Assembly: GCA_017427265.1 (NCBI GenBank)
Contig: JAFRTG010000004.1
Coordinates: 1 to 64,000, forward strand
Length of the DNA stretch: 64,000 nucleotides
Reading direction: 5' to 3'
Origin: Oscillospiraceae bacterium
GTDB taxonomy: Bacteria; Bacillota; Clostridia; Oscillospirales; Ruminococcaceae
Shown: one piece after another, positions 1 through 64,000 of the stretch
Layout of the letters: each line of letters opens with the position of its first letter
How positions within the stretch are numbered: the stretch's first letter is position 1
The notes under the pieces: generated by a model
The model's input: only the letters and a program-made list of their open reading frames with translations
Told to the model about the DNA's origin: nothing
Databases searched by the model: none
Translations under genes and position numbers: made by a program

Positions 1-1638
1 CTTGATGAATACCGCAAATATATCGAAAAGGATGCAGCACTGGAGCGCCGGTTCCAGCCTGTGCAGGTCGGTGAGCCGACGGTCGAGGACACGATCTCGA
101 TTCTGAGAGGCCTGAAAGAGCGCTATGAGGTTTATCACGGCGTCAAGATTCATGATACGGCGCTGATTGCTGCTGCAACGCTTTCGAACCGCTATATCTC
201 TGACCGTTTCCTGCCGGATAAGGCCATTGATCTTGTGGATGAGGCCTGCGCGATGATCCGCACGGAGATGGATTCCATGCCGACGGAAATGGACGAAATC
301 TCGCGTAAAATCATGCAGCTTGAAATTGAGGAGGCTGCGCTGAAAAAAGAAACGGATTCCGTTTCCGCTGCGCATCTGGCCGATCTGCAAAAGGATCTTG
401 CCGAGCAGCGTGACCGCTTTGCGCAGATGAAAACGCAGTGGGAGAATGAAAAGGGCGGCATCAGCCGCGTGCAGGAGCTGCGTGCGCAGATGGAACAGCT
501 GAAAGCAGAGATTGATACCGCTGAACGGCAGTATGATCTGAATAAGGCGGCAGAGCTGAAATACGGAAAGCTGCCCGCACTGCAGAAGGAGCTTGAGCAG
601 GCTGAAAACACCGCCCAGAACGGCAGTGTGTCCAAGCTGCTGCGCGATGCTGTGACAGAGGATGAAATCGCCCGGATTGTCGCACGCTGGACGGGGATTC
701 CTGTGACCAAGCTGATGGAGGGTGACCGCGAAAAGCTGCTGCATCTGGATGACACGCTGCACAAGCGCGTGATCGGTCAGGATGAAGCCGTTGAGAAGGT
801 CAGTGAAGCAATTCTGCGTTCCCGTGCAGGCATTCAGGATCCGAACCGGCCGATCGGCTCGTTCCTGTTCCTCGGTCCGACCGGTGTCGGTAAGACTGAG
901 CTTGCCAAAACTCTCGCGGAGGCGCTGTTCGATGATGAGCGGAACCTCATTCGCATCGACATGTCCGAATACATGGAGAAGTTCAGTGTCAGCCGCCTGA
1001 TCGGAGCGCCTCCCGGATATGTCGGCTATGAGGAGGGCGGTCAGCTGACAGAAGCTGTCCGCAGAAAGCCGTACAGCGTTGTGCTGCTCGATGAGATCGA
1101 GAAAGCGCATCCGGATGTGTTCAATTTGCTGCTGCAGGTGCTGGACGACGGCCGCATCACCGATTCGCAGGGCAGAACGGTTGATTTCAAGAACACGATT
1201 CTCATTCTGACATCGAATCTCGGTGCAGATGCGCTGCTGGAAGGCATTCAGTCTGACGGCACAATCTCAGAGGAAGCAAAGCGCAAGACTGATGCGCTGC
1301 TGCATCAGCGGTTCCGTCCGGAATTCCTGAACCGACTGGATGAGATCATTCTCTATAAGCCGCTCACGAAGCAGGAAATCGGCGGCATCGTCGATCTGCT
1401 GATTGCAAATCTGCAAAAGCGTCTGGCAGAGCAGCAGATTCAGGTGATGCTGACGGATGCTGCAAAGGATGCTGTAATCGAGCAGGGCTATGACCCGAAC
1501 TTCGGTGCGCGTCCGCTCAAGCGTTTGATTCAGCGCAAGGTGGAAACACTGCTCGCAAAGAAACTGCTCAGCAGCCCGCTGCCGCAGGGCAGCACCGTGA
1601 CCGTGGATTACCGCGACGGTGCGTTTGTCTGCGAATAA
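1..1638 (+). CDS. clpB: ATP-dependent chaperone ClpB, C-terminal part (5' end outside window)
   Basis: ClpB is a cytoplasmic Hsp100 disaggregase that threads aggregated proteins through a hexameric ring together with DnaK. The reading frame is open from base 1, so the N-terminal domain and most of the first ATPase domain lie upstream of the window. Visible parts are the end of the first AAA domain (sensor/arginine region, [13 protein letters not shown]), a long coiled-coil middle domain (roughly 250-650) that separates ClpB from ClpA and ClpX, and the complete second AAA module with Walker [13 protein letters not shown], Walker [14 protein letters not shown], sensor TSNLG and the C-terminal GARPLKR motif. 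The gene ends at a strong intrinsic terminator. ClpC is less likely because the middle domain is long. Confidence 0.95.
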
Positions 1639-1650
1639 TCTGTATCATGA

Positions 1651-1687
1651 ACCGCCGTATCCTTTTGCAGTGGATACGGCGGTTTTC
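1651..1687 (+). terminator. Intrinsic terminator after clpB
   Basis: A 12-bp perfect stem (ACCGCCGTATCC with GGATACGGCGGT) and a 9-nt loop are followed by TTTT, 12 bases after the clpB stop codon. Confidence 0.9.
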
Positions 1688-1693
1688 TGTATG

Positions 1694-1725
1694 AAAATGC
1701 CCGGCCTTTTTCAGACCGGGCATTT
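1694..1725 (-). terminator. Intrinsic terminator after the GH5 gene
   Basis: The inverted repeat AAATGCCCGG / CCGGGCATTT, with A/T runs on both sides, lies just beyond the GH5 stop. It can work in both directions between the convergent clpB and GH5 genes. Confidence 0.8.
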
Positions 1726-1732
1726 GCTGATA

Positions 1733-2683
1733 TCAAAGATATTGCAGTAATTCCTCGCGGATGCCGTCATATTTCGGAGCCGTCAGACCGAAGTCCATTC
1801 CTTTGTATGTCCAAACGCTTCGCGCAATGCCGTGCTTTTCAAAAACGTTGTGAATTGCCTTGAACCATTTGAGTGAATCCTCTGCGGATGCGATGTCAAT
1901 CATGCCGTATTCACCGCAGTAAAGGCAGGTGTGATTTTCCGCCGCCTTCCGGAGTGCATCAGCAAACAAGTCCTCAAAGTATGCAGCAGATGTGCCGCTG
2001 TTTTCAAATGAGACTCTTGTTTCCGGGTCGATGCGAACAGTCCATGTTGCGCCCTGATGCGTAAACAGCAGCGGCTCATAGCAGTGGAAATTGTAGATGA
2101 CATTGCTGTCATACGGCTGTTCAAGGTAGGGAACCTCGCGCACGCCGTTGTTGTTGAAGCTGCCGATCAGAATGATTGTTTCCGGTGCAATCGCACGGAT
2201 ACGGCGGATGCAGGTTTCAGCAATCCGGTTCCATTTTTCAATGTAGCTCTGATCGGTGACCTCGTTCAGGAGCTCAAATACGATGTGGTCAGGATCATTG
2301 CCGTATCTCCGGGCAAATTCTTCCCAGAGCAGATAGAACATTTCCTGATATTCTGTACTGTCAAAGAAGCCGTCTTCGGTTTCTCCTTCATCGAAAGAAA
2401 AGCCTGCTGTTTTATGCAGATCGAGAATCAGAAGCAGACCGTATTTTTCGCAGAGCGCAACAGCCTTGTCCAGATACCGGAAGCCGGTCTCAATCAGGCT
2501 GCCGTCCGGATTCTGGAACAGATTATAGTCCACGGGAATCCGCACATGGTCAAAGCCCCATTCTTTTATTTGTGCAAAATCCGGCTCGGTAATAAAGGTT
2601 TCAAGTCTTTCACGGCTATAGTCACACTGGGACATCCACCCGCCGAGATTGACGCCCTTACGGAAGCCTTTTTCAATCAGCAT
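1733..2683 (-). CDS. Glycoside hydrolase family 5 (cellulase-like), cytoplasmic
   Basis: A 316-residue single-domain GH5 (clan A, TIM barrel) enzyme, expected to cleave beta-1,4-glucan or related oligosaccharides with retention. The start GVNLGGW, RIPVDYNLF on strand 2, the acid/base Glu141 in FELLNEV and the nucleophile Glu258 in YCGEYG are all in the expected order. There is no signal peptide, dockerin or CBM, unlike the secreted enzymes near 20-25 kb. It therefore probably acts inside the cell on imported cello-oligosaccharides; this is inference. The ribosome site AAAGGCGGAG precedes the ATG, and a promoter lies at 2718-2746. Exact substrate (glucan, mannan or xyloglucan oligomer) cannot be read from sequence. 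Confidence 0.88.
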   Translation of the reverse strand: MLIEKGFRKGVNLGGWMSQCDYSRERLETFITEPDFAQIKEWGFDHVRIPVDYNLFQNPDGSLIETGFRYLDKAVALCEKYGLLLILDLHKTAGFSFDEGETEDGFFDSTEYQEMFYLLWEEFARRYGNDPDHIVFELLNEVTDQSYIEKWNRIAETCIRRIRAIAPETIILIGSFNNNGVREVPYLEQPYDSNVIYNFHCYEPLLFTHQGATWTVRIDPETRVSFENSGTSAAYFEDLFADALRKAAENHTCLYCGEYGMIDIASAEDSLKWFKAIHNVFEKHGIARSVWTYKGMDFGLTAPKYDGIREELLQYL

Positions 2684-2717
2684 ATCTATGCTCCGCCTTT
2701 CTTATTTTATCTGCTTC

Positions 2718-2746
2718 ATTGTAACATAGCACCGAAGGAATGTCAA
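2718..2746 (-). promoter_or_regulatory. Sigma-A promoter of the GH5 gene
   Basis: On the minus strand, TTGACA and TACAAT are separated by 17 bp, with TG one base before the -10. Confidence 0.8.
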
Positions 2747-2784
2747 TAGATAAAATCATAGTCTGATTCGTTTTATGTCAGAAT

Positions 2785-4146
2785 TCAGGCTTTTTTAGCA
2801 GATTTTTGACCGGTTTTTTTATCGAACCAGTGTCCGGACCGGTAGAAGCTGACGGAAATTACTGTTGCGACAGCCCAGCCGATCGGCCAGGCCATCCAGA
2901 TGCCTAGCGAGCCCAGCGGAATCGAAAGGAAAAATGCGAGCACAACGCGCAGGATCAGGTCTGTGAATGTTGCGGTCATGAATTGCGCCATCATGCCGGA
3001 GCCGCGCAGAACGCCGTCGGAGACCAGCTTCAGCGCTGCAATCGGATAAAACGGCGCAACGATCTGAAGAAACAGCTGTCCGGTCTGCATTGCCTCTGTA
3101 CTCGGCTCTCTGAGGAAGAAGCGGACGAGCGGGCTGCCCGCAAAGAGATACAGTACGATAAACGGCAAGGCAATGAGAATGACCAGCTTGCACGCAGCTT
3201 TGTGTCCGGCCGGAATGCGGTCTGTTTTGTTTGCGCCGAGATTCTGTGCTGTATAATTGGAAACGCCGTTGCCGAGCGTTGTCATGGATGTAATTACGAG
3301 ATTGTTCAGCTTGACTGCGGCCGTGTATCCTGCGACGACGCCGGAGCCGAAATCGTTGATAATGCGCTGGATCAGGATATTGCCGACGGAGATAAAGCTC
3401 TGCTGCAGAATGCTGGGAACCGCAATGACTGTGATCTGCCGCAGCAGGGAACGGGAAAAGAGTGCTGCTTTCCGCTCTGTCCGGAAGCTCCGGAACCGCA
3501 ATGCCAGAACAGCCAGTGAAAGAATACAGCTGACGGCCTGGCAGATCAGAGTCGCCCATGCCGTTCCGGGTACGCCCATCTGCAGCGATTTGACAAAGAA
3601 AATATCCAGTATGACATTGGCTGTCGAGGAAGCGGCAAGAAAATAAAACGGCGTTTTGGAATCACCGATTGCTGAGAAAATGCCGGTTGCTGTATTATAG
3701 TAGAAGATAAATGGCACTGTCCATGTGTAAATTCTCAGATAGGCAGCTGAATCAGAGAAAATATTATCCGGCGTATGGATCAGCCGGAGCAGGGGAGCGG
3801 TGAGCAGAAGCCCTGCGAGCATAAGAAATGCACATACAATACCGACCGAAATCAAAGCCGTGCTGACTGCGGTTTTCATCTCGCGCAGTTTTTTTGCGCC
3901 GAACAGTCTTGCCGTTACGACCGAGGTGCCGATGTTGCATCCGAATGCAAAGGCAATGAAAACCAATGTGATCTCGTAGCTGTTTCCGACGGCTGCAAGC
4001 GCGTCCTCATTGATATAGTTGCCTGCAACGAAGCTGTCCGCGAGATTATACATCTGCTGAAAAATAATGCTGCCGAACAGCGGCAGACAGAACCGGCGGA
4101 GTACCGCAGCGGGCTCTCCGACCGTCAGATCTTTGCTTTGCGCCAT
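2785..4146 (-). CDS. MATE family efflux transporter
   Basis: A 453-residue integral membrane protein of the MATE (multi-antimicrobial extrusion) family, which exports cationic drugs or metabolites by Na+ or H+ antiport. The N-terminus has the family signature PLFGSIIFQQMYNLADSFVAG, read here in two pieces (PLFGSIIFQQ and MYNLADSFVAG). About twelve hydrophobic segments are arranged as two MatE repeats, the second starting near SILQQSFISVGNILIQ. An open frame extends 139 codons upstream to 4563, but that part runs through the promoter and is not protein-like. I chose the ATG at 4146; the ATG five codons upstream directly abuts the AGAAAGG ribosome site and is less likely. Substrate unknown. Confidence 0.92.
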   Translation of the reverse strand: MAQSKDLTVGEPAAVLRRFCLPLFGSIIFQQMYNLADSFVAGNYINEDALAAVGNSYEITLVFIAFAFGCNIGTSVVTARLFGAKKLREMKTAVSTALISVGIVCAFLMLAGLLLTAPLLRLIHTPDNIFSDSAAYLRIYTWTVPFIFYYNTATGIFSAIGDSKTPFYFLAASSTANVILDIFFVKSLQMGVPGTAWATLICQAVSCILSLAVLALRFRSFRTERKAALFSRSLLRQITVIAVPSILQQSFISVGNILIQRIINDFGSGVVAGYTAAVKLNNLVITSMTTLGNGVSNYTAQNLGANKTDRIPAGHKAACKLVILIALPFIVLYLFAGSPLVRFFLREPSTEAMQTGQLFLQIVAPFYPIAALKLVSDGVLRGSGMMAQFMTATFTDLILRVVLAFFLSIPLGSLGIWMAWPIGWAVATVISVSFYRSGHWFDKKTGQKSAKKA

Positions 4147-4183
4147 GATAGCAGTTCGCATCCTTTCTGTTTTACAGCTTTTC

Positions 4184-4212
4184 ATTATAGCATATTTTGC
4201 GGAAAAGTTCAA
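4184..4212 (-). promoter_or_regulatory. Sigma-A promoter of the MATE gene
   Basis: Minus-strand TTGAAC and TATAAT, 17 bp apart, with an extended -10 TGC. It defines the start of the MATE transcript and rules out the long upstream ORF extension. Confidence 0.8.
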
Positions 4213-4475
4213 TGCCCAAATGAACAAAATAACGCATTTCACGCCCGGCTTATGAGAACCGAAAGCATTATGACGGAAATGATGTGTCATGAATCCGAAT
4301 CTCAACTGCACATAATAAAAATTATCATGCAACAGAGAAACGAATAGACATTTTGGGCCGGGGGCAGTGCGTGTAAGGATACGGCTGCTGTTCATCTGTC
4401 TGAACGGGCAGTCTGGCTTACGGATGGAAAAGGAACATGTCTGTGGGGTATTTGTGATGTGCGACCGTGCGATGA
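4213..4475. other. Intergenic region between MATE and the DUF2156 operon
   Basis: The stretch 4147-4545 between these divergent genes has no gene I can support. It holds one promoter at each end; the middle shows only short frames without ribosome sites, no RNA gene signature and no repeat. The ORFs overlapping it in other frames are shadows of MATE and DUF2156. Confidence 0.6.
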
Positions 4476-4505
4476 TTGACAAACGGCGCGATTCCGTGAT
4501 ATAAT
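4476..4505 (+). promoter_or_regulatory. Sigma-A promoter of the DUF2156-pepD-sbcDC operon
   Basis: TTGACA and TATAAT with an 18-bp spacer and TGA extended -10; transcription would start about 40 bases before the DUF2156 ATG. Confidence 0.8.
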
Positions 4506-4545
4506 AAAGCCATTGAATCTGAATGTAAGAAAGGCGGTTTTCCGC

Positions 4546-5457
4546 ATGTCGATATCCTTTCATCCACCGGCTCTGCAGGATCGCTCTGCGGCCTTTGCTG
4601 CTGCAAACCGTTCCGGCGCGCTCGAAAACGATGCAGCATTTGCAAATCTCTATCTGCTTCGGAATAAATACGGCACAGAGCTTGCGTTCTGCGGTGAATG
4701 GATGCTCCGTCGGTATCAGAAGGGCAACCGCGCCGGATGCTTCGGTTTTCCGCTTGGCGGCAGCGAAAATTTCCGCGAAATAATAGATTCACTTCGCAGG
4801 GAAGCCGAAATGCAGAATATACCCTTTCGGTTTACGCTGCTGACGAAGCGGCAGTGCGAACAACTGGAATCAGAATTTCCGGGCTGCTTTTCGTTTGAAC
4901 CGATGCCGGAATATACGGAATATCTCTATCGCAGGGATGCACTCGCGGAGCTGCGCGGCAGCCGCTATCACGGAAAGCGGAATCATATTTCGCAGTTCTG
5001 GCGTGCGTGGCCGGATGCATGCATTCAGCCGCTGATTGCTGAAAATGCAGAATATGCTGTAAAAATCGCAGAGAGATGGCTGCTTTCCCGAAACAATCCG
5101 GCAGATTATTCCCTGCAGTTTGAATTTTCCTGTATTCAGGAAGCTGCCGCGTGCTGGGAAGCACTGGCTCTGCACGGACTGCTGCTCTATGCGGACGAAA
5201 AGCCGGTCGGCATGAGCATTGTCTCGGAGATTTCAGAGGGCGTCTGGGATGTGCATTTTGAAAAAGTGATTCCCGAACAGCCACATGCATGGCCAGTTGT
5301 GGTCAATGAAACCGCAAAATGTCTGAATTCTGTTGAATACCTGAACCGGGAGGAGGATCTCGGCGAGGACGGTATGCGTTCCTCCAAGCAATCCTATCAT
5401 CCCGATCTGCTGAACGAGAAATATACCGCACAATGGTGCAGAAAGGAAACTGTCTGA
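4546..5457 (+). CDS. DUF2156 protein (GNAT-like, LPG-synthase C-domain type)
   Basis: A 303-residue soluble protein matching DUF2156, the two-lobed GNAT-like fold also found as the catalytic C-domain of lysyl-phosphatidylglycerol synthases (MprF). Typical features are the N-terminal ALENDAAFANLYLLRNKYG, the mid-protein lysine/arginine segment RGSRYHGKRNHISQF, and the C-terminal LNREEDLGEDGMRSSKQSY with KYTAQW near the end. There is no membrane domain, so it is not a full MprF. A role as an aminoacyl transferase is possible but unproven. The ATG at 4546 is chosen because AGAAAGGCGG lies 8 bases upstream. Its stop overlaps the next start (TGATG), so translation is coupled with the YkgJ-PepD gene. 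Confidence 0.8.
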   Translation: MSISFHPPALQDRSAAFAAANRSGALENDAAFANLYLLRNKYGTELAFCGEWMLRRYQKGNRAGCFGFPLGGSENFREIIDSLRREAEMQNIPFRFTLLTKRQCEQLESEFPGCFSFEPMPEYTEYLYRRDALAELRGSRYHGKRNHISQFWRAWPDACIQPLIAENAEYAVKIAERWLLSRNNPADYSLQFEFSCIQEAAACWEALALHGLLLYADEKPVGMSIVSEISEGVWDVHFEKVIPEQPHAWPVVVNETAKCLNSVEYLNREEDLGEDGMRSSKQSYHPDLLNEKYTAQWCRKETV

Positions 5458-7364
5458 TGCTGCGTTCTGTTTTATCGCCTGAAACCTGTGCTGCCTGCCG
5501 CAACTGCTGTATCTTTGAGGAGCAGAGCGCGTGGGAGCTGCCGACCTTTCTGCCGCAGTCCGCGGAACGGCTGCAGGATCTGAGCGCGGTGTCTGCGACC
5601 GCTGACGGGGCGCGGATCCGCATTGCTCTTTCGTATGATGAAACGCATACTGCGAGGCACTGTCCGTTTCTGAATCCGGATTCCGGCTGTACGCTGCCTG
5701 CGGACGAAAAGCCCTTTGCATGTTCGATCTGGCCGGTTCGCGTGATGCGCAGACCGGACGGGGCGCCGGGAATCGCGCTGTATCAGGGCTGTCCCGGTAT
5801 GCCGAAGGCGCAGGAAGAAGCCCTCTGCACACTGCTGGAAAACGGACTTCGCGCCCGGATTCTTGCCGAAACGGCAAAGGACGCCTCCCTGATTCTACCG
5901 TATCACCCGAATTACCGGTTTCTGGACGGAAAATTTGCGGAGCTTTATCCGGAACCGGCTGCTGTGTACCGCTATTTTGCAGAGCTGTCCGCTCTGCCGC
6001 ACGGCTCCGGCAATACCGGTGCGATCCGTCAGTGGGCACTTGATACTGCGGCGCGGCTGCATCTTTCTGCTTATGCAGATGAGACCGGCAATGTTATCAT
6101 CCGGAAGGACGCTTCTCCGGGTTATGAAGAACATCCCCGCGTGATTCTGCAGGGGCATATGGATATGGTCTGCGCAAAGCTGCCTGACTGCCGGAAGGAT
6201 ATGGAGACAGAGGGGCTGACGCTCTGCTGGACAGATGAATATCTTTCTGCTGAGGGCACGACGCTCGGCGGAGATGACGGCATTGCGGTTGCGTATGCAT
6301 TTGCGGTCCTGGAATCTGACCGTATTGCGCATCCGCCGCTGACCGTCATCCTGACCGTTGATGAGGAAACCGGCATGGACGGCGCAACAGGCCTTTCCGC
6401 TGACGCCCTCGACGGTACTTACCTCATCAACATTGATTCTGAGGAGGAGGGCATTTTCACCGTCGGATGTGCCGGCGGTGTGCGTGTGCATCTGCAGTAT
6501 CCGTTAGCGTGTACGGATTGCTCCGGCACAGAGCTGACGCTGACGCTTTCAGGCTTGCAGGGCGGCCATTCCGGTGCGGAGATTCATAAACCGCTGCTCA
6601 ATGCCAATACAGCGATGCTCCGGCTGCTGCTCGCGGCAAAAATGCCGTTCCGACTGGCTGGTTTTTCCGGCGGCGTGCTGGATAATGTGATTCCGTCGGA
6701 ATGCTCGGCTGTGCTTGTTTGTAAGCCTGAATCTGCAGAACAGATTGCAGCGGCGGTGCGAGCAGAGCTTTCTGCGATCCGGTCAGAATATCCGTCTGAA
6801 ACCGGAATCCGGCTTGAGATCCATACACAGGATCATTGCAGCGGAATGGCGGTATCTGAAACTGAAACCGCAGATCTGCTTGCAAAGCTCAGACTTCTGC
6901 CGAATGGTGTGCAGTGTATGAATGAAACGCTGCATATGCCGGAGACCTCTCTGAATCTCGGCATTTTCTCGCTGCATGACGGCATTATGCATGTGGATGC
7001 GCTGATTCGCAGCGGTATCAATGCGGAAAAGGAAAAGCTCGCTCGAAAGCTGGAGGCGCTTGCTGCCAGGGCAGGCGGAACATCCTCAGAATCGGGCAAT
7101 TATCCTGCATGGGAGTATCGTGAGAGCACAACGCTTGAGCAGACGGCTGCTGCAGTCTTTGAGAAATGCTTTGGCAGACAGCCCGTGATTCAGACGATTC
7201 ATGCCGGACTGGAGTGCGGCATTCTGTCAGACAAGGCGCCGGGTCTCCAATGCATCTCGATCGGCCCGGATTTATTTGATATTCATACGCCGCGGGAACG
7301 GCTTTCGCTTCCGTCAGCGCAGCGGACATGGGAATTTCTGCTGGCGCTGCTGAAAGCACTGTAA
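5457..7364 (+). CDS. Fusion of a YkgJ-type cysteine-cluster domain and a PepD-type (M20C) dipeptidase
   Basis: A 635-residue two-domain protein. Residues 1 to about 150 form a YkgJ/UPF0153-type zinc- or iron-binding domain with Cys at 11, 14, 17, 18, 69, 78, 89 and 112. From about 165 to the end it is an aminoacyl-histidine dipeptidase-like M20C metallopeptidase with GSGNTGAIRQWALD at its start, metal ligands His234 and Asp236 in LQGHMDMVC, the bridging Asp in GGDDGIAVAY, Glu-Glu in TVDEETGMDGA, and HAGLECGIL near the end. PepD enzymes hydrolyse dipeptides such as carnosine or Cys-Gly in the cytoplasm. I know both halves as separate proteins; the fusion is unusual. The ATG at 5457 overlaps the stop of the gene before (TGATG), with GAAAGGA upstream; sbcD follows after 18 bases. 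Confidence 0.85.
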   Translation: MLRSVLSPETCAACRNCCIFEEQSAWELPTFLPQSAERLQDLSAVSATADGARIRIALSYDETHTARHCPFLNPDSGCTLPADEKPFACSIWPVRVMRRPDGAPGIALYQGCPGMPKAQEEALCTLLENGLRARILAETAKDASLILPYHPNYRFLDGKFAELYPEPAAVYRYFAELSALPHGSGNTGAIRQWALDTAARLHLSAYADETGNVIIRKDASPGYEEHPRVILQGHMDMVCAKLPDCRKDMETEGLTLCWTDEYLSAEGTTLGGDDGIAVAYAFAVLESDRIAHPPLTVILTVDEETGMDGATGLSADALDGTYLINIDSEEEGIFTVGCAGGVRVHLQYPLACTDCSGTELTLTLSGLQGGHSGAEIHKPLLNANTAMLRLLLAAKMPFRLAGFSGGVLDNVIPSECSAVLVCKPESAEQIAAAVRAELSAIRSEYPSETGIRLEIHTQDHCSGMAVSETETADLLAKLRLLPNGVQCMNETLHMPETSLNLGIFSLHDGIMHVDALIRSGINAEKEKLARKLEALAARAGGTSSESGNYPAWEYRESTTLEQTAAAVFEKCFGRQPVIQTIHAGLECGILSDKAPGLQCISIGPDLFDIHTPRERLSLPSAQRTWEFLLALLKAL

Positions 7365-7382
7365 TGGGGGAGGTGACTGTCA

Positions 7383-8519
7383 GTGCGTTTTCTGCATCTT
7401 GCCGATCTGCATATCGGCAAAATCCTGCATAAGCAGAATCTGATTGAAGATCAGAAGTATATTCTGCAGCAGGTTCTGAATATTGCAAAGGAACAGCAGG
7501 TGGATGCGGTTCTGATTGCCGGCGATGTCTATCAGAGAAATGCACCTTCCTCGGAAGCAATGACTGTTTTCAGTGACTTTCTCTCTGCGCTCGCTGCGAT
7601 GAAGCTGCCGTGCTTTCTCATCAGCGGAAACCATGATTCCGCTGAGCGTGTAGCCTATCTTTCGGAACTTGCGGCGCAGTCCGGCATTCAGATTGCCCCT
7701 GCGGATTCCGCAGCAGTGTATTCGTTTCCGCTGACCGATGACTTCGGTTCGCTGACGGTGCATCTGCTGCCGTTCACGACCCCGCTGCAGGTTCGTCAGC
7801 GCTATCCGGAGGAGGCTGCGGAGATTCACTCCTATGATGACGCACTCAGGGTGCTTTTGTCGCATTACCCGGTTCCGGCAGAGGGGCGTCATGTACTGGT
7901 CGCACATCAATACCTGACCGGCGGTGCAACCTGTGATTCGGAGGAGCTTGCCATCGGAGGGCTTGACAATGTATCCGCTTCCCTGTTTGATTCTTATGAC
8001 TATGTTGCGCTTGGTCATCTTCACGGGCCGCAGTTTGTTTCCCGCGAAGCTGTGCGTTATGCGGGTTCGCCGCTGAAATATTCGTTTTCCGAGTGTACAC
8101 AGCGAAAGTCTGTGACCGTTGTTGAACTGCGTGAGAAGGGAAATCTCAGCATTGAGACCTTACCGCTCCGTCCGCTCCGGGATATGCATGAGCGGACAGG
8201 CAAACTTTCTGAGATTCTTGCTGACGCGCCTTCCGGAGATTACATGCATGTGATTCTGACCGACGAGACCGTTCCGGCAGATGCTGTCCGGCAGCTGCGC
8301 ATCATTTATCCGAATCTGCTTCGGATGTCCGTGCGGAACAGTTCGTTCCGGGAGGAGTATTCCGTGGAAGCGGGTTCTCAGCCTGAGCAGACTGATTTTC
8401 TCACGCTGCTGCAGGAGTTTTATGCGTTCCAGAATCAGGGCGCTGTGCTGAATGAAAAACAGCAGCAGATTGTCTCTGAGCTGCTTTCCAGGCTGGACGG
8501 AGAGGCGGGTGCATCATGA
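7383..8519 (+). CDS. sbcD: Exonuclease SbcCD, nuclease subunit SbcD
   Basis: SbcD is the Mre11-family metallophosphoesterase that cuts DNA hairpins and protein-blocked ends in complex with the SbcC ATPase. The 378-residue protein opens with RFLHLADLHIGK (metal-binding D and H), followed by AGDVYQRNAP, the SGNHDS motif, and ALGHLHGPQ near residue 220, which together supply the two-metal site. It starts at GTG 7383 behind a strong GGGGGAGGTG ribosome site; no in-frame ATG fits. It overlaps sbcC by four bases (ATGA), as is usual for this pair. Confidence 0.96.
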   Translation: MRFLHLADLHIGKILHKQNLIEDQKYILQQVLNIAKEQQVDAVLIAGDVYQRNAPSSEAMTVFSDFLSALAAMKLPCFLISGNHDSAERVAYLSELAAQSGIQIAPADSAAVYSFPLTDDFGSLTVHLLPFTTPLQVRQRYPEEAAEIHSYDDALRVLLSHYPVPAEGRHVLVAHQYLTGGATCDSEELAIGGLDNVSASLFDSYDYVALGHLHGPQFVSREAVRYAGSPLKYSFSECTQRKSVTVVELREKGNLSIETLPLRPLRDMHERTGKLSEILADAPSGDYMHVILTDETVPADAVRQLRIIYPNLLRMSVRNSSFREEYSVEAGSQPEQTDFLTLLQEFYAFQNQGAVLNEKQQQIVSELLSRLDGEAGAS

Positions 8520-11137
8520 AGCCGAGAAAAATTACGATGCAGGCGTTCGGCCCTTACGCAGGGAAAACGGTTGTTGATTTTACCCTGCTCGGTCAGGACG
8601 GGCTGTTTTTGATTTCCGGCGATACAGGAGCCGGAAAGACGACGATCTTCGATGCGATGTCCTTTGCGCTCTACGGCGAAGCCAGCGGCGGAACGGAACG
8701 CCGGACAGCCAGGAGCTTCCGCTCTGATTATGCCGATCCGGCAGTTGAAACGTCCGTGACGCTTGAATTTGAACATCGCGGTCTGCTTTATTCCGTGACC
8801 CGGATTCCGGAATACGAGCGAAAAAAGCTGCGCGGCGAGGGCATGACGAAGATCAAGAGCTCTGCGCTGCTGCGGATGCCGGACGGCAAGACGTATGAGT
8901 CCATTCCGGAGGTCAACAATGCAATTCAGACGCTGCTCGGTCTTGACCGCGAGCAGTTTTCGCAGACTGTCATGATCGCACAGGGCGACTTCCTGAAAAT
9001 ACTGAATGCAAAATCCTCTGAGCGCAGAGCGCTGTTTCAGAAGCTGTTTTCCACAACCAGATTCGCACGTTTTCAGGATCTGATGAAGGAAGCCTACAAC
9101 GAAGCAAAGCAGAAGCTGCAGCAGACCGATCAGCAGATTCTGTATGCGGCATCCGGTATCGTTGCAGCGGACGACAGTGAGGATGATACGCTGCTCGGAA
9201 TGCTTCAGAGTGATGCTGTTTATATTGCGCGTGCGATTCCTGTGCTTCAGGCACGCTGCGAAAAAGAGGCAGCTGCGCTCACGCATTTGCAGGAGGATGC
9301 CGCAGCGCTGCAGGAAAAACTGCTGTCCGCTACAAAGGAAATGCAGCAGGCGACAATGCAGAATCAGCTGCTGGAACAGCTTCTGGCGGCAGAAAAGGAG
9401 CTTTCTGCCATCGAGGCCGATGCGGATGAAATGAACGTGCTGCAGGATGAACTGGATGCTGCTGTTCTGGCAGCAGCGCTGAAAAGCGATTACACGGCGA
9501 TGCAGACTGCGCGCCGGCAGACGGCAGACGCAGAGAACGCAATGCAGCAGCGGAAGGCGGAAATCCCTGCGTTGGAAGAGGCATGTTCTGCTGCTGTGAC
9601 TGCATCTGCTGAGGCAGCAGCTGCGGCGGCACAGATTCCCGATCTGAACGAGAAGAAGCAAAAAGCCGAGCAGGCGCTCCAAATGATGCAGAAGCACCGT
9701 GTTGCGGCTGAAAATCTTGTACAGGCAAAGAAGACGCTTGAAGAACAGCTTGACCGGCTGCAGCGAGCTTCCAGACTGCATGAGCATTGTGTTGCTGCGT
9801 ATCGTGCAGGCCTCGCCGGAAAGCTGGCAGAGGATCTGCAGGACGGCGTACCGTGTCCGGTATGCGGTGCACTGACGCATCCTGCGCCCGCGCTTAAGCC
9901 GGAGCAAACGCCGACAGACAGTGAGCTTGACCGCGCAAACAAAGTCATGACAGAGGCCATCGGTCTTTATGAACGGCAGAAGCAGTCTGTTGCTGAAAAA
10001 GAGGAAGCGCTTGCTGTTTTCGCTGAGGAGCTGACACAGCTTTGCGGCAAACAGATGCCGGATGAAGCGGAGCTCCGCGAAAACTGTCTGAAAGCAGACC
10101 GCCTTGCACGGGAGCTCGAACAGAACCGGCAGCAGGCTGACAAAGCGCTTCAGCAGACTGAACGGACACTTGCTGCCAAACGCGCTGCCGCAGACGAAGC
10201 GGAGCAGACGTTTTACCGCACGCAGGAACGCGGCGTACAGCTCGAAGAAAAATATTTTTCGGTACTTGCGGCTTCGGTATTTGCGGATGAACCGGCATTT
10301 CTTGCTGCTGTTAGGCCGGCCGAACAGCAAGCCTTGCTGCGCAGCAGACTGCACAGCTATCAGCAGCGTGTCAGCAGCCTGAACGGCCGGATCAGCGGAC
10401 TGAAAGCGCAGTGCACGATTACAGAGCCGGTGCCGGTTGAGCAGCTGTCGCAGGCGATTGCAAAGCTTCAGGCAGAGAAAACAGCTGCGGATGAAGCAGG
10501 ACAGAAGCTCAGACATGCTGCAGACTGTAATCGGAAAGCGCTCGGTATGCTTGTGCCGCTTGCGGAACAGCGCGCGGATACGATGGAATATGAGGCAAAT
10601 ATCCGCGATTTGTATCAGACAGTAGGCGGGCTGCAGAGCGGTCAGGTCAAGCTGAGCTTTGAAGCATATGTGCAGCAGTTTTATTTCCGGCGGGTGGTCG
10701 ATGCAGCGAATCTGCGGCTGCGGTTTCTGACAAATGAGCTTTATACACTGCGCTGCAAAAAGGATGCAGAATCGCTCCGTGTGCAGGCAGGCCTTGATCT
10801 GGAGGTCTATGACAGCACAACGGGTCTCTGGCGTGATGTTTCGACGCTTTCGGGCGGAGAATCCTTCCTTGCATCGCTGGCGCTTGCACTCGGCCTTTCC
10901 GATGTTGTGCAGGCGCAGAGCGGCGGCGTTTCGCTGGATGCGATGTTCATTGACGAAGGCTTCGGTTCACTTGACGATCAGGCATTGCGGCAGGCAATCC
11001 GGATGCTTGCAAAGCTCGCGGACGGCAAGCGTCTGATCGGCGTGATCTCCCATGTTGCTGACCTGAAGGATGCAATCCCTTCCCAAATCCGTATTACGAA
11101 GGATTCCGCCGGCAGTAAGATTGCTGTAATCCGTTGA
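8516..11137 (+). CDS. sbcC: Exonuclease SbcCD, ATPase subunit SbcC
   Basis: SbcC is the Rad50-like SMC-type ATPase that drives and bridges SbcD. In the 873-residue sequence the N-terminal half-ATPase carries Walker [10 protein letters not shown] (35-43) and the Q-loop region MIAQGDFL; a long coiled coil follows with the zinc-hook CPVCG at about 448; the C-terminal half has the signature [18 protein letters not shown] and Walker [13 protein letters not shown]. It is a little shorter than the E. coli protein (just over 1000), the difference being in the coiled coil. The start overlaps the sbcD stop. No clear terminator follows the stop at 11137. Confidence 0.96.
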
Positions 11138-11207
11138 CTGCATTGGGCAAAAATTGCTGAAATGATAGAATATTTGCGGCCAATACCCGGAAATGTATTG
11201 TTAATAC

Positions 11208-11236
11208 TTGACAAAATAAAACAATTCATGTAAAAT
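11208..11236 (+). promoter_or_regulatory. Sigma-A promoter of the clostripain-family gene
   Basis: TTGACA and TAAAAT with a 17-bp spacer, about 35 bases before the ATG. Confidence 0.75.
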
Positions 11237-11270
11237 AGAATCAGATTTTATAAATCGGGAGGAATGCTGT

Positions 11271-13616
11271 ATGGAGCAGAAACGACCAAGAAGCCATGAA
11301 AAAGAAGTAGTATCCGGCGGTTCCGGTGTCCATCGCCGCGGCGACGGACTCGGGACAGGACCGGTTGGTTCTCAGGACGGGTATGCCGGAAAAACACCTT
11401 CCGGCGGCCACGGCAAGCGTGCTGCTGCGGTCGGCGGCGGCGGAACGATCGGTGTCCTCGCGATTGCATTTCTGTTGCTGAAAAGCTGCTCAGGCGGCGG
11501 CATGACCGATATGCTCGGCGGCTTTGCTGATCCGAGCGGAGAGCTGCCTTATCACACCGAGGAATCGCAGGCGCAGCAGTATTCGGTGGACAGTTCCGTC
11601 CCGGTTGACAATACTGTCGCCACCGGCTCGCGTGAAAAGCGCACAAAGATTCTCGGCAACAATCAGGATACGGTTACCATGATGATCTATCTCTGCGGTA
11701 CCGACCTGGAATCCAAGAGCGGCATGGCCTCCGCGGATCTGGGCGAAATCGCTGCTGCCAATTACGGTGACAATGTCAATATTATCGTGTATACCGGCGG
11801 TTGCTCGCGCTGGAAAACAGAGGGCATCAGCAGTCAGGTCAACCAGATTTACCGTGTCAGAAACGGCCGTCTGGAGCTGCTTGAGCAAAACATGGGCAAC
11901 AAAGCGATGACGAACCCCGCAACGCTGACGGAGTTCATTCAGTACTGCGCTTCCAACTTCCCCGCAAACCGGAATGAACTGATCTTCTGGGATCACGGCG
12001 GGGGATCGGTCAGCGGTTACGGCTATGATGAAAAGAACAAGAACGGCGGCTCGATGGATCTTGCCGGCATCAGCAAGGCTCTGAAAGACGGCGGCGTCAT
12101 GTTTGATTTCGTCGGATTCGACGCCTGCTTGATGGCGACTGCCGAAACTGCGCTGATGATGAACAACTACGCAGATTATATGGTCGCATCGGAGGAAACA
12201 GAGCCCGGTATCGGCTGGTATTATACCGACTGGGTGACAAAGCTCGGCAGCAATACTTCTATGCCGACGCTTGAGCTCGGCAAGAATATCTGCGATGACT
12301 TTACGTCCGCGTGCGCAAAGCGCTGCCCGGGTCAGCAGACAACGCTTTCCGTGATCGACCTTGCAGAGTTTGCCAATACGATTCCGTCGAAGCTCGGTCC
12401 GTTTGCAGAGTCTGTCAGCACGCTGATGGAAAACAAGGAATACCAGAAGGTTTCCGATGCGCGCTACGGCACAAGAGAATTTGCAGCAAGCACGCGCATT
12501 GACCAGGTTGATCTTGCGCATCTTGCACTGAACATGGGCACGAGCGAAGGCGCTGAGCTTGCGGATGCACTGAAAAAGGCAGTCAAGTATAACCGCACCT
12601 CATCCAATATGACCAATGCCTACGGCGTGTCGATCTTCTTCCCGTATAAGCGCAGCTCCTACGTTGATCCGGCGTGCAATACCTATTCGCAGATCAACAT
12701 GGACAATTCCTATATCAAGTGCATCAGGCAGTTTGCGAGCCTTGAAACCAGCGGCCAGATTTCTGCAGGCGGTTCGGGTTCTCCGCTCGGCTCGCTGTTC
12801 GGCATGAGCGATGCAAGCGGCTCCGGCGGCAGTGCCGATATGATCAGCACCCTGCTGAGCGGCTTCCTGACCTCCGGTCTTGCTGGCGGCAGAAGCATCG
12901 AAGGCCTGAATTCCGATAACATCGGATTCATGGACGAAAGCCCGCTCAGTCCGGAAGAAACAGCACAGTATCTCGCGCTGAACTACTTTGATCCGACGAA
13001 CCTGACATGGAAAGAGCAGGACGGTCAGTATAAGATGTCGCTGCCGGAATCGCAGTGGAAGCTGATTGAGACACTTGACCGCAATGTTTTCTACGATGAC
13101 GGAACCGGTTATGTTGACCTCGGTATGGACAATACCTATGATTTTGACGACGACAAGAACCTGATTGCCGATACGGATCGTAACTGGCTTGCACTGGACG
13201 GTCATATTGCCGCATTCTATCACACTGATACAGTGGAAAACGGCGACAAATATGTCATTTCCGGTTATATCCCGGCGATGCTGAACGGTGACCGCGTGAA
13301 GATTATTGTTGTCTTTGACAACGATCACCCGAAGGGCTGGGTTGTCGGTGCAGAAACGGATTACCGCAACAATGAGACCGATACTGTTGCAAAGAGCCTG
13401 ACGGAACTCAATGCCGGCGACGAAGTCGAGCTGCTCTGCGATTACTACAGCTATGACGGCGAATATCAGGACAGCTATTATCTCGGCGATAAATTTACGC
13501 TGAGTGACAAGAAGGCTATTACTTATATGAACGTCGGTGACGGTGCTGTAAAGATTATGTACTGCTTTACAGACATGTACAATGAGCAGTACTGGTCGGA
13601 AGCGATCATGCAGTAA
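11271..13616 (+). CDS. Membrane-anchored clostripain-family (C11) cysteine peptidase
   Basis: A 781-residue protein with a Gly/Lys-rich cytosolic N-terminal tail (1-50), one membrane segment (about 58-72, TIGVLAIAFLLLKSC), a low-complexity linker, and a C11 peptidase domain from about 135. The catalytic His242 lies in FWDHGGGSV and Cys286 in GFDACLMAT. C11 enzymes cleave after Arg or Lys and often mature by self-cleavage. The region after about 500 holds Gly/Ser-rich linker sequence and a beta-rich C-terminal domain of unknown function. It has no dockerin, so it probably stays on the outer face of the membrane (inference). The ATG follows GGGAGGAATGCTGT; a terminator follows the stop. Confidence 0.88.
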   Translation: MEQKRPRSHEKEVVSGGSGVHRRGDGLGTGPVGSQDGYAGKTPSGGHGKRAAAVGGGGTIGVLAIAFLLLKSCSGGGMTDMLGGFADPSGELPYHTEESQAQQYSVDSSVPVDNTVATGSREKRTKILGNNQDTVTMMIYLCGTDLESKSGMASADLGEIAAANYGDNVNIIVYTGGCSRWKTEGISSQVNQIYRVRNGRLELLEQNMGNKAMTNPATLTEFIQYCASNFPANRNELIFWDHGGGSVSGYGYDEKNKNGGSMDLAGISKALKDGGVMFDFVGFDACLMATAETALMMNNYADYMVASEETEPGIGWYYTDWVTKLGSNTSMPTLELGKNICDDFTSACAKRCPGQQTTLSVIDLAEFANTIPSKLGPFAESVSTLMENKEYQKVSDARYGTREFAASTRIDQVDLAHLALNMGTSEGAELADALKKAVKYNRTSSNMTNAYGVSIFFPYKRSSYVDPACNTYSQINMDNSYIKCIRQFASLETSGQISAGGSGSPLGSLFGMSDASGSGGSADMISTLLSGFLTSGLAGGRSIEGLNSDNIGFMDESPLSPEETAQYLALNYFDPTNLTWKEQDGQYKMSLPESQWKLIETLDRNVFYDDGTGYVDLGMDNTYDFDDDKNLIADTDRNWLALDGHIAAFYHTDTVENGDKYVISGYIPAMLNGDRVKIIVVFDNDHPKGWVVGAETDYRNNETDTVAKSLTELNAGDEVELLCDYYSYDGEYQDSYYLGDKFTLSDKKAITYMNVGDGAVKIMYCFTDMYNEQYWSEAIMQ

Positions 13617-13622
13617 ACAACA

Positions 13623-13652
13623 GAAAGCACCCTGTACGCGCAGGGTGCTTTC
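13623..13652 (+). terminator. Intrinsic terminator after the C11 peptidase gene
   Basis: A perfect 12-bp stem GAAAGCACCCTG / CAGGGTGCTTTC with a 6-nt loop. The T-rich tail is short, so some read-through into the DUF1294 gene 18 bases on is possible. Confidence 0.75.
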
Positions 13653-13670
13653 GCTTGTGAAAGGGATATC

Positions 13671-13946
13671 ATGCTGAAATACTATGTGATTTTTCTGCTC
13701 TTTATGAGCGGAATGACGCTTCTGAACTACGGGCTGGATAAGTCCGCAGCGAAGCGTCAGACATGGCGGACGCCGGAATGGCGGCTGTTGTTGTTCGGAT
13801 TTGCCGGTGGCGCGTTCGGTGCGTTTGCCGGGATGAAGCTGTTTCATCACAAAACCAGAAAGCCGCGTTTCTGGCTTGTGAATCTGCTTGGGGCAGGATG
13901 GCAGATCGCATTGCTTGTGTATCTGCTCCTGCACAGGACAGTATAA
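13671..13946 (+). CDS. DUF1294 small membrane protein
   Basis: A 91-residue protein with three hydrophobic segments and the DUF1294 pattern: an N-terminal helix, LNYGLDKSAAKRQTWRTPE, then GFAGGAFGAFAGMKLFHHKT and a final helix. The basic/Trp loop (DKxxA...WRTPE) and HKT motif are family hallmarks. DUF1294 members have no proven function. GAAAGGGATATC precedes the ATG. Because it sits 54 bases behind the C11 gene with no clear promoter of its own, it may be expressed by read-through. Confidence 0.85.
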   Translation: MLKYYVIFLLFMSGMTLLNYGLDKSAAKRQTWRTPEWRLLLFGFAGGAFGAFAGMKLFHHKTRKPRFWLVNLLGAGWQIALLVYLLLHRTV

Positions 13947-14024
13947 AAACGCAAGGCATCAGGTCGGTATTCAGACAGACGCTTTCAAACCACTATTATC
14001 CGGAGACCTATACAGCGGGCTATA

Positions 14025-14066
14025 AAAACAGGCAGATGTTTCGTCAAATGAACATCTGCCTGTTTT
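14025..14066 (-). terminator. Bidirectional terminator overlapping the histidine kinase stop
   Basis: AAAACAGGCAGATGTT pairs perfectly with AACATCTGCCTGTTTT over 16 bp (10-nt loop). The hairpin begins inside the kinase stop codon (TAA at 14065-14067), and its A/T flanks suit termination from both strands. Confidence 0.85.
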
Positions 14067-15054
14067 ATATTGTTGTTTTGTAGAAGTGAATCTCAAACGC
14101 CGCCCCATGCGGTTTGTGATTGGATGCTTTCAGGCTGCCGTCCTGTGCAGAGATGACCTTCTTTGCAAAAGCCAGTCCGATACCGAAGCCGTTCTTGGTG
14201 TACTCAGAGGAACGGTAAAAGCGCTCGAAAATATGCGGCAGTTCCGGTTCTGGAATGCCCGCTCCCGTGTCAAGAATTGTGATATTGGAAGAAATATTGC
14301 TGTCTCTTGCAGCCACAGTGACCGCGCCGCCTTCGGGCGTATGCTCGATTGCATTCTTGAGCAGATTGACAACCGCCTCAGAGGTATAATGCAGGTCGCC
14401 GATGAATTCGGGATCCCCGTCAATCTCCGTCCGGATCTCCACGCCTTTCAGTTCCGCCGTGACAGATACGGTATCTATAGACTGTTCGATCAGCTTTCGG
14501 CAGGAGACAGTATCCTTTGCAAATCTGACCGCATTTGCTTCGATACGTGAAAGGCTCAGCATCGTTTCAATCAGCCATTTCATGCGTGCGAGCAGCTCAT
14601 ACAAATCACGCAGATACTCTACACGTTCGGATTCCGACAGATCGGAGGAACGCATCAGTCCGAGTATCATCATGACCGATGTCAGCGGTGTCCGGAGCTG
14701 ATGGGAAATATCCTCCAGTGCTTCCTTCGCAAATTGTTTTTCGTTCTGCAGCTCCGTATTCTGTTCGCGCAGGCGTATTGTCATTTTATGGATTTCCGCA
14801 GAAAGGACGCTCAGCTCGCCTTCTTTGTATTCATCAAACAATATCAGATTATCACCACGCAGGATACGGTCTATATCATCACACAGCTTCATGACCTTGC
14901 TGCGTCGCTGAGAAAACTGCATTTCATAAAATACAAGAAATACCGCCGACGCTGCTGCCGCCATAATCGCGCAGGGAATACTGAAAAACAGGCAGGGGAG
15001 CAACAATACTGCTGTCAGGAGAATGTGGATGAGCCTGCGCTTTTTATCCCTCAT
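14065..15054 (-). CDS. Short intramembrane-sensing histidine kinase
   Basis: A 329-residue sensor kinase whose N-terminus has two membrane helices (about 9-26 and 28-43) with almost no external loop, the arrangement of BceS-type kinases that sense through a partner ABC transporter. After a short linker comes the H-box EDISHQLRTPLTSVM with phospho-acceptor His118, then the N-box NLLKNAIEHTPEGG, DTGAGIPE and GFGIGLAFAKKV of the HATPase domain. It overlaps the response-regulator gene by four bases (ATGA). The ABC transporter directly upstream is the likely signal partner; this is inference from architecture and position. Confidence 0.9.
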   Translation of the reverse strand: MRDKKRRLIHILLTAVLLLPCLFFSIPCAIMAAAASAVFLVFYEMQFSQRRSKVMKLCDDIDRILRGDNLILFDEYKEGELSVLSAEIHKMTIRLREQNTELQNEKQFAKEALEDISHQLRTPLTSVMMILGLMRSSDLSESERVEYLRDLYELLARMKWLIETMLSLSRIEANAVRFAKDTVSCRKLIEQSIDTVSVTAELKGVEIRTEIDGDPEFIGDLHYTSEAVVNLLKNAIEHTPEGGAVTVAARDSNISSNITILDTGAGIPEPELPHIFERFYRSSEYTKNGFGIGLAFAKKVISAQDGSLKASNHKPHGAAFEIHFYKTTI

Positions 15055-15725
15055 CCGTCCACCGCCTTATAGCCAAGCCCTCTGACGGTAACGATGATCT
15101 GCGGATTCTGCGCATCGTCCTCGATTTTCTCACGCAGCCGGCGGATATAGACGCTCAGCGTATTGTCAGAAACAAACTCCTTTGTCAGAGACCAAAGCTC
15201 CTCTGCAAGCCTGTCGCGGGACAGCATTTGGTTCTTATTGGAGAAGAACACCAGCAGCAGGCGGTATTCCAGCGCAGACATCGCAAGCTCGGTGCCGTTT
15301 TTCCGGACAATGCCTTTGATCGGGTCTATTGTGACATTGCCGCAGTGCAGCAGCGGAGAGGATTTCTGGTGCCGGCGCATGACATTTTTCATGCGGGCAA
15401 GCAGCTCCCTTGTGCCGAACGGTTTTCCGATATAGTCATCCGCGCCGATCTCAAAGCCGGCGACCGTGCAGGCTTCATCTGCCGATGCCGTGATGAAAAT
15501 GACGGGGGTATCGTCCTGCGCCTTGATCGCAGCACAGACCGAATAGCCGTTGCCGTCCTTCAGCGAAATATCGAGCAGCACGCAGTCATAGGCGTTTGCT
15601 TCAAACAGGCGCAGCGCGTTCTTCTGTCCGTTTGCATAATCTGTGGGATACCCCTCAGAATTGAGAAACCGCATCAGAAAAGTTGCGAGCTGTTCGTCAT
15701 CCTCAACCAGCAAAATCTTCGGCAT
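15051..15725 (-). CDS. OmpR/PhoB-family response regulator
   Basis: A 224-residue two-domain regulator. The receiver domain has the acidic pair Asp9/Asp10 in LLVEDDEQ, phospho-acceptor Asp52 in VLLDISLKDGNGY, Thr in VIFITAS and Lys in IGKPFGTRELLAR; the C-terminal winged helix ends with VSDNTLSVYIRRLREKIE and VRGLGYKAVDG. It should bind the promoter of the adjacent ABC genes (inference). The start MPKILLVE at 15725 is chosen because CAGGAGGTGAACGGA lies just upstream; an open frame continues 18 codons further but through the promoter at 15751-15779. Confidence 0.93.
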   Translation of the reverse strand: MPKILLVEDDEQLATFLMRFLNSEGYPTDYANGQKNALRLFEANAYDCVLLDISLKDGNGYSVCAAIKAQDDTPVIFITASADEACTVAGFEIGADDYIGKPFGTRELLARMKNVMRRHQKSSPLLHCGNVTIDPIKGIVRKNGTELAMSALEYRLLLVFFSNKNQMLSRDRLAEELWSLTKEFVSDNTLSVYIRRLREKIEDDAQNPQIIVTVRGLGYKAVDG

Positions 15726-15750
15726 TCCGTTCACCTCCTGCCATGTTCCT

Positions 15751-15779
15751 ATTATAGCATACTCTCCCTGCGAATGCAA
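15751..15779 (-). promoter_or_regulatory. Sigma-A promoter of the two-component genes
   Basis: Minus-strand TTGCAT and TATAAT, 17 bp apart, extended -10 TGC. It lets the regulator and kinase be made without the upstream ABC transcript. Confidence 0.75.
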
Positions 15780-15805
15780 GCGGACGGCGTCAAATCCGTC
15801 CGCTT
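15778..15805 (-). terminator. Hairpin between the permease-hydrolase and regulator genes
   Basis: The inverted repeat AAGCGGACGG / CCGTCCGCTT starts 5 bases after the permease stop. It lacks a good T tail, so it may attenuate, not fully stop, transcription from the ABC genes into the two-component genes. Its distal arm touches the -35 box of the regulator promoter. Confidence 0.5.
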
Positions 15806-15809
15806 CGTG

Positions 15810-18800
15810 TTATTCTGTTGTTTCTGCAAGGAAATCAAGAATCGAGCTTGCGATTTGTTCCGGCTTCTGCGCATAAAATATGCCGTGGTCGCCCGCAACA
15901 TATTCCAGTCTGTAATTACCGATCTTCTCTGCAAAATCGTTCTCCTCGCTTTTCGCTTGTTCTATTTCCCATTCCACCTGTTTCCATTCTGCTCTTGCTG
16001 CGGTTTCAGGGTCGGAATTGAATTCTTTGCCTTCCGCTTCAAAATCTGCTTTCATACGCTCAATGGCTGCGCGTACATCTTCTTCACAGGTATAAAGTGT
16101 AGAAAAATACAGCTTTGGCGTATCAGTCGGGCACAGAATCTCCCCCATATGCGTGACCTCCTGCTTCTCAAGCAATATCTGAGACGAGAAGGCGGCAGTC
16201 CAGAATCGGTTATTACAGAGCTTTGAAAGTCTGAGCTGCTCGTCTGTAAAGAGCGCTGCGCCCTGCGTTGCTCCGCCTTCGGATTTGTCGGGGAAAAGTC
16301 TGTTCAGTCCAAGCCATGTCCGCAGAACCAGCTTATGCATTGCTGCCTGAGCAGCTTCGTCTGAAGGAAACGCCTCCTCGGCGGTATATGTTTGCCAGAG
16401 CTCGCTTTTGGGCGGTATTGTGCCGTCGAGAATGATGATCGCCTCGACTTCGTCTGGATACTGCATCGACCAGTACAGAGCATAAAGATCGGCAATGGAA
16501 TGCGGCATCAGCACATACGGTGCTTCAAAGCCCGCATTTTTCAGTCCTGCACGATAATCCTCAACGATCTGTTCTACAGTCTGCGGTTTCAGAGAATCGC
16601 CGCTGAATCCGTAGCCTGCACAGTCGGGATAAACAAGTGTATTCTCCTTACCGAGCAGTTCATTCAGCTTTGTCGTTTCAACGGGAAAAGCATAACTTGC
16701 CTGCCCTGCAAGCCCGACAATGGTATGCTTGCCGTGCTCTGCACCGGTGGAGTAGACATTCATTTTGAAGCCGTTTGCATCCACGAGATTAAGATATCCT
16801 GCCTTTGCATATTCGTTCCGGTCACGGTGATAGGCGGCGACGCTGTAAATGCGCAGCCCGGCAATCGCAAGGATAAATGCACCCGCGGCAGCAAGGATAC
16901 TGTTCCGGAGAATGTGCGATTTCTCTGTATCGAGCTTCATTTCCGAACCGCGAATCTGATCGGTCAGACTGTCTCTGTTCTGAGTGCGGAGCATCACCAG
17001 TGAGGTGATGCAGCCCGCCGCAAATGCCGCCAGTGCTGAGAAGCCGACACGCATAAACGGCGTGATGTGGTCGATCCGGACAAGATTCATCAGCATTTTT
17101 TTGGTTCCTTCGCTCTCGTCCACAAACGAATCACGGATGATTGTATTCAGAACGCTCTCGGCGCCGAAGATGATGACAGCACAGATCACCGCGGAAATGA
17201 TCGCCGCTGCACCCGCAAATTGCAGGCATTCAATGATCGCCATGCGGTCAAGCTGCCGGTCGGTCATGCCGACGCACTGTAAGGATGCCAGCTCGCTGCG
17301 GCGATTTGCAATGCCGGTCGAGATGATGTTCAGCAGATTGATGAGCGCCGCCAGTGCAAGCAGCAGATTCAGCATCAGCACGCCGGCGCGAACCGTCGCC
17401 AGAATACTGTGCGTTTTCCACTTGATGCCGTAAAAGTCGCCATAATTGTTTTCCGGTTCATCCGGATTGAGCATCCTCACAAAATCGAACTCCGAATGCG
17501 CCTCGAACCAGTCCTTTGCCTTTTTATAATCCGCGGCATTGTACTGATAATCCTCTGCGCTGCTTCCGGCAAAACAAAACTTCGCATTCGCTGTCCCGAA
17601 AGACATACCGAACCATTCTGCACCGATCTTTTCATGCGTTTCAATCGCTCCGATCAGCAAATCATATTCATTTTTCATTGAGACCGAACCAAGGATATTG
17701 AGTGTCTGTTCCTTTTCCTCGTATTCCGCATACTTGAGAAGATCAATGTAATCCATGTTTTCAGTGTCTGCATCCTCCCGCAGATGCATGCAGATGCTGA
17801 AAACCGGCAGCGAACCTCGCTGCAGCTGCTCCGCATTCTGTTCGTAATCCTTGCAGTTTATATTGTACACATATCCGCCGGTGCTGACCAGCTCGTCATA
17901 GCTGACAGCTGCATTGCGTCCGAAAAGCTGTGTGTAGGCTTCTCTGTTGACATAACGAGCATATATATTGCCTTTATTCTCTGTTGAATGAAAAGACTCA
18001 AACGTATCAACGGCGATGTTTTCAAACAGCCCGCTGTCTTGGATCGCCTTTACCGCTTCGGCATAGCTGATGCCCTTTTGAGGGTTGCCGATCTCCAACT
18101 CAAAATCAATATCGGCTGCTTCTTCGTTGAACTCGTATACCTCAGCCTTGATATAGCCGTTGATGCTGCGCTCGGCTGTCTCCGTCAGGGAGGAAAACAG
18201 CGCGAACATCGTGATGGAAACGGTCAGCGTCAGAACTGTGATTGCAAAGCGTTTCTTCTCACGGCGTGCGTTCCGGGAAGCAATGCTGCCCGAAACGCCG
18301 AACAGCAGTCCTGAGAGCGTGCGCTTTTTGATCTTTTCGACATTGTTGGCGCGGGCGTTGATCGCTTCCATCGGCGTTTTTTTGATGATGCGCATGCCGA
18401 CGCCGTATGCCGAGAGAAATACCCACACGATGCCGACAACCGCTGCAACAAGCAGCATTTTCGGGTCAACCGAAAACGGCAGGGCGAGCTTTGCATTTGA
18501 CATGCCTTGAAACAGCTCGGAAATACCGGAAGCAACCATAACATGATACATCAGATAGGCAAAGCAGATGCCTGCAAACAATCCGAACGGAATTGCAATG
18601 ACGCAGAGCCGGAATCCCTCGTAAGTGATGATGCGCACGATCTGCTCCGGCGTTGCGCCGATCGACTGCAAAACGCCGTAATGCCGTTCGCGCTCTTTTG
18701 AGGATACCTCAAACGCCGTGTCAATAATCATACGCAGCGCAAATGCAATCAGGATTGCGAAAATGAAGAAGATACAGAAAATCCGCAGCCTGAAAAGTTG

Positions 18801-19232
18801 TGCGCCGTCACCGATGCCGTCCAGATTCATCAGCGTATTGTTCCACTCATATTTCTTGGGCAGATCATAAAACAGATGCTCTGCGCCGACATTCTGCAGC
18901 GCCTTCTGTATCCAGATTTCCCGGTCGCCCATATCGCTCCCGAACAGAATGTATGCCGTCACGGTGTTGTCCGGCGTGCGCTCCAGCTTGCCCCGCTTGA
19001 TATGATCTGTGCTGCAAATCGCTTCGCCCTGCTGTTCCGTCAGCCCGGTGACGGTGAGATGATAGGGCGCCCTGCTGTAACAGGTATTTTCCAGACAGTC
19101 CATGCTAACGCTGTACAGCACAAAAATCATGGTCATGACTGCCACGGCGGCAATGATGCTGACGCAGGTGAAAACGGACTGCCTTTTCTGCGCTTTGATG
19201 TAGCGGGAAGCGAGCAGATTCTCATATTTCAT
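15810..19232 (-). CDS. FtsX-type ABC permease fused to an extracellular alpha/beta hydrolase
   Basis: A 1140-residue membrane protein. Residues 1-750 form two FtsX/MacB-like permease units: TM1 at about 18-40, an external domain, three more helices with YGVLQSIGATPEQI in the coupling region; then a second set with a large external domain (about 345-600) and NRRSELASLQCVGMTDRQL. After a short cytosolic stretch comes a ninth helix (about 776-797, SILAAAGAFILAIAGLRIY), then an alpha/beta hydrolase (about 810-1140) with nucleophile Ser912 in MPHSIAD, not the usual GxSxG, and His1116 in GDHGIFY. By topology the hydrolase lies outside. The start at 19232 follows GAGGAGG and overlaps the ATPase stop by 11 bases. 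Substrate unknown; a peptide or lipid-linked compound is plausible. Confidence 0.85.
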   Translation of the reverse strand: MKYENLLASRYIKAQKRQSVFTCVSIIAAVAVMTMIFVLYSVSMDCLENTCYSRAPYHLTVTGLTEQQGEAICSTDHIKRGKLERTPDNTVTAYILFGSDMGDREIWIQKALQNVGAEHLFYDLPKKYEWNNTLMNLDGIGDGAQLFRLRIFCIFFIFAILIAFALRMIIDTAFEVSSKERERHYGVLQSIGATPEQIVRIITYEGFRLCVIAIPFGLFAGICFAYLMYHVMVASGISELFQGMSNAKLALPFSVDPKMLLVAAVVGIVWVFLSAYGVGMRIIKKTPMEAINARANNVEKIKKRTLSGLLFGVSGSIASRNARREKKRFAITVLTLTVSITMFALFSSLTETAERSINGYIKAEVYEFNEEAADIDFELEIGNPQKGISYAEAVKAIQDSGLFENIAVDTFESFHSTENKGNIYARYVNREAYTQLFGRNAAVSYDELVSTGGYVYNINCKDYEQNAEQLQRGSLPVFSICMHLREDADTENMDYIDLLKYAEYEEKEQTLNILGSVSMKNEYDLLIGAIETHEKIGAEWFGMSFGTANAKFCFAGSSAEDYQYNAADYKKAKDWFEAHSEFDFVRMLNPDEPENNYGDFYGIKWKTHSILATVRAGVLMLNLLLALAALINLLNIISTGIANRRSELASLQCVGMTDRQLDRMAIIECLQFAGAAAIISAVICAVIIFGAESVLNTIIRDSFVDESEGTKKMLMNLVRIDHITPFMRVGFSALAAFAAGCITSLVMLRTQNRDSLTDQIRGSEMKLDTEKSHILRNSILAAAGAFILAIAGLRIYSVAAYHRDRNEYAKAGYLNLVDANGFKMNVYSTGAEHGKHTIVGLAGQASYAFPVETTKLNELLGKENTLVYPDCAGYGFSGDSLKPQTVEQIVEDYRAGLKNAGFEAPYVLMPHSIADLYALYWSMQYPDEVEAIIILDGTIPPKSELWQTYTAEEAFPSDEAAQAAMHKLVLRTWLGLNRLFPDKSEGGATQGAALFTDEQLRLSKLCNNRFWTAAFSSQILLEKQEVTHMGEILCPTDTPKLYFSTLYTCEEDVRAAIERMKADFEAEGKEFNSDPETAARAEWKQVEWEIEQAKSEENDFAEKIGNYRLEYVAGDHGIFYAQKPEQIASSILDFLAETTE

Positions 19233-19932
19233 TGCGATCAGCCTCCTCTGCGGCAGCGTTTGCTTCATCGGAAATGATTTTGCCGTCGCTGAGTACAAGA
19301 ATGCGGTCGCACTGCTCTGCGATGTTCTCGTCATGTGTGATGATGATAATAGTCTGCTTCAATTCTTTATTTGAGCGGCGGAATAATTCCATGATTTCAG
19401 CACTGTTTTTGCTGTCAAGGTTTCCGGTCGGTTCATCGGCAAGAATCACCTGCGGAGAAGAAAAAATCGCTCTGCCGATGGAGACCCTCTGCTGCTGACC
19501 GCCTGACATCTGCGAGGGAAGATGATCTTTCCGCTCTTTCAGTCCGAGCATGTCCAGTATTTTTTCGAGATGCTCTCTGTCGGGCTTTCGGCCGTCCATG
19601 AGCAGCGGAAGCGTGATGTTCTCCTCCGCAGTCAGAACAGGAATCAGGTTGTAAAACTGATAGATCAACCCGACCTGCCGTCTGCGGAAAATCGCAAGCT
19701 CGCGGTTATTCTGCTGAAAAACATCCTGCCCGTCCAGATAGATTTTTCCGGATGTCGGACGGTCAACTGCACCGATCATATGCAGCAGCGTGGATTTTCC
19801 CGAACCGCTTGCCCCGACAATCGCTACCATTTGTCCTTTCGGCACGCTGAACGATACACCGTCCACAGCCTTGACCTCGTTTTCTCCTTTGCCGTATACC
19901 TTGCAAAGATTCTCGACTTTTAACAGTTCCAT
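19222..19932 (-). CDS. ABC transporter ATPase, MacB/LolD/BceA type
   Basis: A 236-residue nucleotide-binding subunit for the FtsX-type permease encoded next. Walker A is GASGSGKST (40-48), followed by the Q-loop region IYQFYNLIPVLTAEEN typical of this subfamily, the signature MSGGQQQRVSIGRAI, Walker B VILADEPTGNLDS and the switch His in IIIITHDENIAEQC. Members power mechanotransmission, not classical transport: lipoprotein release, efflux through an outer partner, or peptide-antibiotic resistance. AGGAGGAACGCTT precedes the ATG. The gene is first in its operon. Confidence 0.95.
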   Translation of the reverse strand: MELLKVENLCKVYGKGENEVKAVDGVSFSVPKGQMVAIVGASGSGKSTLLHMIGAVDRPTSGKIYLDGQDVFQQNNRELAIFRRRQVGLIYQFYNLIPVLTAEENITLPLLMDGRKPDREHLEKILDMLGLKERKDHLPSQMSGGQQQRVSIGRAIFSSPQVILADEPTGNLDSKNSAEIMELFRRSNKELKQTIIIITHDENIAEQCDRILVLSDGKIISDEANAAAEEADRNEI

Positions 19933-19959
19933 AAGCGTTCCTCCTGTTCTTTTGATTCT

Positions 19960-20012
19960 ATTATACCAAGGTTACATGACAACAGCATTATCTGAATCTT
20001 ACAGTTTTGTCA
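19960..20012 (-). promoter_or_regulatory. Regulated promoter of the ABC permease-hydrolase operon with candidate operator
   Basis: Minus-strand TATAAT (19960-19965) has the extended -10 TGG but no good -35, as expected for an activator-dependent promoter. Upstream lies the near-palindrome TTACAGTTTTGTCA (19999-20012) and a related half-site TTACATGACAA (about 19971-19981). Spacing suits an OmpR-type regulator dimer, plausibly the regulator encoded at 15051-15725. Confidence 0.5.
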
Positions 20013-20104
20013 TGATAGCGCTCTGAGAAAAAAGGCTTTGCGTGTGATGACAGGTCTTTTCTGATGATGCATCTGCCGGCAAATTGAAGTACGATACAAA
20101 GAGA

Positions 20105-20137
20105 AAGGCTGCGCAACAGAATCGGTTACGCAGCCTT
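20105..20137 (-). terminator. Terminator after the GH9 gene
   Basis: AAGGCTGCG / CGCAGCCTT stem with a 15-nt loop, about 50 bases beyond the GH9 stop; the T tail on the minus strand is short. Confidence 0.6.
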
Positions 20138-20186
20138 ATCTTCAAATCATGATTGTCCGCTTTCATGCTTTGCGGGAGGTTCCGTA

Positions 20187-22553
20187 TTATTTGGAAGGTG
20201 CCAGTTCTTCAGCCGTAATCAGCTTCGCAATGTACTTGAGAATCTTTGTGGTATCGTCCGGTGTGACATTGCCGTCGCCGTCCACATCGGCCAGCTTTTT
20301 GCCGTTATCTGTGATTTTGGCCGTGGAATCACCGCTTGCAAACTTTGCGGTCAGAACCGCATCGGAGACATCAACATTGTCGCTCTCGTTTGCATCGCCC
20401 CAGAGGCCGTTAGCCGGTGTGCCCTTACCGTCAGAGGTCGTCGTAACAGTCGTTGTGGTGGTCGTTTTGACCGGTTCTGTTGTGGTTTCGGAAAGCGTTG
20501 TGGTCTCTTTGATGACTTCCTTTGTCGTGGTTGTCACAACAGGAGGATCAACATGCTGCGAGCCGTTCGGCGACGGGCTTGCGCTGATGGAGCCCTTTCC
20601 GGTTGTGCCATCCGGCTCAATGCCGTAGACCAGCGTACCGCTCTCATAAACAGTGATGTAAGGCGTTTTTTCGTTCTTGGTTCCGGAAAGTCCCTGCGCA
20701 GAATAATCATTCGTGCCGTCCCAGCCTTTACCGTAGTTCGGATAAACGAGCGCAAGCATGATTTCACACTGATGACGTCCTTCGGAGATCGGCAGGAATG
20801 CACGGCCGTCCGGGAAGGTGATTTCAACATAGTAGATGTTGCCGTCATACTTCTGCGGCTTGGAAATAACAGCGCTCTTGACGCCCTCGGATGCGTACAT
20901 ACCGGTCTGATCGCGGTCTACGCGCATTTCGATTGCGGTCGGATCAACGCCGCCGGCGATCAGTTCGCTCAGATCCATGTAATAGCGCATGGAGACATTG
21001 TCGATGCATCTTGCCGGCCAGCCGGTGTGATTCGTCATTTTCAGGCTGAGTGTCGAACCGCCGGAATCGTGTGTTGCCTTTGCCTCAACATAGAGCTCAT
21101 CGTCGCGGGTTTCCGGATACGGGAACTTGGGATCGCTCTTTCCGCCGTAGTCATTCAGCATTTTGCAGAGCAGTGCGGTATAACCGGCGTTATAGTCCGT
21201 AGCAACCTCGTTGTTGACGAAGTTGTTACGCTTGTCAACATAGGAGCCGTCCTCGTTCGGGCCGCCGACGAGTGCACCGTAGAGAATATGGCGGCTTTCC
21301 TCGGGAGATTCGTCGCTGTTCTTCCACGAGCAGTGTGCAGTACGGTGGTGCGGGTGGCTCGGTGCATTGTCAGCGAATCCGACAATATACGGAATCTTGT
21401 TACTGTTGTCGCCGAGTGTGTAATTGATCTGCTTTTCGTACAGGCTCTTGATCGCTGCAGCGTCGCCGTCGTCCTTCAGGAAATGGTCATACGCAACTGC
21501 TGCAGTGAAGCCGATGGAGTTTGCATAGCGCAGACAGCCCCATGTATCAACAAAGCAGAGACCGTCCTTGGTCTTTTTTCCGTCCTTGACCCAGTGCATG
21601 ATATGCTTCTTGGCCTGTGCCTTCCATTCTTCATCGCCGGTATTGATGGCATAGAGCAGCGTGCCGCCCTGCTGCACATCGTCCCAGCACTGTGCCCACG
21701 AATATTTCAGGCAGGTCTGGCCGTTTTCGTTGCCGAGATTCGGGATATAGGTCGCAGCCTTATCCAGATAGCTCTTGTCCTGTGTTGCGATGTACAGCCA
21801 GTTTGCACACCAGAACAGTTCATCATAGAAATGACTGGAACGGTAGAAGTTTTTCGCATCACTCAGCATATAAGTGTCGTCGCTGCGGTCTGCATCAGCC
21901 ATCTTGAAGAAATTGACAGCGTGCTTCAGATAGCCGTCAAGCACCGTCTGATCGACTCTGCCCTTGAGCGCAACGCTTCCGGCTGCCAGAGCTGCGCCCA
22001 TTTCCGCAGTGACGGCGCTGCACTTTCTGCCCTGGAGATGACCGCGGCCGTTGCCGACATTCTGTTCCTTCATGCCGTATTCGAGCAGTTCAACGGGTCC
22101 CCACCAGCTGTGGTCGTCCTGACCGACGCCGACCTGGAAAATTACTTTGTCACCAAGGTCGCATTCTGCAAGGTAATCCAGTACCCATTTCAGGTTGTTG
22201 ACATAGTTTGTCATTTCGCCAGCCTGTTCCACGCCGTCCGGGTACTCATAGAGTCCCCATGCAAGCATGGCTGCGGAATAGGACATAGGCAGATTGAATT
22301 TGACATGGTCACCGGCGTCGTACCAGCCGCCGTTCAGATCGTCACCGACCGTTGAATCGGCACGCCATTCCACACGGTTCCATTCCGGCAGGACGCCGGC
22401 CTGCTGACACTCATAGAAATAGAGCGACATCTGCAGTGCCTTCGCGTAGTCAAAGGCCGGTGCCGCGCTGACGGAGCCTGCCGGCATAGAGGACAGTGTT
22501 CCGCCAAGGACGGCAGCCGCAGCTGCGATTGCCGTCATTCGTTTTTTTCTCAT
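20187..22553 (-). CDS. Secreted GH9 endoglucanase with CBM3c and dockerin
   Basis: A 788-residue cellulosomal enzyme that cleaves beta-1,4 bonds in cellulose, probably in processive mode as in other GH9-CBM3c proteins. Order: signal peptide (1-30, ending VSAAPA); GH9 (alpha/alpha)6 barrel to about 475 with catalytic base region Asp79/Asp82 in GGWYDAGDHVKF, the conserved His in RTAHCSWKN and acid Glu449 in NNEVATDYNAG; CBM3c (about 485-640); a Thr-rich linker with runs of TTTT; and a C-terminal dockerin with two calcium loops, DANESDNVDVSD and DVDGDGNVTPDD. Length fits the theme. The dockerin is nearly the same type as in the GH43 gene beside it. The ATG follows AGGAGGGGAATTTTT; promoter at 22606-22634. 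Confidence 0.95.
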   Translation of the reverse strand: MRKKRMTAIAAAAAVLGGTLSSMPAGSVSAAPAFDYAKALQMSLYFYECQQAGVLPEWNRVEWRADSTVGDDLNGGWYDAGDHVKFNLPMSYSAAMLAWGLYEYPDGVEQAGEMTNYVNNLKWVLDYLAECDLGDKVIFQVGVGQDDHSWWGPVELLEYGMKEQNVGNGRGHLQGRKCSAVTAEMGAALAAGSVALKGRVDQTVLDGYLKHAVNFFKMADADRSDDTYMLSDAKNFYRSSHFYDELFWCANWLYIATQDKSYLDKAATYIPNLGNENGQTCLKYSWAQCWDDVQQGGTLLYAINTGDEEWKAQAKKHIMHWVKDGKKTKDGLCFVDTWGCLRYANSIGFTAAVAYDHFLKDDGDAAAIKSLYEKQINYTLGDNSNKIPYIVGFADNAPSHPHHRTAHCSWKNSDESPEESRHILYGALVGGPNEDGSYVDKRNNFVNNEVATDYNAGYTALLCKMLNDYGGKSDPKFPYPETRDDELYVEAKATHDSGGSTLSLKMTNHTGWPARCIDNVSMRYYMDLSELIAGGVDPTAIEMRVDRDQTGMYASEGVKSAVISKPQKYDGNIYYVEITFPDGRAFLPISEGRHQCEIMLALVYPNYGKGWDGTNDYSAQGLSGTKNEKTPYITVYESGTLVYGIEPDGTTGKGSISASPSPNGSQHVDPPVVTTTTKEVIKETTTLSETTTEPVKTTTTTTVTTTSDGKGTPANGLWGDANESDNVDVSDAVLTAKFASGDSTAKITDNGKKLADVDGDGNVTPDDTTKILKYIAKLITAEELAPSK

Positions 22554-22605
22554 AAAAATTCCCCTCCTGAATTTTGAACGCGGCCCGTATATGCCGCATG
22601 TTTAT

Positions 22606-22634
22606 ATTATGCCATAAATTTGCACAGATGTCAA
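22606..22634 (-). promoter_or_regulatory. Sigma-A promoter of the GH9 gene
   Basis: Minus-strand TTGACA and CATAAT with 17-bp spacing and extended -10 TGG. It is back to back with the GH43 promoter, the two -35 boxes being about 57 bases apart, so one regulator site between them could serve both. Confidence 0.75.
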
Positions 22635-22690
22635 GATATTTTCTGTACGTTTTCCGCAACAAACAGTCATTCCCATCTGACAATCAGGCA

Positions 22691-22719
22691 TTGACACATG
22701 CGAGGGTATGGCTTATAAT
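22691..22719 (+). promoter_or_regulatory. Sigma-A promoter of the GH43 gene
   Basis: Perfect TTGACA and TATAAT, 17 bp apart, about 34 bases before the ATG; GGGGGAATCTGA supplies the ribosome site. Confidence 0.85.
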
Positions 22720-22752
22720 AAAAATACAGACCATATATAAGGGGGAATCTGA

Positions 22753-25620
22753 ATGAAACTGAAAAAATGGGTCTCCGCGCTGACGGCCGCTGTGCTTTCG
22801 CTGACAGCATTTGCTGTACGGCTTCCGGATGTACACGCAGCCGAATATTCTGCGCAGAAAACCCGCGTATCCGTGCATGATCCTTCTGTGATCCGCGATC
22901 CGAAATCCGGCACGTATTATGTGTTCGGTTCGCATATTGAAGCGGCAAAATCCGCGGATCTGCAGAACTGGAAATCCTTTGCAAACGGCTATGCGAAAAC
23001 GAACAACAGGCTGTTCGGCAATCTTTCCGAGAATCTGAAACCTGCATTTGCATGGGCTGGCGAGAATCTGGAGGACTGCGAAGGCGGATTTGCGGTATGG
23101 GCGCCGGACGTTGTCTGGGATGCCGACTATCTGAACAGTGATGGCAGCCGCGGAGCCTATCTGATGTATTTCTGTACGTCGTCCACGTATATGCGCTCTG
23201 TGATTGCCTTTGCGACGGCGCAGAATATCGAGGGGCCGTATACCTTTGCAGATACGCTGATCTATTCGGGCTTTACGGACAATGACAGCTTTGCGACCAG
23301 CTCTACGAAAAATGTCAACCGCAAATACACGAGCACGAACATTGATGAGCTGATTGCACAGGGACAGGTGACATATAACAACAGCTGGTTCCGGAACCAT
23401 AATTTTAACAATCAGCTGTTCCCGAATGCGATTGACCCGACAATCTACTATGACACTGCCGGCAGAATGTATATGTGCTACGGTTCGTGGTCAGGTGGTA
23501 TTTTCACTCTGGAAATCGACAAACAGACCGGAAAATGCATTCACCCGAAGAGCGGTACTACCTCGGACGGCCGGATGGTTGACAGCTATTTCGGCACAAA
23601 GATTTCCGGCGGATACGGAAAATCCGGCGAAGGGCCGTTTATCGAGTATAACGCGGAAACCGGCTTTTACTATCTGTTTGTGACCTACGGCGGACTGACC
23701 TCGGCCGGCGGCTACAATATGCGTGTCGGGCGTTCCAGAAACCCGCTCGGTCCGTTTACGGATCCTGCCGGACGGAACATGGTGCTGCCGGAGAACCCGA
23801 ATCTGAATGCGACCGGTCTGAAGCTGATGACGAACTATATGCTGCCGAGCCTGCAGCGCGCTTATATGGCCTGCGGACATAATTCCGTGCTGCGCGACGA
23901 TGACGGGAAATGGTATCTTGTCTATCATACGCGCTTCGACGACGGTGCAGAATACCATGAGGTGCGCGTTCATGCACTGAATTTCAACGAGGCCGGCTGG
24001 CCGGTCGCCGCACCCTACGAGTACAGCGGGGATGACTGGTCGGAGAACGGCTATGAAGTCAGCGCACTGGCCGGAACATATGCATTTCTGAATCACGGAA
24101 CCGGAACCGATGGCACAATCACCAAAACTGCGGATATCACGCTCAATGCAGACGGAACGGTTTCGGGCGCTGTCAGCGGCACATGGCAGGAAGCCGGCAG
24201 CGGATGCGGCGGCACGCTGACAATCGGCAAGGTGAAGTACCGCGGTGTTTTCCATGCGCAGTATGATGAGAGCGGAACCGGCAAGCGGGTCATGACCTTT
24301 ACCGGCTGCGGCAATGACAATCAGACAGTATGGGCTGTGCAGTCAGCTCCGTGGAACGGAAGCGAACGCAATCCGCTGTACAATCATATCGGAAGCGGAA
24401 TGCTGTTTTATGACAAAAATGCGTCTCCCGATCTGACCGGCGCAGTTTATGTCGGAGATACCGGTTTGCTCAGCAATGTACCGTATCTGCTGACGAATGT
24501 CAACAGCGGTCTGCTTTTGAGCACTGCCGATGCTTCCGCAGAGGAAGGAACAAAGCTCGTGCAGTGGGCACCTGCCGGTTCCAAATCCGGTGATCCGCAC
24601 CAGAATTTCCGCATTACCGATGCAGGAAACGGCTATTGCCGGCTGACAACGATGATTGATGAGACCAAGTGCGTTGCGGTCGCGGGAATGAGCGCAGAGA
24701 ATGCCCTCGATATTGAGATCCAGACCTATACCGGCGCGGACAATCAGCTGTGGAAGCTGGTTCGTTCGGGCGATTATTACGGGATTGTCTCAAAATGCTC
24801 CGGAGATTCTGCGGGACTCGATGTCTATGAGTGGTCCACGGAAAACGGCGGCGCAGTCAAGCAATGGGAATTCTGGGGCGGCGAATGCCAGCTCTGGAGG
24901 ATTACGCCGACCTATGCAATGATTCCCGCCGGTTTTTATGCGCTGCGCAGTGTGAACGGCGGACAGTTTGCAGGATCGTATGACGGGAGTGTTGTACTGC
25001 GCCGCAAGCCGGAAATCTGGCAGCTGAGTGCTGTTCCGGACAGCGGCTTGAAGATGCTCTCAGACAGAAACGGTTTTTGCATGACAGCTGCCGGACAAAC
25101 AGAAGGTGCGGCTGTTGTCCTGAAACGCGAACCCGTCGGTGATGCGCAAAGCTTTTCTGTCTGGTGCAATGCGGACGGAAGCTATTCGGTTCTGCCGGTG
25201 ACTGCTGACGGAAAAGCTGCCTTTGATGAAGCAGGAACCGATCTTGCGACCGGTGATCCGATTGTGCTGAAACCGTATACGGAAGCCGTATCGCAGCGGT
25301 TTGTACTGATACCCGCGAAAATGCCGGAACCCGATCCGCCTGCTGTTACAACGACGCTCACAACTGCGACAACGGAAACAACAACAACCACCACAGTATT
25401 GCAGAAGCGGATGCCCGGAGATGCAAACTGTGACGGCGTCATTGATGTATCAGACGGCGTGCTGGTCGCAAAATTCGCGTCCGGCGATTCGACTGCGCAT
25501 ATCACAGATCAGGGGATCCGCAATGCAGACTGCAACATGGACAGCAATGTCACGACAGATGATCTGACGCTGATTCTCAGGCACATAGCTAAAATCAGTC
25601 TGCTGCCCGGAACGGAGTAA
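22753..25620 (+). CDS. Secreted GH43 (endo-arabinanase-like) with ricin-type CBM and dockerin
   Basis: A 955-residue extracellular enzyme. Signal peptide at 1-30 (cut after VHAAEY region); a five-bladed GH43 domain to about 430 with base Asp43 in VHDPSVIRDP, the pKa-tuning Asp in AIDPTIYYD and acid Glu293 in SGEGPFIEYN; a small beta-barrel of the kind that follows GH43 endo-alpha-1,5-arabinanases (about 440-535, GTYAFLNHG to TVWAVQS); a ricin-B/CBM13-like region (about 575-720, with QLWKLV and QLWRIT); a further ricin-like stretch to 850; a Thr-rich linker; and a dockerin with loops DANCDGVIDVSD and DCNMDSNVTTDD. The likely substrate is arabinan side chains of pectin, although other GH43 activities remain possible. 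Confidence 0.9.
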   Translation: MKLKKWVSALTAAVLSLTAFAVRLPDVHAAEYSAQKTRVSVHDPSVIRDPKSGTYYVFGSHIEAAKSADLQNWKSFANGYAKTNNRLFGNLSENLKPAFAWAGENLEDCEGGFAVWAPDVVWDADYLNSDGSRGAYLMYFCTSSTYMRSVIAFATAQNIEGPYTFADTLIYSGFTDNDSFATSSTKNVNRKYTSTNIDELIAQGQVTYNNSWFRNHNFNNQLFPNAIDPTIYYDTAGRMYMCYGSWSGGIFTLEIDKQTGKCIHPKSGTTSDGRMVDSYFGTKISGGYGKSGEGPFIEYNAETGFYYLFVTYGGLTSAGGYNMRVGRSRNPLGPFTDPAGRNMVLPENPNLNATGLKLMTNYMLPSLQRAYMACGHNSVLRDDDGKWYLVYHTRFDDGAEYHEVRVHALNFNEAGWPVAAPYEYSGDDWSENGYEVSALAGTYAFLNHGTGTDGTITKTADITLNADGTVSGAVSGTWQEAGSGCGGTLTIGKVKYRGVFHAQYDESGTGKRVMTFTGCGNDNQTVWAVQSAPWNGSERNPLYNHIGSGMLFYDKNASPDLTGAVYVGDTGLLSNVPYLLTNVNSGLLLSTADASAEEGTKLVQWAPAGSKSGDPHQNFRITDAGNGYCRLTTMIDETKCVAVAGMSAENALDIEIQTYTGADNQLWKLVRSGDYYGIVSKCSGDSAGLDVYEWSTENGGAVKQWEFWGGECQLWRITPTYAMIPAGFYALRSVNGGQFAGSYDGSVVLRRKPEIWQLSAVPDSGLKMLSDRNGFCMTAAGQTEGAAVVLKREPVGDAQSFSVWCNADGSYSVLPVTADGKAAFDEAGTDLATGDPIVLKPYTEAVSQRFVLIPAKMPEPDPPAVTTTLTTATTETTTTTTVLQKRMPGDANCDGVIDVSDGVLVAKFASGDSTAHITDQGIRNADCNMDSNVTTDDLTLILRHIAKISLLPGTE

Positions 25621-25622
25621 AT

Positions 25623-26198
25623 ATGGAACTGCTGACATTGAATGAATCTGAGATCGAAAATGTATATTTATCCCGCATGAAGCAGGATTTTCCGCCGGAT
25701 GAGCTGAAACCGCTTGACACAATCTTCCGTGCGCTGCGCTGCGGACAATACCGCTGCATCGGCCTTTCCGACGGCGAAAAGCTGCTCGGTTATGCGTATT
25801 TCATCATTTTGCGATACGATAACCGCATCACCCTTTTATTGGATTATTTTGCGGTTGATGCCGCTCTGCGCGGACATGGAATCGGAACGGCCTTTCTGCA
25901 AAAGCTGCCGGAGCTTTTTCCCGATGCAGATACTGTGCTGATCGAGGTCGAGCGGCCGGATGCCGCGGAAACAGACTCGGAACGGGCATACCGGTGCCGC
26001 CGCAAGTCGTTTTATCTGCGTGGCGGATGCAGAGAAACCGGACTGAAAGCACGCATCTTCGGCGTCCCGTATGACATTCTGCAATATCCGCTTGCGGCAG
26101 AACCCGACACGGATGCATTGCGTGAACGCTATGATGCCTGCTATCGGCAGATTCTGACAAAGCAGCTTTATCTTGCAAACATTGAGATTGAAACCTGA
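25623..26198 (+). CDS. GNAT-family N-acetyltransferase
   Basis: A 191-residue acetyltransferase-like protein. The acetyl-CoA binding motif appears as VDAALRGHGIGTAFL near residues 79-93, preceded by the beta strands GYAYFIIL and LLLDYFAV, so a soluble CoA-dependent acyltransferase is likely. It starts two bases after the GH43 stop, with CGGAG inside the end of that gene, and is therefore co-transcribed with GH43. The pairing with a secreted arabinanase may be accidental; the acceptor is unknown. Confidence 0.85.
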   Translation: MELLTLNESEIENVYLSRMKQDFPPDELKPLDTIFRALRCGQYRCIGLSDGEKLLGYAYFIILRYDNRITLLLDYFAVDAALRGHGIGTAFLQKLPELFPDADTVLIEVERPDAAETDSERAYRCRRKSFYLRGGCRETGLKARIFGVPYDILQYPLAAEPDTDALRERYDACYRQILTKQLYLANIEIET

Positions 26199-26201
26199 CT
26201 G

Positions 26202-26236
26202 AAAGCACCCGTCAATCTGATTGGCGGGTGCTTTCA
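26202..26236 (+). terminator. Terminator after the GNAT gene
   Basis: A 17-bp stem, GAAAGCACCCGTCAATC with GATTGGCGGGTGCTTTC (one G-U pair), nearly loopless at its top. It separates the GH43 transcript from the ATPase gene. Confidence 0.75.
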
Positions 26237-26291
26237 TGCATGATGCAAGTCTTTGCTGCATATCGTTGTTCAGAAAGGGGGCTTGCAGATT

Positions 26292-28937
26292 ATGCAGGGA
26301 CTTACAAGTGCAGAGGCGGAGCAGCGTCTGCGGCAATACGGTGCAAATACGCTTGCGGAGCAGCCGAAGGCACATCCTGTCAGAATTCTGATTTCGCAGT
26401 TTCAGGATGTCATGGTGCTGATTCTGCTTGCCGCAGCGGTGATATCATGGCACCTTGGGGAATATGCGGATGCGTGTACGATCGCAGTCATTGTTGTGCT
26501 GAACGCAGTGCTCGGATTTGTACAGGAATACCGTACAGAACAAACTTTGCTTGCACTGCGCAGTATGACGGCACCGACCGCGCATGTGTACCGGGATGGC
26601 AGTCTGCAAAAGCGCCCGGCAGCCGAAATCGTACCGGATGATGTCATTGCGGTTGAGGCCGGCGATCATGTTCCGGCAGATGCTGTCATACTTTCCTGTA
26701 CCCGTCTTGCTGCAGAGGAATCCGTTTTAACAGGAGAATCGACGGCAGCAGAAAAGCATGTGCATACGGATGCGGACGGAAGCCCGGTCAATGAAATCAA
26801 TCGCGGTGATATGCTCTATGCCGGTACATCCGTGACAAAGGGTTCTGCGGAAGCTAGGGTGATTGCATCCGGCAAACAAACACAGATGGGTCAGATTTCT
26901 CAGATGCTGTCCGATATTTCCGATACACAGACACCGCTGCAGAAACGGCTTGCGGAGCTTGGAAGAACCGTAGCGATTCTTTGTCTGCTGATCTGCGGGC
27001 TGGTATTTGCAGCCGGCGTTCTGCGCGGAGAACCGGTTTTTTCCATGCTGATGACAGGCATCACGATTGCGATTGCTGCAATTCCGGAGGGACTGCCTGC
27101 AACAGTCACGATTGCGCTTGCACTGGCTGTCCGCAGAATGCTTGCCCGGAATGCACTTGTCAACCGCCTTCATGCTGTGGAAACCCTCGGATGTGCGTCG
27201 GTCATCTGCTCCGATAAGACCGGAACCATCACAGAAAACAAAATGACCGTGCAGCAGATATATACGCCGGATGCAAAATATACCGTTACAGGAACCGGCT
27301 GGCAGCAGAAAGGCGGACTGTATCGGAACGGGATTGCGTGCGGTCAGCAGCAGCGGACAGCTTTGTTGCCGTTATTCCGATGTGCGGTTATTTGCAATCA
27401 TGCAGTGCTGAAACCGGATCCGAAGCATGAAGAATGGCTGACAGAGGGCGATCCGACGGAAGCGGCGCTGCTTGTTGCAGCAGCCAAATGCCGGATAACT
27501 GCCGACAGCTTTTCGCGCTGCAGAATCCGCTCTGAAATTCCGTTTGAAAGCGAAACACGTGCAATGACAGTGTTTTGTGAAAGCGAAGGCGGTATGCTTG
27601 CCCTGCGAAAGGGCGCAGTCGATGTTATTTTGCGCGGATGTGCGTATTACCGCGCAAACGGGACGGACTTGCCGATGACACCGCAGAAGCGTGCGGAGTA
27701 CGCTTGTGCTGCAGATGCAATGGCGGATGATGCACTGCGCGTTCTGGCTTTTGCAGAGCAGGCTGACTGCAGCAGCACGCAGCAGCCTGATAAAATGGTG
27801 TTCCTTGGGCTTATGGGTATGATGGATCCGCCGCGCGAGCAGGCTAAGCGTGCGATTGCAGAATGTACCCGTGCTGGGATTCGCGTGCTGATGCTGACCG
27901 GAGATCATATCAGGACAGCCGCAGCGGTTGCGGCTGCCGCGAAGATTCCGAATGCCGATCATGCAATGCTCGGCGCAGACCTCGACCATCTCTCCGATGA
28001 TGAGCTTTCAGCGGTACTTGAGCAGTATTCTGTGTTTGCGCGTGTAACACCGGCACATAAACTGCGGATTGTACGCGCTCTGCGGAAGAAAGGCATGATC
28101 GCAGCCATGACAGGCGACGGCGTGAATGATGCACCGGCCGTCAAGGAAGCCGATATCGGTGTGGCAATGGGCAAAAACGGCACCGATGTTACGCGGCAGG
28201 CAGCAGATATCATTTTGCTGGATGACCGTTTCGATACGCTGGCCGATGCCGTCCGGCAGGGACGGACGGTTTATGCGAATATCCGTAAATTTGTCCGTTA
28301 TCTGCTTGCCTGCAACATCGGTGAAGTGCTGACGATGTTTCTGGGAATTCTGATGGGGATGCCGATGGTTCTGCTCCCGACGCAGATTCTGCTTGTCAAT
28401 CTGATGACAGACGGTCTGCCTGCTGTTGCGCTTGGTCTGGAGCCGCCGGAGCCGGATGTGATGTACAGGCCGCCGCGTGAGGCAGGGGAGAGCTTTTTTG
28501 CAGGCGGACTGCTCTCACGGATCGTGTTCCGCGGGATTCTGATTGCGCTTTCGACGCTTGGCTCCTTTACGACTGTTTTACGGATGACCGGCGCAGTTGA
28601 CGGCGCGAGAACAGCGGCTCTCGTCACGCTGATCTGTTCGCAGCTTCTGCACGTATTTGAATGCAAACGTGAGAACGGTACGCTGTTTTCCGTGCCGTAT
28701 TTCTCAAACGGAAAGCTGATTCTGGCCGTTCTGGCATCTGCGGGAATCACGCTGGCTGCCTTGTCCGTTCCGCTGCTGCGGCAGGTGTTTTCGACGGTCA
28801 GCCTTCCTGTTTGGGAACTCATGACAGCCTTGCTCTTCAGTGCCGCTGTACCGGTCGTTGCAGGATTTGCCGGCTGCACGAAACGTCCCGCAGATACGGT
28901 TCGTACTGTGCCTGCAAAGGTGCATTTGGACAACTGA
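26292..28937 (+). CDS. Calcium-transporting-type P-type ATPase (P2)
   Basis: An 881-residue P2-type cation pump. Key parts: actuator motif LTGEST; M4 ion site AIPEGLPATV, which fits calcium pumps of the SERCA/PMCA kind; phosphorylation motif CSDKTGTIT with Asp308; nucleotide domain; hinge TGDGVNDAPAVKEADIGVAMG; and C-terminal helices with CNIGEV and NLMTDGLPAVALGLEP. About ten membrane helices are expected. It would export Ca2+ (possibly Mn2+) from the cytoplasm. The ATG at 26292 is preferred over one 13 codons upstream because AGAAAGGGGG precedes it by 10 bases. No convincing promoter of its own was found. Confidence 0.92.
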   Translation: MQGLTSAEAEQRLRQYGANTLAEQPKAHPVRILISQFQDVMVLILLAAAVISWHLGEYADACTIAVIVVLNAVLGFVQEYRTEQTLLALRSMTAPTAHVYRDGSLQKRPAAEIVPDDVIAVEAGDHVPADAVILSCTRLAAEESVLTGESTAAEKHVHTDADGSPVNEINRGDMLYAGTSVTKGSAEARVIASGKQTQMGQISQMLSDISDTQTPLQKRLAELGRTVAILCLLICGLVFAAGVLRGEPVFSMLMTGITIAIAAIPEGLPATVTIALALAVRRMLARNALVNRLHAVETLGCASVICSDKTGTITENKMTVQQIYTPDAKYTVTGTGWQQKGGLYRNGIACGQQQRTALLPLFRCAVICNHAVLKPDPKHEEWLTEGDPTEAALLVAAAKCRITADSFSRCRIRSEIPFESETRAMTVFCESEGGMLALRKGAVDVILRGCAYYRANGTDLPMTPQKRAEYACAADAMADDALRVLAFAEQADCSSTQQPDKMVFLGLMGMMDPPREQAKRAIAECTRAGIRVLMLTGDHIRTAAAVAAAAKIPNADHAMLGADLDHLSDDELSAVLEQYSVFARVTPAHKLRIVRALRKKGMIAAMTGDGVNDAPAVKEADIGVAMGKNGTDVTRQAADIILLDDRFDTLADAVRQGRTVYANIRKFVRYLLACNIGEVLTMFLGILMGMPMVLLPTQILLVNLMTDGLPAVALGLEPPEPDVMYRPPREAGESFFAGGLLSRIVFRGILIALSTLGSFTTVLRMTGAVDGARTAALVTLICSQLLHVFECKRENGTLFSVPYFSNGKLILAVLASAGITLAALSVPLLRQVFSTVSLPVWELMTALLFSAAVPVVAGFAGCTKRPADTVRTVPAKVHLDN

Positions 28938-28958
28938 TTCGCTGCTGTTTCCGCATAC

Positions 28959-28987
28959 TTGCATTTTGTTCCGTGCTGTGCTATAAT
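28959..28987 (+). promoter_or_regulatory. Sigma-A promoter of the TetR gene
   Basis: TTGCAT and TATAAT, 17-bp spacer, extended -10 TGC, 30 bases before the TetR start. Confidence 0.8.
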
Positions 28988-29016
28988 AGGTACAGTTGCG
29001 GAAGGGAGATTACGTT

Positions 29017-29607
29017 ATGCCGAATTTTACAAAAGCCGCGATTAAGCAATCCTTTATCAAGCTGCTGAACGAACGGCCGCTCAAGCAGATAACCGTTCGT
29101 GATATCGTTGATGACTGCGGCATCAACCGGAATTCGTTTTACTATCACTTTTCGGATATTCCGACGCTGCTGGAAGAAATCATCATGGAGGAAGCAAGGC
29201 GCATCATTTCGGAGTACCCGAATATTGATTCGATTGAAACCTGTCTGCTTGCCGTCGTGGAATTTGCGCGGCAGAATAAGCGTGCGATCTTTCATATTTA
29301 TCATTCTGTGAACCGCACGATCTATGAGCAGTATCTCTGGCAGGTCTGCGAGGAAATTGTGAAAGTATACCTGAAAACGCTCATGAGTGAAGCGGCGCTT
29401 TCAGAAGAGGATACCGAGTTGATTATCCGGTTCTATAAATGCGTCTGTTTCGGTCTGACATCCGAATGGCTTCGCACGGGAATGCATTCTGATATTACCA
29501 GCGATCTGCACCGCATCTGTGAGCTGAAAAAGGGCATGGTTGAGGAAATGATTGCGCGATGCAAGCGGAAAGACGATCTGACACCCTCTGATTCTGATTC
29601 AAACTGA
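29017..29607 (+). CDS. TetR/AcrR-family transcriptional regulator
   Basis: A 196-residue regulator. The N-terminal helix-turn-helix (about 6-50) reads KQSFIKLLNERPLKQIT, VRDIVDDCGINRNSFYYHF, the standard TetR DNA-binding pattern; the ligand-binding C-terminal domain resembles the TetR_C group found with DhaS-like regulators. The ATG at 29017 follows GGAAGGGAG. It lies alone between the Ca-ATPase and the transglutaminase gene with its own promoter and terminator, so its target is not evident; the ATPase upstream is one candidate. Confidence 0.9.
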   Translation: MPNFTKAAIKQSFIKLLNERPLKQITVRDIVDDCGINRNSFYYHFSDIPTLLEEIIMEEARRIISEYPNIDSIETCLLAVVEFARQNKRAIFHIYHSVNRTIYEQYLWQVCEEIVKVYLKTLMSEAALSEEDTELIIRFYKCVCFGLTSEWLRTGMHSDITSDLHRICELKKGMVEEMIARCKRKDDLTPSDSDSN

Positions 29608-29611
29608 ACAT

Positions 29612-29657
29612 AAAACATGCCCAGAGCGGATGCTGCATCTGTTCCGGGCATGTTTTG
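29612..29657 (+). terminator. Terminator after the TetR gene
   Basis: AAAACATGCCC / GGGCATGTTTT forms the base and GATGC/GCATC an inner stem; the 3' arm ends in TTTTGTTT. Confidence 0.8.
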
Positions 29658-29706
29658 TTTATAGTCCTTCACTTCTAAAATAATGTGGACGATATCTATA
29701 TAATCA

Positions 29707-29735
29707 TTGACAAATATTGAAATATATGGTACAAT
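29707..29735 (+). promoter_or_regulatory. Sigma-A promoter of the transglutaminase-LRR gene
   Basis: TTGACA and TACAAT with a 17-bp spacer and TGG extended -10. Confidence 0.8.
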
Positions 29736-29775
29736 GTATATATAGTTTGCTGCCGCAGTGTGAAGGAGGTTACTT

Positions 29776-31890
29776 ATGAAACGAATCAAAAAATTCGAGT
29801 GCTGCGCTGTTTCTGCGCTGATGCTTATGATGACGGTTTTCTGCACCGGAATTTCGGCGGCAGCGGAGCCGGAAGAAATTCTGCTTTTCTTTTTGTCTGA
29901 AAGCTATACCGAATATCTGACCATTCCGGATTCCCTGAATACTGCATATCAGCTGCCTGCTGATGAGACCTATACAGTCAGCGGAAGTGTGGTCGGTGTC
30001 GATGAAAACGGGCTTGTGACCGTGATGGGCAGAGAGGTATACTACATCGGTTCCGGTATGCGGATTGATTATGAGGAGGGGACTGCCGTCGTGACCGGCA
30101 GAACCTCCGGAACAAAATATCAGTTCCGTGTTTGTGAATACGGCAGATACTGCGCCGAGCGAACGGTCAATGAATATATCCAAACCAATATGACGGAAGA
30201 TCTGACCGACAGGGAAAAGCTGGAGCTTGCCTGTCAGTTTGTCGCAGGCTATGACTATTCCCCGAATTTTTCCAGTATGATATCAATGGTTGCGACCGGC
30301 GTCGGCGGTGATTGCTGGGCCAGCACTTCTGCCATCAACTATATCTGCACTCAGCTCGGATTCCGTTCGCGGACAAGAGATGCCTCAAAGGATCCCGGTG
30401 CGGGCTCCGGACACCGGAACAATGTTGTGGAAACAACCGACGGCATGACCTATATGGTTGACTGCGGCTACACAGGCTCGGCGCCCCGGACGTATTCTGT
30501 TACGCCTTATACAGTTCCGTTCCGCTTTACGATTCGCGCAAACGAGACGCTGGAAATCACGGAATATTTCGGATTTGATACCGAGCTTGTAATCCCTGCA
30601 GAAATTGACGGTCAGAGAGTGACCTCGATCGGCGCAGCGGCGATCGGCAATGCGAACCGCTATCTCGGAACACCGATTACGTCCGTGACGCTGCCGGATA
30701 CACTGGAGCATATCGGTGACAGTGCGTTCTGGGATATGAAGGGACTGACAGAACTGCGGATTCCCGCTTCTGTCGGCTCGATTGAGAAGGCGGCATTTTC
30801 AGGGTGCGACTCACTTCATCTTGTGATTGACCCCGCGAATCCGTTTTATGTGATGCAGGATGATATTCTGTACACGAAGGATATGACGACATTGGTTTGC
30901 GCGGTTGGATTCAACAAAATGACTGACAACGGAAACGGCGGCATGACCTATATCAAAAGAGCCGTCACGGTTCCGGACGGTGTGAAATATATCGAGGATC
31001 AGGCTTTTTATAAATGCACGTCGCTTTCTGAGATCACATTCCCGGATACACTGCTGCATATCGGATATCGTGCATTCGGAAGCTGTTCACTCCGGAAAGC
31101 CGTTGTTTTTCCGGCTTCCCTCAAGGGAATCGGCTACGGTGCATTCTCAGACAGCGGCGCGCCCGCCTATGTGTTCAAGGGTTCTGATTATGTCATCAAC
31201 GATACGACCGAAAACAAGCTGAATGAAAAGGAATCCGGCGAAACGCTTGAGAGTACAACATTTGGTACACAGCCGATTTTTCTGATTGCACCGAATGGTT
31301 CGGCCGCAGAGCAGTATGCTGCCGATTACGGCACCCGCGTCTTTACCGTCATCAGAGACGGCAAGACCGAAAAAGAAGAAAGCGAGCGTTATCGCTATGC
31401 GGAATACAAGGATTCGGAAACGCTTTTGCTTGCGGCTGATGAATCTTCCGCCGGAATCTGGCAGCTGATCTGGAATCCGGATACCGGCCTTGCGCTTCAT
31501 CTGAGCGGAACGGATATTTCGACGCTCGGTTCGGATTTCTGCTACAGCAATGCGGTTCAGATGCTGATTGTAGATCCGACGGTTACGCATGTGGACGATT
31601 CGGTTCTGACAGTGCTTTCGCGTCTGACAGAAATCTGCGGCGAGCCGGGCACCTATGCACAGCAGCTTGCGTTCCGGCTGGGCTATCATTTTACGCCCAA
31701 CGTACAGCAGTCACTTGCCGGAGACTGCAACAATGACGGCGCTGTCGATTCTGCCGACTGCGTCATGCTGGCGAAATGGCTCGGATGCAGCGGCACGCTG
31801 ATAAAATGGGAAAATGCAGACATGAACGGTGATTCCGTCATCAGCGGTGTTGATCTTTCGATGCTCAGGCGCGTGATCCTGACTGTTTGA
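29776..31890 (+). CDS. Secreted transglutaminase-like / LRR_5 protein with dockerin
   Basis: A 704-residue secreted protein. Signal peptide at 1-30 (CTGISAAAEP); a transglutaminase-like papain-fold domain at about 140-235 with Cys180 in GGDCWAS, His213 in GHRNNVV and Asp229 in MVDCGYT; BspA-type leucine-rich repeats (LRR_5) from about 265 to 470, with units such as ITSVTLPDTLEHIGDSAFWDM and SLSEITFPDTLLHIGYRAF; a variable region; and a C-terminal dockerin with loops DCNNDGAVDSAD and DMNGDSVISGVD. The dockerin differs from those of the GH9 and GH43 enzymes. Such a domain could cleave or cross-link protein on the cell surface or the cellulosome; the reaction is inference. AAGGAGGTTACTT precedes the ATG. 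Confidence 0.88.
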   Translation: MKRIKKFECCAVSALMLMMTVFCTGISAAAEPEEILLFFLSESYTEYLTIPDSLNTAYQLPADETYTVSGSVVGVDENGLVTVMGREVYYIGSGMRIDYEEGTAVVTGRTSGTKYQFRVCEYGRYCAERTVNEYIQTNMTEDLTDREKLELACQFVAGYDYSPNFSSMISMVATGVGGDCWASTSAINYICTQLGFRSRTRDASKDPGAGSGHRNNVVETTDGMTYMVDCGYTGSAPRTYSVTPYTVPFRFTIRANETLEITEYFGFDTELVIPAEIDGQRVTSIGAAAIGNANRYLGTPITSVTLPDTLEHIGDSAFWDMKGLTELRIPASVGSIEKAAFSGCDSLHLVIDPANPFYVMQDDILYTKDMTTLVCAVGFNKMTDNGNGGMTYIKRAVTVPDGVKYIEDQAFYKCTSLSEITFPDTLLHIGYRAFGSCSLRKAVVFPASLKGIGYGAFSDSGAPAYVFKGSDYVINDTTENKLNEKESGETLESTTFGTQPIFLIAPNGSAAEQYAADYGTRVFTVIRDGKTEKEESERYRYAEYKDSETLLLAADESSAGIWQLIWNPDTGLALHLSGTDISTLGSDFCYSNAVQMLIVDPTVTHVDDSVLTVLSRLTEICGEPGTYAQQLAFRLGYHFTPNVQQSLAGDCNNDGAVDSADCVMLAKWLGCSGTLIKWENADMNGDSVISGVDLSMLRRVILTV

Positions 31891-31908
31891 TTGTTTTCTT
31901 GTTTTATC

Positions 31909-31937
31909 TTGACATTCTTTGTCGAATCCTGTATAAT
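31909..31937 (+). promoter_or_regulatory. Sigma-A promoter of the 129-residue gene
   Basis: Perfect TTGACA and TATAAT, 17 bp apart, 18 bases after the dockerin gene stop. Confidence 0.85.
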
Positions 31938-31977
31938 AAATGTACAATGATTCTAACCTGAGACGGAGGCGAAGTGT

Positions 31978-32367
31978 ATGACAACACGGCAGATTACAAT
32001 CGGAAAATTTGCGCGTGAATCGGAGATTCCGCGTTATTCAGACGGACGCTGTGCACTGTCTGTTCCGGTTATCAAAACCGGCACCCAGCAGGAAATCGAA
32101 CTTGCTTCCAAGCTGCGCAGACGGTATCTGCATAACCGTGCGACGGAGATCTATGAGGTGCTGACGTCGCTTTCGGTCAGTCAGATGGATATTGTTTTCG
32201 AGAAGTTTCATGCAGCTGATCTCGGTGAGCTTGTATACGGTTTTGTCCATTCAGGTGAGCTTTATCTCCTGCAGCTGAATGATGCGAGGGAGATTATCGA
32301 CGAGGTTGTGCGTGCACAGAATTTTCATTTTAAGCTCGATCCGCTTTCCCTGTTAAAGGATAACTGA
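31978..32367 (+). CDS. Hypothetical protein, 129 residues
   Basis: I do not recognise this family. It is a soluble, charged protein without signal peptide or membrane helix. It is predicted by eye to be mostly helical after residue 35, with RRYLHNRATEIYEVLTSLS and LNDAREIIDEVVRAQN as amphipathic stretches. It has a consensus promoter, the ribosome site GGAGGCGAAGTGT and its own terminator, so it is a real and probably well expressed monocistronic gene. No neighbour points to a function. Confidence 0.8.
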   Translation: MTTRQITIGKFARESEIPRYSDGRCALSVPVIKTGTQQEIELASKLRRRYLHNRATEIYEVLTSLSVSQMDIVFEKFHAADLGELVYGFVHSGELYLLQLNDAREIIDEVVRAQNFHFKLDPLSLLKDN

Positions 32368-32373
32368 ATCAGA

Positions 32374-32407
32374 CAGCCGGCTTTCTGACGCAGAAGGTCG
32401 GCTGTTG
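32374..32407 (+). terminator. Terminator between the 129-residue gene and rlmD
   Basis: CAGCCGGCTTTCTG pairs with CAGAAGGTCGGCTG (two G-U type pairs), 3-nt loop. It lies between convergent genes and may serve both. Confidence 0.7.
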
Positions 32408-32410
32408 CGG

Positions 32411-33607
32411 TTATATCGGATTTGCGGCAGATTTGCCGGTTCGTTCCAGCAGGCATACGGTTTCGATGCCGGTTGTGTGCGGGAACATATCGACAGGCTG
32501 AATATAGGAAGCGCGGTATCCGGCGCGCACCAGCTTCCGGAGATCGCGTTCCAGTGTTTCGATGCAGCACGAGACATAGACAATCTTGCGGGGCTGCATC
32601 TGTACAGCACTTTTGAGGAAACGGTCGGACGCGCCTGCGCGCGGCGGATCCATCATCAGGACATCGCAGCTTTCATGACTGCGCGCGCAGTCCAGCATGA
32701 ATGCACCGGCGTCCGCACAGCAGAAGCGGATGTTCTGTAGCTGATTGCGCTTTGCATTTTCAGCTGCATCTCTGCACGCAGAGCGGTTTTGCTCAACGCC
32801 TATGACCTCAGCGCCCTGCTTGGCACAGATGATGCCGATGGTTCCGGTACCGCAGTATGCGTCGATGACCTTGACGCCCGCTTTGATGTCCGCAGCTTCC
32901 ACGGCACAGCGGTAGAGCTTTTCTGTCTGCTGCGGATTGACCTGATAAAATGAAGCAGGGGAGATGCGGAATCTGCAGCCGCAGAGCTCGTCCTCGATAT
33001 GCCCGCTGCCGAACAGCGTGATGCTTCGTGTTCCGAGTGTCAGCGGTATGCCGTCCGGGCAGATGTTCTGTACGATTGTGGTCAGCTCCGGATGCGCCTT
33101 TCGCAGAGCCTTCACAAGACTGTTTTTATTCGGCAGAATCGGCGATGCAGTCACCAGCACCAGCATGATCTGTCCGGTTGTGAAGGATGTGCGGATCAGC
33201 GTGTGACGGAGCAGGCCGGTTCCGGTTTTGATCTGATACGGCGCGATTTTGAAATCGTGCATACATTTTTTCAGTGTCTGAATGATCGGTGCTGCGTGAA
33301 CATCCTCCAGCATACAGTCATCGACCGCCGTCATTTTCTGCGGCGTGGACTGATAGATACCGGAGATGATGCGCCTGCGGCTGTCGGTGCCGTAGACATT
33401 CTGGATTTTGCTGCGGTAATGATAGGGCGATTCCATTGCGAGAATCGGACGTACCTTTGCAAATCCGCCGAGCATCCGCTCTGCTTTTTGCTGTTTGCGG
33501 ACAATCTGATCTGCATAGGGTTCCTGCAGCTGACAGCCGCCGCAGCGTTTGAAGCATTTGCAGATTTTTTCACCGGTCGCGGGATCGGTCACGGTTTGAC
33601 GGTTCAT
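32411..33607 (-). CDS. 23S rRNA (uracil-C5)-methyltransferase, RumA/RlmD/RlmCD family
   Basis: A 398-residue SAM-dependent RNA m5U methyltransferase. The N-terminal cysteines (16, 18, 22, 25 in CKCFKRCGGC) plus a later one can hold the 4Fe-4S cluster of RumA. The C-terminal Rossmann domain has AYCGTGTIGI for SAM binding, GVEQNRSAC, MDPPRAGA, and the catalytic Cys in YVSCCIETL (most relatives have SCNP). It has no TRAM domain, so it is shorter than E. coli RlmD. In Firmicutes one such enzyme often makes m5U at one or two 23S positions; which applies here is not visible. AAAGGAGTCCCCAA precedes the ATG. Confidence 0.9.
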   Translation of the reverse strand: MNRQTVTDPATGEKICKCFKRCGGCQLQEPYADQIVRKQQKAERMLGGFAKVRPILAMESPYHYRSKIQNVYGTDSRRRIISGIYQSTPQKMTAVDDCMLEDVHAAPIIQTLKKCMHDFKIAPYQIKTGTGLLRHTLIRTSFTTGQIMLVLVTASPILPNKNSLVKALRKAHPELTTIVQNICPDGIPLTLGTRSITLFGSGHIEDELCGCRFRISPASFYQVNPQQTEKLYRCAVEAADIKAGVKVIDAYCGTGTIGIICAKQGAEVIGVEQNRSACRDAAENAKRNQLQNIRFCCADAGAFMLDCARSHESCDVLMMDPPRAGASDRFLKSAVQMQPRKIVYVSCCIETLERDLRKLVRAGYRASYIQPVDMFPHTTGIETVCLLERTGKSAANPI

Positions 33608-33642
33608 TTGGGGACTCCTTTCAGGGTATATAACGATCTTGC

Positions 33643-33671
33643 TTGACAGCTTTCGGAAAATCTGGTATCAT
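33643..33671 (+). promoter_or_regulatory. Sigma-A promoter of the MBL-fold gene
   Basis: TTGACA and TATCAT, 17-bp spacer, TGG extended -10. Confidence 0.75.
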
Positions 33672-33716
33672 AAGAACAGAGGAAATCTGCCCGCTTATTC
33701 AGATCGGAGGTTATGT

Positions 33717-34352
33717 ATGATTTCGCAAATCACAGTCAACGAACAGAGCAGCGTCCGCATTGCCGGAGCGTCCGTTATATATTTTGATCCGTTCCGGATC
33801 CGGAACAGCGCGCACGATGCAGATTTTATCTTTATCACGCACGCGCATTTTGACCATTTTTCGCCGGAGGATATCCGGAAGGTCTGCAAGTCCGGCACGA
33901 CTTATATTGCACCGGAAACGATGGCGGACGAGCTGCGGAAATCAGGCATCACAGATGCGGTACTGCTGAAGCCCGGCGTATCCGTTCAGGTCGGTGAAAT
34001 TCCGGTTGAGACAGTGCCGGCTTATAATCAGCTGAAACCGTTTCATCCGAAGAAAAACGGCTGGCTCGGCTATGTGATTACCGTCGGCGGACAGCGGATT
34101 TATGTTGCTGGCGATACCGATGCAACCAAGGATGCAAAGGCAGTCCGCTGCGATATCGCGCTGATTCCGGTCGGCGGAACCTATACGACCGATGCACGCG
34201 AAGCAGCTTCCCTTGTCAATCAGATTCGTCCGAAAACAGCAATTCCGATCCATTACGGCACAGTCGTCGGCGGTCCGGAGGACGGCACTGTCTTTGCAAA
34301 GCATGTTGATTCCGGCATTCAGGTTGTGCTGAAACTCGGTGCTTCTATCTGA
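33717..34352 (+). CDS. MBL-fold metal-dependent hydrolase (UlaG/YtxJ-like beta-lactamase superfamily)
   Basis: A 211-residue metallo-beta-lactamase-fold protein of the L-ascorbate-lactonase-like group. The HxHxDH motif is THAHFDHFSPED (residues about 41-52); further ligands are in AGDTDATKDAK and PIHYGT. Most relatives are annotated as MBL-fold hydrolases without a known substrate. It begins at ATG 33717 behind AGATCGGAGG. Its stop overlaps the end of the convergent acyP gene by eight bases. Confidence 0.88.
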   Translation: MISQITVNEQSSVRIAGASVIYFDPFRIRNSAHDADFIFITHAHFDHFSPEDIRKVCKSGTTYIAPETMADELRKSGITDAVLLKPGVSVQVGEIPVETVPAYNQLKPFHPKKNGWLGYVITVGGQRIYVAGDTDATKDAKAVRCDIALIPVGGTYTTDAREAASLVNQIRPKTAIPIHYGTVVGGPEDGTVFAKHVDSGIQVVLKLGASI

Positions 34353-34614
34353 TCTCGAATGAGCGGTCGTTCTGAACCGGAATTCGTTCAGATGCGATAC
34401 GGTCAATCTGTGCCCACGGATTCTGCTGCAGCGCACCGATGACCGCCGTAATATCAGCTTCGGTTCCTTCGGCTTCCATTTCAACGGAACCGTCGCTGCA
34501 GTTTCTGACCCAGCCGCTCAGGCCGTAATGCCGTGCAGCAAATGATGCGCGGTACCGGAAGCCGACACCCTGCACGTAACCGAAAAAAATAATATGTCTG
34601 CGTATTTTTTCCAT
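34345..34614 (-). CDS. acyP: Acylphosphatase
   Basis: An 89-residue alpha/beta enzyme that hydrolyses acyl phosphates such as acetyl or carbamoyl phosphate. The signature GYVQGVGFRYRASFAARHYGLSG, seen as GYVQGVGFRYR then GLSGWVRN, supplies the phosphate-binding Arg, and Asn in GWVRNCSDGSVE is the second catalytic residue. The start at 34614 follows GGAAAGGAG; a longer frame to 34671 is not needed. It is divergent from the csm6-like gene, the two promoters sharing a 60-base region. Confidence 0.93.
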   Translation of the reverse strand: MEKIRRHIIFFGYVQGVGFRYRASFAARHYGLSGWVRNCSDGSVEMEAEGTEADITAVIGALQQNPWAQIDRIASERIPVQNDRSFEIR

Positions 34615-34642
34615 ATTATATATCTCCTTTCCGCTGGTTATT

Positions 34643-34671
34643 ATTATACGGCGAAAACGGCTGCTTGTCAA
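34643..34671 (-). promoter_or_regulatory. Sigma-A promoter of acyP
   Basis: Minus-strand perfect TTGACA and TATAAT with 17 bp between. Confidence 0.85.
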
Positions 34672-34694
34672 GCATTTGTATCAGCTATACAGTC

Positions 34695-34723
34695 TTGACA
34701 AATGCAACAAAATGTACTATAAT
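34695..34723 (+). promoter_or_regulatory. Consensus promoter of the csm6-like gene
   Basis: Perfect TTGACA and TATAAT with 17-bp spacer, 36 bases before the ATG, suggesting strong constitutive expression, unlike a silent relic. Confidence 0.85.
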
Positions 34724-34759
34724 ATAATTACAATTTTGTAGAATCGAGGTAGCTGCCCT

Positions 34760-36208
34760 ATGAAGATTTTGTTTTCACCGGTCGGTTCGTCCGATCCGGT
34801 TTCCGAAGAGCGCGATCCGCAGACCGGACGCATTACTTCTATCTTTGAAGGTTCTATGCTGCAGATCTGCAGAGCGGAACAGCCGCAGATGGTCTGGCTT
34901 TATATTAACGATGCGGAAAACGGTTTTGCTGCGAAAAAGCAAGCCTGTGTGGACGCGCTGAACGCGCTCGGCGGGGATCTCGGCGCCGATTTTGAGGTGC
35001 AGGCGATTGACCGCACGGAATCGGCCGGCACGAATATTCTGTCTGATTTTCAGCAGATTCTCAGCGGTATCCGCGAGGATCATCAGGATGCTGAGATTTT
35101 GCTGAATGCTTCTTCTGCATCGCCGGTGATGTCTACGGCCATTCAGGTTCTTGAGGTATCATCCGGGCTTGATCTGAAATGTGTGACTGCAGAACCGGTT
35201 GAAATCCCTGTGCCCGCAGAGCTTGCCGGAGAACCGGAACAAGCATCTGAGGAGGCTGAGGAGGCTGCCGAATCACCGGAGGAAGCTGCTGAGACGACGG
35301 AAACAGCCGATACAGAGGAAAACACTTCTGAATCCGATACGCCTGCCGGTGAGGCCGCATCCGCGGAAACTGCTGAGGACGCTGTACCGGCTGAACCTGA
35401 GGTTCCCGCAGAGCCCGATCATACGGCCGCAGTGCGTGAAAATACTGTTAAAATGCTGCATGTGCTGATTGATGCATACGATTACCGCGGCGCACTTGCT
35501 GTCGGAAAGGCGGCAGGGGAGCAGATTCCGCAGAGCTTTACCGGCCTTCTGGAAGCTGCGATTCTGCGCAGCAGCGGCAGAATCCCGGATGCGCTGCAGA
35601 GCTTCCGCACGCAGGGACAACAGGCACTGATGCCCGGTGCCGGCATGATTCCGGAATACTATCTGATGCTTGATCTTTATCTGAAACAGCAGCGCTATAC
35701 AGATTTCATGCGTGCCCTGACGCCGTTTATGATTGAAGTGTTCATTGCTGCGATCCGCAAGCAATTCCAGCATGATGTGACGCAGTATATGATCTACGGC
35801 TCCAGAAAATGGGACGAGAACAAGCTGGTTCTCACGCAGATGACCGGCAAGTTCAATGAGACATATACCTTCCACACAAAGCCGAAGCCCGGCAAGGCCG
35901 GCGGTTTTGTCACGACAGCGCATCTCTCGAATTTCATGGAGAACATGTCTGTTGCAAAGTCGCATTCTCATCTGATTCTGGATACGCTCAAGCTGCGGCA
36001 GAGTGCAGAGGACAAGCTGCGCAACTGGGCGAATTATACGCTGCAGTATGCTTCCGCTGAGGATTTCCGCCGCGCCTGTGCTCTGACGGCAGAGGAGCTG
36101 CTCGCCATGCTGCGGAACTATGTCCGCAACTATACCGATATTGTGCTTTCGGATGAGTTCCTTGCTTCCTATGATAAAATCAATGAAAAGCTGAAATCTA
36201 TGCTGTAA
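34760..36208 (+). CDS. Csm6-like CARF-HEPN protein with acidic linker and degenerate HEPN motif
   Basis: A 482-residue protein. The start KILFSPVGSSDP, GSMLQICRAEQPQMVWLY and LLNASSASPVMSTAI (113-127) match the CARF domain of Csm6, which binds cyclic oligoadenylate in type III CRISPR defence. Residues about 145-222 form a Glu/Ala/Pro/Thr-rich acidic linker. The C-terminal part (about 225-482) is helical and Csm6/HEPN-like. Where Csm6 ribonucleases have R-N-x-A-x-H, this protein has RNWANY (421-426), with Tyr for the catalytic His; the only exact Rx4H is RKQFQH (333-338), in a different place. No cas gene or CRISPR array is in the window. A perfect promoter and a terminator flank it. It may be a solo or repurposed CARF sensor; this is inference. 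Confidence 0.75.
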   Translation: MKILFSPVGSSDPVSEERDPQTGRITSIFEGSMLQICRAEQPQMVWLYINDAENGFAAKKQACVDALNALGGDLGADFEVQAIDRTESAGTNILSDFQQILSGIREDHQDAEILLNASSASPVMSTAIQVLEVSSGLDLKCVTAEPVEIPVPAELAGEPEQASEEAEEAAESPEEAAETTETADTEENTSESDTPAGEAASAETAEDAVPAEPEVPAEPDHTAAVRENTVKMLHVLIDAYDYRGALAVGKAAGEQIPQSFTGLLEAAILRSSGRIPDALQSFRTQGQQALMPGAGMIPEYYLMLDLYLKQQRYTDFMRALTPFMIEVFIAAIRKQFQHDVTQYMIYGSRKWDENKLVLTQMTGKFNETYTFHTKPKPGKAGGFVTTAHLSNFMENMSVAKSHSHLILDTLKLRQSAEDKLRNWANYTLQYASAEDFRRACALTAEELLAMLRNYVRNYTDIVLSDEFLASYDKINEKLKSML

Positions 36209-36212
36209 TATA

Positions 36213-36247
36213 TGAAAGAGCCTGTATGAAATGACAGGCTCTTTTTG
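36213..36247 (+). terminator. Terminator after the csm6-like gene
   Basis: AAAGAGCCTGT / ACAGGCTCTTTTT, 8-nt loop, five T residues. Confidence 0.9.
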
Positions 36248-36342
36248 TGCGATATGCTGTACAACTACAATGATATTTAACAGAGTTTCGTGGTAAAATG
36301 TATAATAATATTGTCTGAAATAACAAAATATTTTTGCAACTA

Positions 36343-36371
36343 TTTACAAAATTGGTACTGTATGTTATACT
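36343..36371 (+). promoter_or_regulatory. Sigma-A promoter of the SH3 gene
   Basis: TTTACA and TATACT, 17 bp apart, with TGT extended -10, in an AT-rich stretch. Confidence 0.7.
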
Positions 36372-36445
36372 GCTGTTGAAATGCATTTCATTTATCCATC
36401 CAACTACTTTAACGCGATATTTCACTTAGAAAGGAAAACGCAATT

Positions 36446-36967
36446 ATGAAACTGTTGAAAAAAGCAATCACAGCACTGACGGCAGTTGCGATGTGTGCAG
36501 CCGTGGTGCAGGCACCTGTCTCCGGAATCGGCGCGAATCTCTTTTCCGAGACTGCAATTACGGCTGAAGCTGCTGATCTGATTTACTATCGCACAACCGG
36601 AACTTATGTGAATCTCAGAAAGGGTCCGACAACCCAATCGAGCATTATTCGGACGATTAAAGACAAATACACTGCTGTCCAGTCTTATGAAAAGCCCAAA
36701 AACGGATGGCTGAAGCTGTCCGACGGCAGCTACATCTCTGCAAAATACGTTGAACGTATCTCTCCGACTATATACAAGACTGTAAAGTATCATACAACAG
36801 GCACATATGTAAATGTAAGAACAGGTCCCGGCACCAATTACCCTGTTGCATTCTCAATCCCTGCAAAAAATACCGGCGTTGACATTAACTCCTTGCGGCA
36901 AGCTGAAAACGGTTTTCTTCAAATGACAACAGGATTGTGGATTGCTCAAAAACATGTTGGGAAATAA
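36446..36967 (+). CDS. Secreted protein with two bacterial SH3 domains
   Basis: A 173-residue exported protein: a signal peptide (1-43, with a long alanine-rich region ending near TAEAAD) and two SH3b repeats, each opening with TTGTYVNLRKGP or TTGTYVNVRTGPG. SH3b domains usually bind peptidoglycan. There is no catalytic domain, so it may be a wall-binding or adaptor protein. GAAAGGAAAACGCAATT precedes the ATG. Base use is more AT-rich than in neighbouring genes, which could mean a separate origin. Confidence 0.85.
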   Translation: MKLLKKAITALTAVAMCAAVVQAPVSGIGANLFSETAITAEAADLIYYRTTGTYVNLRKGPTTQSSIIRTIKDKYTAVQSYEKPKNGWLKLSDGSYISAKYVERISPTIYKTVKYHTTGTYVNVRTGPGTNYPVAFSIPAKNTGVDINSLRQAENGFLQMTTGLWIAQKHVGK

Positions 36968-36980
36968 AATAACAAGTGCA

Positions 36981-37025
36981 AAAATCACCCCCTATGGCTT
37001 CACAGAAGCCATAGGGGGTGATTGG
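36981..37025 (-). terminator. Terminator with a perfect 19-bp stem after the DUF1667 gene
   Basis: Bases 36983-37001 and 37005-37023 are perfect inverted repeats with a 3-base loop. Read on the minus strand the stem is followed by TTTTT, so it ends the G3P-dehydrogenase-like operon; on the plus strand it may end the SH3 gene. Confidence 0.85.
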
Positions 37026-37084
37026 CATGGGTAAGATCACATCGACTGCCGTTGCCTGCCGGCTGAGCGGGGCATTTGGGCGCG

Positions 37085-37450
37085 TTATTCTGTTTTCGCC
37101 ATGGATCTGGATGCGACCAGATTTACCCCGGTGCCGAGCAGATCCTTCACGATCACATCACCGGAGCTGACCGGTGCTTCAACACGGATTTTGCTGATCT
37201 CCTTCATCGCATCTGCAATGAGATCCAGCGGGATTGCACGTTCTGTGATAACAGGCAGAACCCGGTGAATTGCACCGTTGATACGCACGGTTGTTGTCAG
37301 GATACGCTCCGGACGGATGCATTCCGTTTCAGCATAGGCCTTGCCGCGGGGACATCTGTTGCCGCTGACATTGGTGACGCGGTTTTCTTCGACTGTCACG
37401 GAAAGGCGGCATCCGACCGGACAGTTTACGCAAATCAGTTCTTTTTCCAT
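37085..37450 (-). CDS. DUF1667 cysteine-rich partner of the FAD oxidoreductase operon
   Basis: A 121-residue protein with four conserved cysteines in CVNCPVGC and GNRCPRG, and RPERILTTTVRI, all typical of DUF1667. The cysteines probably bind an iron-sulfur cluster or zinc. The family almost always sits beside the two flavoproteins found here and is thought to be the third subunit of an anaerobic glycerol-3-phosphate dehydrogenase-like complex. Its start overlaps the preceding stop (TAATG). Confidence 0.88.
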   Translation of the reverse strand: MEKELICVNCPVGCRLSVTVEENRVTNVSGNRCPRGKAYAETECIRPERILTTTVRINGAIHRVLPVITERAIPLDLIADAMKEISKIRVEAPVSSGDVIVKDLLGTGVNLVASRSMAKTE

Positions 37451-38709
37451 TATTTTCCGCCCTCCGTGATCTCGATTGTAATGTCATCTGTCAGTCCGGA
37501 AAGATCCTTCTGCAGCAGCAGAGCTTCTTCCATGACGGACGGAAGCAGCTTCTGCTTTTTCAGCTTCCGGATGACAGTGTCGCCCGACCGGATGACGAGC
37601 TCTGCATTGTCCATCGGCGTGCGTACACGGAAATAGACTGTCAGCTTTTCCGGCGGGTCATTCGGATAAAAGGCGGCAGGCACACAATAGCTGACCTGAT
37701 TGCCGTTCCGGATGCTGCGCAGTTCACCCTGCGGTTTTCCATTTTTCAGATATGCTGCAGCGCCTTCTGCGGTTTTTGCAGCCTGGAGCGAGACATAATC
37801 AACCAGATCGTGTACATGCAGACCGTTACCGCAGGCGAAAATGCCCTCGACACTTGTCATATAGCGGTCATCGACCACAGGCCCCTTGGTTGCCGGATCC
37901 ATGCGGATACCGGCCTGATCGGCAAGATGGTTCTCCGGTATCAGACCGACGGAGAGCAGCAGGGTATCGACGTCGAAATACTGCTCTGTGCCGGGAATCG
38001 GATTGCGGTTTTCGTCCACTTCCATGACCTCAATCTTTTCAAGGCGATCCTTGCCGAACACTTCTGTAACCGTGTGCGAGAGATACAGCGGAATATCAAA
38101 ATCCTCAAGACATTGCTTCATATTCCGCGGAAGGCCGTTGGAATAGGGCATGATTTCCGCGACACCGCAGACCTTTGCACCTTCGAGCGTCATGCGTCTT
38201 GCCATAATCAGGCCAATATCGCCCGAACCGAGGATAAACACTTTTTTTCCGACCATATATCCGTCGATATTCAGGTAGCGCTGTGCCTGTCCGGCCGTAT
38301 AGATTCCGGACGGACGGGTGCCGGTGATCGTAATACCGCCGCGCGGGCGTTCATAGCAGCCGACCGCGAGAATGACGGCCTCTGCCTGAACCTGTACGCA
38401 GCCCTCTTCCGGATTGACATATTCAACAATTCGGTCTGCACTGAGCTTTGTGACCATCGTGTTCAGCAGAATCCGGACATTTGCTTCCTCTGCCATGCGG
38501 ATAAACCGTTCCGCATAGGCAGGGCCGGAAAGCTGTTCTTTGAAGGTCTGCAGACCGAAGCCGTTGTGAATGCACTGTTCAAGGATTCCGCCCGGCTCAG
38601 AATCCTTCTCGATCACAATGATATCTTCAATACCGTTTTTCTTGAGTGAAACGGCTGCTGCAAGTCCGGCACTGCCGCCGCCGATAATAATAGCCTGTAC
38701 CTTTTTCAT
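37450..38709 (-). CDS. FAD/NAD(P)-dependent oxidoreductase of the G3P-dehydrogenase-like operon
   Basis: A 419-residue pyridine nucleotide-disulfide type flavoprotein. It has FAD-binding IIIGGGSAGLAAAVSLKKNG at the start, an NAD-binding GSGDIGLIMARRM near residue 167, and FACGNGLHVHDLVDYVS near the C-terminus. It lacks the redox CxxC of disulfide reductases, as is usual for this group. It likely passes electrons between the partner dehydrogenase and NAD or another carrier. Its start overlaps the stop of the gene before (ATGA). Confidence 0.9.
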   Translation of the reverse strand: MKKVQAIIIGGGSAGLAAAVSLKKNGIEDIIVIEKDSEPGGILEQCIHNGFGLQTFKEQLSGPAYAERFIRMAEEANVRILLNTMVTKLSADRIVEYVNPEEGCVQVQAEAVILAVGCYERPRGGITITGTRPSGIYTAGQAQRYLNIDGYMVGKKVFILGSGDIGLIMARRMTLEGAKVCGVAEIMPYSNGLPRNMKQCLEDFDIPLYLSHTVTEVFGKDRLEKIEVMEVDENRNPIPGTEQYFDVDTLLLSVGLIPENHLADQAGIRMDPATKGPVVDDRYMTSVEGIFACGNGLHVHDLVDYVSLQAAKTAEGAAAYLKNGKPQGELRSIRNGNQVSYCVPAAFYPNDPPEKLTVYFRVRTPMDNAELVIRSGDTVIRKLKKQKLLPSVMEEALLLQKDLSGLTDDITIEITEGGK

Positions 38710-40133
38710 ACGCGATTTTCTCTCTCCAGAATATAGGATTTTTCAGAGTCGTATACCACTTCAAGCGGAGAAATGCCGAGCTCTCTTGCGAGGATATGCA
38801 CGACCTTCGGTTCACAGAATCCGCCCTGACAGCGTCCCATGCCGGGACGAACCCGTTTTTTGACGCCCTTGACAGTATGTGCACCGCAGGGCTTGCGGAT
38901 GCAGTCGATGATTTCACCCTCGGAGATTTGTTCACAGCGGCAGATGATTCTTCCGTATGCAGGATTTTCCCGGATGAGCGCATTGCGTTCTTCTGCGGAA
39001 AGGTTTTTGAGTACGACCGGCGCTTTCCGGGTCATATTTGCATCCGGGTTGCGTTCCGGCTGCATAGACTGCAAAAGAATCTCAATCACCTTATCTGCAA
39101 TGGCAGGGGACGATGCCAGACCCGGCGATTCAATCGAGACTGCGTCAATAAAATGCGGCGCGCCCTCGACCTCTTCGATGATGAAATCCGGACATGTGGT
39201 TGTCGGCCGGATTCCCGCAAAGGTACGGATGGAACGGTTCAGCGGAATGTTGTTCAGCGTTTTGCTGATATTTGAGCGGACATATGCAAGACCTGCATCC
39301 GTAGTGCCGTTGTCATCCGGGTCGTCGAGAAAATCGCTGTTCGGGCCGATCAGCGTATTGCCGTAAACGGTCGGGATGGCCAGAACGCCTTTTCCCTTTT
39401 CCTTTGAAGGAACAGGGAAGATGATGTGCCGGATCGGCTGTGCATCCTGATCGAGCACATAGTATTCTCCTTTGCGCGGCGTGACATGCCATGCAGCCTT
39501 TGCGACCATATTGTGAATTTCCTCTGCATGGACACCGGCCGCATTGATGACGTATCTGGTGCGGAAATCGCCCTTCGGTGTTTTAACAAGATAGCCGCCG
39601 TCAATCGGGGTGATGCTCCGGCAAGGGGCATTCAGATGCAGCTCCGTGCCGTTGCCGCAGGCAGATTCCAGACATGCCTCTGCAACCTCCCACGGATAAA
39701 TGACCGCAGTTGTATAAAAATCAAGTACGCGCGTGACCTGATCGGAGAGATTCGGTTCGCGTTTTCGCGCCTCATCTCCGGAGAGATCGTCGTATGGGAC
39801 GCCGCGGGCGACTGCTCTTGCAGCGAGTACATCCAGCGACTTTTCCTCCTCCGGACCGCAGGCTGCGATATAGGCACCGACTGTGTGATAGCTGCAGTGC
39901 AGCTTTTGGCAGATTGTTTCATACTGCTGTGCGCCCTTGACATTGAGCTCTGCTTTCAGCGTGCCGTCCTCCGGGTCGTAGCCCGTATGCACGACCGCGG
40001 AATTTGCCATTGTTGCGCCCTCTGCAATATCGTTTTCCTTTTCGAGCACTGCAACCCGCAGTGCATACTGCGACAGTTTCCAGCTGAGCATGGCTCCGGT
40101 GATACCGGCGCCGATGATGACGATATCATACAT
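38706..40133 (-). CDS. Anaerobic glycerol-3-phosphate dehydrogenase-like FAD oxidoreductase
   Basis: A 475-residue flavoprotein of the GlpA/LhgO type. FAD binding is by IVIIGAGITGAMLSWKLSQY at the N-terminus; the DAO domain runs to about 370 with TYAGIRP-like FAGIRPTT; the C-terminal BFD-like module has four cysteines (CRCEQ and CQGGFC) for a 2Fe-2S cluster. It probably oxidises glycerol-3-phosphate to dihydroxyacetone phosphate with the two downstream subunits, but a 2-hydroxyacid substrate cannot be ruled out. The start MYDIVIIG at 40133 follows AAAAGGG; three upstream in-frame ATGs lie too close to, or before, this site. Confidence 0.88.
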   Translation of the reverse strand: MYDIVIIGAGITGAMLSWKLSQYALRVAVLEKENDIAEGATMANSAVVHTGYDPEDGTLKAELNVKGAQQYETICQKLHCSYHTVGAYIAACGPEEEKSLDVLAARAVARGVPYDDLSGDEARKREPNLSDQVTRVLDFYTTAVIYPWEVAEACLESACGNGTELHLNAPCRSITPIDGGYLVKTPKGDFRTRYVINAAGVHAEEIHNMVAKAAWHVTPRKGEYYVLDQDAQPIRHIIFPVPSKEKGKGVLAIPTVYGNTLIGPNSDFLDDPDDNGTTDAGLAYVRSNISKTLNNIPLNRSIRTFAGIRPTTTCPDFIIEEVEGAPHFIDAVSIESPGLASSPAIADKVIEILLQSMQPERNPDANMTRKAPVVLKNLSAEERNALIRENPAYGRIICRCEQISEGEIIDCIRKPCGAHTVKGVKKRVRPGMGRCQGGFCEPKVVHILARELGISPLEVVYDSEKSYILERENRV

Positions 40134-40161
40134 AAGCATTTCCCTTTTCATTGAAGATACA

Positions 40162-40199
40162 CCGGCTGCCTCAGCCGGCACTATATTATTGTATATAGT
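40162..40199 (-). promoter_or_regulatory. Leader hairpin and palindromic operator of the G3P-dehydrogenase-like operon
   Basis: Just downstream of the -10 lies ACTATAT-N6-ATATAGT (40180-40199), a 7-bp-arm palindrome in the transcribed leader; next to it the hairpin GCCGGCTG / CAGCCGGT (about 40161-40179). A repressor bound at this palindrome would block the promoter. No regulator gene lies beside it. Confidence 0.5.
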
Positions 40200-40206
40200 A
40201 ATTATT

Positions 40207-40234
40207 ATTATACTTTTTTATCGGAATTTGTCAA
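40207..40234 (-). promoter_or_regulatory. Promoter of the G3P-dehydrogenase-like operon
   Basis: Minus-strand TTGACA and TATAAT, 16-bp spacer. Confidence 0.75.
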
Positions 40235-40259
40235 GTGATTTTGATTATTCACCGTGCAG

Positions 40260-41333
40260 TCAGATGCGGATGATCTCCTGCATCAGTGCAGCATCGACCG
40301 GGTACGGACATAACCGGAGCTTTGCCGGATTTCGCAGAACCGATTCTGCTGCGGCATTGAGCAGTGCAGGGTCAGATTGAACAGGTGCAAGATTCTGCAG
40401 GAAAAGCTGCAGTTCATCTGCATCCCGGAAACCTGCCGAAGAAAGGACAGCTTTTTGCATATCATGATCTGCATAACGGATATAATTCGCTAAAAAAACA
40501 CCCGCCGCCGCACCGTGCGGAATCCCGCCGCGATATGTAAGGATATAGCTCAGCGCATGCGGAATTGAAGTTCCGGTCTGCGCAATCGAAATACCCGCGA
40601 GCGTTGCAGTATCCATCAGCGCCTGTGCCGCTTCCGCCGTGAGTGTTTCGGGATGCAGCAGTGCTTGCCTGCAGGCGGCCCATATAGACAGACCGTTTGA
40701 AGCAGTCATTCTGCTGAGTTCGTCTGCATTCGTGTTGATATAGCTTTCAGTCAGGTGAGCAAGCGCATCAACGGCCGTACTGCGGATGACGGACTGCGGC
40801 GCATATTGCAGATATTTGCCGTCTGACAGCGCAAGCACCGGAAAAACCTTGTGCGTCATGGAGACCTTTGTTTGCAGATCATGGCGGGTGAGGACGGCAA
40901 CGCCTGTCACCTCGGAGCCGGTACCGCAGGTGGTCGGAACTGCCGCAACCGGGCAGCTTTCTGCGGAAACAGATTGGTACAAATACTGCCAGTCCTGCTC
41001 CGGATTTTTCAGCATGACGGCGATTGCTTTGGCAGCATCCATCGGGGAGCCGCCGCCGATGCCGATGACAAAATCTGCTCCGGCTTCCAGTCCAGCGGCA
41101 CGGGCAGTCATGACAGTTTCAACAGACGGGTTTTCCTCGATCCGGTCAAAAACAGTATAGCGTTTTCCGTGCTTTTTGAGTGCATCCGTGACATCGTTCA
41201 GCGCATGATTCAGCCGTGCGGAATGCCGGCCTGTGACAATCAGTGCGTCTGAACCGAGCGATGCAAGTTCTTCCGCATGACGGGCGACGCAGTCCGGCCC
41301 GCTGCGGAGTTTTGTCGGCATATAGAATTTCAT
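40260..41333 (-). CDS. Iron-containing alcohol dehydrogenase family protein
   Basis: A 357-residue group III (Fe-type) alcohol dehydrogenase. NAD binding is by GIGGGSPMDAAKAIA at about 93-107 and the TTCGTGSEVTGVAV motif at about 133-146; metal ligands fall in STAVDALAHLTES, TSIPHALSYIL and IPHGAAAGVFL. The family reduces aldehydes or ketones; glycerol or propanediol dehydrogenase members would suit the glycerol-3-phosphate operon just downstream, which has its own promoter. Substrate cannot be set from sequence. Confidence 0.9.
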   Translation of the reverse strand: MKFYMPTKLRSGPDCVARHAEELASLGSDALIVTGRHSARLNHALNDVTDALKKHGKRYTVFDRIEENPSVETVMTARAAGLEAGADFVIGIGGGSPMDAAKAIAVMLKNPEQDWQYLYQSVSAESCPVAAVPTTCGTGSEVTGVAVLTRHDLQTKVSMTHKVFPVLALSDGKYLQYAPQSVIRSTAVDALAHLTESYINTNADELSRMTASNGLSIWAACRQALLHPETLTAEAAQALMDTATLAGISIAQTGTSIPHALSYILTYRGGIPHGAAAGVFLANYIRYADHDMQKAVLSSAGFRDADELQLFLQNLAPVQSDPALLNAAAESVLRNPAKLRLCPYPVDAALMQEIIRI

Positions 41334-41365
41334 GGGATTCGTCTCCTTTCCTATGCTGTGATTTC

Positions 41366-41394
41366 ATCATAACACAATCAGCAGCACTTGTCAA
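41366..41394 (-). promoter_or_regulatory. Sigma-A promoter of the Fe-ADH gene
   Basis: Minus-strand TTGACA and TATGAT, 17 bp apart, TGT extended -10; GGAAAGGAGACG gives the ribosome site. Confidence 0.8.
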
Positions 41395-41499
41395 TATAAC
41401 AGCGCAGCGTATGGAGATTAAAAATCGTTCGCATTTCCGTGCTTTTGTATAAAACAAGTATACCTGATTTGTATATGTGAACAAAATATGAACGAAAGA

Positions 41500-41528
41500 T
41501 TGACAAACAATGAATTCTGTGATATAAT
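41500..41528 (+). promoter_or_regulatory. Consensus promoter of the 208-residue gene
   Basis: Perfect TTGACA and TATAAT, 17-bp spacer, TGA extended -10. The transcript has a leader of about 88 bases. Confidence 0.8.
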
Positions 41529-41622
41529 TTTTACAAGAAGCACAGGGAATATGTCCGGGACTCGTACAGAGTGCACAAAAGCATATGACGATTCATCGGG
41601 CGGCAGGAGACAGGAGGTTTGT

Positions 41623-42249
41623 ATGAAATACACGTATTTGGATGTACTGGCAGAGATTTCGGCACTGGAATACCTGCTTCCGGAACCGGAAAAGCTGACT
41701 GCTGCGCTGCGGGAACGGAAATTTACGCCGGTTGAAGTTGCGCCGCAGAAATATGCAGATTTTGTCGCAGGGAATCTGGATGCGTTTCTGCGGTATCTGC
41801 GGGTCAATCATATCCGCTCTGTTATGTACAGCTATCTGTACTATACGGAAACGGAAATGAATGATCTGTTTACGCTGGAGGACAGTGACAAAACGCTGTT
41901 CCGGAACCGGATTGGCTCCGGGATTGACGGACGCGGCTGTTACGGCAGCGCCAGACGTTCGCAGTTTTATGCGGAGTCTGATTACGGCAGCTATTTGCAG
42001 TACAGCAGATTTATTCGTGCGTCGCTGGATCTGAGCCATCCGAAGGAGCTGCGGCTTTATGCGCTGCATCAGGGCAGAATTGTAGCCTGTCAGATGGCTG
42101 ATGCATGGATGCTGCGGCTGAATCTCATCAGCCGGCCGGCGCTGCGCAGAATGGCTGCGTCGGAGAATCTCGGAAAGGGCTGCCTGCAGTTCGGCTTCGT
42201 GGCACCAGCGGTCTGGCCGGATGAGGCGGACAGGATTTATTACTGCTGA
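41623..42249 (+). CDS. Hypothetical protein, 208 residues
   Basis: I do not recognise a family. The protein is soluble, tyrosine- and arginine-rich, without signal peptide, cofactor motif or membrane helix. An N-terminal half (PEPEKLTAALRERK, VNHIRSVMYSYLYYTE) and a C-terminal half (LDLSHPKELRLYALHQGRIV) look globular and helical. It begins at ATG 41623 behind AGACAGGAGG; the longer open frame from 41488 runs through the promoter. The next gene, a small alarmone synthetase, has its own promoter, so the two are not clearly linked. Confidence 0.75.
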   Translation: MKYTYLDVLAEISALEYLLPEPEKLTAALRERKFTPVEVAPQKYADFVAGNLDAFLRYLRVNHIRSVMYSYLYYTETEMNDLFTLEDSDKTLFRNRIGSGIDGRGCYGSARRSQFYAESDYGSYLQYSRFIRASLDLSHPKELRLYALHQGRIVACQMADAWMLRLNLISRPALRRMAASENLGKGCLQFGFVAPAVWPDEADRIYYC

Positions 42250-42298
42250 CAGCTTTTTGTATAACCTGTGAAAACCAAGTGAGACTTCTTCTCTGCGG

Positions 42299-42327
42299 TT
42301 GACTTTTTTGCCGTAACGTGGTATGAT
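42299..42327 (+). promoter_or_regulatory. Sigma-A promoter of the alarmone synthetase gene
   Basis: TTGACT and TATGAT, 17-bp spacer, TGG extended -10; a leader of about 85 bases follows. Confidence 0.7.
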
Positions 42328-42419
42328 GATAGCAGCGGCAGTCTGCGGCCGATCAGGCTGCCGCTGAAATCTGCCGATACCGCTCTGTGCGCCGGCAGTG
42401 CAGAATAGAGGAGATTAAA

Positions 42420-43172
42420 ATGGATTATCTAGCCCCGAAACCGATTCCGCATCAGAATGCAGAGGTCATGCAGAAAATTCAGAATATTACTGACCTTGAT
42501 ATGACGGAAACCGAATTTATAGATTTGCTGGAATACAGCATGATGCCGATTCAGCAGTTTTTTTCGTATTATAAATGTGCGATTATGGAGATCGAGACAA
42601 AATTCAAGGTGCTGAACGAGGAGTTCTCCCTGAACAGCGAAACAAACCCGATTGAGTTCATCCAGTCGCGCATCAAGAGCTACGGCAGCATTTTCCGCAA
42701 ATGTGCCTCGAAGAAGATTCCGTATAACCTTGCGGATATTGAACGTGAAATACACGATATCGCCGGAATCCGCGTTGTCTGCTCATTTGTACAGGATATC
42801 TACCGGCTGGCGGACTGCTTTCTGCAGCAGGACGATATCACACTGATTGAAAAGAAGGACTATATCCGGAATCCGAAGCCCAACGGCTACAGAAGCCTGC
42901 ACCTGATCGTCTCTGTACCGATTTTTCTGGAAAACGAAAAAAAGCCGGTCAAGGTTGAGGTGCAGCTGCGCACGATTGCAATGGATTTCTGGGCAAGTCT
43001 TGAGCATAAGCTGCGCTATAAGAAGGATCTTTCTGAGGAATCACTCACCACACTTGCGGATGATCTGAAGGAATGTGCCGATGCCAGTGCAGAATGGGAC
43101 ATGCGGATGCAGCGGATCCGCAACCAGATCATGCTGCAGGAAACCGAGCACATACACAATCTGAATTATTAA
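42420..43172 (+). CDS. Small alarmone synthetase (RelQ/YjbM type GTP pyrophosphokinase)
   Basis: A 250-residue single-domain RelA/SpoT synthetase that makes (p)ppGpp from ATP and GTP or GDP. Motifs: RIKSYGSIFRKC (substrate-binding basic segment), DIAGIRVVCSFVQDIY, the substrate-binding KDYIRNPKPNGYRSLHL, and VEVQLRTIAMDFWASLEHKLRYK with the catalytic Glu. No hydrolase, TGS or ACT domain is present, so it cannot break down the signal and is a small synthetase, not a Rel. The start at 42420 follows AGAGGAG. Confidence 0.94.
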   Translation: MDYLAPKPIPHQNAEVMQKIQNITDLDMTETEFIDLLEYSMMPIQQFFSYYKCAIMEIETKFKVLNEEFSLNSETNPIEFIQSRIKSYGSIFRKCASKKIPYNLADIEREIHDIAGIRVVCSFVQDIYRLADCFLQQDDITLIEKKDYIRNPKPNGYRSLHLIVSVPIFLENEKKPVKVEVQLRTIAMDFWASLEHKLRYKKDLSEESLTTLADDLKECADASAEWDMRMQRIRNQIMLQETEHIHNLNY

Positions 43173-43216
43173 AAAAACGCACGGAGCAGTCTGCATGGAC
43201 TGTCCGTGCGTTTTGC
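43173..43216. terminator. Bidirectional terminator between the alarmone synthetase and exporter genes
   Basis: AAAACGCACGG / CCGTGCGTTTT with an inner stem GCAGTC/GACTGT; A run before and T run after, so it serves the convergent genes on both sides. Confidence 0.85.
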
Positions 43217-43219
43217 TGT

Positions 43220-45022
43220 TCAGATTTCCTGTCCGGCGAACTGTGTCATATAAAGATCGTAGTATTTGCCGTTTTCCTGCAGCAGCTCCTGATGCGTGCC
43301 GCTTTCGACGATGCGACCCTGATCCATAACGATAATCTGATCTGCGTCCTGAATCGTGGAGAGCCGGTGCGCGATAATCAGGCTCGTGCGATCCTTCATC
43401 AGGTCGTTCATGGCGTCCTGAATGTTCTGCTCTGTGCGCGTATCGACGCTTGAAGTCGCTTCGTCGAGAATCAGAATGCGCGGATACGACAGAAACGCAC
43501 GGCCGATTGCGATCAGCTGCTGTTCGCCCTGCGAGAGGCTGACACTCGTCTGCGAAAGCATGGTGTCATAGCGGTCGGGCAGCTTGTCGATCACACGGTC
43601 ACAGTAGCTGGAATGTGCTGCCTGTTCAAGCTCTTCGTCCGTGGCATCCTCCATCGCATAGGTCAGGTTTGCCCGCACGGTATCAGAAAAGAGCTTGGTA
43701 TCCTGCAGCACAATGCCGATGCTGTCACGCAGATCGGAAAGCGCGATATCGCGGATGTTTCTGCCGTCCAGCAGAATTTCGCCGCTGTCGATTTCATAAA
43801 ACCGCATAAGCAGATTGATGATCGTTGTCTTGCCGCTGCCGGTCGAACCGACCAGCGCGATTTTTTTGCCCGATTCGATTTTCAGCGAGAAATCGGAAAT
43901 GATTTTCTTTTCGGGAACATATGAAAAATCCACATGCCGGAACTCAATGATGCCGCTGACCTCTTTCAGCGGGAGACCCTCAGCGTGCTCAGTTTCTGTA
44001 TCGAGGATATCGAATACGCGCTCTGCGCCGGCTACAGCCGTCTGAATCTGGCCGTAAAGCTGTGCAAGCTCGTTGATCGGGCGGGAGAACTGCTTGGAGT
44101 AGATAATGAACGCCGAAATCACGCCGACCGTGATGTAACCCTTTAGTGCAAAATATGCGCCGAATACGGAAACAATCACAAAGGAAACATTGCTCAGCAT
44201 ATTCATGACAGGCCCCATGCAGTTGGAGATGATCTCCGCAACGATTCCCGTGCGGGTCAGCTGATCAGCGGTTCCGGTAAACTGTTCAATCACATCCTCC
44301 TGCTGATTATAGGCAGTAATCGTCTTATAGTTTGTCACCATTTCCTCGACGGTGCCGTTCAGCTTTCCGAGCAGCATCTGACGCTTGACAAAGTATTTCC
44401 GGATATACTTGGAAAAAAAGCTCGTGACAAAAACCGTCAGACCGACGGTTGAGCAGGAGAGCAGTCCGAGCGGAATGCTGTAATACAGCATCATGATGAG
44501 TGTGCCGATCAGTGTCAGAACACCCGAAAACAGCGAACTGAGCGACTGCGAGATGATATTGGAAATGTTGTCTGCGTCATTCGTCATACGGCTGATAAGG
44601 TCGCCGTGCGAATGGCTGTCAATATACGAGATAGGAAGATGCACGATCCTGTCAAAAAGCTCCTTGCGGAGTCTGCTGACGACATTCTGGCTGAGCGATG
44701 CGCTGATATAGCCCTGCACAAGCGATGATACGCCGTGTATCAGGTGCATGGCGAGCATGAGCGCAAGTATCCGCGGGAGCATGCCGTATTCGCCGTTTAC
44801 GACCTTGTCGATGGCTGAGCTCTGAAAGCTCGGCGCCAGAACGGATGCAATGACGCTGATGAGGACAACACCTGCCATGATGAGAACAGCTGTGCGCTCG
44901 GATTTGAAATACTGCAGGAGGCGGCGCAGCGTCTCTTTGCCGTTTTTCGGCTTTTCGACCGGTGCTGCAAAGCCGGGGCCGCGTCTGCCGAAGCCCTGCT
45001 GAGAATTGTTCTGTCCTGCCAT
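43220..45022 (-). CDS. ABC exporter half-transporter, catalytically complete subunit
   Basis: A 600-residue protein: six-helix export domain (about 50-350) and nucleotide-binding domain (about 360-595) with Walker A GSTGSGKTT, the variant signature LSQGEQQ, Walker B ILILDEATSSVD with the catalytic Glu, and switch His in IIAHRLST. A Gln/Gly-rich start of about 20 residues is unusual but harmless. With the partner gene upstream it forms a heterodimeric exporter of the LmrCD/BmrCD or MdlAB kind, one site of which is degenerate in the partner. Such pumps export drugs, peptides or lipids; the cargo here is not known. Start overlaps the stop before it by one base (TAATG). Confidence 0.92.
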   Translation of the reverse strand: MAGQNNSQQGFGRRGPGFAAPVEKPKNGKETLRRLLQYFKSERTAVLIMAGVVLISVIASVLAPSFQSSAIDKVVNGEYGMLPRILALMLAMHLIHGVSSLVQGYISASLSQNVVSRLRKELFDRIVHLPISYIDSHSHGDLISRMTNDADNISNIISQSLSSLFSGVLTLIGTLIMMLYYSIPLGLLSCSTVGLTVFVTSFFSKYIRKYFVKRQMLLGKLNGTVEEMVTNYKTITAYNQQEDVIEQFTGTADQLTRTGIVAEIISNCMGPVMNMLSNVSFVIVSVFGAYFALKGYITVGVISAFIIYSKQFSRPINELAQLYGQIQTAVAGAERVFDILDTETEHAEGLPLKEVSGIIEFRHVDFSYVPEKKIISDFSLKIESGKKIALVGSTGSGKTTIINLLMRFYEIDSGEILLDGRNIRDIALSDLRDSIGIVLQDTKLFSDTVRANLTYAMEDATDEELEQAAHSSYCDRVIDKLPDRYDTMLSQTSVSLSQGEQQLIAIGRAFLSYPRILILDEATSSVDTRTEQNIQDAMNDLMKDRTSLIIAHRLSTIQDADQIIVMDQGRIVESGTHQELLQENGKYYDLYMTQFAGQEI

Positions 45023-46752
45023 TACGCATCCTCCTTTTTCAGCTGAGATGCATAGATATCCTGATAAATCCGGCAGGTCTGCATGAGCCTGTCATGCGTA
45101 TCACAGGCGGCAACAGTGCCGTTGTCGATGACCGCGATGCGGTCGGCATTCCGGACGGATGAAATCCGCTGTGCGATAATGATTTTTGTCATGTCACGGA
45201 AGTCCTCGCGCAGCGCCTTCTGCAGTGCTGCTTCCGTGCGAAAATCCAGCGCACTGGTCGAATCGTCCAGAATCAGGATTTCTGCTTTTTTTACCAGTGC
45301 GCGGCTGATTGCGATACGCTGACGCTGACCGCCGGAAAGACTCATGCCGGATTCCGCGACAGGCGTGTTATACTGCTCCGGCTGCTGCATGATGAATTCG
45401 TCAGCCTGTGCCGTGATTGCCGCTTTCCGGATTTCTTCGTCTGTCGCATCCGGGTTGCCGATGCGGATGTTTTCGGCGATGGTTGTGGAAAAGAGCTCGC
45501 TTTTCTGCAGCACGATTGCAATCCGGCTGCGCAGCTCGGAGAGCGGATACTCTTTTACATCAACGCCGTCAACCTCAACTGTGCCGGAATCAGCGTCATA
45601 GAAGCGGGGAATGAGATGTACCAGCGAGCTTTTGCCGCAGCCGGTTTCACCGATGACGGCAAGTGTTTCGCCGGGAGCAATCGAAAGATTGATATGATGC
45701 AGCACATCAGCGCCGTGATCTGCGTAGGAAAAGCAGACGTTCCGGAAGGTGACAGCGCCGCCCTTTGCAGCAGGGCTGCCGCTGCCGTCCTGAATCGGGG
45801 AGTCCGTTGCAAGGATTTCCTTTAATCTGCGCGAGGAGGTCATGCCGCGCGTGACAGTCTGGAAGATCATCGCAAGCATCATCATGCCGTTCAGAATCTG
45901 AGAGAGGTAGGTGACCGCAGCCATGATTGTTCCGGGTGCGATGCTGCCGTCCTGTACGCGGAGTGCGCCGATGTAAATAATCGCAACGGTCGCAAGATTC
46001 AGAACGATATTCATGACCGGCCGCATATAGGACATCAGAATCAGCACGCGGAACTGTGTGCCGACCAGATCGTCATTGCTCTGCGCAAAGCGCCGGTTTT
46101 CGCGGTTCTCCTGAATAAATGCCTTGACCACACGCGCGCCGGAGACATTTTCCTGAATGACGGTATTCATCCGGTCGAGCTTTGTCTGCAGCAGATTGAA
46201 CAGCGGTGTGGTTTTCCAGAGGACAAAGCCGATCTCCAGCAGAATGAGCGGAAGTGCAATTACGATCACGGTGCCGAAATCGGCGGCAAGGGTCACAAGC
46301 GCGATGCTGCCTGCTACGAAAAACATTGCGCAGCGGACGCATCCGCGGATGATCTGCGAGACCATGTTCTGTACCTGCGTGACATCGCTGGTGGTGCGCG
46401 TAATCAGCGAACCGACGGAGAATTTGTCCGTCTGTGAAAAGGAAAAATGCATAATTTTTTTGAAGGCAGCCTTCCGGACATCATTGCCGAAATTCTGGCT
46501 GCAGAGATTTGTGCATACCCCGCTGAGCATTCCGCAAAGGCCGCCGGCCAGAACAATCAGCAGCATTTTCACACCGGTTCCGGTTACGATGTGCATATCG
46601 GAAACACCGTTGTTGTTCAGGCCGAGTATGCCGTTGTTGACAATTTCAGCCATCATGCGCGGCTGCAGCAGATCGACATATACTTCCAGCACCATGAAAA
46701 CAGAGGCGAGCAGCGCTGCCTTCCAGTACCGTTTCAGATATTGAGCAATCAA
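45022..46752 (-). CDS. ABC exporter half-transporter, degenerate-site subunit
   Basis: A 576-residue ABC exporter subunit with a six-helix domain (about 15-310) and an NBD with Walker A GETGCGKSS, canonical signature LSGGQRQRIAISRAL and Walker B ILILDDSTSALD, where Asp replaces the catalytic Glu. The switch region reads IIAQRISS, with Gln in place of His. These two changes mark the non-catalytic site of heterodimeric exporters. I place the start at TTG 46752, which lies 8 bases after GGAAAGGAG; the ATG at 46773 sits before that ribosome site. Works with the next gene. Confidence 0.9.
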   Translation of the reverse strand: MIAQYLKRYWKAALLASVFMVLEVYVDLLQPRMMAEIVNNGILGLNNNGVSDMHIVTGTGVKMLLIVLAGGLCGMLSGVCTNLCSQNFGNDVRKAAFKKIMHFSFSQTDKFSVGSLITRTTSDVTQVQNMVSQIIRGCVRCAMFFVAGSIALVTLAADFGTVIVIALPLILLEIGFVLWKTTPLFNLLQTKLDRMNTVIQENVSGARVVKAFIQENRENRRFAQSNDDLVGTQFRVLILMSYMRPVMNIVLNLATVAIIYIGALRVQDGSIAPGTIMAAVTYLSQILNGMMMLAMIFQTVTRGMTSSRRLKEILATDSPIQDGSGSPAAKGGAVTFRNVCFSYADHGADVLHHINLSIAPGETLAVIGETGCGKSSLVHLIPRFYDADSGTVEVDGVDVKEYPLSELRSRIAIVLQKSELFSTTIAENIRIGNPDATDEEIRKAAITAQADEFIMQQPEQYNTPVAESGMSLSGGQRQRIAISRALVKKAEILILDDSTSALDFRTEAALQKALREDFRDMTKIIIAQRISSVRNADRIAVIDNGTVAACDTHDRLMQTCRIYQDIYASQLKKEDA

Positions 46753-46793
46753 ATTCAGAACTCCTTTCCGCATGTCAGTTTTTGAGCAATTCT

Positions 46794-46822
46794 ATTATAC
46801 ACGATTTCTGAAACGATTGCAA
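46794..46822 (-). promoter_or_regulatory. Sigma-A promoter of the exporter operon
   Basis: Minus-strand TTGCAA and TATAAT with 17-bp spacer; it supports the TTG start at 46752. Confidence 0.75.
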
Positions 46823-46947
46823 TCTTTTTTACAATCAGGAATTGCGCCGCATTACGGGAGGCTGCCCATTTTTTGCGGTGCATCCTGAAACTTTTTTTAA
46901 TCCGTGACGGAAATTTTGCACATATCAGAAAAAATTTGCATATGGAA

Positions 46948-46976
46948 TTGACAAGGGGCAATTTTTGTGATAAACT
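46948..46976 (+). promoter_or_regulatory. Sigma-A promoter of the DUF4353 gene
   Basis: TTGACA and TAAACT, 17-bp spacer, TGA extended -10. Confidence 0.7.
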
Positions 46977-47027
46977 GTGACCATGGGGGTTATTTTACAT
47001 TCATACATGAAAGGAAGGGTTTGAAAA

Positions 47028-48422
47028 ATGAAACATACAAAGAAATTCGCAGCCGCGCTGATGTGCGGCACCATTCTGATGACGGCGCTTCCGCTGTCTG
47101 CTGTCCATGCTGAGGAAACCGCCGACACGCCGGCAGCTTCCGAGCCGGTCGTCATGGATGCTGTTGTCAAGTTCAACGGTGAAGCGGCAGAATCTTCTTC
47201 TGATAAGGTTCAGATTGAAGGCACCAAAGTTATCATCACCGCATCCGGCAACTATGAGTTTTCCGGTGAGACGGCGGACGGACAGATTGACGTCAACATT
47301 CCCGATAAAAAGACAGATACCGGAACCGTCAAGCTGTTCTTCAACGGCGTAAAGATTACCGGAAAGAGCAGCGCCGCCGTTCTGATTGAAAGCGCAAAAA
47401 ATACTTCGATCAATATTGTGGACGGCACTGAGAACTTCATTTATGACGGCACGACCTATCCGGAGGATATCACTGCTGCGGTTTATGCAAAGGATGAGCT
47501 GACCATTAAGAGCGCAGGCGAGGCCGGAACCGGAAAGCTCCGCATCGAGGCTGCGACGCAGCACGGTCTCCACTGCACGGAAGAAGTCAAGGTGACCGGC
47601 GGAAACCTGAAAATCCGTACCGATAAGGGCGACGGCCTCCGCGGCAAGGAAGCTGTCACAATCAAAGGCGGCGATATTGATATCAATGCAGACGGCGACG
47701 GTCTGAAGTCCACAAAGGGCAAGGTCGATATCTCCGGCGGCAAGATGGAGATCAAGGCCGGCAATGATGCGATTCAGGCGGAAACCGATCTGATGATTAC
47801 CGGCGGTGATATCAAGGCAAACGGCGACCGCGGTCTGACTGCACCGAAAGGCGCTCTGATCAACGGCGGACTGGTTTTTGCAACTGCAACCGTCGATACG
47901 CCGAAGGAAGGCGAGGCTGCAAAGGATAATACCTTCAAGATTGCGGAAGCGAGCACACAGCCGGTGATTCTGGTTCAGATGTCCGAGCAGCAGCTCAAGG
48001 AACAGCGCGTTGTTCTGAAGGACGTGGATTCCAAGAATGTGATTTCCAAGAATCCCAACAAGAAATTTGATTATATCCTGCTTTCTTCGCCGGAGCTTGC
48101 CGTCGGAAAGACCTATACGCTTTCCGTCAACGATGCTGACTGCGAGAATGGCAAGATCGAACTGAATGCTGCGGTCGTCAATGTTGAAAATGTTGTCAAT
48201 AAGGCGCCGAGAGTTGCCGATGAAGGCGATGCGCTTGATATCAACTACGACGGATCCGTGGATGTTTCCGATGCCGTTCTGACCTGCCGCTTTGTATCCG
48301 GTGACAGCTCCGTGACCTATATCACAGATAAAATGGTTGCGCGCATGGACTGTGACAAAAACGGTACGGTTGAGATGGATGATGTCACGGTGATCCTGAA
48401 GAGAATTGCGCATCTTGCATAA
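47028..48422 (+). CDS. Secreted DUF4353 carbohydrate-binding protein with dockerin
   Basis: A 464-residue exported protein: signal peptide (1-27, ending SAVHAEE), a right-handed beta-helix-like DUF4353 domain (about 45-330) with repeated turns such as TEEVKVTGGNLKIRT, GKEAVTIKGGDIDI and KGKVDISGGKMEIKA, and a C-terminal dockerin with loops DINYDGSVDVSD and DCDKNGTVEMDD. The family prototype, Clostridium thermocellum Cthe_2159, binds polygalacturonate and cellulose. A dockerin on such a protein would add a non-catalytic pectin-binding part to the cellulosome. AGGAAGGGTTTGAAA precedes the ATG. Confidence 0.88.
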   Translation: MKHTKKFAAALMCGTILMTALPLSAVHAEETADTPAASEPVVMDAVVKFNGEAAESSSDKVQIEGTKVIITASGNYEFSGETADGQIDVNIPDKKTDTGTVKLFFNGVKITGKSSAAVLIESAKNTSINIVDGTENFIYDGTTYPEDITAAVYAKDELTIKSAGEAGTGKLRIEAATQHGLHCTEEVKVTGGNLKIRTDKGDGLRGKEAVTIKGGDIDINADGDGLKSTKGKVDISGGKMEIKAGNDAIQAETDLMITGGDIKANGDRGLTAPKGALINGGLVFATATVDTPKEGEAAKDNTFKIAEASTQPVILVQMSEQQLKEQRVVLKDVDSKNVISKNPNKKFDYILLSSPELAVGKTYTLSVNDADCENGKIELNAAVVNVENVVNKAPRVADEGDALDINYDGSVDVSDAVLTCRFVSGDSSVTYITDKMVARMDCDKNGTVEMDDVTVILKRIAHLA

Positions 48423-48440
48423 TTTTTCAGACTGAAAATC

Positions 48441-48471
48441 AAGAGCACGCGGGCTTCCTGCGTGCTCTTTT
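48441..48471 (+). terminator. Terminator after the DUF4353 gene
   Basis: AAGAGCACGCGGG / CCTGCGTGCTCTT stem (one mismatch), 3-nt loop, then TTTT. Confidence 0.85.
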
Positions 48472-48511
48472 CGTCATTTTATAAAAAGATGTAGAAAATA
48501 CCAAAATCCTC

Positions 48512-48540
48512 TTGCAATTTCTTCCGAAAAATGGTATAAT
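48512..48540 (+). promoter_or_regulatory. Sigma-A promoter of the giant LRR gene
   Basis: TTGCAA and TATAAT, 17-bp spacer, TGG extended -10; a leader of about 72 bases leads to AAAGGAGGTAACGAGAA and the ATG. Confidence 0.8.
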
Positions 48541-48619
48541 AATTCTAATTGGTAAGAAACCTGAATTTACCATTGCTTTCTATCGCAATATTCAAGGCGC
48601 ATAAAGGAGGTAACGAGAA

Positions 48620-51600
48620 ATGGCGGAACGAGTGTTTACCCGGGAGGATGCCAAAGGTCTGATCCGTTCCAACTCGAAAATTGTCAAGATCCCTTCTGAT
48701 TTCACAGCAATCGGAAGCGGCGCTCTGGCCGGCTTTTCGCAGGTTGAAGAACTGGTGATTCCGGAAGGTGTTACCCGGATTGCTTCAAACGCATTCTATA
48801 CCAGGAGCTTTAAAAACACCTGTAAGGTGCGTCGGCTGTCGATCCCTTCGTCTCTGACGAATTTTGAGCGCTGGTGTTTCTTTGGCTGTGATAACCTGGA
48901 GATCGTCAATCTGCCGGACGGCTTCTCCATTCCGCTTGCACTGGAGCTGTTCTGGCAGTGCTATAATGCTGCTCTGTGCATCGGAAAGAAGTCTCTGTTC
49001 GGTTCCAAGGCGAAGGTTAAAACAGTGAAGGAATACTTAGCTGAAACAGCCGGTATACTGACCTTTGCAACTGCTGCATATCTGCAGGTCGCACCGGATA
49101 ACTCTCTGCTGATTCCGCCGGAGTATTCTGTCATCTCTTCTCATGCAATGAAGAGCCTTGTCAGCAAAAATATCAAGCGTCTGCTGATTCCGAGAACGGT
49201 TCGCTGCATTGCTGTGAATGCATTTACGTTCCTCGATTCGCTGGAACAGGTTTTCTTTGAGGAGGGTACTGAATACATTGACAGCTGTGCGCTGGCAAAT
49301 TGCCGTCAGCTCCGCAGCATCGTGATTCCGGATACCGTGAAGGAAATCGGCGTCGGTGCCTTTATGAATCTGCCGATGCTGGAATCAATCCGGCTTCCTG
49401 CCGGGCTGCGGTATCTCTCTGACGAGCTGCTGAGCGGGTGCCGTTCCCTGAAAAAAGTAATCTTCGGAAACCGTGTGGAACGGATCGGTGCGGGAACCTT
49501 TGCCGGCTGTGCCTCTCTCACCAGCATGATTCTGCCGGAGGGACTGCAGTCCATCGGCAACAGCGCCTTCTGGGAATGCAAGCAGCTGCAGCGGCTTTAT
49601 GTGCCGGCCAGCTGTAAATCCGTCACGCAGTCCTCGTTCGGAAACTGCCCGTATCTGACGGAACTCCATATGCCGCGCATCATTCACGATCAGAATGAAA
49701 TGAAGCGCGTATTCGGTGATATTACCAATCCGACAATCACATGGCTCGATCCGGGTGCGGTTCCGCCCGCATGGAACGACGACGATGTTCTTCCGCAGCG
49801 TGAGATTCAGGAGCTTGTTGAGGAAAAGGAAAAACCGAAGAAGCCGGTTGATTTCTCCGAGCTGATTCCCTCCAATGTTCCGATTCAGGCAGCAATGTCA
49901 CAGCAGGCTGCGGCCGCGGAGGATCCTTCCGGTGTAAAAGCAAAACCGGTATCCGTTGATGCTGATTCCGTACAGAAAATGGAGCGCTCCATTGCTTCCA
50001 TGCAGCAGCAGATCTCCTCACTCGCTGAGACTGCACATGAAAATGCTGCTTACGGTCTTTCCGGTGTCGATCAGGGTACTATTGATAAACTGTATCAGAA
50101 TCTTGCGATCATGCAGCAGAACTATCAGGCACTGGAAAAGTTCAAGGATTCTGCTGACGCAATGGCATCTCTGCAGAAGCAGATGCAGGATATGGCAATG
50201 ATGCAGGAAAAGATCGAACAGATCAACGCCATGCAGCAGTCTGTCCGCGATCAGGCGCAGAAGCTCTCCGCACTCCAGGAGAAGATCGGCGCGATCAATG
50301 AAATGAAGGAACAGATCAACGCCATCACCGAGATGCAGTCGAAGATTGATTCGCTGAGCGGTGCAGAAAACGTCAGCGGCATGATTACCGATCTGGATGC
50401 CAAGCTCGATGCACTGTCTGCATTCAAGGAAAAGGCCGATGCGCTTTCCGAGCTGCAGGCCAAGCTCGATGCAATCGGCGACGTCCGGAACATGGCCGGA
50501 ACGATTTCCGAGCTGCAGGCTAAGCTCGGCGCGTTTTCGGAAATGCAGAGCAAGATTGAATCAATCTCTGAGCTGGAAAAGAAAGTGGAGGCAATTCCGG
50601 ATATTCAGGAAAAGGTCGATGCGATTTCCGGCATTCAGGAAAAAGTTGATGCGATTTCCGGCATTCAGGAGAAGGTTGATGCAATTTCCGAAATGCAGGA
50701 AAAGGTTGAGGCAATCGGCGATGTGACCGAACAAATCAGCATGATTCCGCAGATGCAGCAGCAGCTCGAAAATCTGAGCGAAATGCAGCAGCAGACCGCG
50801 GAACAGCTCGCTGAGATTGTGCCGACAGCCGCACAGGAGGCTGCTGTACCCGTTTCAGAACCGGCACCGGTTGTACGAACCGGAGTGCCGAACGAGGACG
50901 GCTTCATCACCCCGGATGAACCGGCATTCCTGCAGGATGCAATCTCCGGCATTCAGAACGTACAGTCTGCGCCGGAACCTGCAGCTGAGGCGCCGCAGTT
51001 CCCGTTTGAACTGCCTGCTGCGCCTGTGGTTTCTCCTGCCCCTGCCAATGCTGCGGCTGCTGATGTGTTCAATACACCGGCAGCATCCGCACCTGCGCCG
51101 GAGGTTCCGGCAGAGCCTGCTGCTGAGCCTGAGACGCCTGCAACAGCTTCTGTTCAGGAGAACTTTGAGGAGGTTCCTGCACCGCAGACAATCCCTGTTC
51201 AGCCGGCCATACCGGTTCCGCAGTCTGCTCCGGCAGCGTCTGCTGTATCTGCTGCATTTGATGACTGCATCTGTTTTGTGCCTGTTCATACCGGTGAATA
51301 TCCGCTGGGTGAAAAGATCTTCACGCAGGATGTTTCCAAGCCGATGCCCGGCCCTGTGGAGCGCAGCGCTGCTCTGAAGGCCTATACCGTGATTGCATAT
51401 CGCGCCTTCCGGAATTCGCAGGGCGGTGAACGGTTTGAAATCCCCGAAGGCATCCGCCGGATCGAGACACAGGCATTCTGGGATTCGCCCCGTCTGCTTG
51501 CGATCGAGATTCCGTCCACACTGACTGAGGTCGAGCCGGATGCATTCGCAGGCTGTTCCAGACTTGCAGATGTCTATGTTCCGAATGATTTCCCGGAGCG

Positions 51601-54600
51601 CAAGGCAGTTGAATATTTCATGTTCCGTCCTGAAATCAAGCTGCACTGGCCGCGCAAGAAGATTCTTTCCAGAGCCCGGATTGAGACCGTCGGCGATCTG
51701 ATGGAGCAGTTTGATGATATCCTGACTGCACAGAAGGCGAAAAAGCTCGTTGTCCGGAATCACATACTCCAGATTCCGGAGGGCTATACAACGCTCGCGC
51801 CGAATTTCGCACAGGATATCGACATTCGTCAGGATGAACCGGAGCATACACTCTCTACCATTTATCTGCCGAAAAGCATCCGGCGGATTGCAGCCCGCGC
51901 ATTTGCCGGCTTGGAATCCGTCAAGCATATTATTATCCCGGAAGGCTTGCAGCTCATTGACATGAATGCATTTTCCGGATGCATGGGACCTGCGCGTCTG
52001 CTTCTGCCGGATTCCGTCAGCTATATCGGACCGTTTGCGTTTGCGGCTCCCTGTCAGTATGAGCAGATTCGTCTGCCGATCACGCTGCAGTCGATCGCGG
52101 AGAATACATTCTCCAACTGCAATACGCTTGTCAGTCTCCGGATTCCGGAAAGCGTCCGGGAGATTGGTGATGCAGCACTGTCCGGCTGCAGCAATCTCAG
52201 CTCGCTGACAATTCCGCGTGCGTTCGAGTCGAGACTGCCTGCAATCCTTGACGGTCCGGTCAAAATCAATGTCAACTGGACGGATGAGCTCCGCAGCGAG
52301 AGCACGGTGCAGCCGAGCAATGCGCTCCTTACATATCTCAATCAGCGTTATGCACCTGTTTCCGAGCAGCGGCTGTTTACGCCGGAAATCAGCAAGGCCT
52401 GCGAGAATTTCAACGAACGGATCAAGGAGCTTCATGCGCATCCGATCGTCGCGGAAAACGGTCTTGCCGAAATGGCAAATCAGACGAAATTTGAAATTCC
52501 GCTTGGCGTGCTTCGCCTTTGCAGTTATTCGTTCGGCACGAATCAGCGGCTTTTGACGCTGACCGTTCCGAAGGCACTGAATGAATTTGAATATGCACCG
52601 TTCTATAACTGTGAAAAGCTGCGCGATGTGTTTGTTCCGGAGGAATTTGACCGCGATACAACGGCAGCACTCTTCATGCGCTATCCGTCTGCGCTGGTTT
52701 ACTTCGGCAATGCAAGACCGATCCGTGTTCGTCAGCTGACAGCTGAATGCCCGTGGATTATGACGTCCAACGATGTTGCGGATCTTGATTCGTCCGTTGG
52801 CTCCATTCAGGTTCCGGAAGGCTATCTTGTGATCGGTTCCTTTATGTATCACGGCATTCTCGGCAAGCCGAATCTGAAGCGGCTTGTGCTTGCTTCGTCT
52901 GTCAGATTGATCGGAACGAGCGCATTCTCACATCTTGACAATCTGGAAGAGATCATTTGTCCGGAAGGACTGCTTGCGGTTGAGCCGGAAGCCTTTGTTG
53001 AATGCAGCGGACTCAGACGCATTATATTCCCCGGTACGCTCCGCTTCCTCGGAAAGCGCGCGCTCGTCGGGTGCGTTAATCTGGAAGAGATTGTGCTGCC
53101 GAAGCGCTTTGAGAGCTGCACGTCTGAGATTCTCCGCGAATGCCCGAGAGTCAGATTTGTCTGGTGCGACGATGCTCCGGTTGAAGCGTATTCTGCACCG
53201 GCACCGGCACCTGTTGCGGAAGCGCCTGCCGAAGCCGTTCCCGAACAGACTGCTGTGCCTGATACTCCGGTTCCTGTCAACAACCCGGCATACGGTGAAG
53301 TGACTGTTCACGCTGAAAATGCATATGTTTCGCCGTCCGCAGTACAGCCTTTCGCGGCTGCTGAGCCCGCACAGGCCGAAGCGCCTGTTCCTGAGGCAGT
53401 TCAGCCGGAGGCGACTGCTCTTCCTGAGGTGACAGAACCTGTACCGGCCGTGAATGCAGACTTTGAAGAGGTCATTGCAGATATGACCGGCGGACAGCCT
53501 GAGGAGATTGCTCCGGATGCTGATGAAGCAGCTTTGTCTGATCGTCTGCCTGAGGAATTTGATGAGCCGGAAGATCTGGATGATATTCCGGACGATGAGA
53601 TTTCTGAAAAGTTTACAGAAGAGCTTGCGGATATTATCTCGGATATCTTTGAAAAGCCGCCGCTTGAGGTTATGGGTCTGAGCGATGAGGCGCATACGCT
53701 GAGCGAAACGGATGCTTCCGTGAAGGAAGTCGCTGCTGAAAACGACACGCCGTTTGTTTCGCTCGATGAGATTACCGAGGAGCTTGCCAATGCCGGCGAG
53801 GAACTCAGTGAAGCGGTTGAAGAAGCAGCTGACGAGATTACTGAGGAAGCAGCGCCTTCGCTCGACGAGCTCGAATCCTTCGCAGATGAAACTGCAGATA
53901 AGGTTGAGGAAATCGCTGAGGATATTGCTGAGGAAGCAGCGCCGTCTCTCGACGAACTCGAATCGCTCGCTGATGAAACTGCTGAAACGGTTGAGGAAAT
54001 CGCGGAAGATACCGCTGAGGAAGCAGCGCCTTCGTTCGACGAACTCGAATCCTTCGTAGATGAAACCACTGAAACGGCTGAGGAAATCACCGAAGATATC
54101 GCTGAGGAAGCAGCGCCTTCGCTCGACGATCTCGAATCCTTCGCGGACGAAACCGCAGATACGGTTGAGGAAATCGCAGAGGATATTGCTGAGGAAGCAG
54201 CGCCTTCGCTCGACGAACTCGAATCGCTCGCTGATGAAACCGCGGAAGATTCCGCTGAGGAAGCAGAGCCTTTGCTCGACGCACTCGAATCCTTCGTGGA
54301 TGAAACCGCAGAAACGGTTGAGGAAATCGCGGAAGATACCGCTGAGGAAGCCGAGCCTTCGCTCGACGAACTCGAATCGTTTGCGGACGAAACCGCAGAT
54401 ACGGTTGAGGAAATCGCAGAGGATATTGCTGAGGAAGCAGCGCCTTCGCTCGACGAACTCGAATCCTTCGTGGATGAAACCGCAGAAACGGTTGAGGAAA
54501 TCGCGGAAGATACCGCTGAGGAAGCCGAGCCTTCGCTCGACGCACTCGAATCGTTTGCGGATGAAACTGCTGAAACAGTTGAGGAAATCGCAGAGGATAT

Positions 54601-55765
54601 TGCTGAGGAAGCAGCGCCTTCGCTCGACGCACTCGAATCGCTTACGGATGAAACCGAAGAAACAATCGAAGAAACTGCTGAGGAGATCACAGAGGAAGTT
54701 ACCGAAGAGACCGAGACAGCACTTGATTCGTTTGAATCCATCGGAGACGCACTCTTTAAGGATGACGAGAAACCTGCTGCAGAAGCTGTTCAGGAATCCG
54801 AAGAAGCGGCAGATGCACCTGCGCCTGTCACGCTGTCGATGCTCGAAGAAATCGGTCCGGATTCGTTTGGCGGCAAGCCGCTCGCGCCGGAGACGCATAC
54901 AGAGCCCGGTCTGCATGACAGAACCGCAGGTCTTGAGAGCCTCCTGAGTGCGATCGGGAATGATGAGACTGCTCCGGCCGTACAGCCGGAACAGAGCAAA
55001 CCTGTTTCTGATACGGCCGAAACAACGAAGGCCGATGAGAAAACCTATGATATCCCGGCGGACGGCAAGTTCACCGCAAGAGAGCGCCGCAAGTATTATG
55101 ACAGCGAGCCTGTTCTTGAGATTCCGCGCGGATATCTCGAAGTCCGTGCCGGTGCGTGCGCCGGTTTGGAGAATCTGGAAACGCTGATCCTGCCTGATAC
55201 GATTGTTAAGATCGGCAGCGGCGCGTTCTCTGATTCGACAGCACTGACAAATGTCACAATTCCGCTTTCCGTCAAGGAAATCGCAGAGGATGCTTTTGAA
55301 GGCTGCGATGCGATCCGGAATGTCACAATGCCGCTTGCACTGGAATGGATTGCTCCTGTTCTGTTTAATCAGGATACCGTCATTACATGGCTTGAGGAAA
55401 ACGCCGAGCAGGAAGAACAGCAGGTCGGCGACGGCAGATATACCAGACAGGTTCGGAAGGAGCTCTATCACGGGGAACCGACGCTGATTATCCCCGAAGG
55501 CTTCACGGAGATTCGTCCGGGTGCCTGCGCAGGACTTGAAACGATCACGGAGGTTGTGCTCCCCAGCACGCTGACCAAGATTTGCTCCGGCGCGTTCTCT
55601 GAATGTGTTTCGCTCCGTGTGCTGGATATTCCGGCCAATGTGACCGAACTGGAAGAGGATGCTTTTGAGGATTGTACTGCATTGCGGATGGTCGCAATTC
55701 CGTCGCATCTTGAGAAACAGGCGAGAGCCTGCTTCCCGGAGGCAGATCTTGCAATTCTCGACTGA
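48620..55765 (+). CDS. Giant LRR_5 (BspA-type) repeat protein, 2381 residues, no export signal
   Basis: The longest gene here. Order: LRR_5 block 1 (about 15-365) with units such as EELVIPEGVTRIASNAF; a Gln/Met/Ala coiled-coil region (about 450-735) that turns into regular 10-residue repeats; a Pro/Ala-rich linker (735-880); LRR_5 blocks 2 and 3 (about 880-1515); another Pro/Ala linker (1520-1610); a very acidic region (about 1615-2060) with ten 29-residue repeats; and a short LRR_5 block 4 (2140-2381). There is no signal peptide, membrane helix, LPXTG or dockerin, whereas BspA-like LRR proteins are usually secreted. It may act in the cytoplasm or leave by a non-classical path. Function unknown; binding scaffold is the simplest guess. 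Confidence 0.85.
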   Translation: MAERVFTREDAKGLIRSNSKIVKIPSDFTAIGSGALAGFSQVEELVIPEGVTRIASNAFYTRSFKNTCKVRRLSIPSSLTNFERWCFFGCDNLEIVNLPDGFSIPLALELFWQCYNAALCIGKKSLFGSKAKVKTVKEYLAETAGILTFATAAYLQVAPDNSLLIPPEYSVISSHAMKSLVSKNIKRLLIPRTVRCIAVNAFTFLDSLEQVFFEEGTEYIDSCALANCRQLRSIVIPDTVKEIGVGAFMNLPMLESIRLPAGLRYLSDELLSGCRSLKKVIFGNRVERIGAGTFAGCASLTSMILPEGLQSIGNSAFWECKQLQRLYVPASCKSVTQSSFGNCPYLTELHMPRIIHDQNEMKRVFGDITNPTITWLDPGAVPPAWNDDDVLPQREIQELVEEKEKPKKPVDFSELIPSNVPIQAAMSQQAAAAEDPSGVKAKPVSVDADSVQKMERSIASMQQQISSLAETAHENAAYGLSGVDQGTIDKLYQNLAIMQQNYQALEKFKDSADAMASLQKQMQDMAMMQEKIEQINAMQQSVRDQAQKLSALQEKIGAINEMKEQINAITEMQSKIDSLSGAENVSGMITDLDAKLDALSAFKEKADALSELQAKLDAIGDVRNMAGTISELQAKLGAFSEMQSKIESISELEKKVEAIPDIQEKVDAISGIQEKVDAISGIQEKVDAISEMQEKVEAIGDVTEQISMIPQMQQQLENLSEMQQQTAEQLAEIVPTAAQEAAVPVSEPAPVVRTGVPNEDGFITPDEPAFLQDAISGIQNVQSAPEPAAEAPQFPFELPAAPVVSPAPANAAAADVFNTPAASAPAPEVPAEPAAEPETPATASVQENFEEVPAPQTIPVQPAIPVPQSAPAASAVSAAFDDCICFVPVHTGEYPLGEKIFTQDVSKPMPGPVERSAALKAYTVIAYRAFRNSQGGERFEIPEGIRRIETQAFWDSPRLLAIEIPSTLTEVEPDAFAGCSRLADVYVPNDFPERKAVEYFMFRPEIKLHWPRKKILSRARIETVGDLMEQFDDILTAQKAKKLVVRNHILQIPEGYTTLAPNFAQDIDIRQDEPEHTLSTIYLPKSIRRIAARAFAGLESVKHIIIPEGLQLIDMNAFSGCMGPARLLLPDSVSYIGPFAFAAPCQYEQIRLPITLQSIAENTFSNCNTLVSLRIPESVREIGDAALSGCSNLSSLTIPRAFESRLPAILDGPVKINVNWTDELRSESTVQPSNALLTYLNQRYAPVSEQRLFTPEISKACENFNERIKELHAHPIVAENGLAEMANQTKFEIPLGVLRLCSYSFGTNQRLLTLTVPKALNEFEYAPFYNCEKLRDVFVPEEFDRDTTAALFMRYPSALVYFGNARPIRVRQLTAECPWIMTSNDVADLDSSVGSIQVPEGYLVIGSFMYHGILGKPNLKRLVLASSVRLIGTSAFSHLDNLEEIICPEGLLAVEPEAFVECSGLRRIIFPGTLRFLGKRALVGCVNLEEIVLPKRFESCTSEILRECPRVRFVWCDDAPVEAYSAPAPAPVAEAPAEAVPEQTAVPDTPVPVNNPAYGEVTVHAENAYVSPSAVQPFAAAEPAQAEAPVPEAVQPEATALPEVTEPVPAVNADFEEVIADMTGGQPEEIAPDADEAALSDRLPEEFDEPEDLDDIPDDEISEKFTEELADIISDIFEKPPLEVMGLSDEAHTLSETDASVKEVAAENDTPFVSLDEITEELANAGEELSEAVEEAADEITEEAAPSLDELESFADETADKVEEIAEDIAEEAAPSLDELESLADETAETVEEIAEDTAEEAAPSFDELESFVDETTETAEEITEDIAEEAAPSLDDLESFADETADTVEEIAEDIAEEAAPSLDELESLADETAEDSAEEAEPLLDALESFVDETAETVEEIAEDTAEEAEPSLDELESFADETADTVEEIAEDIAEEAAPSLDELESFVDETAETVEEIAEDTAEEAEPSLDALESFADETAETVEEIAEDIAEEAAPSLDALESLTDETEETIEETAEEITEEVTEETETALDSFESIGDALFKDDEKPAAEAVQESEEAADAPAPVTLSMLEEIGPDSFGGKPLAPETHTEPGLHDRTAGLESLLSAIGNDETAPAVQPEQSKPVSDTAETTKADEKTYDIPADGKFTARERRKYYDSEPVLEIPRGYLEVRAGACAGLENLETLILPDTIVKIGSGAFSDSTALTNVTIPLSVKEIAEDAFEGCDAIRNVTMPLALEWIAPVLFNQDTVITWLEENAEQEEQQVGDGRYTRQVRKELYHGEPTLIIPEGFTEIRPGACAGLETITEVVLPSTLTKICSGAFSECVSLRVLDIPANVTELEEDAFEDCTALRMVAIPSHLEKQARACFPEADLAILD
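50423..50782 (+). repeat. Twelve tandem 10-residue (30-bp) repeats in the giant LRR protein
   Basis: Twelve in-frame decads run without a break, consensus [IML]QEKVDAIS[EG]. Units 7-9 (50603-50692) are almost identical in DNA as well as protein, so they arose by recent duplication. At least three more decads occur shortly upstream (LQEKIGAINE, MKEQINAITE, MQSKIDSLSG). Confidence 0.9.
53837..54685 (+). repeat. Ten 87-bp acidic repeats in the giant LRR protein
   Basis: Ten consecutive units of 29 residues, consensus start IAEEAAPSLDELESFADETA, end TVEEIAED; unit 5 has lost seven residues (22 left). Neighbouring units share long exact DNA stretches, so this block should vary in number between strains. 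Confidence 0.92.
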
Positions 55766-55774
55766 TAATTTAAC

Positions 55775-55812
55775 AAAAATCGCCGCGAAAGCTCATCTTT
55801 CGCGGCGATTTG
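55775..55812 (+). terminator. Terminator after the giant LRR gene
   Basis: Perfect 14-bp stem AATCGCCGCGAAAG / CTTTCGCGGCGATT with a 5-nt loop, then TTGCTTTG. Confidence 0.85.
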
Positions 55813-55865
55813 CTTTGATGTCGGCCGGAATTCCGGAAAATCTTTGAAAATCTGGCTGAATCCTC

Positions 55866-55894
55866 TTGTTTTTTCTCTTCAGTTGTGCTATAAT
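55866..55894 (+). promoter_or_regulatory. Sigma-A promoter of the asp23-fakA operon
   Basis: TTGTTT and TATAAT, 17-bp spacer, TGC extended -10. Confidence 0.7.
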
Positions 55895-55926
55895 ATAATG
55901 AGAATTTTCAGAAAGGGGTGCCCAAT

Positions 55927-56274
55927 ATGATCGTGATCGAAAACCATATTGGCAGTATTCGAGTCACCAAAGCGTATTTGTATGCTTTGATCGAGCATAC
56001 CGTAACGAACTGCTTCGGTGTTGCTGACCTGAACGACTCTTCTCCGATTGAGACCGTAAAAACAATGCTGTTCCCGAGCGATATCCGCCGCGGGATCCGG
56101 CTGCGTGCCCGCAAAAACCAGCTTGTGGTAGATTTGCATATTGTAACCGGTATCGGTGCGAATATGTCTGCTATCACGGACAGCATCCGCAATAAGGTTC
56201 GGTATGCGATTGAGCAGGCAACCGGTTTTGAACCGGCTGCGATCAATGTTTATATTGACGGCATTCGCGCGTAA
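55927..56274 (+). CDS. Asp23/Gls24-family protein
   Basis: A 115-residue envelope-stress protein of the Asp23/Gls24 (YloU) family, recognised by GSIRVTKAYLYALIEHTV at the start and LHIVTGIGANMSAITDSIRNKV, then FEPAAINVYIDGI at the end. In Firmicutes this gene commonly lies just before a DAK-domain fatty acid kinase gene, as here (3 bases of spacing before the GTG-region of the next gene). The ATG at 55927 follows GAAAGGGG; a GTG three codons upstream is part of the ribosome-site region. Confidence 0.92.
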   Translation: MIVIENHIGSIRVTKAYLYALIEHTVTNCFGVADLNDSSPIETVKTMLFPSDIRRGIRLRARKNQLVVDLHIVTGIGANMSAITDSIRNKVRYAIEQATGFEPAAINVYIDGIRA

Positions 56275-56292
56275 GAAGTGGAGGATCAGATC

Positions 56293-57954
56293 TTGATTAC
56301 GGGAAAACAGTTAAAAGCGGCGATTATCCATGCTGCGATTTTGATTACCAATCAGCGGCGTTCGGTCGATGAACTGAATGTCTATCCGGTTCCGGACGGC
56401 GATACCGGAACCAATATGTCCATGACGATCAGCGCTGCAAAGCGTGAGCTTGAGCTGCTTTCGGATGACGTCACCGTCTCCGAGGTTGCCGATGTGACGG
56501 CTTCTTCGATGCTGCGCGGTGCGCGCGGCAATTCCGGTGTCATTACATCGCTGCTGTTCCGCGGCTTTTCCAAGGGACTTGCAGGTATGACAACTGCCGG
56601 CAATGCAGATTTTGCAAACGCTTTGGAACTGGGTGTCGCCGGTGCATACAAGGCTGTCATGAAACCGACGGAAGGTACGATTCTGACGGTTTCGCGTATG
56701 GCGGCGAATAAGGCACAGGAACTGGCCAAGACCGATATTGACGATATCGAATTCTGGCAGGGCGTTCTGGATGAGGCAAATGCCGTCCTCAAGCAGACGA
56801 CAGAGATGCTCCCGGCACTGAAAAAGGCAAATGTTGTCGATGCCGGCGGTCAGGGCTTTTGCATTATCATCGGCGGTATGCTGGATTCCTTCCGCGGTGA
56901 AGCAGCGCCGGAGGAGGCAGCTGAGACAAAAGCTGCCGCACCGGATCCGACTGTGGACTTCAATTCCGCCGTTGCGCAGTATGACGAGGAAATCAATTTC
57001 ACATACTGCACCGAATTCATCATTGAGAAGAACGATTCGTCCGTAGACGGTGCTAAGCTGCGCGCTTACCTCGAAACGATCGGCGACTGTGTCGTTGTCG
57101 TGGAGGACGACGAAATCATCAAGGTGCATGTGCATACCGATGCGCCGGGTCTTGCACTGACCAAGGCACTGGAATTCGGTCATTTTATCAACGATCCGAA
57201 GCCGAAGGTCGAGAACATGCGGATTCAGCATGAGGGCAAGGTCAAGGAAGCGAAGATTGTCAAACAGCAGGATGTTGTGCCGGTTGAGCCGACCAAGGAT
57301 TTCGGCTTTGTTGCTGTTGCAGCAGGCGGCGGCATCGAGCGTACCTTCCTTGATCTCGGTGTCGATCAGGTTGTCAAGGGCGGTCAGACCATGAATCCTT
57401 CCACGGACGATATTCTCCGTGCAATTCATGCGACACCCGCCAGAACCGTTTTCGTGCTGCCAAATAACAAAAACATTATCATGGCAGCTGAGCAGGCGAT
57501 CAACCTTGCAAACCGGAACGTTGTTGTTTTGCAGACCCGCACGATTCCGCAGGGCATTTCCGCGATGCTTGCTTTTGACGAAAGCGTCGATCTGAATGAA
57601 AACCGCACGCAGATGACAAAGGCGTTTGAGCGCGTTTCGTCCGGTTCGGTTACATTTGCAGCCCGCGATTCTGAGCTTGACGGCCAGAAGATTAAGAAAA
57701 ACGAAGTGCTTGCACTCGATAACGGCAAGCTGTTGTTCACGGAAAAAGACGTCAACAAGGCTGCATATAAGCTGACCAAGAAAATGGTCAAGGGCGATTC
57801 CAGCTATGTGACGCTGATCTACGGTGCGGATGTCACCGAGGAGAAGGCACAGCAGCTTTACGATCAGCTTTCCGCAAAGCTGAAGGATCGTGTGGAGATT
57901 ACGCTCCTGCACGGCGGACAGCCTGTTTACTACTATCTGATCTCTGTTGAATAA
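56293..57954 (+). CDS. fakA: DAK-domain fatty acid kinase, FakA/YloV family
   Basis: A 553-residue protein that phosphorylates fatty acids bound by a FakB (DegV) partner. The N-terminal DAK2/DhaL nucleotide-binding domain (about 1-200) has VYPVPDGDTGTNMSMT with the metal-binding Asp residues and MLRGARGNSGVITS; the middle domain includes HVHTDAPGLAL (His-Thr-Asp); the C-terminal domain resembles DegV (VFVLPNNKNIIMAAEQA). I prefer the TTG at 56293 because GTGGAGG lies 8 bases upstream and the protein then begins MITGKQLKAAI, like its relatives; the GTG at 56278 overlaps that site. Confidence 0.9.
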   Translation: MITGKQLKAAIIHAAILITNQRRSVDELNVYPVPDGDTGTNMSMTISAAKRELELLSDDVTVSEVADVTASSMLRGARGNSGVITSLLFRGFSKGLAGMTTAGNADFANALELGVAGAYKAVMKPTEGTILTVSRMAANKAQELAKTDIDDIEFWQGVLDEANAVLKQTTEMLPALKKANVVDAGGQGFCIIIGGMLDSFRGEAAPEEAAETKAAAPDPTVDFNSAVAQYDEEINFTYCTEFIIEKNDSSVDGAKLRAYLETIGDCVVVVEDDEIIKVHVHTDAPGLALTKALEFGHFINDPKPKVENMRIQHEGKVKEAKIVKQQDVVPVEPTKDFGFVAVAAGGGIERTFLDLGVDQVVKGGQTMNPSTDDILRAIHATPARTVFVLPNNKNIIMAAEQAINLANRNVVVLQTRTIPQGISAMLAFDESVDLNENRTQMTKAFERVSSGSVTFAARDSELDGQKIKKNEVLALDNGKLLFTEKDVNKAAYKLTKKMVKGDSSYVTLIYGADVTEEKAQQLYDQLSAKLKDRVEITLLHGGQPVYYYLISVE

Positions 57955-57960
57955 TACTTG

Positions 57961-57987
57961 GAAAAGGACGGGTCTTCCGTCCTTTTC
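57961..57987 (+). terminator. Terminator after fakA
   Basis: GAAAAGGACGG / CCGTCCTTTTC stem, 5-nt loop. It also lies in front of queH, 23 bases before its start, so read-through probably expresses queH. Confidence 0.8.
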
Positions 57988-58009
57988 TGTTATGAATCGG
58001 AGGAGCACA

Positions 58010-58663
58010 ATGCTGAAGCGACAGTATCATAAAGAAATGGCAGCGGAAATCGAGCGGATTCCTTCCGGCACAGTGCCGAGGCTGCTGCTGCACAGCTGCT
58101 GCGGTCCGTGCAGTACAGCGGTTCTGGAACAGCTGATCCCTTTTTTTGAAATCGTCCTGTTCTTCTACAATCCGAATATTGCACCGCAGGAGGAATTTGA
58201 CCGCAGACTTGAAACACAGAAGCAGCTTTTGGATCAGCTGCAGCATCCGCATCCGATTACGCTGATTGCGCCGCCCTATGACGACGCGCCGTTCTGGGAT
58301 GCGGTCAAAGGCGCCGAGCATACCCCGGAAATGGGGGAGCGCTGTGAAAAATGCATCGCGCAGCGTCTGGAAGAAGCAGCCAAAGCTGCTGACCGCTACG
58401 GCTGCGAATGGTTTGCAACGACGCTGACCGTCAGTCCGCATAAAAATGCGCCGTATATCAACGAATGCGGCGAAGCGATTGCGGCACGGTATCAGGCACG
58501 TTTTCTGACTTCGGATTTCAAGAAGGGCGGGGGATATGCAAGGTCAGTTGCGCTATCTGCCGAATACGGGTTGTATCGGCAGGATTACTGCGGCTGCCCG
58601 ATGTCTCTGCGGGAAGCGGAGGAACGTCGAGCAGAACGGGAGAAGAAACAGAAAATGACGTAA
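58010..58663 (+). CDS. queH: Epoxyqueuosine reductase QueH
   Basis: A 217-residue cytoplasmic enzyme of the former DUF208 family that carries out the last step of queuosine synthesis in tRNA, reducing epoxyqueuosine. It stands in for QueG in many anaerobes. Motifs: LLLHSCCGPCST, YNPNIAPQEEFDRR, GERCEKCIAQRLEEAA, TTLTVSPHKNA and GLYRQDYCGCPMS, the paired cysteines serving iron sites. The ATG at 58010 follows CGGAGGAG. No other queuosine gene is in the window. Confidence 0.92.
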   Translation: MLKRQYHKEMAAEIERIPSGTVPRLLLHSCCGPCSTAVLEQLIPFFEIVLFFYNPNIAPQEEFDRRLETQKQLLDQLQHPHPITLIAPPYDDAPFWDAVKGAEHTPEMGERCEKCIAQRLEEAAKAADRYGCEWFATTLTVSPHKNAPYINECGEAIAARYQARFLTSDFKKGGGYARSVALSAEYGLYRQDYCGCPMSLREAEERRAEREKKQKMT

Positions 58664-58772
58664 ATACGTCACTCAACCAGCGGTTCCTGTACTTTTTCAG
58701 CGGTTTGTGATAGGATATTCTCAGGAACAGCGAAGGGCGCTGCTCCAAAACATGTCAAAGGAGTTGACCGGA

Positions 58773-59384
58773 ATGGATCAGATTCAGATCGGCAGATTCA
58801 TCGCTGCCTGCCGCAAGGAGCAAGGTATGACACAGGCACAGCTCGCCGAAAAAATGGGCGTCTCCGACCGTGCCGTGTCAAAATGGGAGACCGGAAAGAA
58901 CATGCCGGATTCCTCTATTATGCTGGAGCTCTGTGACGAACTGGGCATTACCGTCAACGACCTGCTGAACGGAAGGAGAATTACAATGGACAACTACAAG
59001 GAAACCGCTGAAAAAACAATGCTCGAAATGCGAGCCATGAAGGAACAGAATGACCGGATGCTGCTGCAGACGGAAACGCTGCTTGGCTCTGTGTCAGTTG
59101 CTTTTCTGCTTATCATGTGCGTTCTGGCAAAATATCTGCCGATTCAGCCGTGGATTCAGGCCGTACTGATCGCCGTCGGGCTTGTGCAGCTGATTCCGTG
59201 CGTATATTACGCGCTGCGAATTGAGCAGAGTGCCGGATATTACAAGTGCAGCAGCTGCGGCGAAAGCTGGATTCCGCAGTATTCGCAGGTATTATTTGCT
59301 CCGCACTTCGGCAGAAGCAGAAAAATGACCTGCCCGCACTGCGGCAAACGGGTTTATCACAAGAAAGTCTTAACAAAAGACTGA
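58773..59384 (+). CDS. HTH XRE regulator with membrane hairpin and zinc ribbon
   Basis: A 203-residue protein: Cro/CI-type HTH at 6-60 (TQAQLAEKMGVSDRAVSKWETG), a helical linker (72-100), two membrane helices (about 103-122 and 126-147), and a C-terminal zinc ribbon with CSSC (159-162) and CPHC (187-190). The HTH group with MPDSSIMLELCDELGITVNDLLNG is common in Firmicutes, sometimes with membrane tails. The topology keeps both HTH and zinc ribbon inside if the helices form a hairpin. Target unknown. The ATG at 58773 follows AAAGGAG. Confidence 0.85.
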   Translation: MDQIQIGRFIAACRKEQGMTQAQLAEKMGVSDRAVSKWETGKNMPDSSIMLELCDELGITVNDLLNGRRITMDNYKETAEKTMLEMRAMKEQNDRMLLQTETLLGSVSVAFLLIMCVLAKYLPIQPWIQAVLIAVGLVQLIPCVYYALRIEQSAGYYKCSSCGESWIPQYSQVLFAPHFGRSRKMTCPHCGKRVYHKKVLTKD

Positions 59385-59441
59385 GAAATTGTAACCCATC
59401 GATAAAATCGTTATTTTTTTCACAATGTCTCCGGATTTTAC

Positions 59442-59470
59442 TTGACAAAGTCGTAAAAACATAGTATACT
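59442..59470 (+). promoter_or_regulatory. Sigma-A promoter of serC
   Basis: TTGACA and TATACT with a 17-bp spacer; an 80-base leader precedes serC. Confidence 0.8.
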
Positions 59471-59557
59471 ATATATTAGATTCCGTCAGAAGTGTATCTT
59501 ACCGTTTTTCTGCGCGGTATCACATCCACGAATGAATACTAAATGGAGGCGTTTACA

Positions 59558-60643
59558 ATGAGCAGAGTTTACAATTTCAGCGCAGGCCCGGCTGTTCTGC
59601 CGGAGGAGGTGCTGCAGGAATGTGCAGCAGAGATGATGGATTACAAGGGATGCGGCATGTCCGTTATGGAGATGTCCCACCGTTCCAAGGTTTACGATCA
59701 GATCATTAAGGAAGCAGAGCAGGATCTGCGCGACCTGATGAACATTCCGGATAACTACAAGGTGATCTTCCTGCAGGGCGGTGCATCCCTCGTCTTTGCT
59801 GAGGTTCCGATGAACCTGATGAAGAACGGCAAGGCTGCTTATATCATCACCGGTCAGTGGGCAAAGAAGGCTGCTGCTGAAGCTGAGAAGTACGGCGAGG
59901 TCGTCAAGGTTGCTTCGTCTGCTGACAAGACCTTCTCCTATATTCCGGATTGCTCTGATCTCGACATTCCGGAGGATGCAGACTATGTCTACATCTGCGA
60001 GAACAATACGATTTACGGCACGAAGTTCTGGCAGCTGCCGAACACCAAGGGGCACATCCTTGTTTCGGACGTTTCCTCCTGCTTCCTGTCTGAGCCGATC
60101 GACGTCTCCAAGTACGGCGTTGTTTACGGCGGTGTCCAGAAGAACGTCGGCCCGTCCGGTGTGCAGATCGTGATCGTCCGCGAGGATCTGATCGCTGACG
60201 GCCCTGCATTCAAGCAGTGCCCGACCATGTGCGACTGGAAGATTCAGGCAGAGAACGAGTCCCTTTACAACACGCCTCCCTGCTACGGCATCTATGTCTG
60301 CGGCAAGGTCTTCAAGTGGATCAAGAAGATGGGCGGCCTTGAGGGCATGAAGGCTCACAACGAGAAGAAGGCAAAGATTCTTTATGATTTCCTCGATCAG
60401 AGCAAGCTGTTCAAGGGCACTGTCGAGAAGAAGGATCGTTCTATCATGAATGTTCCGTTTATCACCGGCGACGATGAGCTCGACAAGAAGTTTGTTGCTG
60501 AGGCAAAGGCTGCCGGCTTCGAGAACCTCAAGGGTCACAGAACCGTCGGCGGTATGCGTGCTTCGATCTACAATGCAATGCCGATCGAGGGCGTTGAGAA
60601 GCTCGTTGCTTTCATGAAGAAGTTTGAGGAAGAGAACGCTTGA
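59558..60643 (+). CDS. serC: Phosphoserine aminotransferase
   Basis: A 361-residue class V PLP aminotransferase that turns 3-phosphohydroxypyruvate and glutamate into phosphoserine. Evidence: YNFSAGPAVLPEEVLQ at the start, SVMEMSHRSK, the PLP-lysine in YGGVQKNVGPSG, and the C-terminal GHRTVGGMRASIYNAMP. GGAGG lies 8 bases before the ATG at 59558. Codon choice is biased to a few codons, which fits high expression. serA follows after a 191-base structured gap. Confidence 0.96.
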   Translation: MSRVYNFSAGPAVLPEEVLQECAAEMMDYKGCGMSVMEMSHRSKVYDQIIKEAEQDLRDLMNIPDNYKVIFLQGGASLVFAEVPMNLMKNGKAAYIITGQWAKKAAAEAEKYGEVVKVASSADKTFSYIPDCSDLDIPEDADYVYICENNTIYGTKFWQLPNTKGHILVSDVSSCFLSEPIDVSKYGVVYGGVQKNVGPSGVQIVIVREDLIADGPAFKQCPTMCDWKIQAENESLYNTPPCYGIYVCGKVFKWIKKMGGLEGMKAHNEKKAKILYDFLDQSKLFKGTVEKKDRSIMNVPFITGDDELDKKFVAEAKAAGFENLKGHRTVGGMRASIYNAMPIEGVEKLVAFMKKFEEENA

Positions 60644-60661
60644 TTGATATTTTGATGACTA

Positions 60662-60780
60662 TTTTTCTGCTGACAGATGCCGTGTATTTATTATATGGCA
60701 TCTGAAGGCAGAAAAATATCATATTTGCGGGCAAATAACGGTCAGACACGGCGCGCGGTAGCGCAGCTGCGGGCTGATCC
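60662..60780 (+). promoter_or_regulatory. Structured serC-serA intergenic leader
   Basis: Bases 60662-60681 and 60698-60717 form a long hairpin (TTTTTCTGC/GCAGAAAAA and CAGATGCC/GGCATCTG round a small internal loop). A second hairpin ATTTGC/GCAAAT (about 60724-60737) and a pairable GGTCAG/CTGATCC (about 60740-60781) follow. The first hairpin has its T run on the wrong side for a terminator. No known riboswitch or T-box motif was seen. Confidence 0.45.
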
Positions 60781-60834
60781 GGAACTTAGCCTGCTCTGTT
60801 TCTTCTTAACCGAATAAGAAAGGATGGATTTCCC

Positions 60835-62010
60835 ATGTTTCAGGTACAGACTTTAAATAAGATTTCTCCGGTTGGTCTTGCTCAGCTGGGTGAGAACTAT
60901 CAGATCGCAGATACAGTTGATAATCCGGATGCAATTCTGGTTCGCTCTGCTGTTATGCACGAGATGGAATTCGGCAGCAATCTGCTCGCAATCGCAAGAG
61001 CAGGCGCCGGTGTCAACAACATTCCGCTTGACCGCTGCGCAGAGGAAGGCATTGTTGTCTTCAATACGCCGGGCGCAAATGCAAACGGCGTTAAGGAGCT
61101 CGCACTTGTTGGTATGCTGCTTGCTTCCCGTGATATCGTCGGCGGTATCAACTGGGTTCAGACCATCAAGGGCGAAGAGACCGTCGCAAAGATGGTTGAA
61201 AAAGGCAAGTCCAAGTTTGCCGGCACTGAGATCAAGGGCAAGAAGCTCGGTATCATCGGCCTCGGCGCAATCGGCGGCCCGCTCGGTAATGCTGCAATTC
61301 ACCTCGGCATGGAGGTCTACGGCTGCGACCCGTATATCTCTGTTGAGGCTGCATGGAATCTGTCCCGTGCGATCCATCACGTAAAGACCCGTGAGGAGAT
61401 CTTCAAGAACTGCGATATCATCAGCGTTCATACGCCGCTCGTCAAGAACGAGGATCCCAACATTGCAACGGAAAAGATGATCAACGCAGATACCATCGCT
61501 ATGATGAAGGACGGCGTTATCATTCTGAACTTTGCGCGTGACCTTCTGGTCGATGACGAGGCAATGGAAGCTGCTCTGAAATCCGGCAAGGTTCGCAAGT
61601 ATGTGACCGATTTCCCGAATGCAAAGACTGCCGGCATGGAAGGCGTCATTGCGATTCCGCACCTCGGTGCATCGACCGAAGAGGCTGAGGACAACTGCGC
61701 TGCAATGGCTGCAAAGGAGCTCGTTGACTACCTCGAAAACGGCAACATCAAGAACAGCGTCAACTTCCCGAATGCTGAGATGAACGCAGTCGGCAAGAAG
61801 ATCTGCATTCTGCACAAGAATGTCCCGGCTGTGATTGCTCCGCTGACCGCTGCAATCAGCAATGCCGGCGGCAACATTGAGAACATGGTGAATGCAAGCC
61901 GCAAGGACTATGCATATACGATGATTGATGTGACCGGCGCAGACGCAGATGCGATTGCTGAGTCGATGAAGAGCATCGAAGGTGTCATCCGCATTCGTGT
62001 GATCGGCTGA
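60835..62010 (+). CDS. serA: D-3-phosphoglycerate dehydrogenase
   Basis: A 391-residue enzyme for the first step of serine synthesis. It has the substrate domain with ARAGAGVNNIPLDRC, the NAD-binding KLGIIGLGAIGGPLGN, catalytic Arg in FARDLLVDDE, Glu in the following region and His in IPHLGASTEEAEDN, then a C-terminal ACT domain (about 320-391, VPAVIAPLTAAISNAGGNIENM) that could bind serine. It lacks the intervening domain of long SerA types. GAAAGGATGGATTTCCC precedes the ATG. A strong terminator follows. Confidence 0.95.
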   Translation: MFQVQTLNKISPVGLAQLGENYQIADTVDNPDAILVRSAVMHEMEFGSNLLAIARAGAGVNNIPLDRCAEEGIVVFNTPGANANGVKELALVGMLLASRDIVGGINWVQTIKGEETVAKMVEKGKSKFAGTEIKGKKLGIIGLGAIGGPLGNAAIHLGMEVYGCDPYISVEAAWNLSRAIHHVKTREEIFKNCDIISVHTPLVKNEDPNIATEKMINADTIAMMKDGVIILNFARDLLVDDEAMEAALKSGKVRKYVTDFPNAKTAGMEGVIAIPHLGASTEEAEDNCAAMAAKELVDYLENGNIKNSVNFPNAEMNAVGKKICILHKNVPAVIAPLTAAISNAGGNIENMVNASRKDYAYTMIDVTGADADAIAESMKSIEGVIRIRVIG

Positions 62011-62025
62011 TTATCTGAAAACAGC

Positions 62026-62060
62026 AGAACGGCATACGTAAAAACGTATGCCGTTCTTTC
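62026..62060 (+). terminator. Terminator after serA
   Basis: AGAACGGCATACGT / ACGTATGCCGTTCT, 14-bp perfect stem with 4-nt loop, followed by TTTC. Confidence 0.9.
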
Positions 62061-62071
62061 TATGCCATAAC

Positions 62072-62101
62072 AAATCCCCGGCCAGACAGACCGGGGATTT
62101 T
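62072..62101 (-). terminator. Terminator after hom
   Basis: AAATCCCCGG / CCGGGGATTT stem with a 9-nt loop, 16 bases beyond the hom stop on the minus strand. Confidence 0.8.
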
Positions 62102-62116
62102 GATTCTGTATCAGGA

Positions 62117-63367
62117 TTATGCTTCCATGACCGGCATCCAGTGGGATACCTCAAAGCCCTGTGCGTTCAGCTTGTCAAGCACCGCATTGCGCTCCTGCTT
62201 GGTCAACGCAGCCGGAATCAATGCAGCGTTTTTGACAGCAGTGACCGGGATATCATTGTGACTCTGCTCTGCAAGCAGTTCAGAGATCAGCTGACTGGAT
62301 TTTACGGTATCTGCATCCTGTGCGAAGCGGATAAACATGCCGCAGTTAAGCTCGTCAACACCGGCGATAAAGTCCTGCGTACCGGTATCGACCCAATTCT
62401 GCGAGAACACTGTCTGATTGTGCTTGATAGCTTCGATGATGTCGCCCATGACGGCACTGGCCGTCGGCAGCTTGCCGGCACCGCGTCCGCAGAAATATGC
62501 GCGGTCGATTGCATCGCCGCAGACCTCAACGCAGTTGAAAACGCCGTCAACACGGGAGATCATATTCGTATACGGGACAAACATCGGCATGACAGCCGGC
62601 AGAATGCGGCCGTCATCGAGCTGTCTGACCATTGCAATCAGCTTGACAGCGCCTTTGAGTGCGTCTGCGGCTGCAGCATCATCCAGCGTAATCTCACGGA
62701 TGCCCTTGGTGTATACGCTTGCAGGATAAACATGCTTTCCGAATGCCAGCGATGCCAGAATGCAGATTTTTCTGCAAGCATCATGGCCGTCAACGTCAGC
62801 ACTCGGCTCGCGTTCTGCATAGCCGTGCTTCTGCGCCTTGGCAAGCGCATCCTCAAAGGTCATGCCGTCAGTCAGCATCTTGTTGAGGATGTAGTTTGTG
62901 GTGCCGTTCAGGATACCGTAAATCTCTGTGATCGAGTTGGCTGCAAGGCAACGGTGCAGCGGACGGATAATCGGGATTGCACCGCCGACGCTCGCTTCAA
63001 AGAAACAGTTGCAGTTGTGCGCGTTTGCTACTGCGAGCAGTTCTGCACCCTTCTGCGCAATCAGCTCCTTGTTGGATGTTGCAACGCTGATTCCGCGCTG
63101 GAGGCACTGCATCAGATAGGAAAATGCGGGCTCGACACCGCCCATGCACTCTGCCACAACGCTGATTTCCGCGTCTGCAAGAATTGTATCCATGGACTTC
63201 GTAAATTTTTCCGCATAGGGAGAATCCGGAAAATCGCGCAGATCAAGAATATAGCCCAGTTCCATCTGCGTACCGGCCTTTTCCTCAATCTTGCTTCGGT
63301 TCTTATAAAATAGTTCGACAACGCCGGAACCGACCGTTCCGTAACCCAAAACTGCAAATTTCTTCAT
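62117..63367 (-). CDS. hom: Homoserine dehydrogenase
   Basis: A 416-residue NAD(P)-dependent enzyme reducing aspartate semialdehyde to homoserine, at the branch to threonine and methionine. Evidence: nucleotide-binding KFAVLGYGTVGSGVVELF, ATSNKELIAQKG, the catalytic region GGAIPIIRPL and LNGTTNYILNKM, then the substrate Asp/Lys segment EREPSADVDGHDACRK and a C-terminal ACT domain for regulation (about 340-416). The start at 63367 follows GGAGCGAAAAGGT. It is in an operon with pheB, 73 bases upstream. Confidence 0.95.
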   Translation of the reverse strand: MKKFAVLGYGTVGSGVVELFYKNRSKIEEKAGTQMELGYILDLRDFPDSPYAEKFTKSMDTILADAEISVVAECMGGVEPAFSYLMQCLQRGISVATSNKELIAQKGAELLAVANAHNCNCFFEASVGGAIPIIRPLHRCLAANSITEIYGILNGTTNYILNKMLTDGMTFEDALAKAQKHGYAEREPSADVDGHDACRKICILASLAFGKHVYPASVYTKGIREITLDDAAAADALKGAVKLIAMVRQLDDGRILPAVMPMFVPYTNMISRVDGVFNCVEVCGDAIDRAYFCGRGAGKLPTASAVMGDIIEAIKHNQTVFSQNWVDTGTQDFIAGVDELNCGMFIRFAQDADTVKSSQLISELLAEQSHNDIPVTAVKNAALIPAALTKQERNAVLDKLNAQGFEVSHWMPVMEA

Positions 63368-63440
63368 ACCTTTTCGCTCCGCCTGCCGGAGCTTTTCAAC
63401 CTCATTTCTGTATATTATAAATTGTATCGGCCGTTCTGCT

Positions 63441-63884
63441 TCAGGAACCCGAAAGCAGCCGGACCTCGACAACGCCCTTGCGTTCCGCCAGCGTACTGAC
63501 CAGTGCGCTGACCTGCGCAGAATCCTGCAGCCGGAACGAAACTGTCACAGTGGCGGCACCGTCAACCGGAATGCTCTGATTCAGTGTCATGACGTTCGCG
63601 TTTGCATCGGTCAGAACCTGAAGGACACCGGAGAGAACGCCCGCTTCATCATGCAGCAGCAGATAGACGGTGAAGATATGATCCTTCATCTGCTCCTCAT
63701 AGACAAACACGGAATCCCTGTACTTATAGAACGCGCTGCGGGAGATTCCCACGGCGCGGCAGGCAGCGGATGAACTTTTCTCTTCACGGTTTGCAAGCAT
63801 ACGTTTGACGGTCAGTGTTTTCATGATGACTTCCGGCAAAACGGAAGCATCCACGACGACCCAGTTTTTGGAATGATCGGACAT
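63441..63884 (-). CDS. pheB: ACT-domain protein, PheB family
   Basis: A 147-residue PheB-type protein: N-terminal helix-turn-helix-like segment VLPEVIMKTLTVKRML and AVGISRSAFYKYRDSVF, then an ACT domain (about 67-147) with HDEAGVLSGVLQVLTDANANVMTLNQS. PheB genes usually stand before hom in Firmicutes and are thought to regulate by binding an amino acid; the exact role is unproven. The start at 63884 gives the usual length; GAGGGGG lies 13 bases upstream. Confidence 0.9.
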   Translation of the reverse strand: MSDHSKNWVVVDASVLPEVIMKTLTVKRMLANREEKSSSAACRAVGISRSAFYKYRDSVFVYEEQMKDHIFTVYLLLHDEAGVLSGVLQVLTDANANVMTLNQSIPVDGAATVTVSFRLQDSAQVSALVSTLAERKGVVEVRLLSGS

Positions 63885-63947
63885 GGCGCTGAACAGCCCC
63901 CTCGGATTCATCCGCCTGTGACGGACAGTTGTTTTTCTAACATGCTC

Positions 63948-63976
63948 ATTATACCATATTATTCTCATATTGTCAA
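63948..63976 (-). promoter_or_regulatory. Sigma-A promoter of pheB-hom
   Basis: Minus-strand perfect TTGACA and TATAAT, 17-bp spacer, TGG extended -10. Confidence 0.85.
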
Positions 63977-64000
63977 CCCCTGAAATTTCCGTTTCCTCTC

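What the first reader, a model, noticed from the sequence alone, without database searches (positions are those of the whole stretch)
15810..19932. ABC permease fused to an extracellular alpha/beta hydrolase, with its ATPase
The permease has the usual two FtsX units but continues into a ninth helix and a full alpha/beta hydrolase with a Ser (912) and His (1116) in the right places. By counting helices the hydrolase faces outside. This would couple a mechanotransmitting ABC protein to an enzyme on the cell surface, for example one that cleaves a bound antibiotic, lipid or signal peptide. I do not know a described system of this design.
Basis: partly seen in the sequence, partly recalled or inferred. 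Interest (0 to 1): 0.78.

Follow-up and report, generated by a model that had tools for sequence, protein, structure and literature searches.

The report
ABC transporter with built-in surface hydrolase
In a group of Ruminococcus-like bacteria, a membrane machine that uses ATP to do work outside the cell has been joined into one protein with an enzyme that should sit on the cell surface, usually beside its own sensor pair, perhaps so that a membrane-bound toxin or lipid is pulled out and cut in one step.

Summary
One 1140-residue ORF (15810-19232, minus) carries a duplicated FtsX-type permease (residues 1-764), a ninth helix and an alpha/beta hydrolase (about 800-1140) with Ser912, Asp936 and His1116, behind its ATPase gene (19222-19932). 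It is not an assembly fusion: both halves lie in one frame in 13 of 30 genus genomes and 21 of 30 named loci (20 complete, one cut by its contig end). The ninth helix is the hydrolase's own anchor: 9 of 10 stand-alone relatives in this genome show it, the tenth is cut. The locus continues into a response regulator and a kinase with almost no outside part. A 25-base operator-like site lies once, before this ATPase gene, in each of the 13 of 30 genus genomes that hold it. Closest designs: E. coli YbbAP-TesA (Type VII ABC plus separate hydrolase) and the streptococcal nsr operon (anchored nisin protease, BceAB-type transporter, two-component system). Likely work: the permease takes an amphiphilic antibiotic or lipid from the outer leaflet and passes it to the tethered hydrolase.

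The parts
19222..19932 (-). ABC ATPase (236 aa), MacB/LolD type
   Evidence: Pfam ABC_tran E 8.5e-36; LolD, MacB, YbbA, BceA, PsdA and FtsE among PDB matches; 42% identical to E. coli YbbA
16941..19232 (-). Permease part of the fusion, residues 1-764: 8 helices, two FtsX units, outside domains about 39-150 and 348-615
   Evidence: Pfam FtsX, two stretches; hydropathy; the unfused permeases of L090 (two) and L092 (two) stop at the position matching residue 764
15813..16940 (-). Hydrolase part of the fusion, residues 765-1140 (own anchor helix plus extracellular alpha/beta hydrolase)
   Evidence: Abhydrolase_1 in 21 of 21 fused proteins; stand-alone paralogues with the same anchor
16845..16901 (-). 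Ninth helix, residues 778-796
   Evidence: hydropathy 1.87 over 19 residues
16497..16499 (-). Ser912, proposed nucleophile
   Evidence: identical in 21 of 21
16425..16427 (-). Asp936, candidate catalytic acid
   Evidence: identical in 21 of 21, but Ala or Ser in stand-alone paralogues L004, L044, L045 and L047
15885..15887 (-). His1116, proposed catalytic base
   Evidence: identical in 21 of 21
15778..15805 (-). Hairpin between fusion gene and regulator gene, followed by TTGCAT - 17 bases - TATAAT before the regulator
   Evidence: hairpin (listed on the + strand; the stem reads on both); the promoter-like pair is read by eye and is not in the scan's list (its first hexamer is weak); TATAAT before the regulator is seen in the window and 15 of 16 loci compared, the exception being L071
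15051..15725 (-). Response regulator, OmpR/PhoB type (224 aa from the ATG at 15725)
   Evidence: Response_reg and Trans_reg_C; cognate regulator in 22 of 30 named loci
14065..15054 (-). Histidine kinase (329 aa) with a hydrophobic hairpin and almost no outside loop, intramembrane-sensing type
   Evidence: HisKA and HATPase_c; N-terminus of this form in the window and the 20 loci aligned, of 22 that have the kinase. The scan marked one helix only (8-26); the second is read by eye
19988..20012 (-). 25-base operator-like site upstream of the ATPase gene
   Evidence: single copy in this genome at up to 3 mismatches; 13 of 30 genus genomes have it at up to 2 mismatches, once each, always before this ATPase gene

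Best explanation
It is a Type VII (MacB/FtsX, mechanotransmission) ABC complex whose permease has been fused end to end with a membrane-anchored extracellular serine hydrolase, beside an intramembrane-sensing two-component system. Proposed working: an amphiphilic compound in or on the outer leaflet (a peptide or lipopeptide antibiotic, or an aberrant lipid) enters the permease's outward side; ATP-driven closing lifts it towards the two outside domains; the hydrolase, tied to the same chain, cleaves it; cycling of the transporter is read by the kinase, which raises transcription of the ATPase and fusion genes through the operator-like site. Shown here: anatomy, conservation, conserved catalytic residues, topology by sequence, gene order, a conserved site. 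Inferred: direction, substrate, coupling of ATPase and hydrolase, regulator binding, sensing through the transporter.
For: Fusion conserved in one frame. The ATPase gene adjoins the permease gene in 30 of 30 named loci. The cognate regulator-kinase pair is beside it in 22 of 30; in 6 of the other 8 the contig ends first on the downstream side, two (L067, L070) lack it within about 5 kb. Kinase with almost no outside part in the window and 20 loci aligned. Operator-like site once per genome and only here in the 13 of 30 genus genomes that hold it. ATPase and cognate regulator are most conserved (80-94% and 81-93%), permease and hydrolase less (42-73% and 49-81%); mean pairwise identity is lowest in outside domain 2 (0.39) and the hydrolase cap (0.48) against 0.76 in the helical core, as expected if substrates differ. 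Ser/Asp/His identical 21 of 21; hydrolase dN/dS 0.11-0.46 in the 8 pairs chosen, two of them with dS above 1. Precedents: YbbAP-TesA (PMC12646458, parts 1-3 of 7 read), SaNSR with NsrFP and NsrRK (PMC5786555, passages), flux sensing by BceAB-S (PMC10314905, passages).
Against: No structure model could be made. Profile comparison with YbbP gave no significant match (probability 0.2%), and solved permeases match the permease profile only weakly (YtrF E 0.024, LolC E 0.11). Some relatives keep the module without the hydrolase (L087, L088, L090, L092), so the enzyme is an accessory. Two fused loci (L067, L070) lack the two-component genes nearby. Stand-alone hydrolases of this family are not especially near ABC ATPase genes. 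The window's own copy has an altered elbow (PHSIA where most have xHSYG or xHSYA), and stand-alone paralogues L047 and L019 have lost the Ser. Beyond the common tree, outside domain 2 and the cap vary together only weakly (partial r 0.2, p 0.006, one of five such tests; domain 1 and cap r 0.1, p 0.16).
Confidence: 0.5

Rival explanations
1. Lipid housekeeping: as proposed for YbbAP-TesA, the machine extracts lysophospholipids or other membrane lipids and the hydrolase deacylates them; no antibiotic is involved.
For: YbbAP-TesA is the closest described design and hydrolyses esters and thioesters (PMC12646458). PDB sequence matches of the hydrolase are mostly esterases and haloalkane dehalogenases, all weak (best E 2e-4).
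Against: A neighbouring two-component system with an intramembrane-sensing kinase and a single-target operator-like site points to an induced response, and the fast divergence of the outside domains fits changing substrates better than a constant lipid.
Confidence: 0.25
2. The hydrolase is a passenger: the ABC and two-component module works alone, and the fused enzyme is a membrane-anchored hydrolase that gained co-expression without mechanical coupling.
For: Unfused modules exist (L090, L092), and L087 and L088 keep only a linker-like tail, as if the enzyme was lost. Hydrolase parts seem to recombine apart from the permease (L068/L093: dS 0.22 in the permease, 1.27 in the hydrolase). Their divergence follows the permease core less (r 0.46-0.60) than the outside domains do (0.75-0.81).
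Against: The fusion is kept in one frame over a broad set of species, with few changes on the tree (two; one origin not excluded) and the catalytic residues intact; co-expression alone would not need a fusion.
Confidence: 0.25
3. The hydrolase is a non-catalytic binding domain that helps the permease recognise its ligand.
For: The window's own copy has an altered elbow and scores below the Pfam cut-off; stand-alone relatives L047 and L019 lack the Ser.
Against: Ser912, Asp936 and His1116 are identical in 21 of 21 fused proteins, with Gly or Ala two after the Ser in all.
Confidence: 0.1
4. Sequencing or assembly artefact joining two genes.
For: In G201 the two halves lie in two frames.
Against: In-frame fusion in many separate genome assemblies; in G201 the break lies past the junction, between anchor and hydrolase, and the junction itself is in frame.
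Confidence: 0.01

Closest known systems
E. coli YbbAP-TesA (Type VII ABC transporter plus periplasmic lysophospholipase; PMC12646458, parts 1-3 of 7 read)
   Same: Duplicated MacB-type permease with two outside domains, a separate ATPase of the same kind (42% identity), and a serine hydrolase acting on the outer side.
   Different: TesA is a separate SGNH/GDSL protein with no significant match to this hydrolase; YbbP has 10 helices, this permease 8 plus the hydrolase anchor; no two-component system is mentioned for YbbAP in the parts read; here the enzyme is covalently fused. Profile match to YbbP not significant.
Streptococcal nsr operon: SaNSR plus NsrFP (BceAB type) plus NsrRK (PMC5786555, passages read)
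   Different: SaNSR is a separate protease; NsrP is of the BceB type (outside domain between helices 7 and 8). Here an alpha/beta hydrolase is fused to a permease with two outside domains.
Bce-like modules, BceRS-BceAB (PMC3023708, PMC10314905, PMC8913810; passages read)
   Same: ABC transporter beside a response regulator and an intramembrane-sensing kinase; transporter-based sensing is proposed there and inferred here.
   Different: BceB has exactly 10 helices and one large loop between 7 and 8; here 8 plus 1 helices and two outside domains, plus a hydrolase.
Stand-alone membrane-anchored alpha/beta hydrolases of the same genome and order (no family name found)
   Same: Same anchor and similar PY(V/I)LMPHS and GDH regions; the ten in this genome are 26-41% identical.
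   Different: Not fused. 3 of 30 stretches around such genes hold an ABC ATPase gene (a fourth, L123, holds only the fusion operon's own), against 3 of 20 control stretches (one control, L138, itself holds a hydrolase hit; three ATPase queries only, stretches of unequal length).

Membership tests
Type VII (MacB/FtsX) ABC systems | FtsX-type permease units with an outside domain between the first two helices of each unit | tested here: met
   Two FtsX stretches above cut-off; outside domains between helices 1-2 and 5-6
Type VII (MacB/FtsX) ABC systems | ATPase of the MacB/LolD/FtsE type | tested here: met
   (best NCBIfam models are below their own cut-offs)
Type VII (MacB/FtsX) ABC systems | Mechanotransmission, no transport across the membrane | not testable with these tools
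   needs structures in several states
YbbAP-TesA | Permease homologous to YbbP with 10 helices | tested here: not met
   8 plus 1 helices; profile match not significant
YbbAP-TesA | Partner is a TesA-type SGNH hydrolase | tested here: not met
   no significant match to TesA (probability 3%); alpha/beta hydrolase instead
Bce-like module | Two-component system beside the ABC genes, kinase with two helices and under about 11 residues between them | tested here: met
   gene order; kinase N-terminus, the second helix read by eye (the scan marked one); definition from passages of PMC3023708
Bce-like module | Permease with exactly 10 helices and one large loop between helices 7 and 8 | tested here: not met
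Bce-like module | Transporter required for kinase signalling | not testable with these tools
   needs a genetic experiment
Bce-like module | ABC genes controlled by the adjacent regulator | tested here: inconclusive
   conserved single-copy operator-like site upstream of the ATPase gene; binding not shown
Alpha/beta hydrolase fold, active serine hydrolase | Ser in a small-x-Ser-x-small elbow, plus His and acid in order | tested here: met
   two before the Ser stands Pro in the window and 5 others, Gly, Ala or Val in the rest; the acid is uncertain (Asp936 candidate)
SaNSR (nisin resistance protease) | NSR-type protease fold (recalled: S41-like) | tested here: not met
   Pfam gives alpha/beta hydrolase-type families, with Esterase, Thioesterase, Peptidase_S28 and DUF1749 weaker

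The most novel reading that the evidence does not exclude
A single-chain mechano-enzyme: an ABC permease whose ATP cycle loads substrate from the membrane into its own covalently attached surface hydrolase, while an intramembrane-sensing kinase reads the same cycle, so that sensing, extraction and destruction of a membrane-active compound are one machine; hydrolase parts are exchanged by recombination to change specificity.
Probability: 0.35. Interest if true: 0.78.

Novelty: new variant of a known kind. Interest (0 to 1): 0.58.

Why it matters
What a Type VII ABC system does is set by its outside partner. A hydrolase partner was described in 2025 for E. coli (YbbAP-TesA), where the authors found little evidence that ATP stimulates the esterase, probably because the test substrates needed no extraction (PMC12646458). 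A natural covalent fusion with an unrelated hydrolase fold, fixed 1:1, would be convergent support for the idea that such permeases feed enzymes, and it makes coupling directly testable. It also joins this idea to a Bce-like sensing arrangement in one locus. No description of this fusion appeared among the papers listed in seven searches; four of them listed only the best of more hits, and only open-licence papers are held.

Tried and rejected
My first idea, that the fusion is a recent one-base event at an overlapping stop/start (note), was dropped: the junction is in frame in the window and all 20 complete fused loci shown, and in L082. The join at or near the hydrolase's own start still suggests that the two genes once lay end to end.

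Internal start at Met765: 5 of the 21 fused genes have no ATG there (L064, L070, L075, L081, L083), and no ribosome-binding site is evident by eye before it in the window; rejected.

ABC association of the whole hydrolase family: not enriched (3 of 30 against 3 of 20 control stretches).

Fusion elsewhere: no further fusion in samples of the order (297 genomes, E 1e-14) or phylum (398 genomes, E 1e-35, strict); the one other long frame with a hydrolase (G310, 631 aa) holds a stand-alone gene. In the family sample (396 genomes, E 1e-60) 4 genomes, this one included, have it intact and 1 split. These are samples with cut-offs, not a full count.

PADLOC: no match for the fusion protein at E 0.01.

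Error put right: the regulator query was read one base out of frame; its identities there are not used, and redoes it.
Full report
WHAT IS THERE. The minus-strand ORF at 15810-19232 encodes 1140 residues from an ATG that overlaps the end of the ATPase gene at 19222-19932. Pfam finds FtsX in two stretches (E 1.5e-17); the ATPase, regulator and kinase also match their families. A hydropathy scan finds nine helices: 20-38, 151-169, 209-227, 260-278, 329-347, 616-634, 672-690, 729-747 and 778-796. With the N-terminus inside, the loops 39-150, 348-615 and 797-1140 are outside. Charge agrees in part: loop 279-328 has 14 K/R against 3 D/E and the two large outside parts are net -25 each, but the shorter inside loops are near neutral.

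REAL FUSION. In the genus sample 13 of 30 genomes have both halves in one open frame (11 complete, 2 incomplete at contig ends), the other 12 at 57-70% identity to the window; G412 has pieces of both halves on two contigs, with one stop inside the second. A scan of named species genomes gave 30 loci, in records named Ruminococcus, Oscillospiraceae, Clostridiales or Clostridia, 29 of 30 labelled MAG; 9 of 30 titles name a rumen, omasum or duodenum. Of these 30, 21 have both halves in one frame (20 complete and stop-free; L072 up to its contig end), 1 has a frame break after the anchor (L082), 4 end inside the permease (L084, L086, L089, L091), and 4 have no hydrolase (L087, L088, L090, L092). 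L064 and L070 come from one MAG, which so has two fused copies. On a permease tree of 33 rows the fused form (L082 counted as fused) needs two changes; one origin is not excluded (48% of bootstrap trees). In samples of the order and phylum no other fusion was seen at the cut-offs used.

HOW THE FUSION AROSE. The unfused permeases in L090 and L092 end at the position matching residue 764, and the fused ones continue with Met-Lys-Leu-Asp or similar and the anchor. The same genome holds ten stand-alone relatives, 26-41% identical to this part; nine show an anchor helix at the same place and the tenth is cut by its contig end. So the ninth helix is the hydrolase's own anchor, and two complete proteins were joined end to end. 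L087 and L088 stop 11 and 9 residues past the junction in linker-like sequence, which looks like loss of the enzyme after fusion, though a tail that came first is not excluded.

THE ENZYME. Ser912, Asp936 and His1116 are identical in 21 of 21 fused proteins (window and 20 loci); the residue two before Ser is Gly, Pro, Ala or Val and the one two after is Gly or Ala. All 21 match Abhydrolase_1 at E up to 0.1, the best at 4.1e-10, the window's own at 0.021; the best profile matches among solved structures are hydrolases, esterases, proline iminopeptidase and haloalkane dehalogenases, all weak (best E 2e-4). Asp936 is a candidate acid only: stand-alone relatives L004, L044, L045 and L047 lack it. 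The hydrolase is under purifying selection (dN/dS 0.11-0.46 in the 8 pairs chosen; two have dS above 1 and are rough), and in the pair L068/L093 it is far more diverged than the permease (dS 1.27 against 0.22), which points to exchange by recombination; the pair window/L064 shows the reverse (hydrolase 81%, permease 61% identical).

THE SETTING. The ATPase gene adjoins the permease gene in 30 of 30 named loci. The cognate regulator and kinase are beside it in 22 of 30 (in L081 upstream and divergent); in 6 the contig ends first downstream; L067 and L070 lack them within about 5 kb. The kinase begins with a hydrophobic hairpin with only a few residues to spare between its halves, in the window and the 20 loci aligned of the 22; the scan marked only its first helix, the second is read by eye. 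Upstream of the ATPase gene a site is strongly conserved among 28 sequences compared (core words in 24-27 of 28; L092, whose ATPase gene follows another permease gene, lacks the full site). At up to 3 mismatches it occurs once in the window's genome. At up to 2 mismatches it occurs once in each of 13 of 30 genus genomes, with no hit of the reversed control, and all 13 lie just before this ATPase gene. Before the regulator a TATAAT is seen in the window and 15 of 16 loci compared, in most of them behind a hairpin. This is what an inducible transporter with a separately expressed sensor pair would look like; binding is not shown.

CONSERVATION PATTERN. Against the window, best matching segment in each named locus that has one: ATPase 80-94%, cognate regulator 81-93%, kinase 70-85%, permease 42-73%, hydrolase 49-81%. 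Within the fusion, over 21 proteins, outside domain 2 (mean pairwise identity 0.39) and the hydrolase cap (0.48) vary most and the helical core least (0.76); the borders are mine. Of five partial tests given the core, domain 2 with cap gave r 0.2 (p 0.006), domain 2 with the catalytic part 0.19 (p 0.02), domain 1 with cap 0.1 (p 0.16), domain 1 with domain 2 -0.05 (p 0.7), and the two hydrolase parts with each other 0.75.

MECHANISM. Best reading: a Type VII ABC machine lifts an amphiphile from the outer leaflet and its tethered hydrolase cuts it, while an intramembrane-sensing kinase reads transporter cycling. The first half rests on YbbAP-TesA (parts 1-3 of 7 of PMC12646458 read), where a separate TesA sits over the outside domains with its active site facing them; the second on the Bce modules (passages of PMC10314905, PMC3023708 and PMC8913810). 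The nsr operon (passages of PMC5786555) shows that a single-helix-anchored surface protease can belong to such a transporter and sensor pair. Coupling, substrate and sensing are inference. Rivals are lipid housekeeping, an uncoupled passenger enzyme, and a non-catalytic domain.

MEMBERSHIP. It is a Type VII ABC system by permease and ATPase. It is not a YbbAP-TesA member (helix number, hydrolase fold, no significant profile match) and not a strict Bce-like module (permease topology), though it meets the kinase and gene-order criterion. By inference it works like both. The papers listed in seven searches held no description of this fusion (listings capped in 39, 40, 61 and 83; open-licence papers only).

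Noticed in passing
L014 around 3850-3930 and L082 around 7385-7430: In G201 (and L082, probably the same genome) the fusion gene has a frame break between anchor and hydrolase at an A-rich stretch; a true mutation, a sequencing error or a programmed shift cannot be told apart here. Not mended.
   Followed up: partly
L094-L103 (stretches of the window's own genome): Ten stand-alone relatives of the hydrolase in one genome; elsewhere some have lost the nucleophile Ser (L047, L019). The one in L095 lies in a run that looks like GntR regulator, ABC ATPase, two permeases, CPBP-like protein, hydrolase (names by look, not from a family search).
   Followed up: partly
window 20190-22553 (-) and 29776-31887 (+): Cellulosome-type proteins: GH9 with CBM3 and a dockerin just below cut-off, and an LRR protein with a dockerin.
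   Followed up: no
window 48620-55762 (+): A 2381-residue BspA-type leucine-rich-repeat protein.
   Followed up: no
window 11271-13613 (+): A clostripain-family (Peptidase C11) protein of 781 residues near the kinase end of the operon, on the other strand.
   Followed up: no
L090 5001-9872 and L092 2-7280: Unfused relatives with two (L090) or three (L092) permease copies beside one ATPase gene and the same regulator-kinase pair.
   Followed up: no
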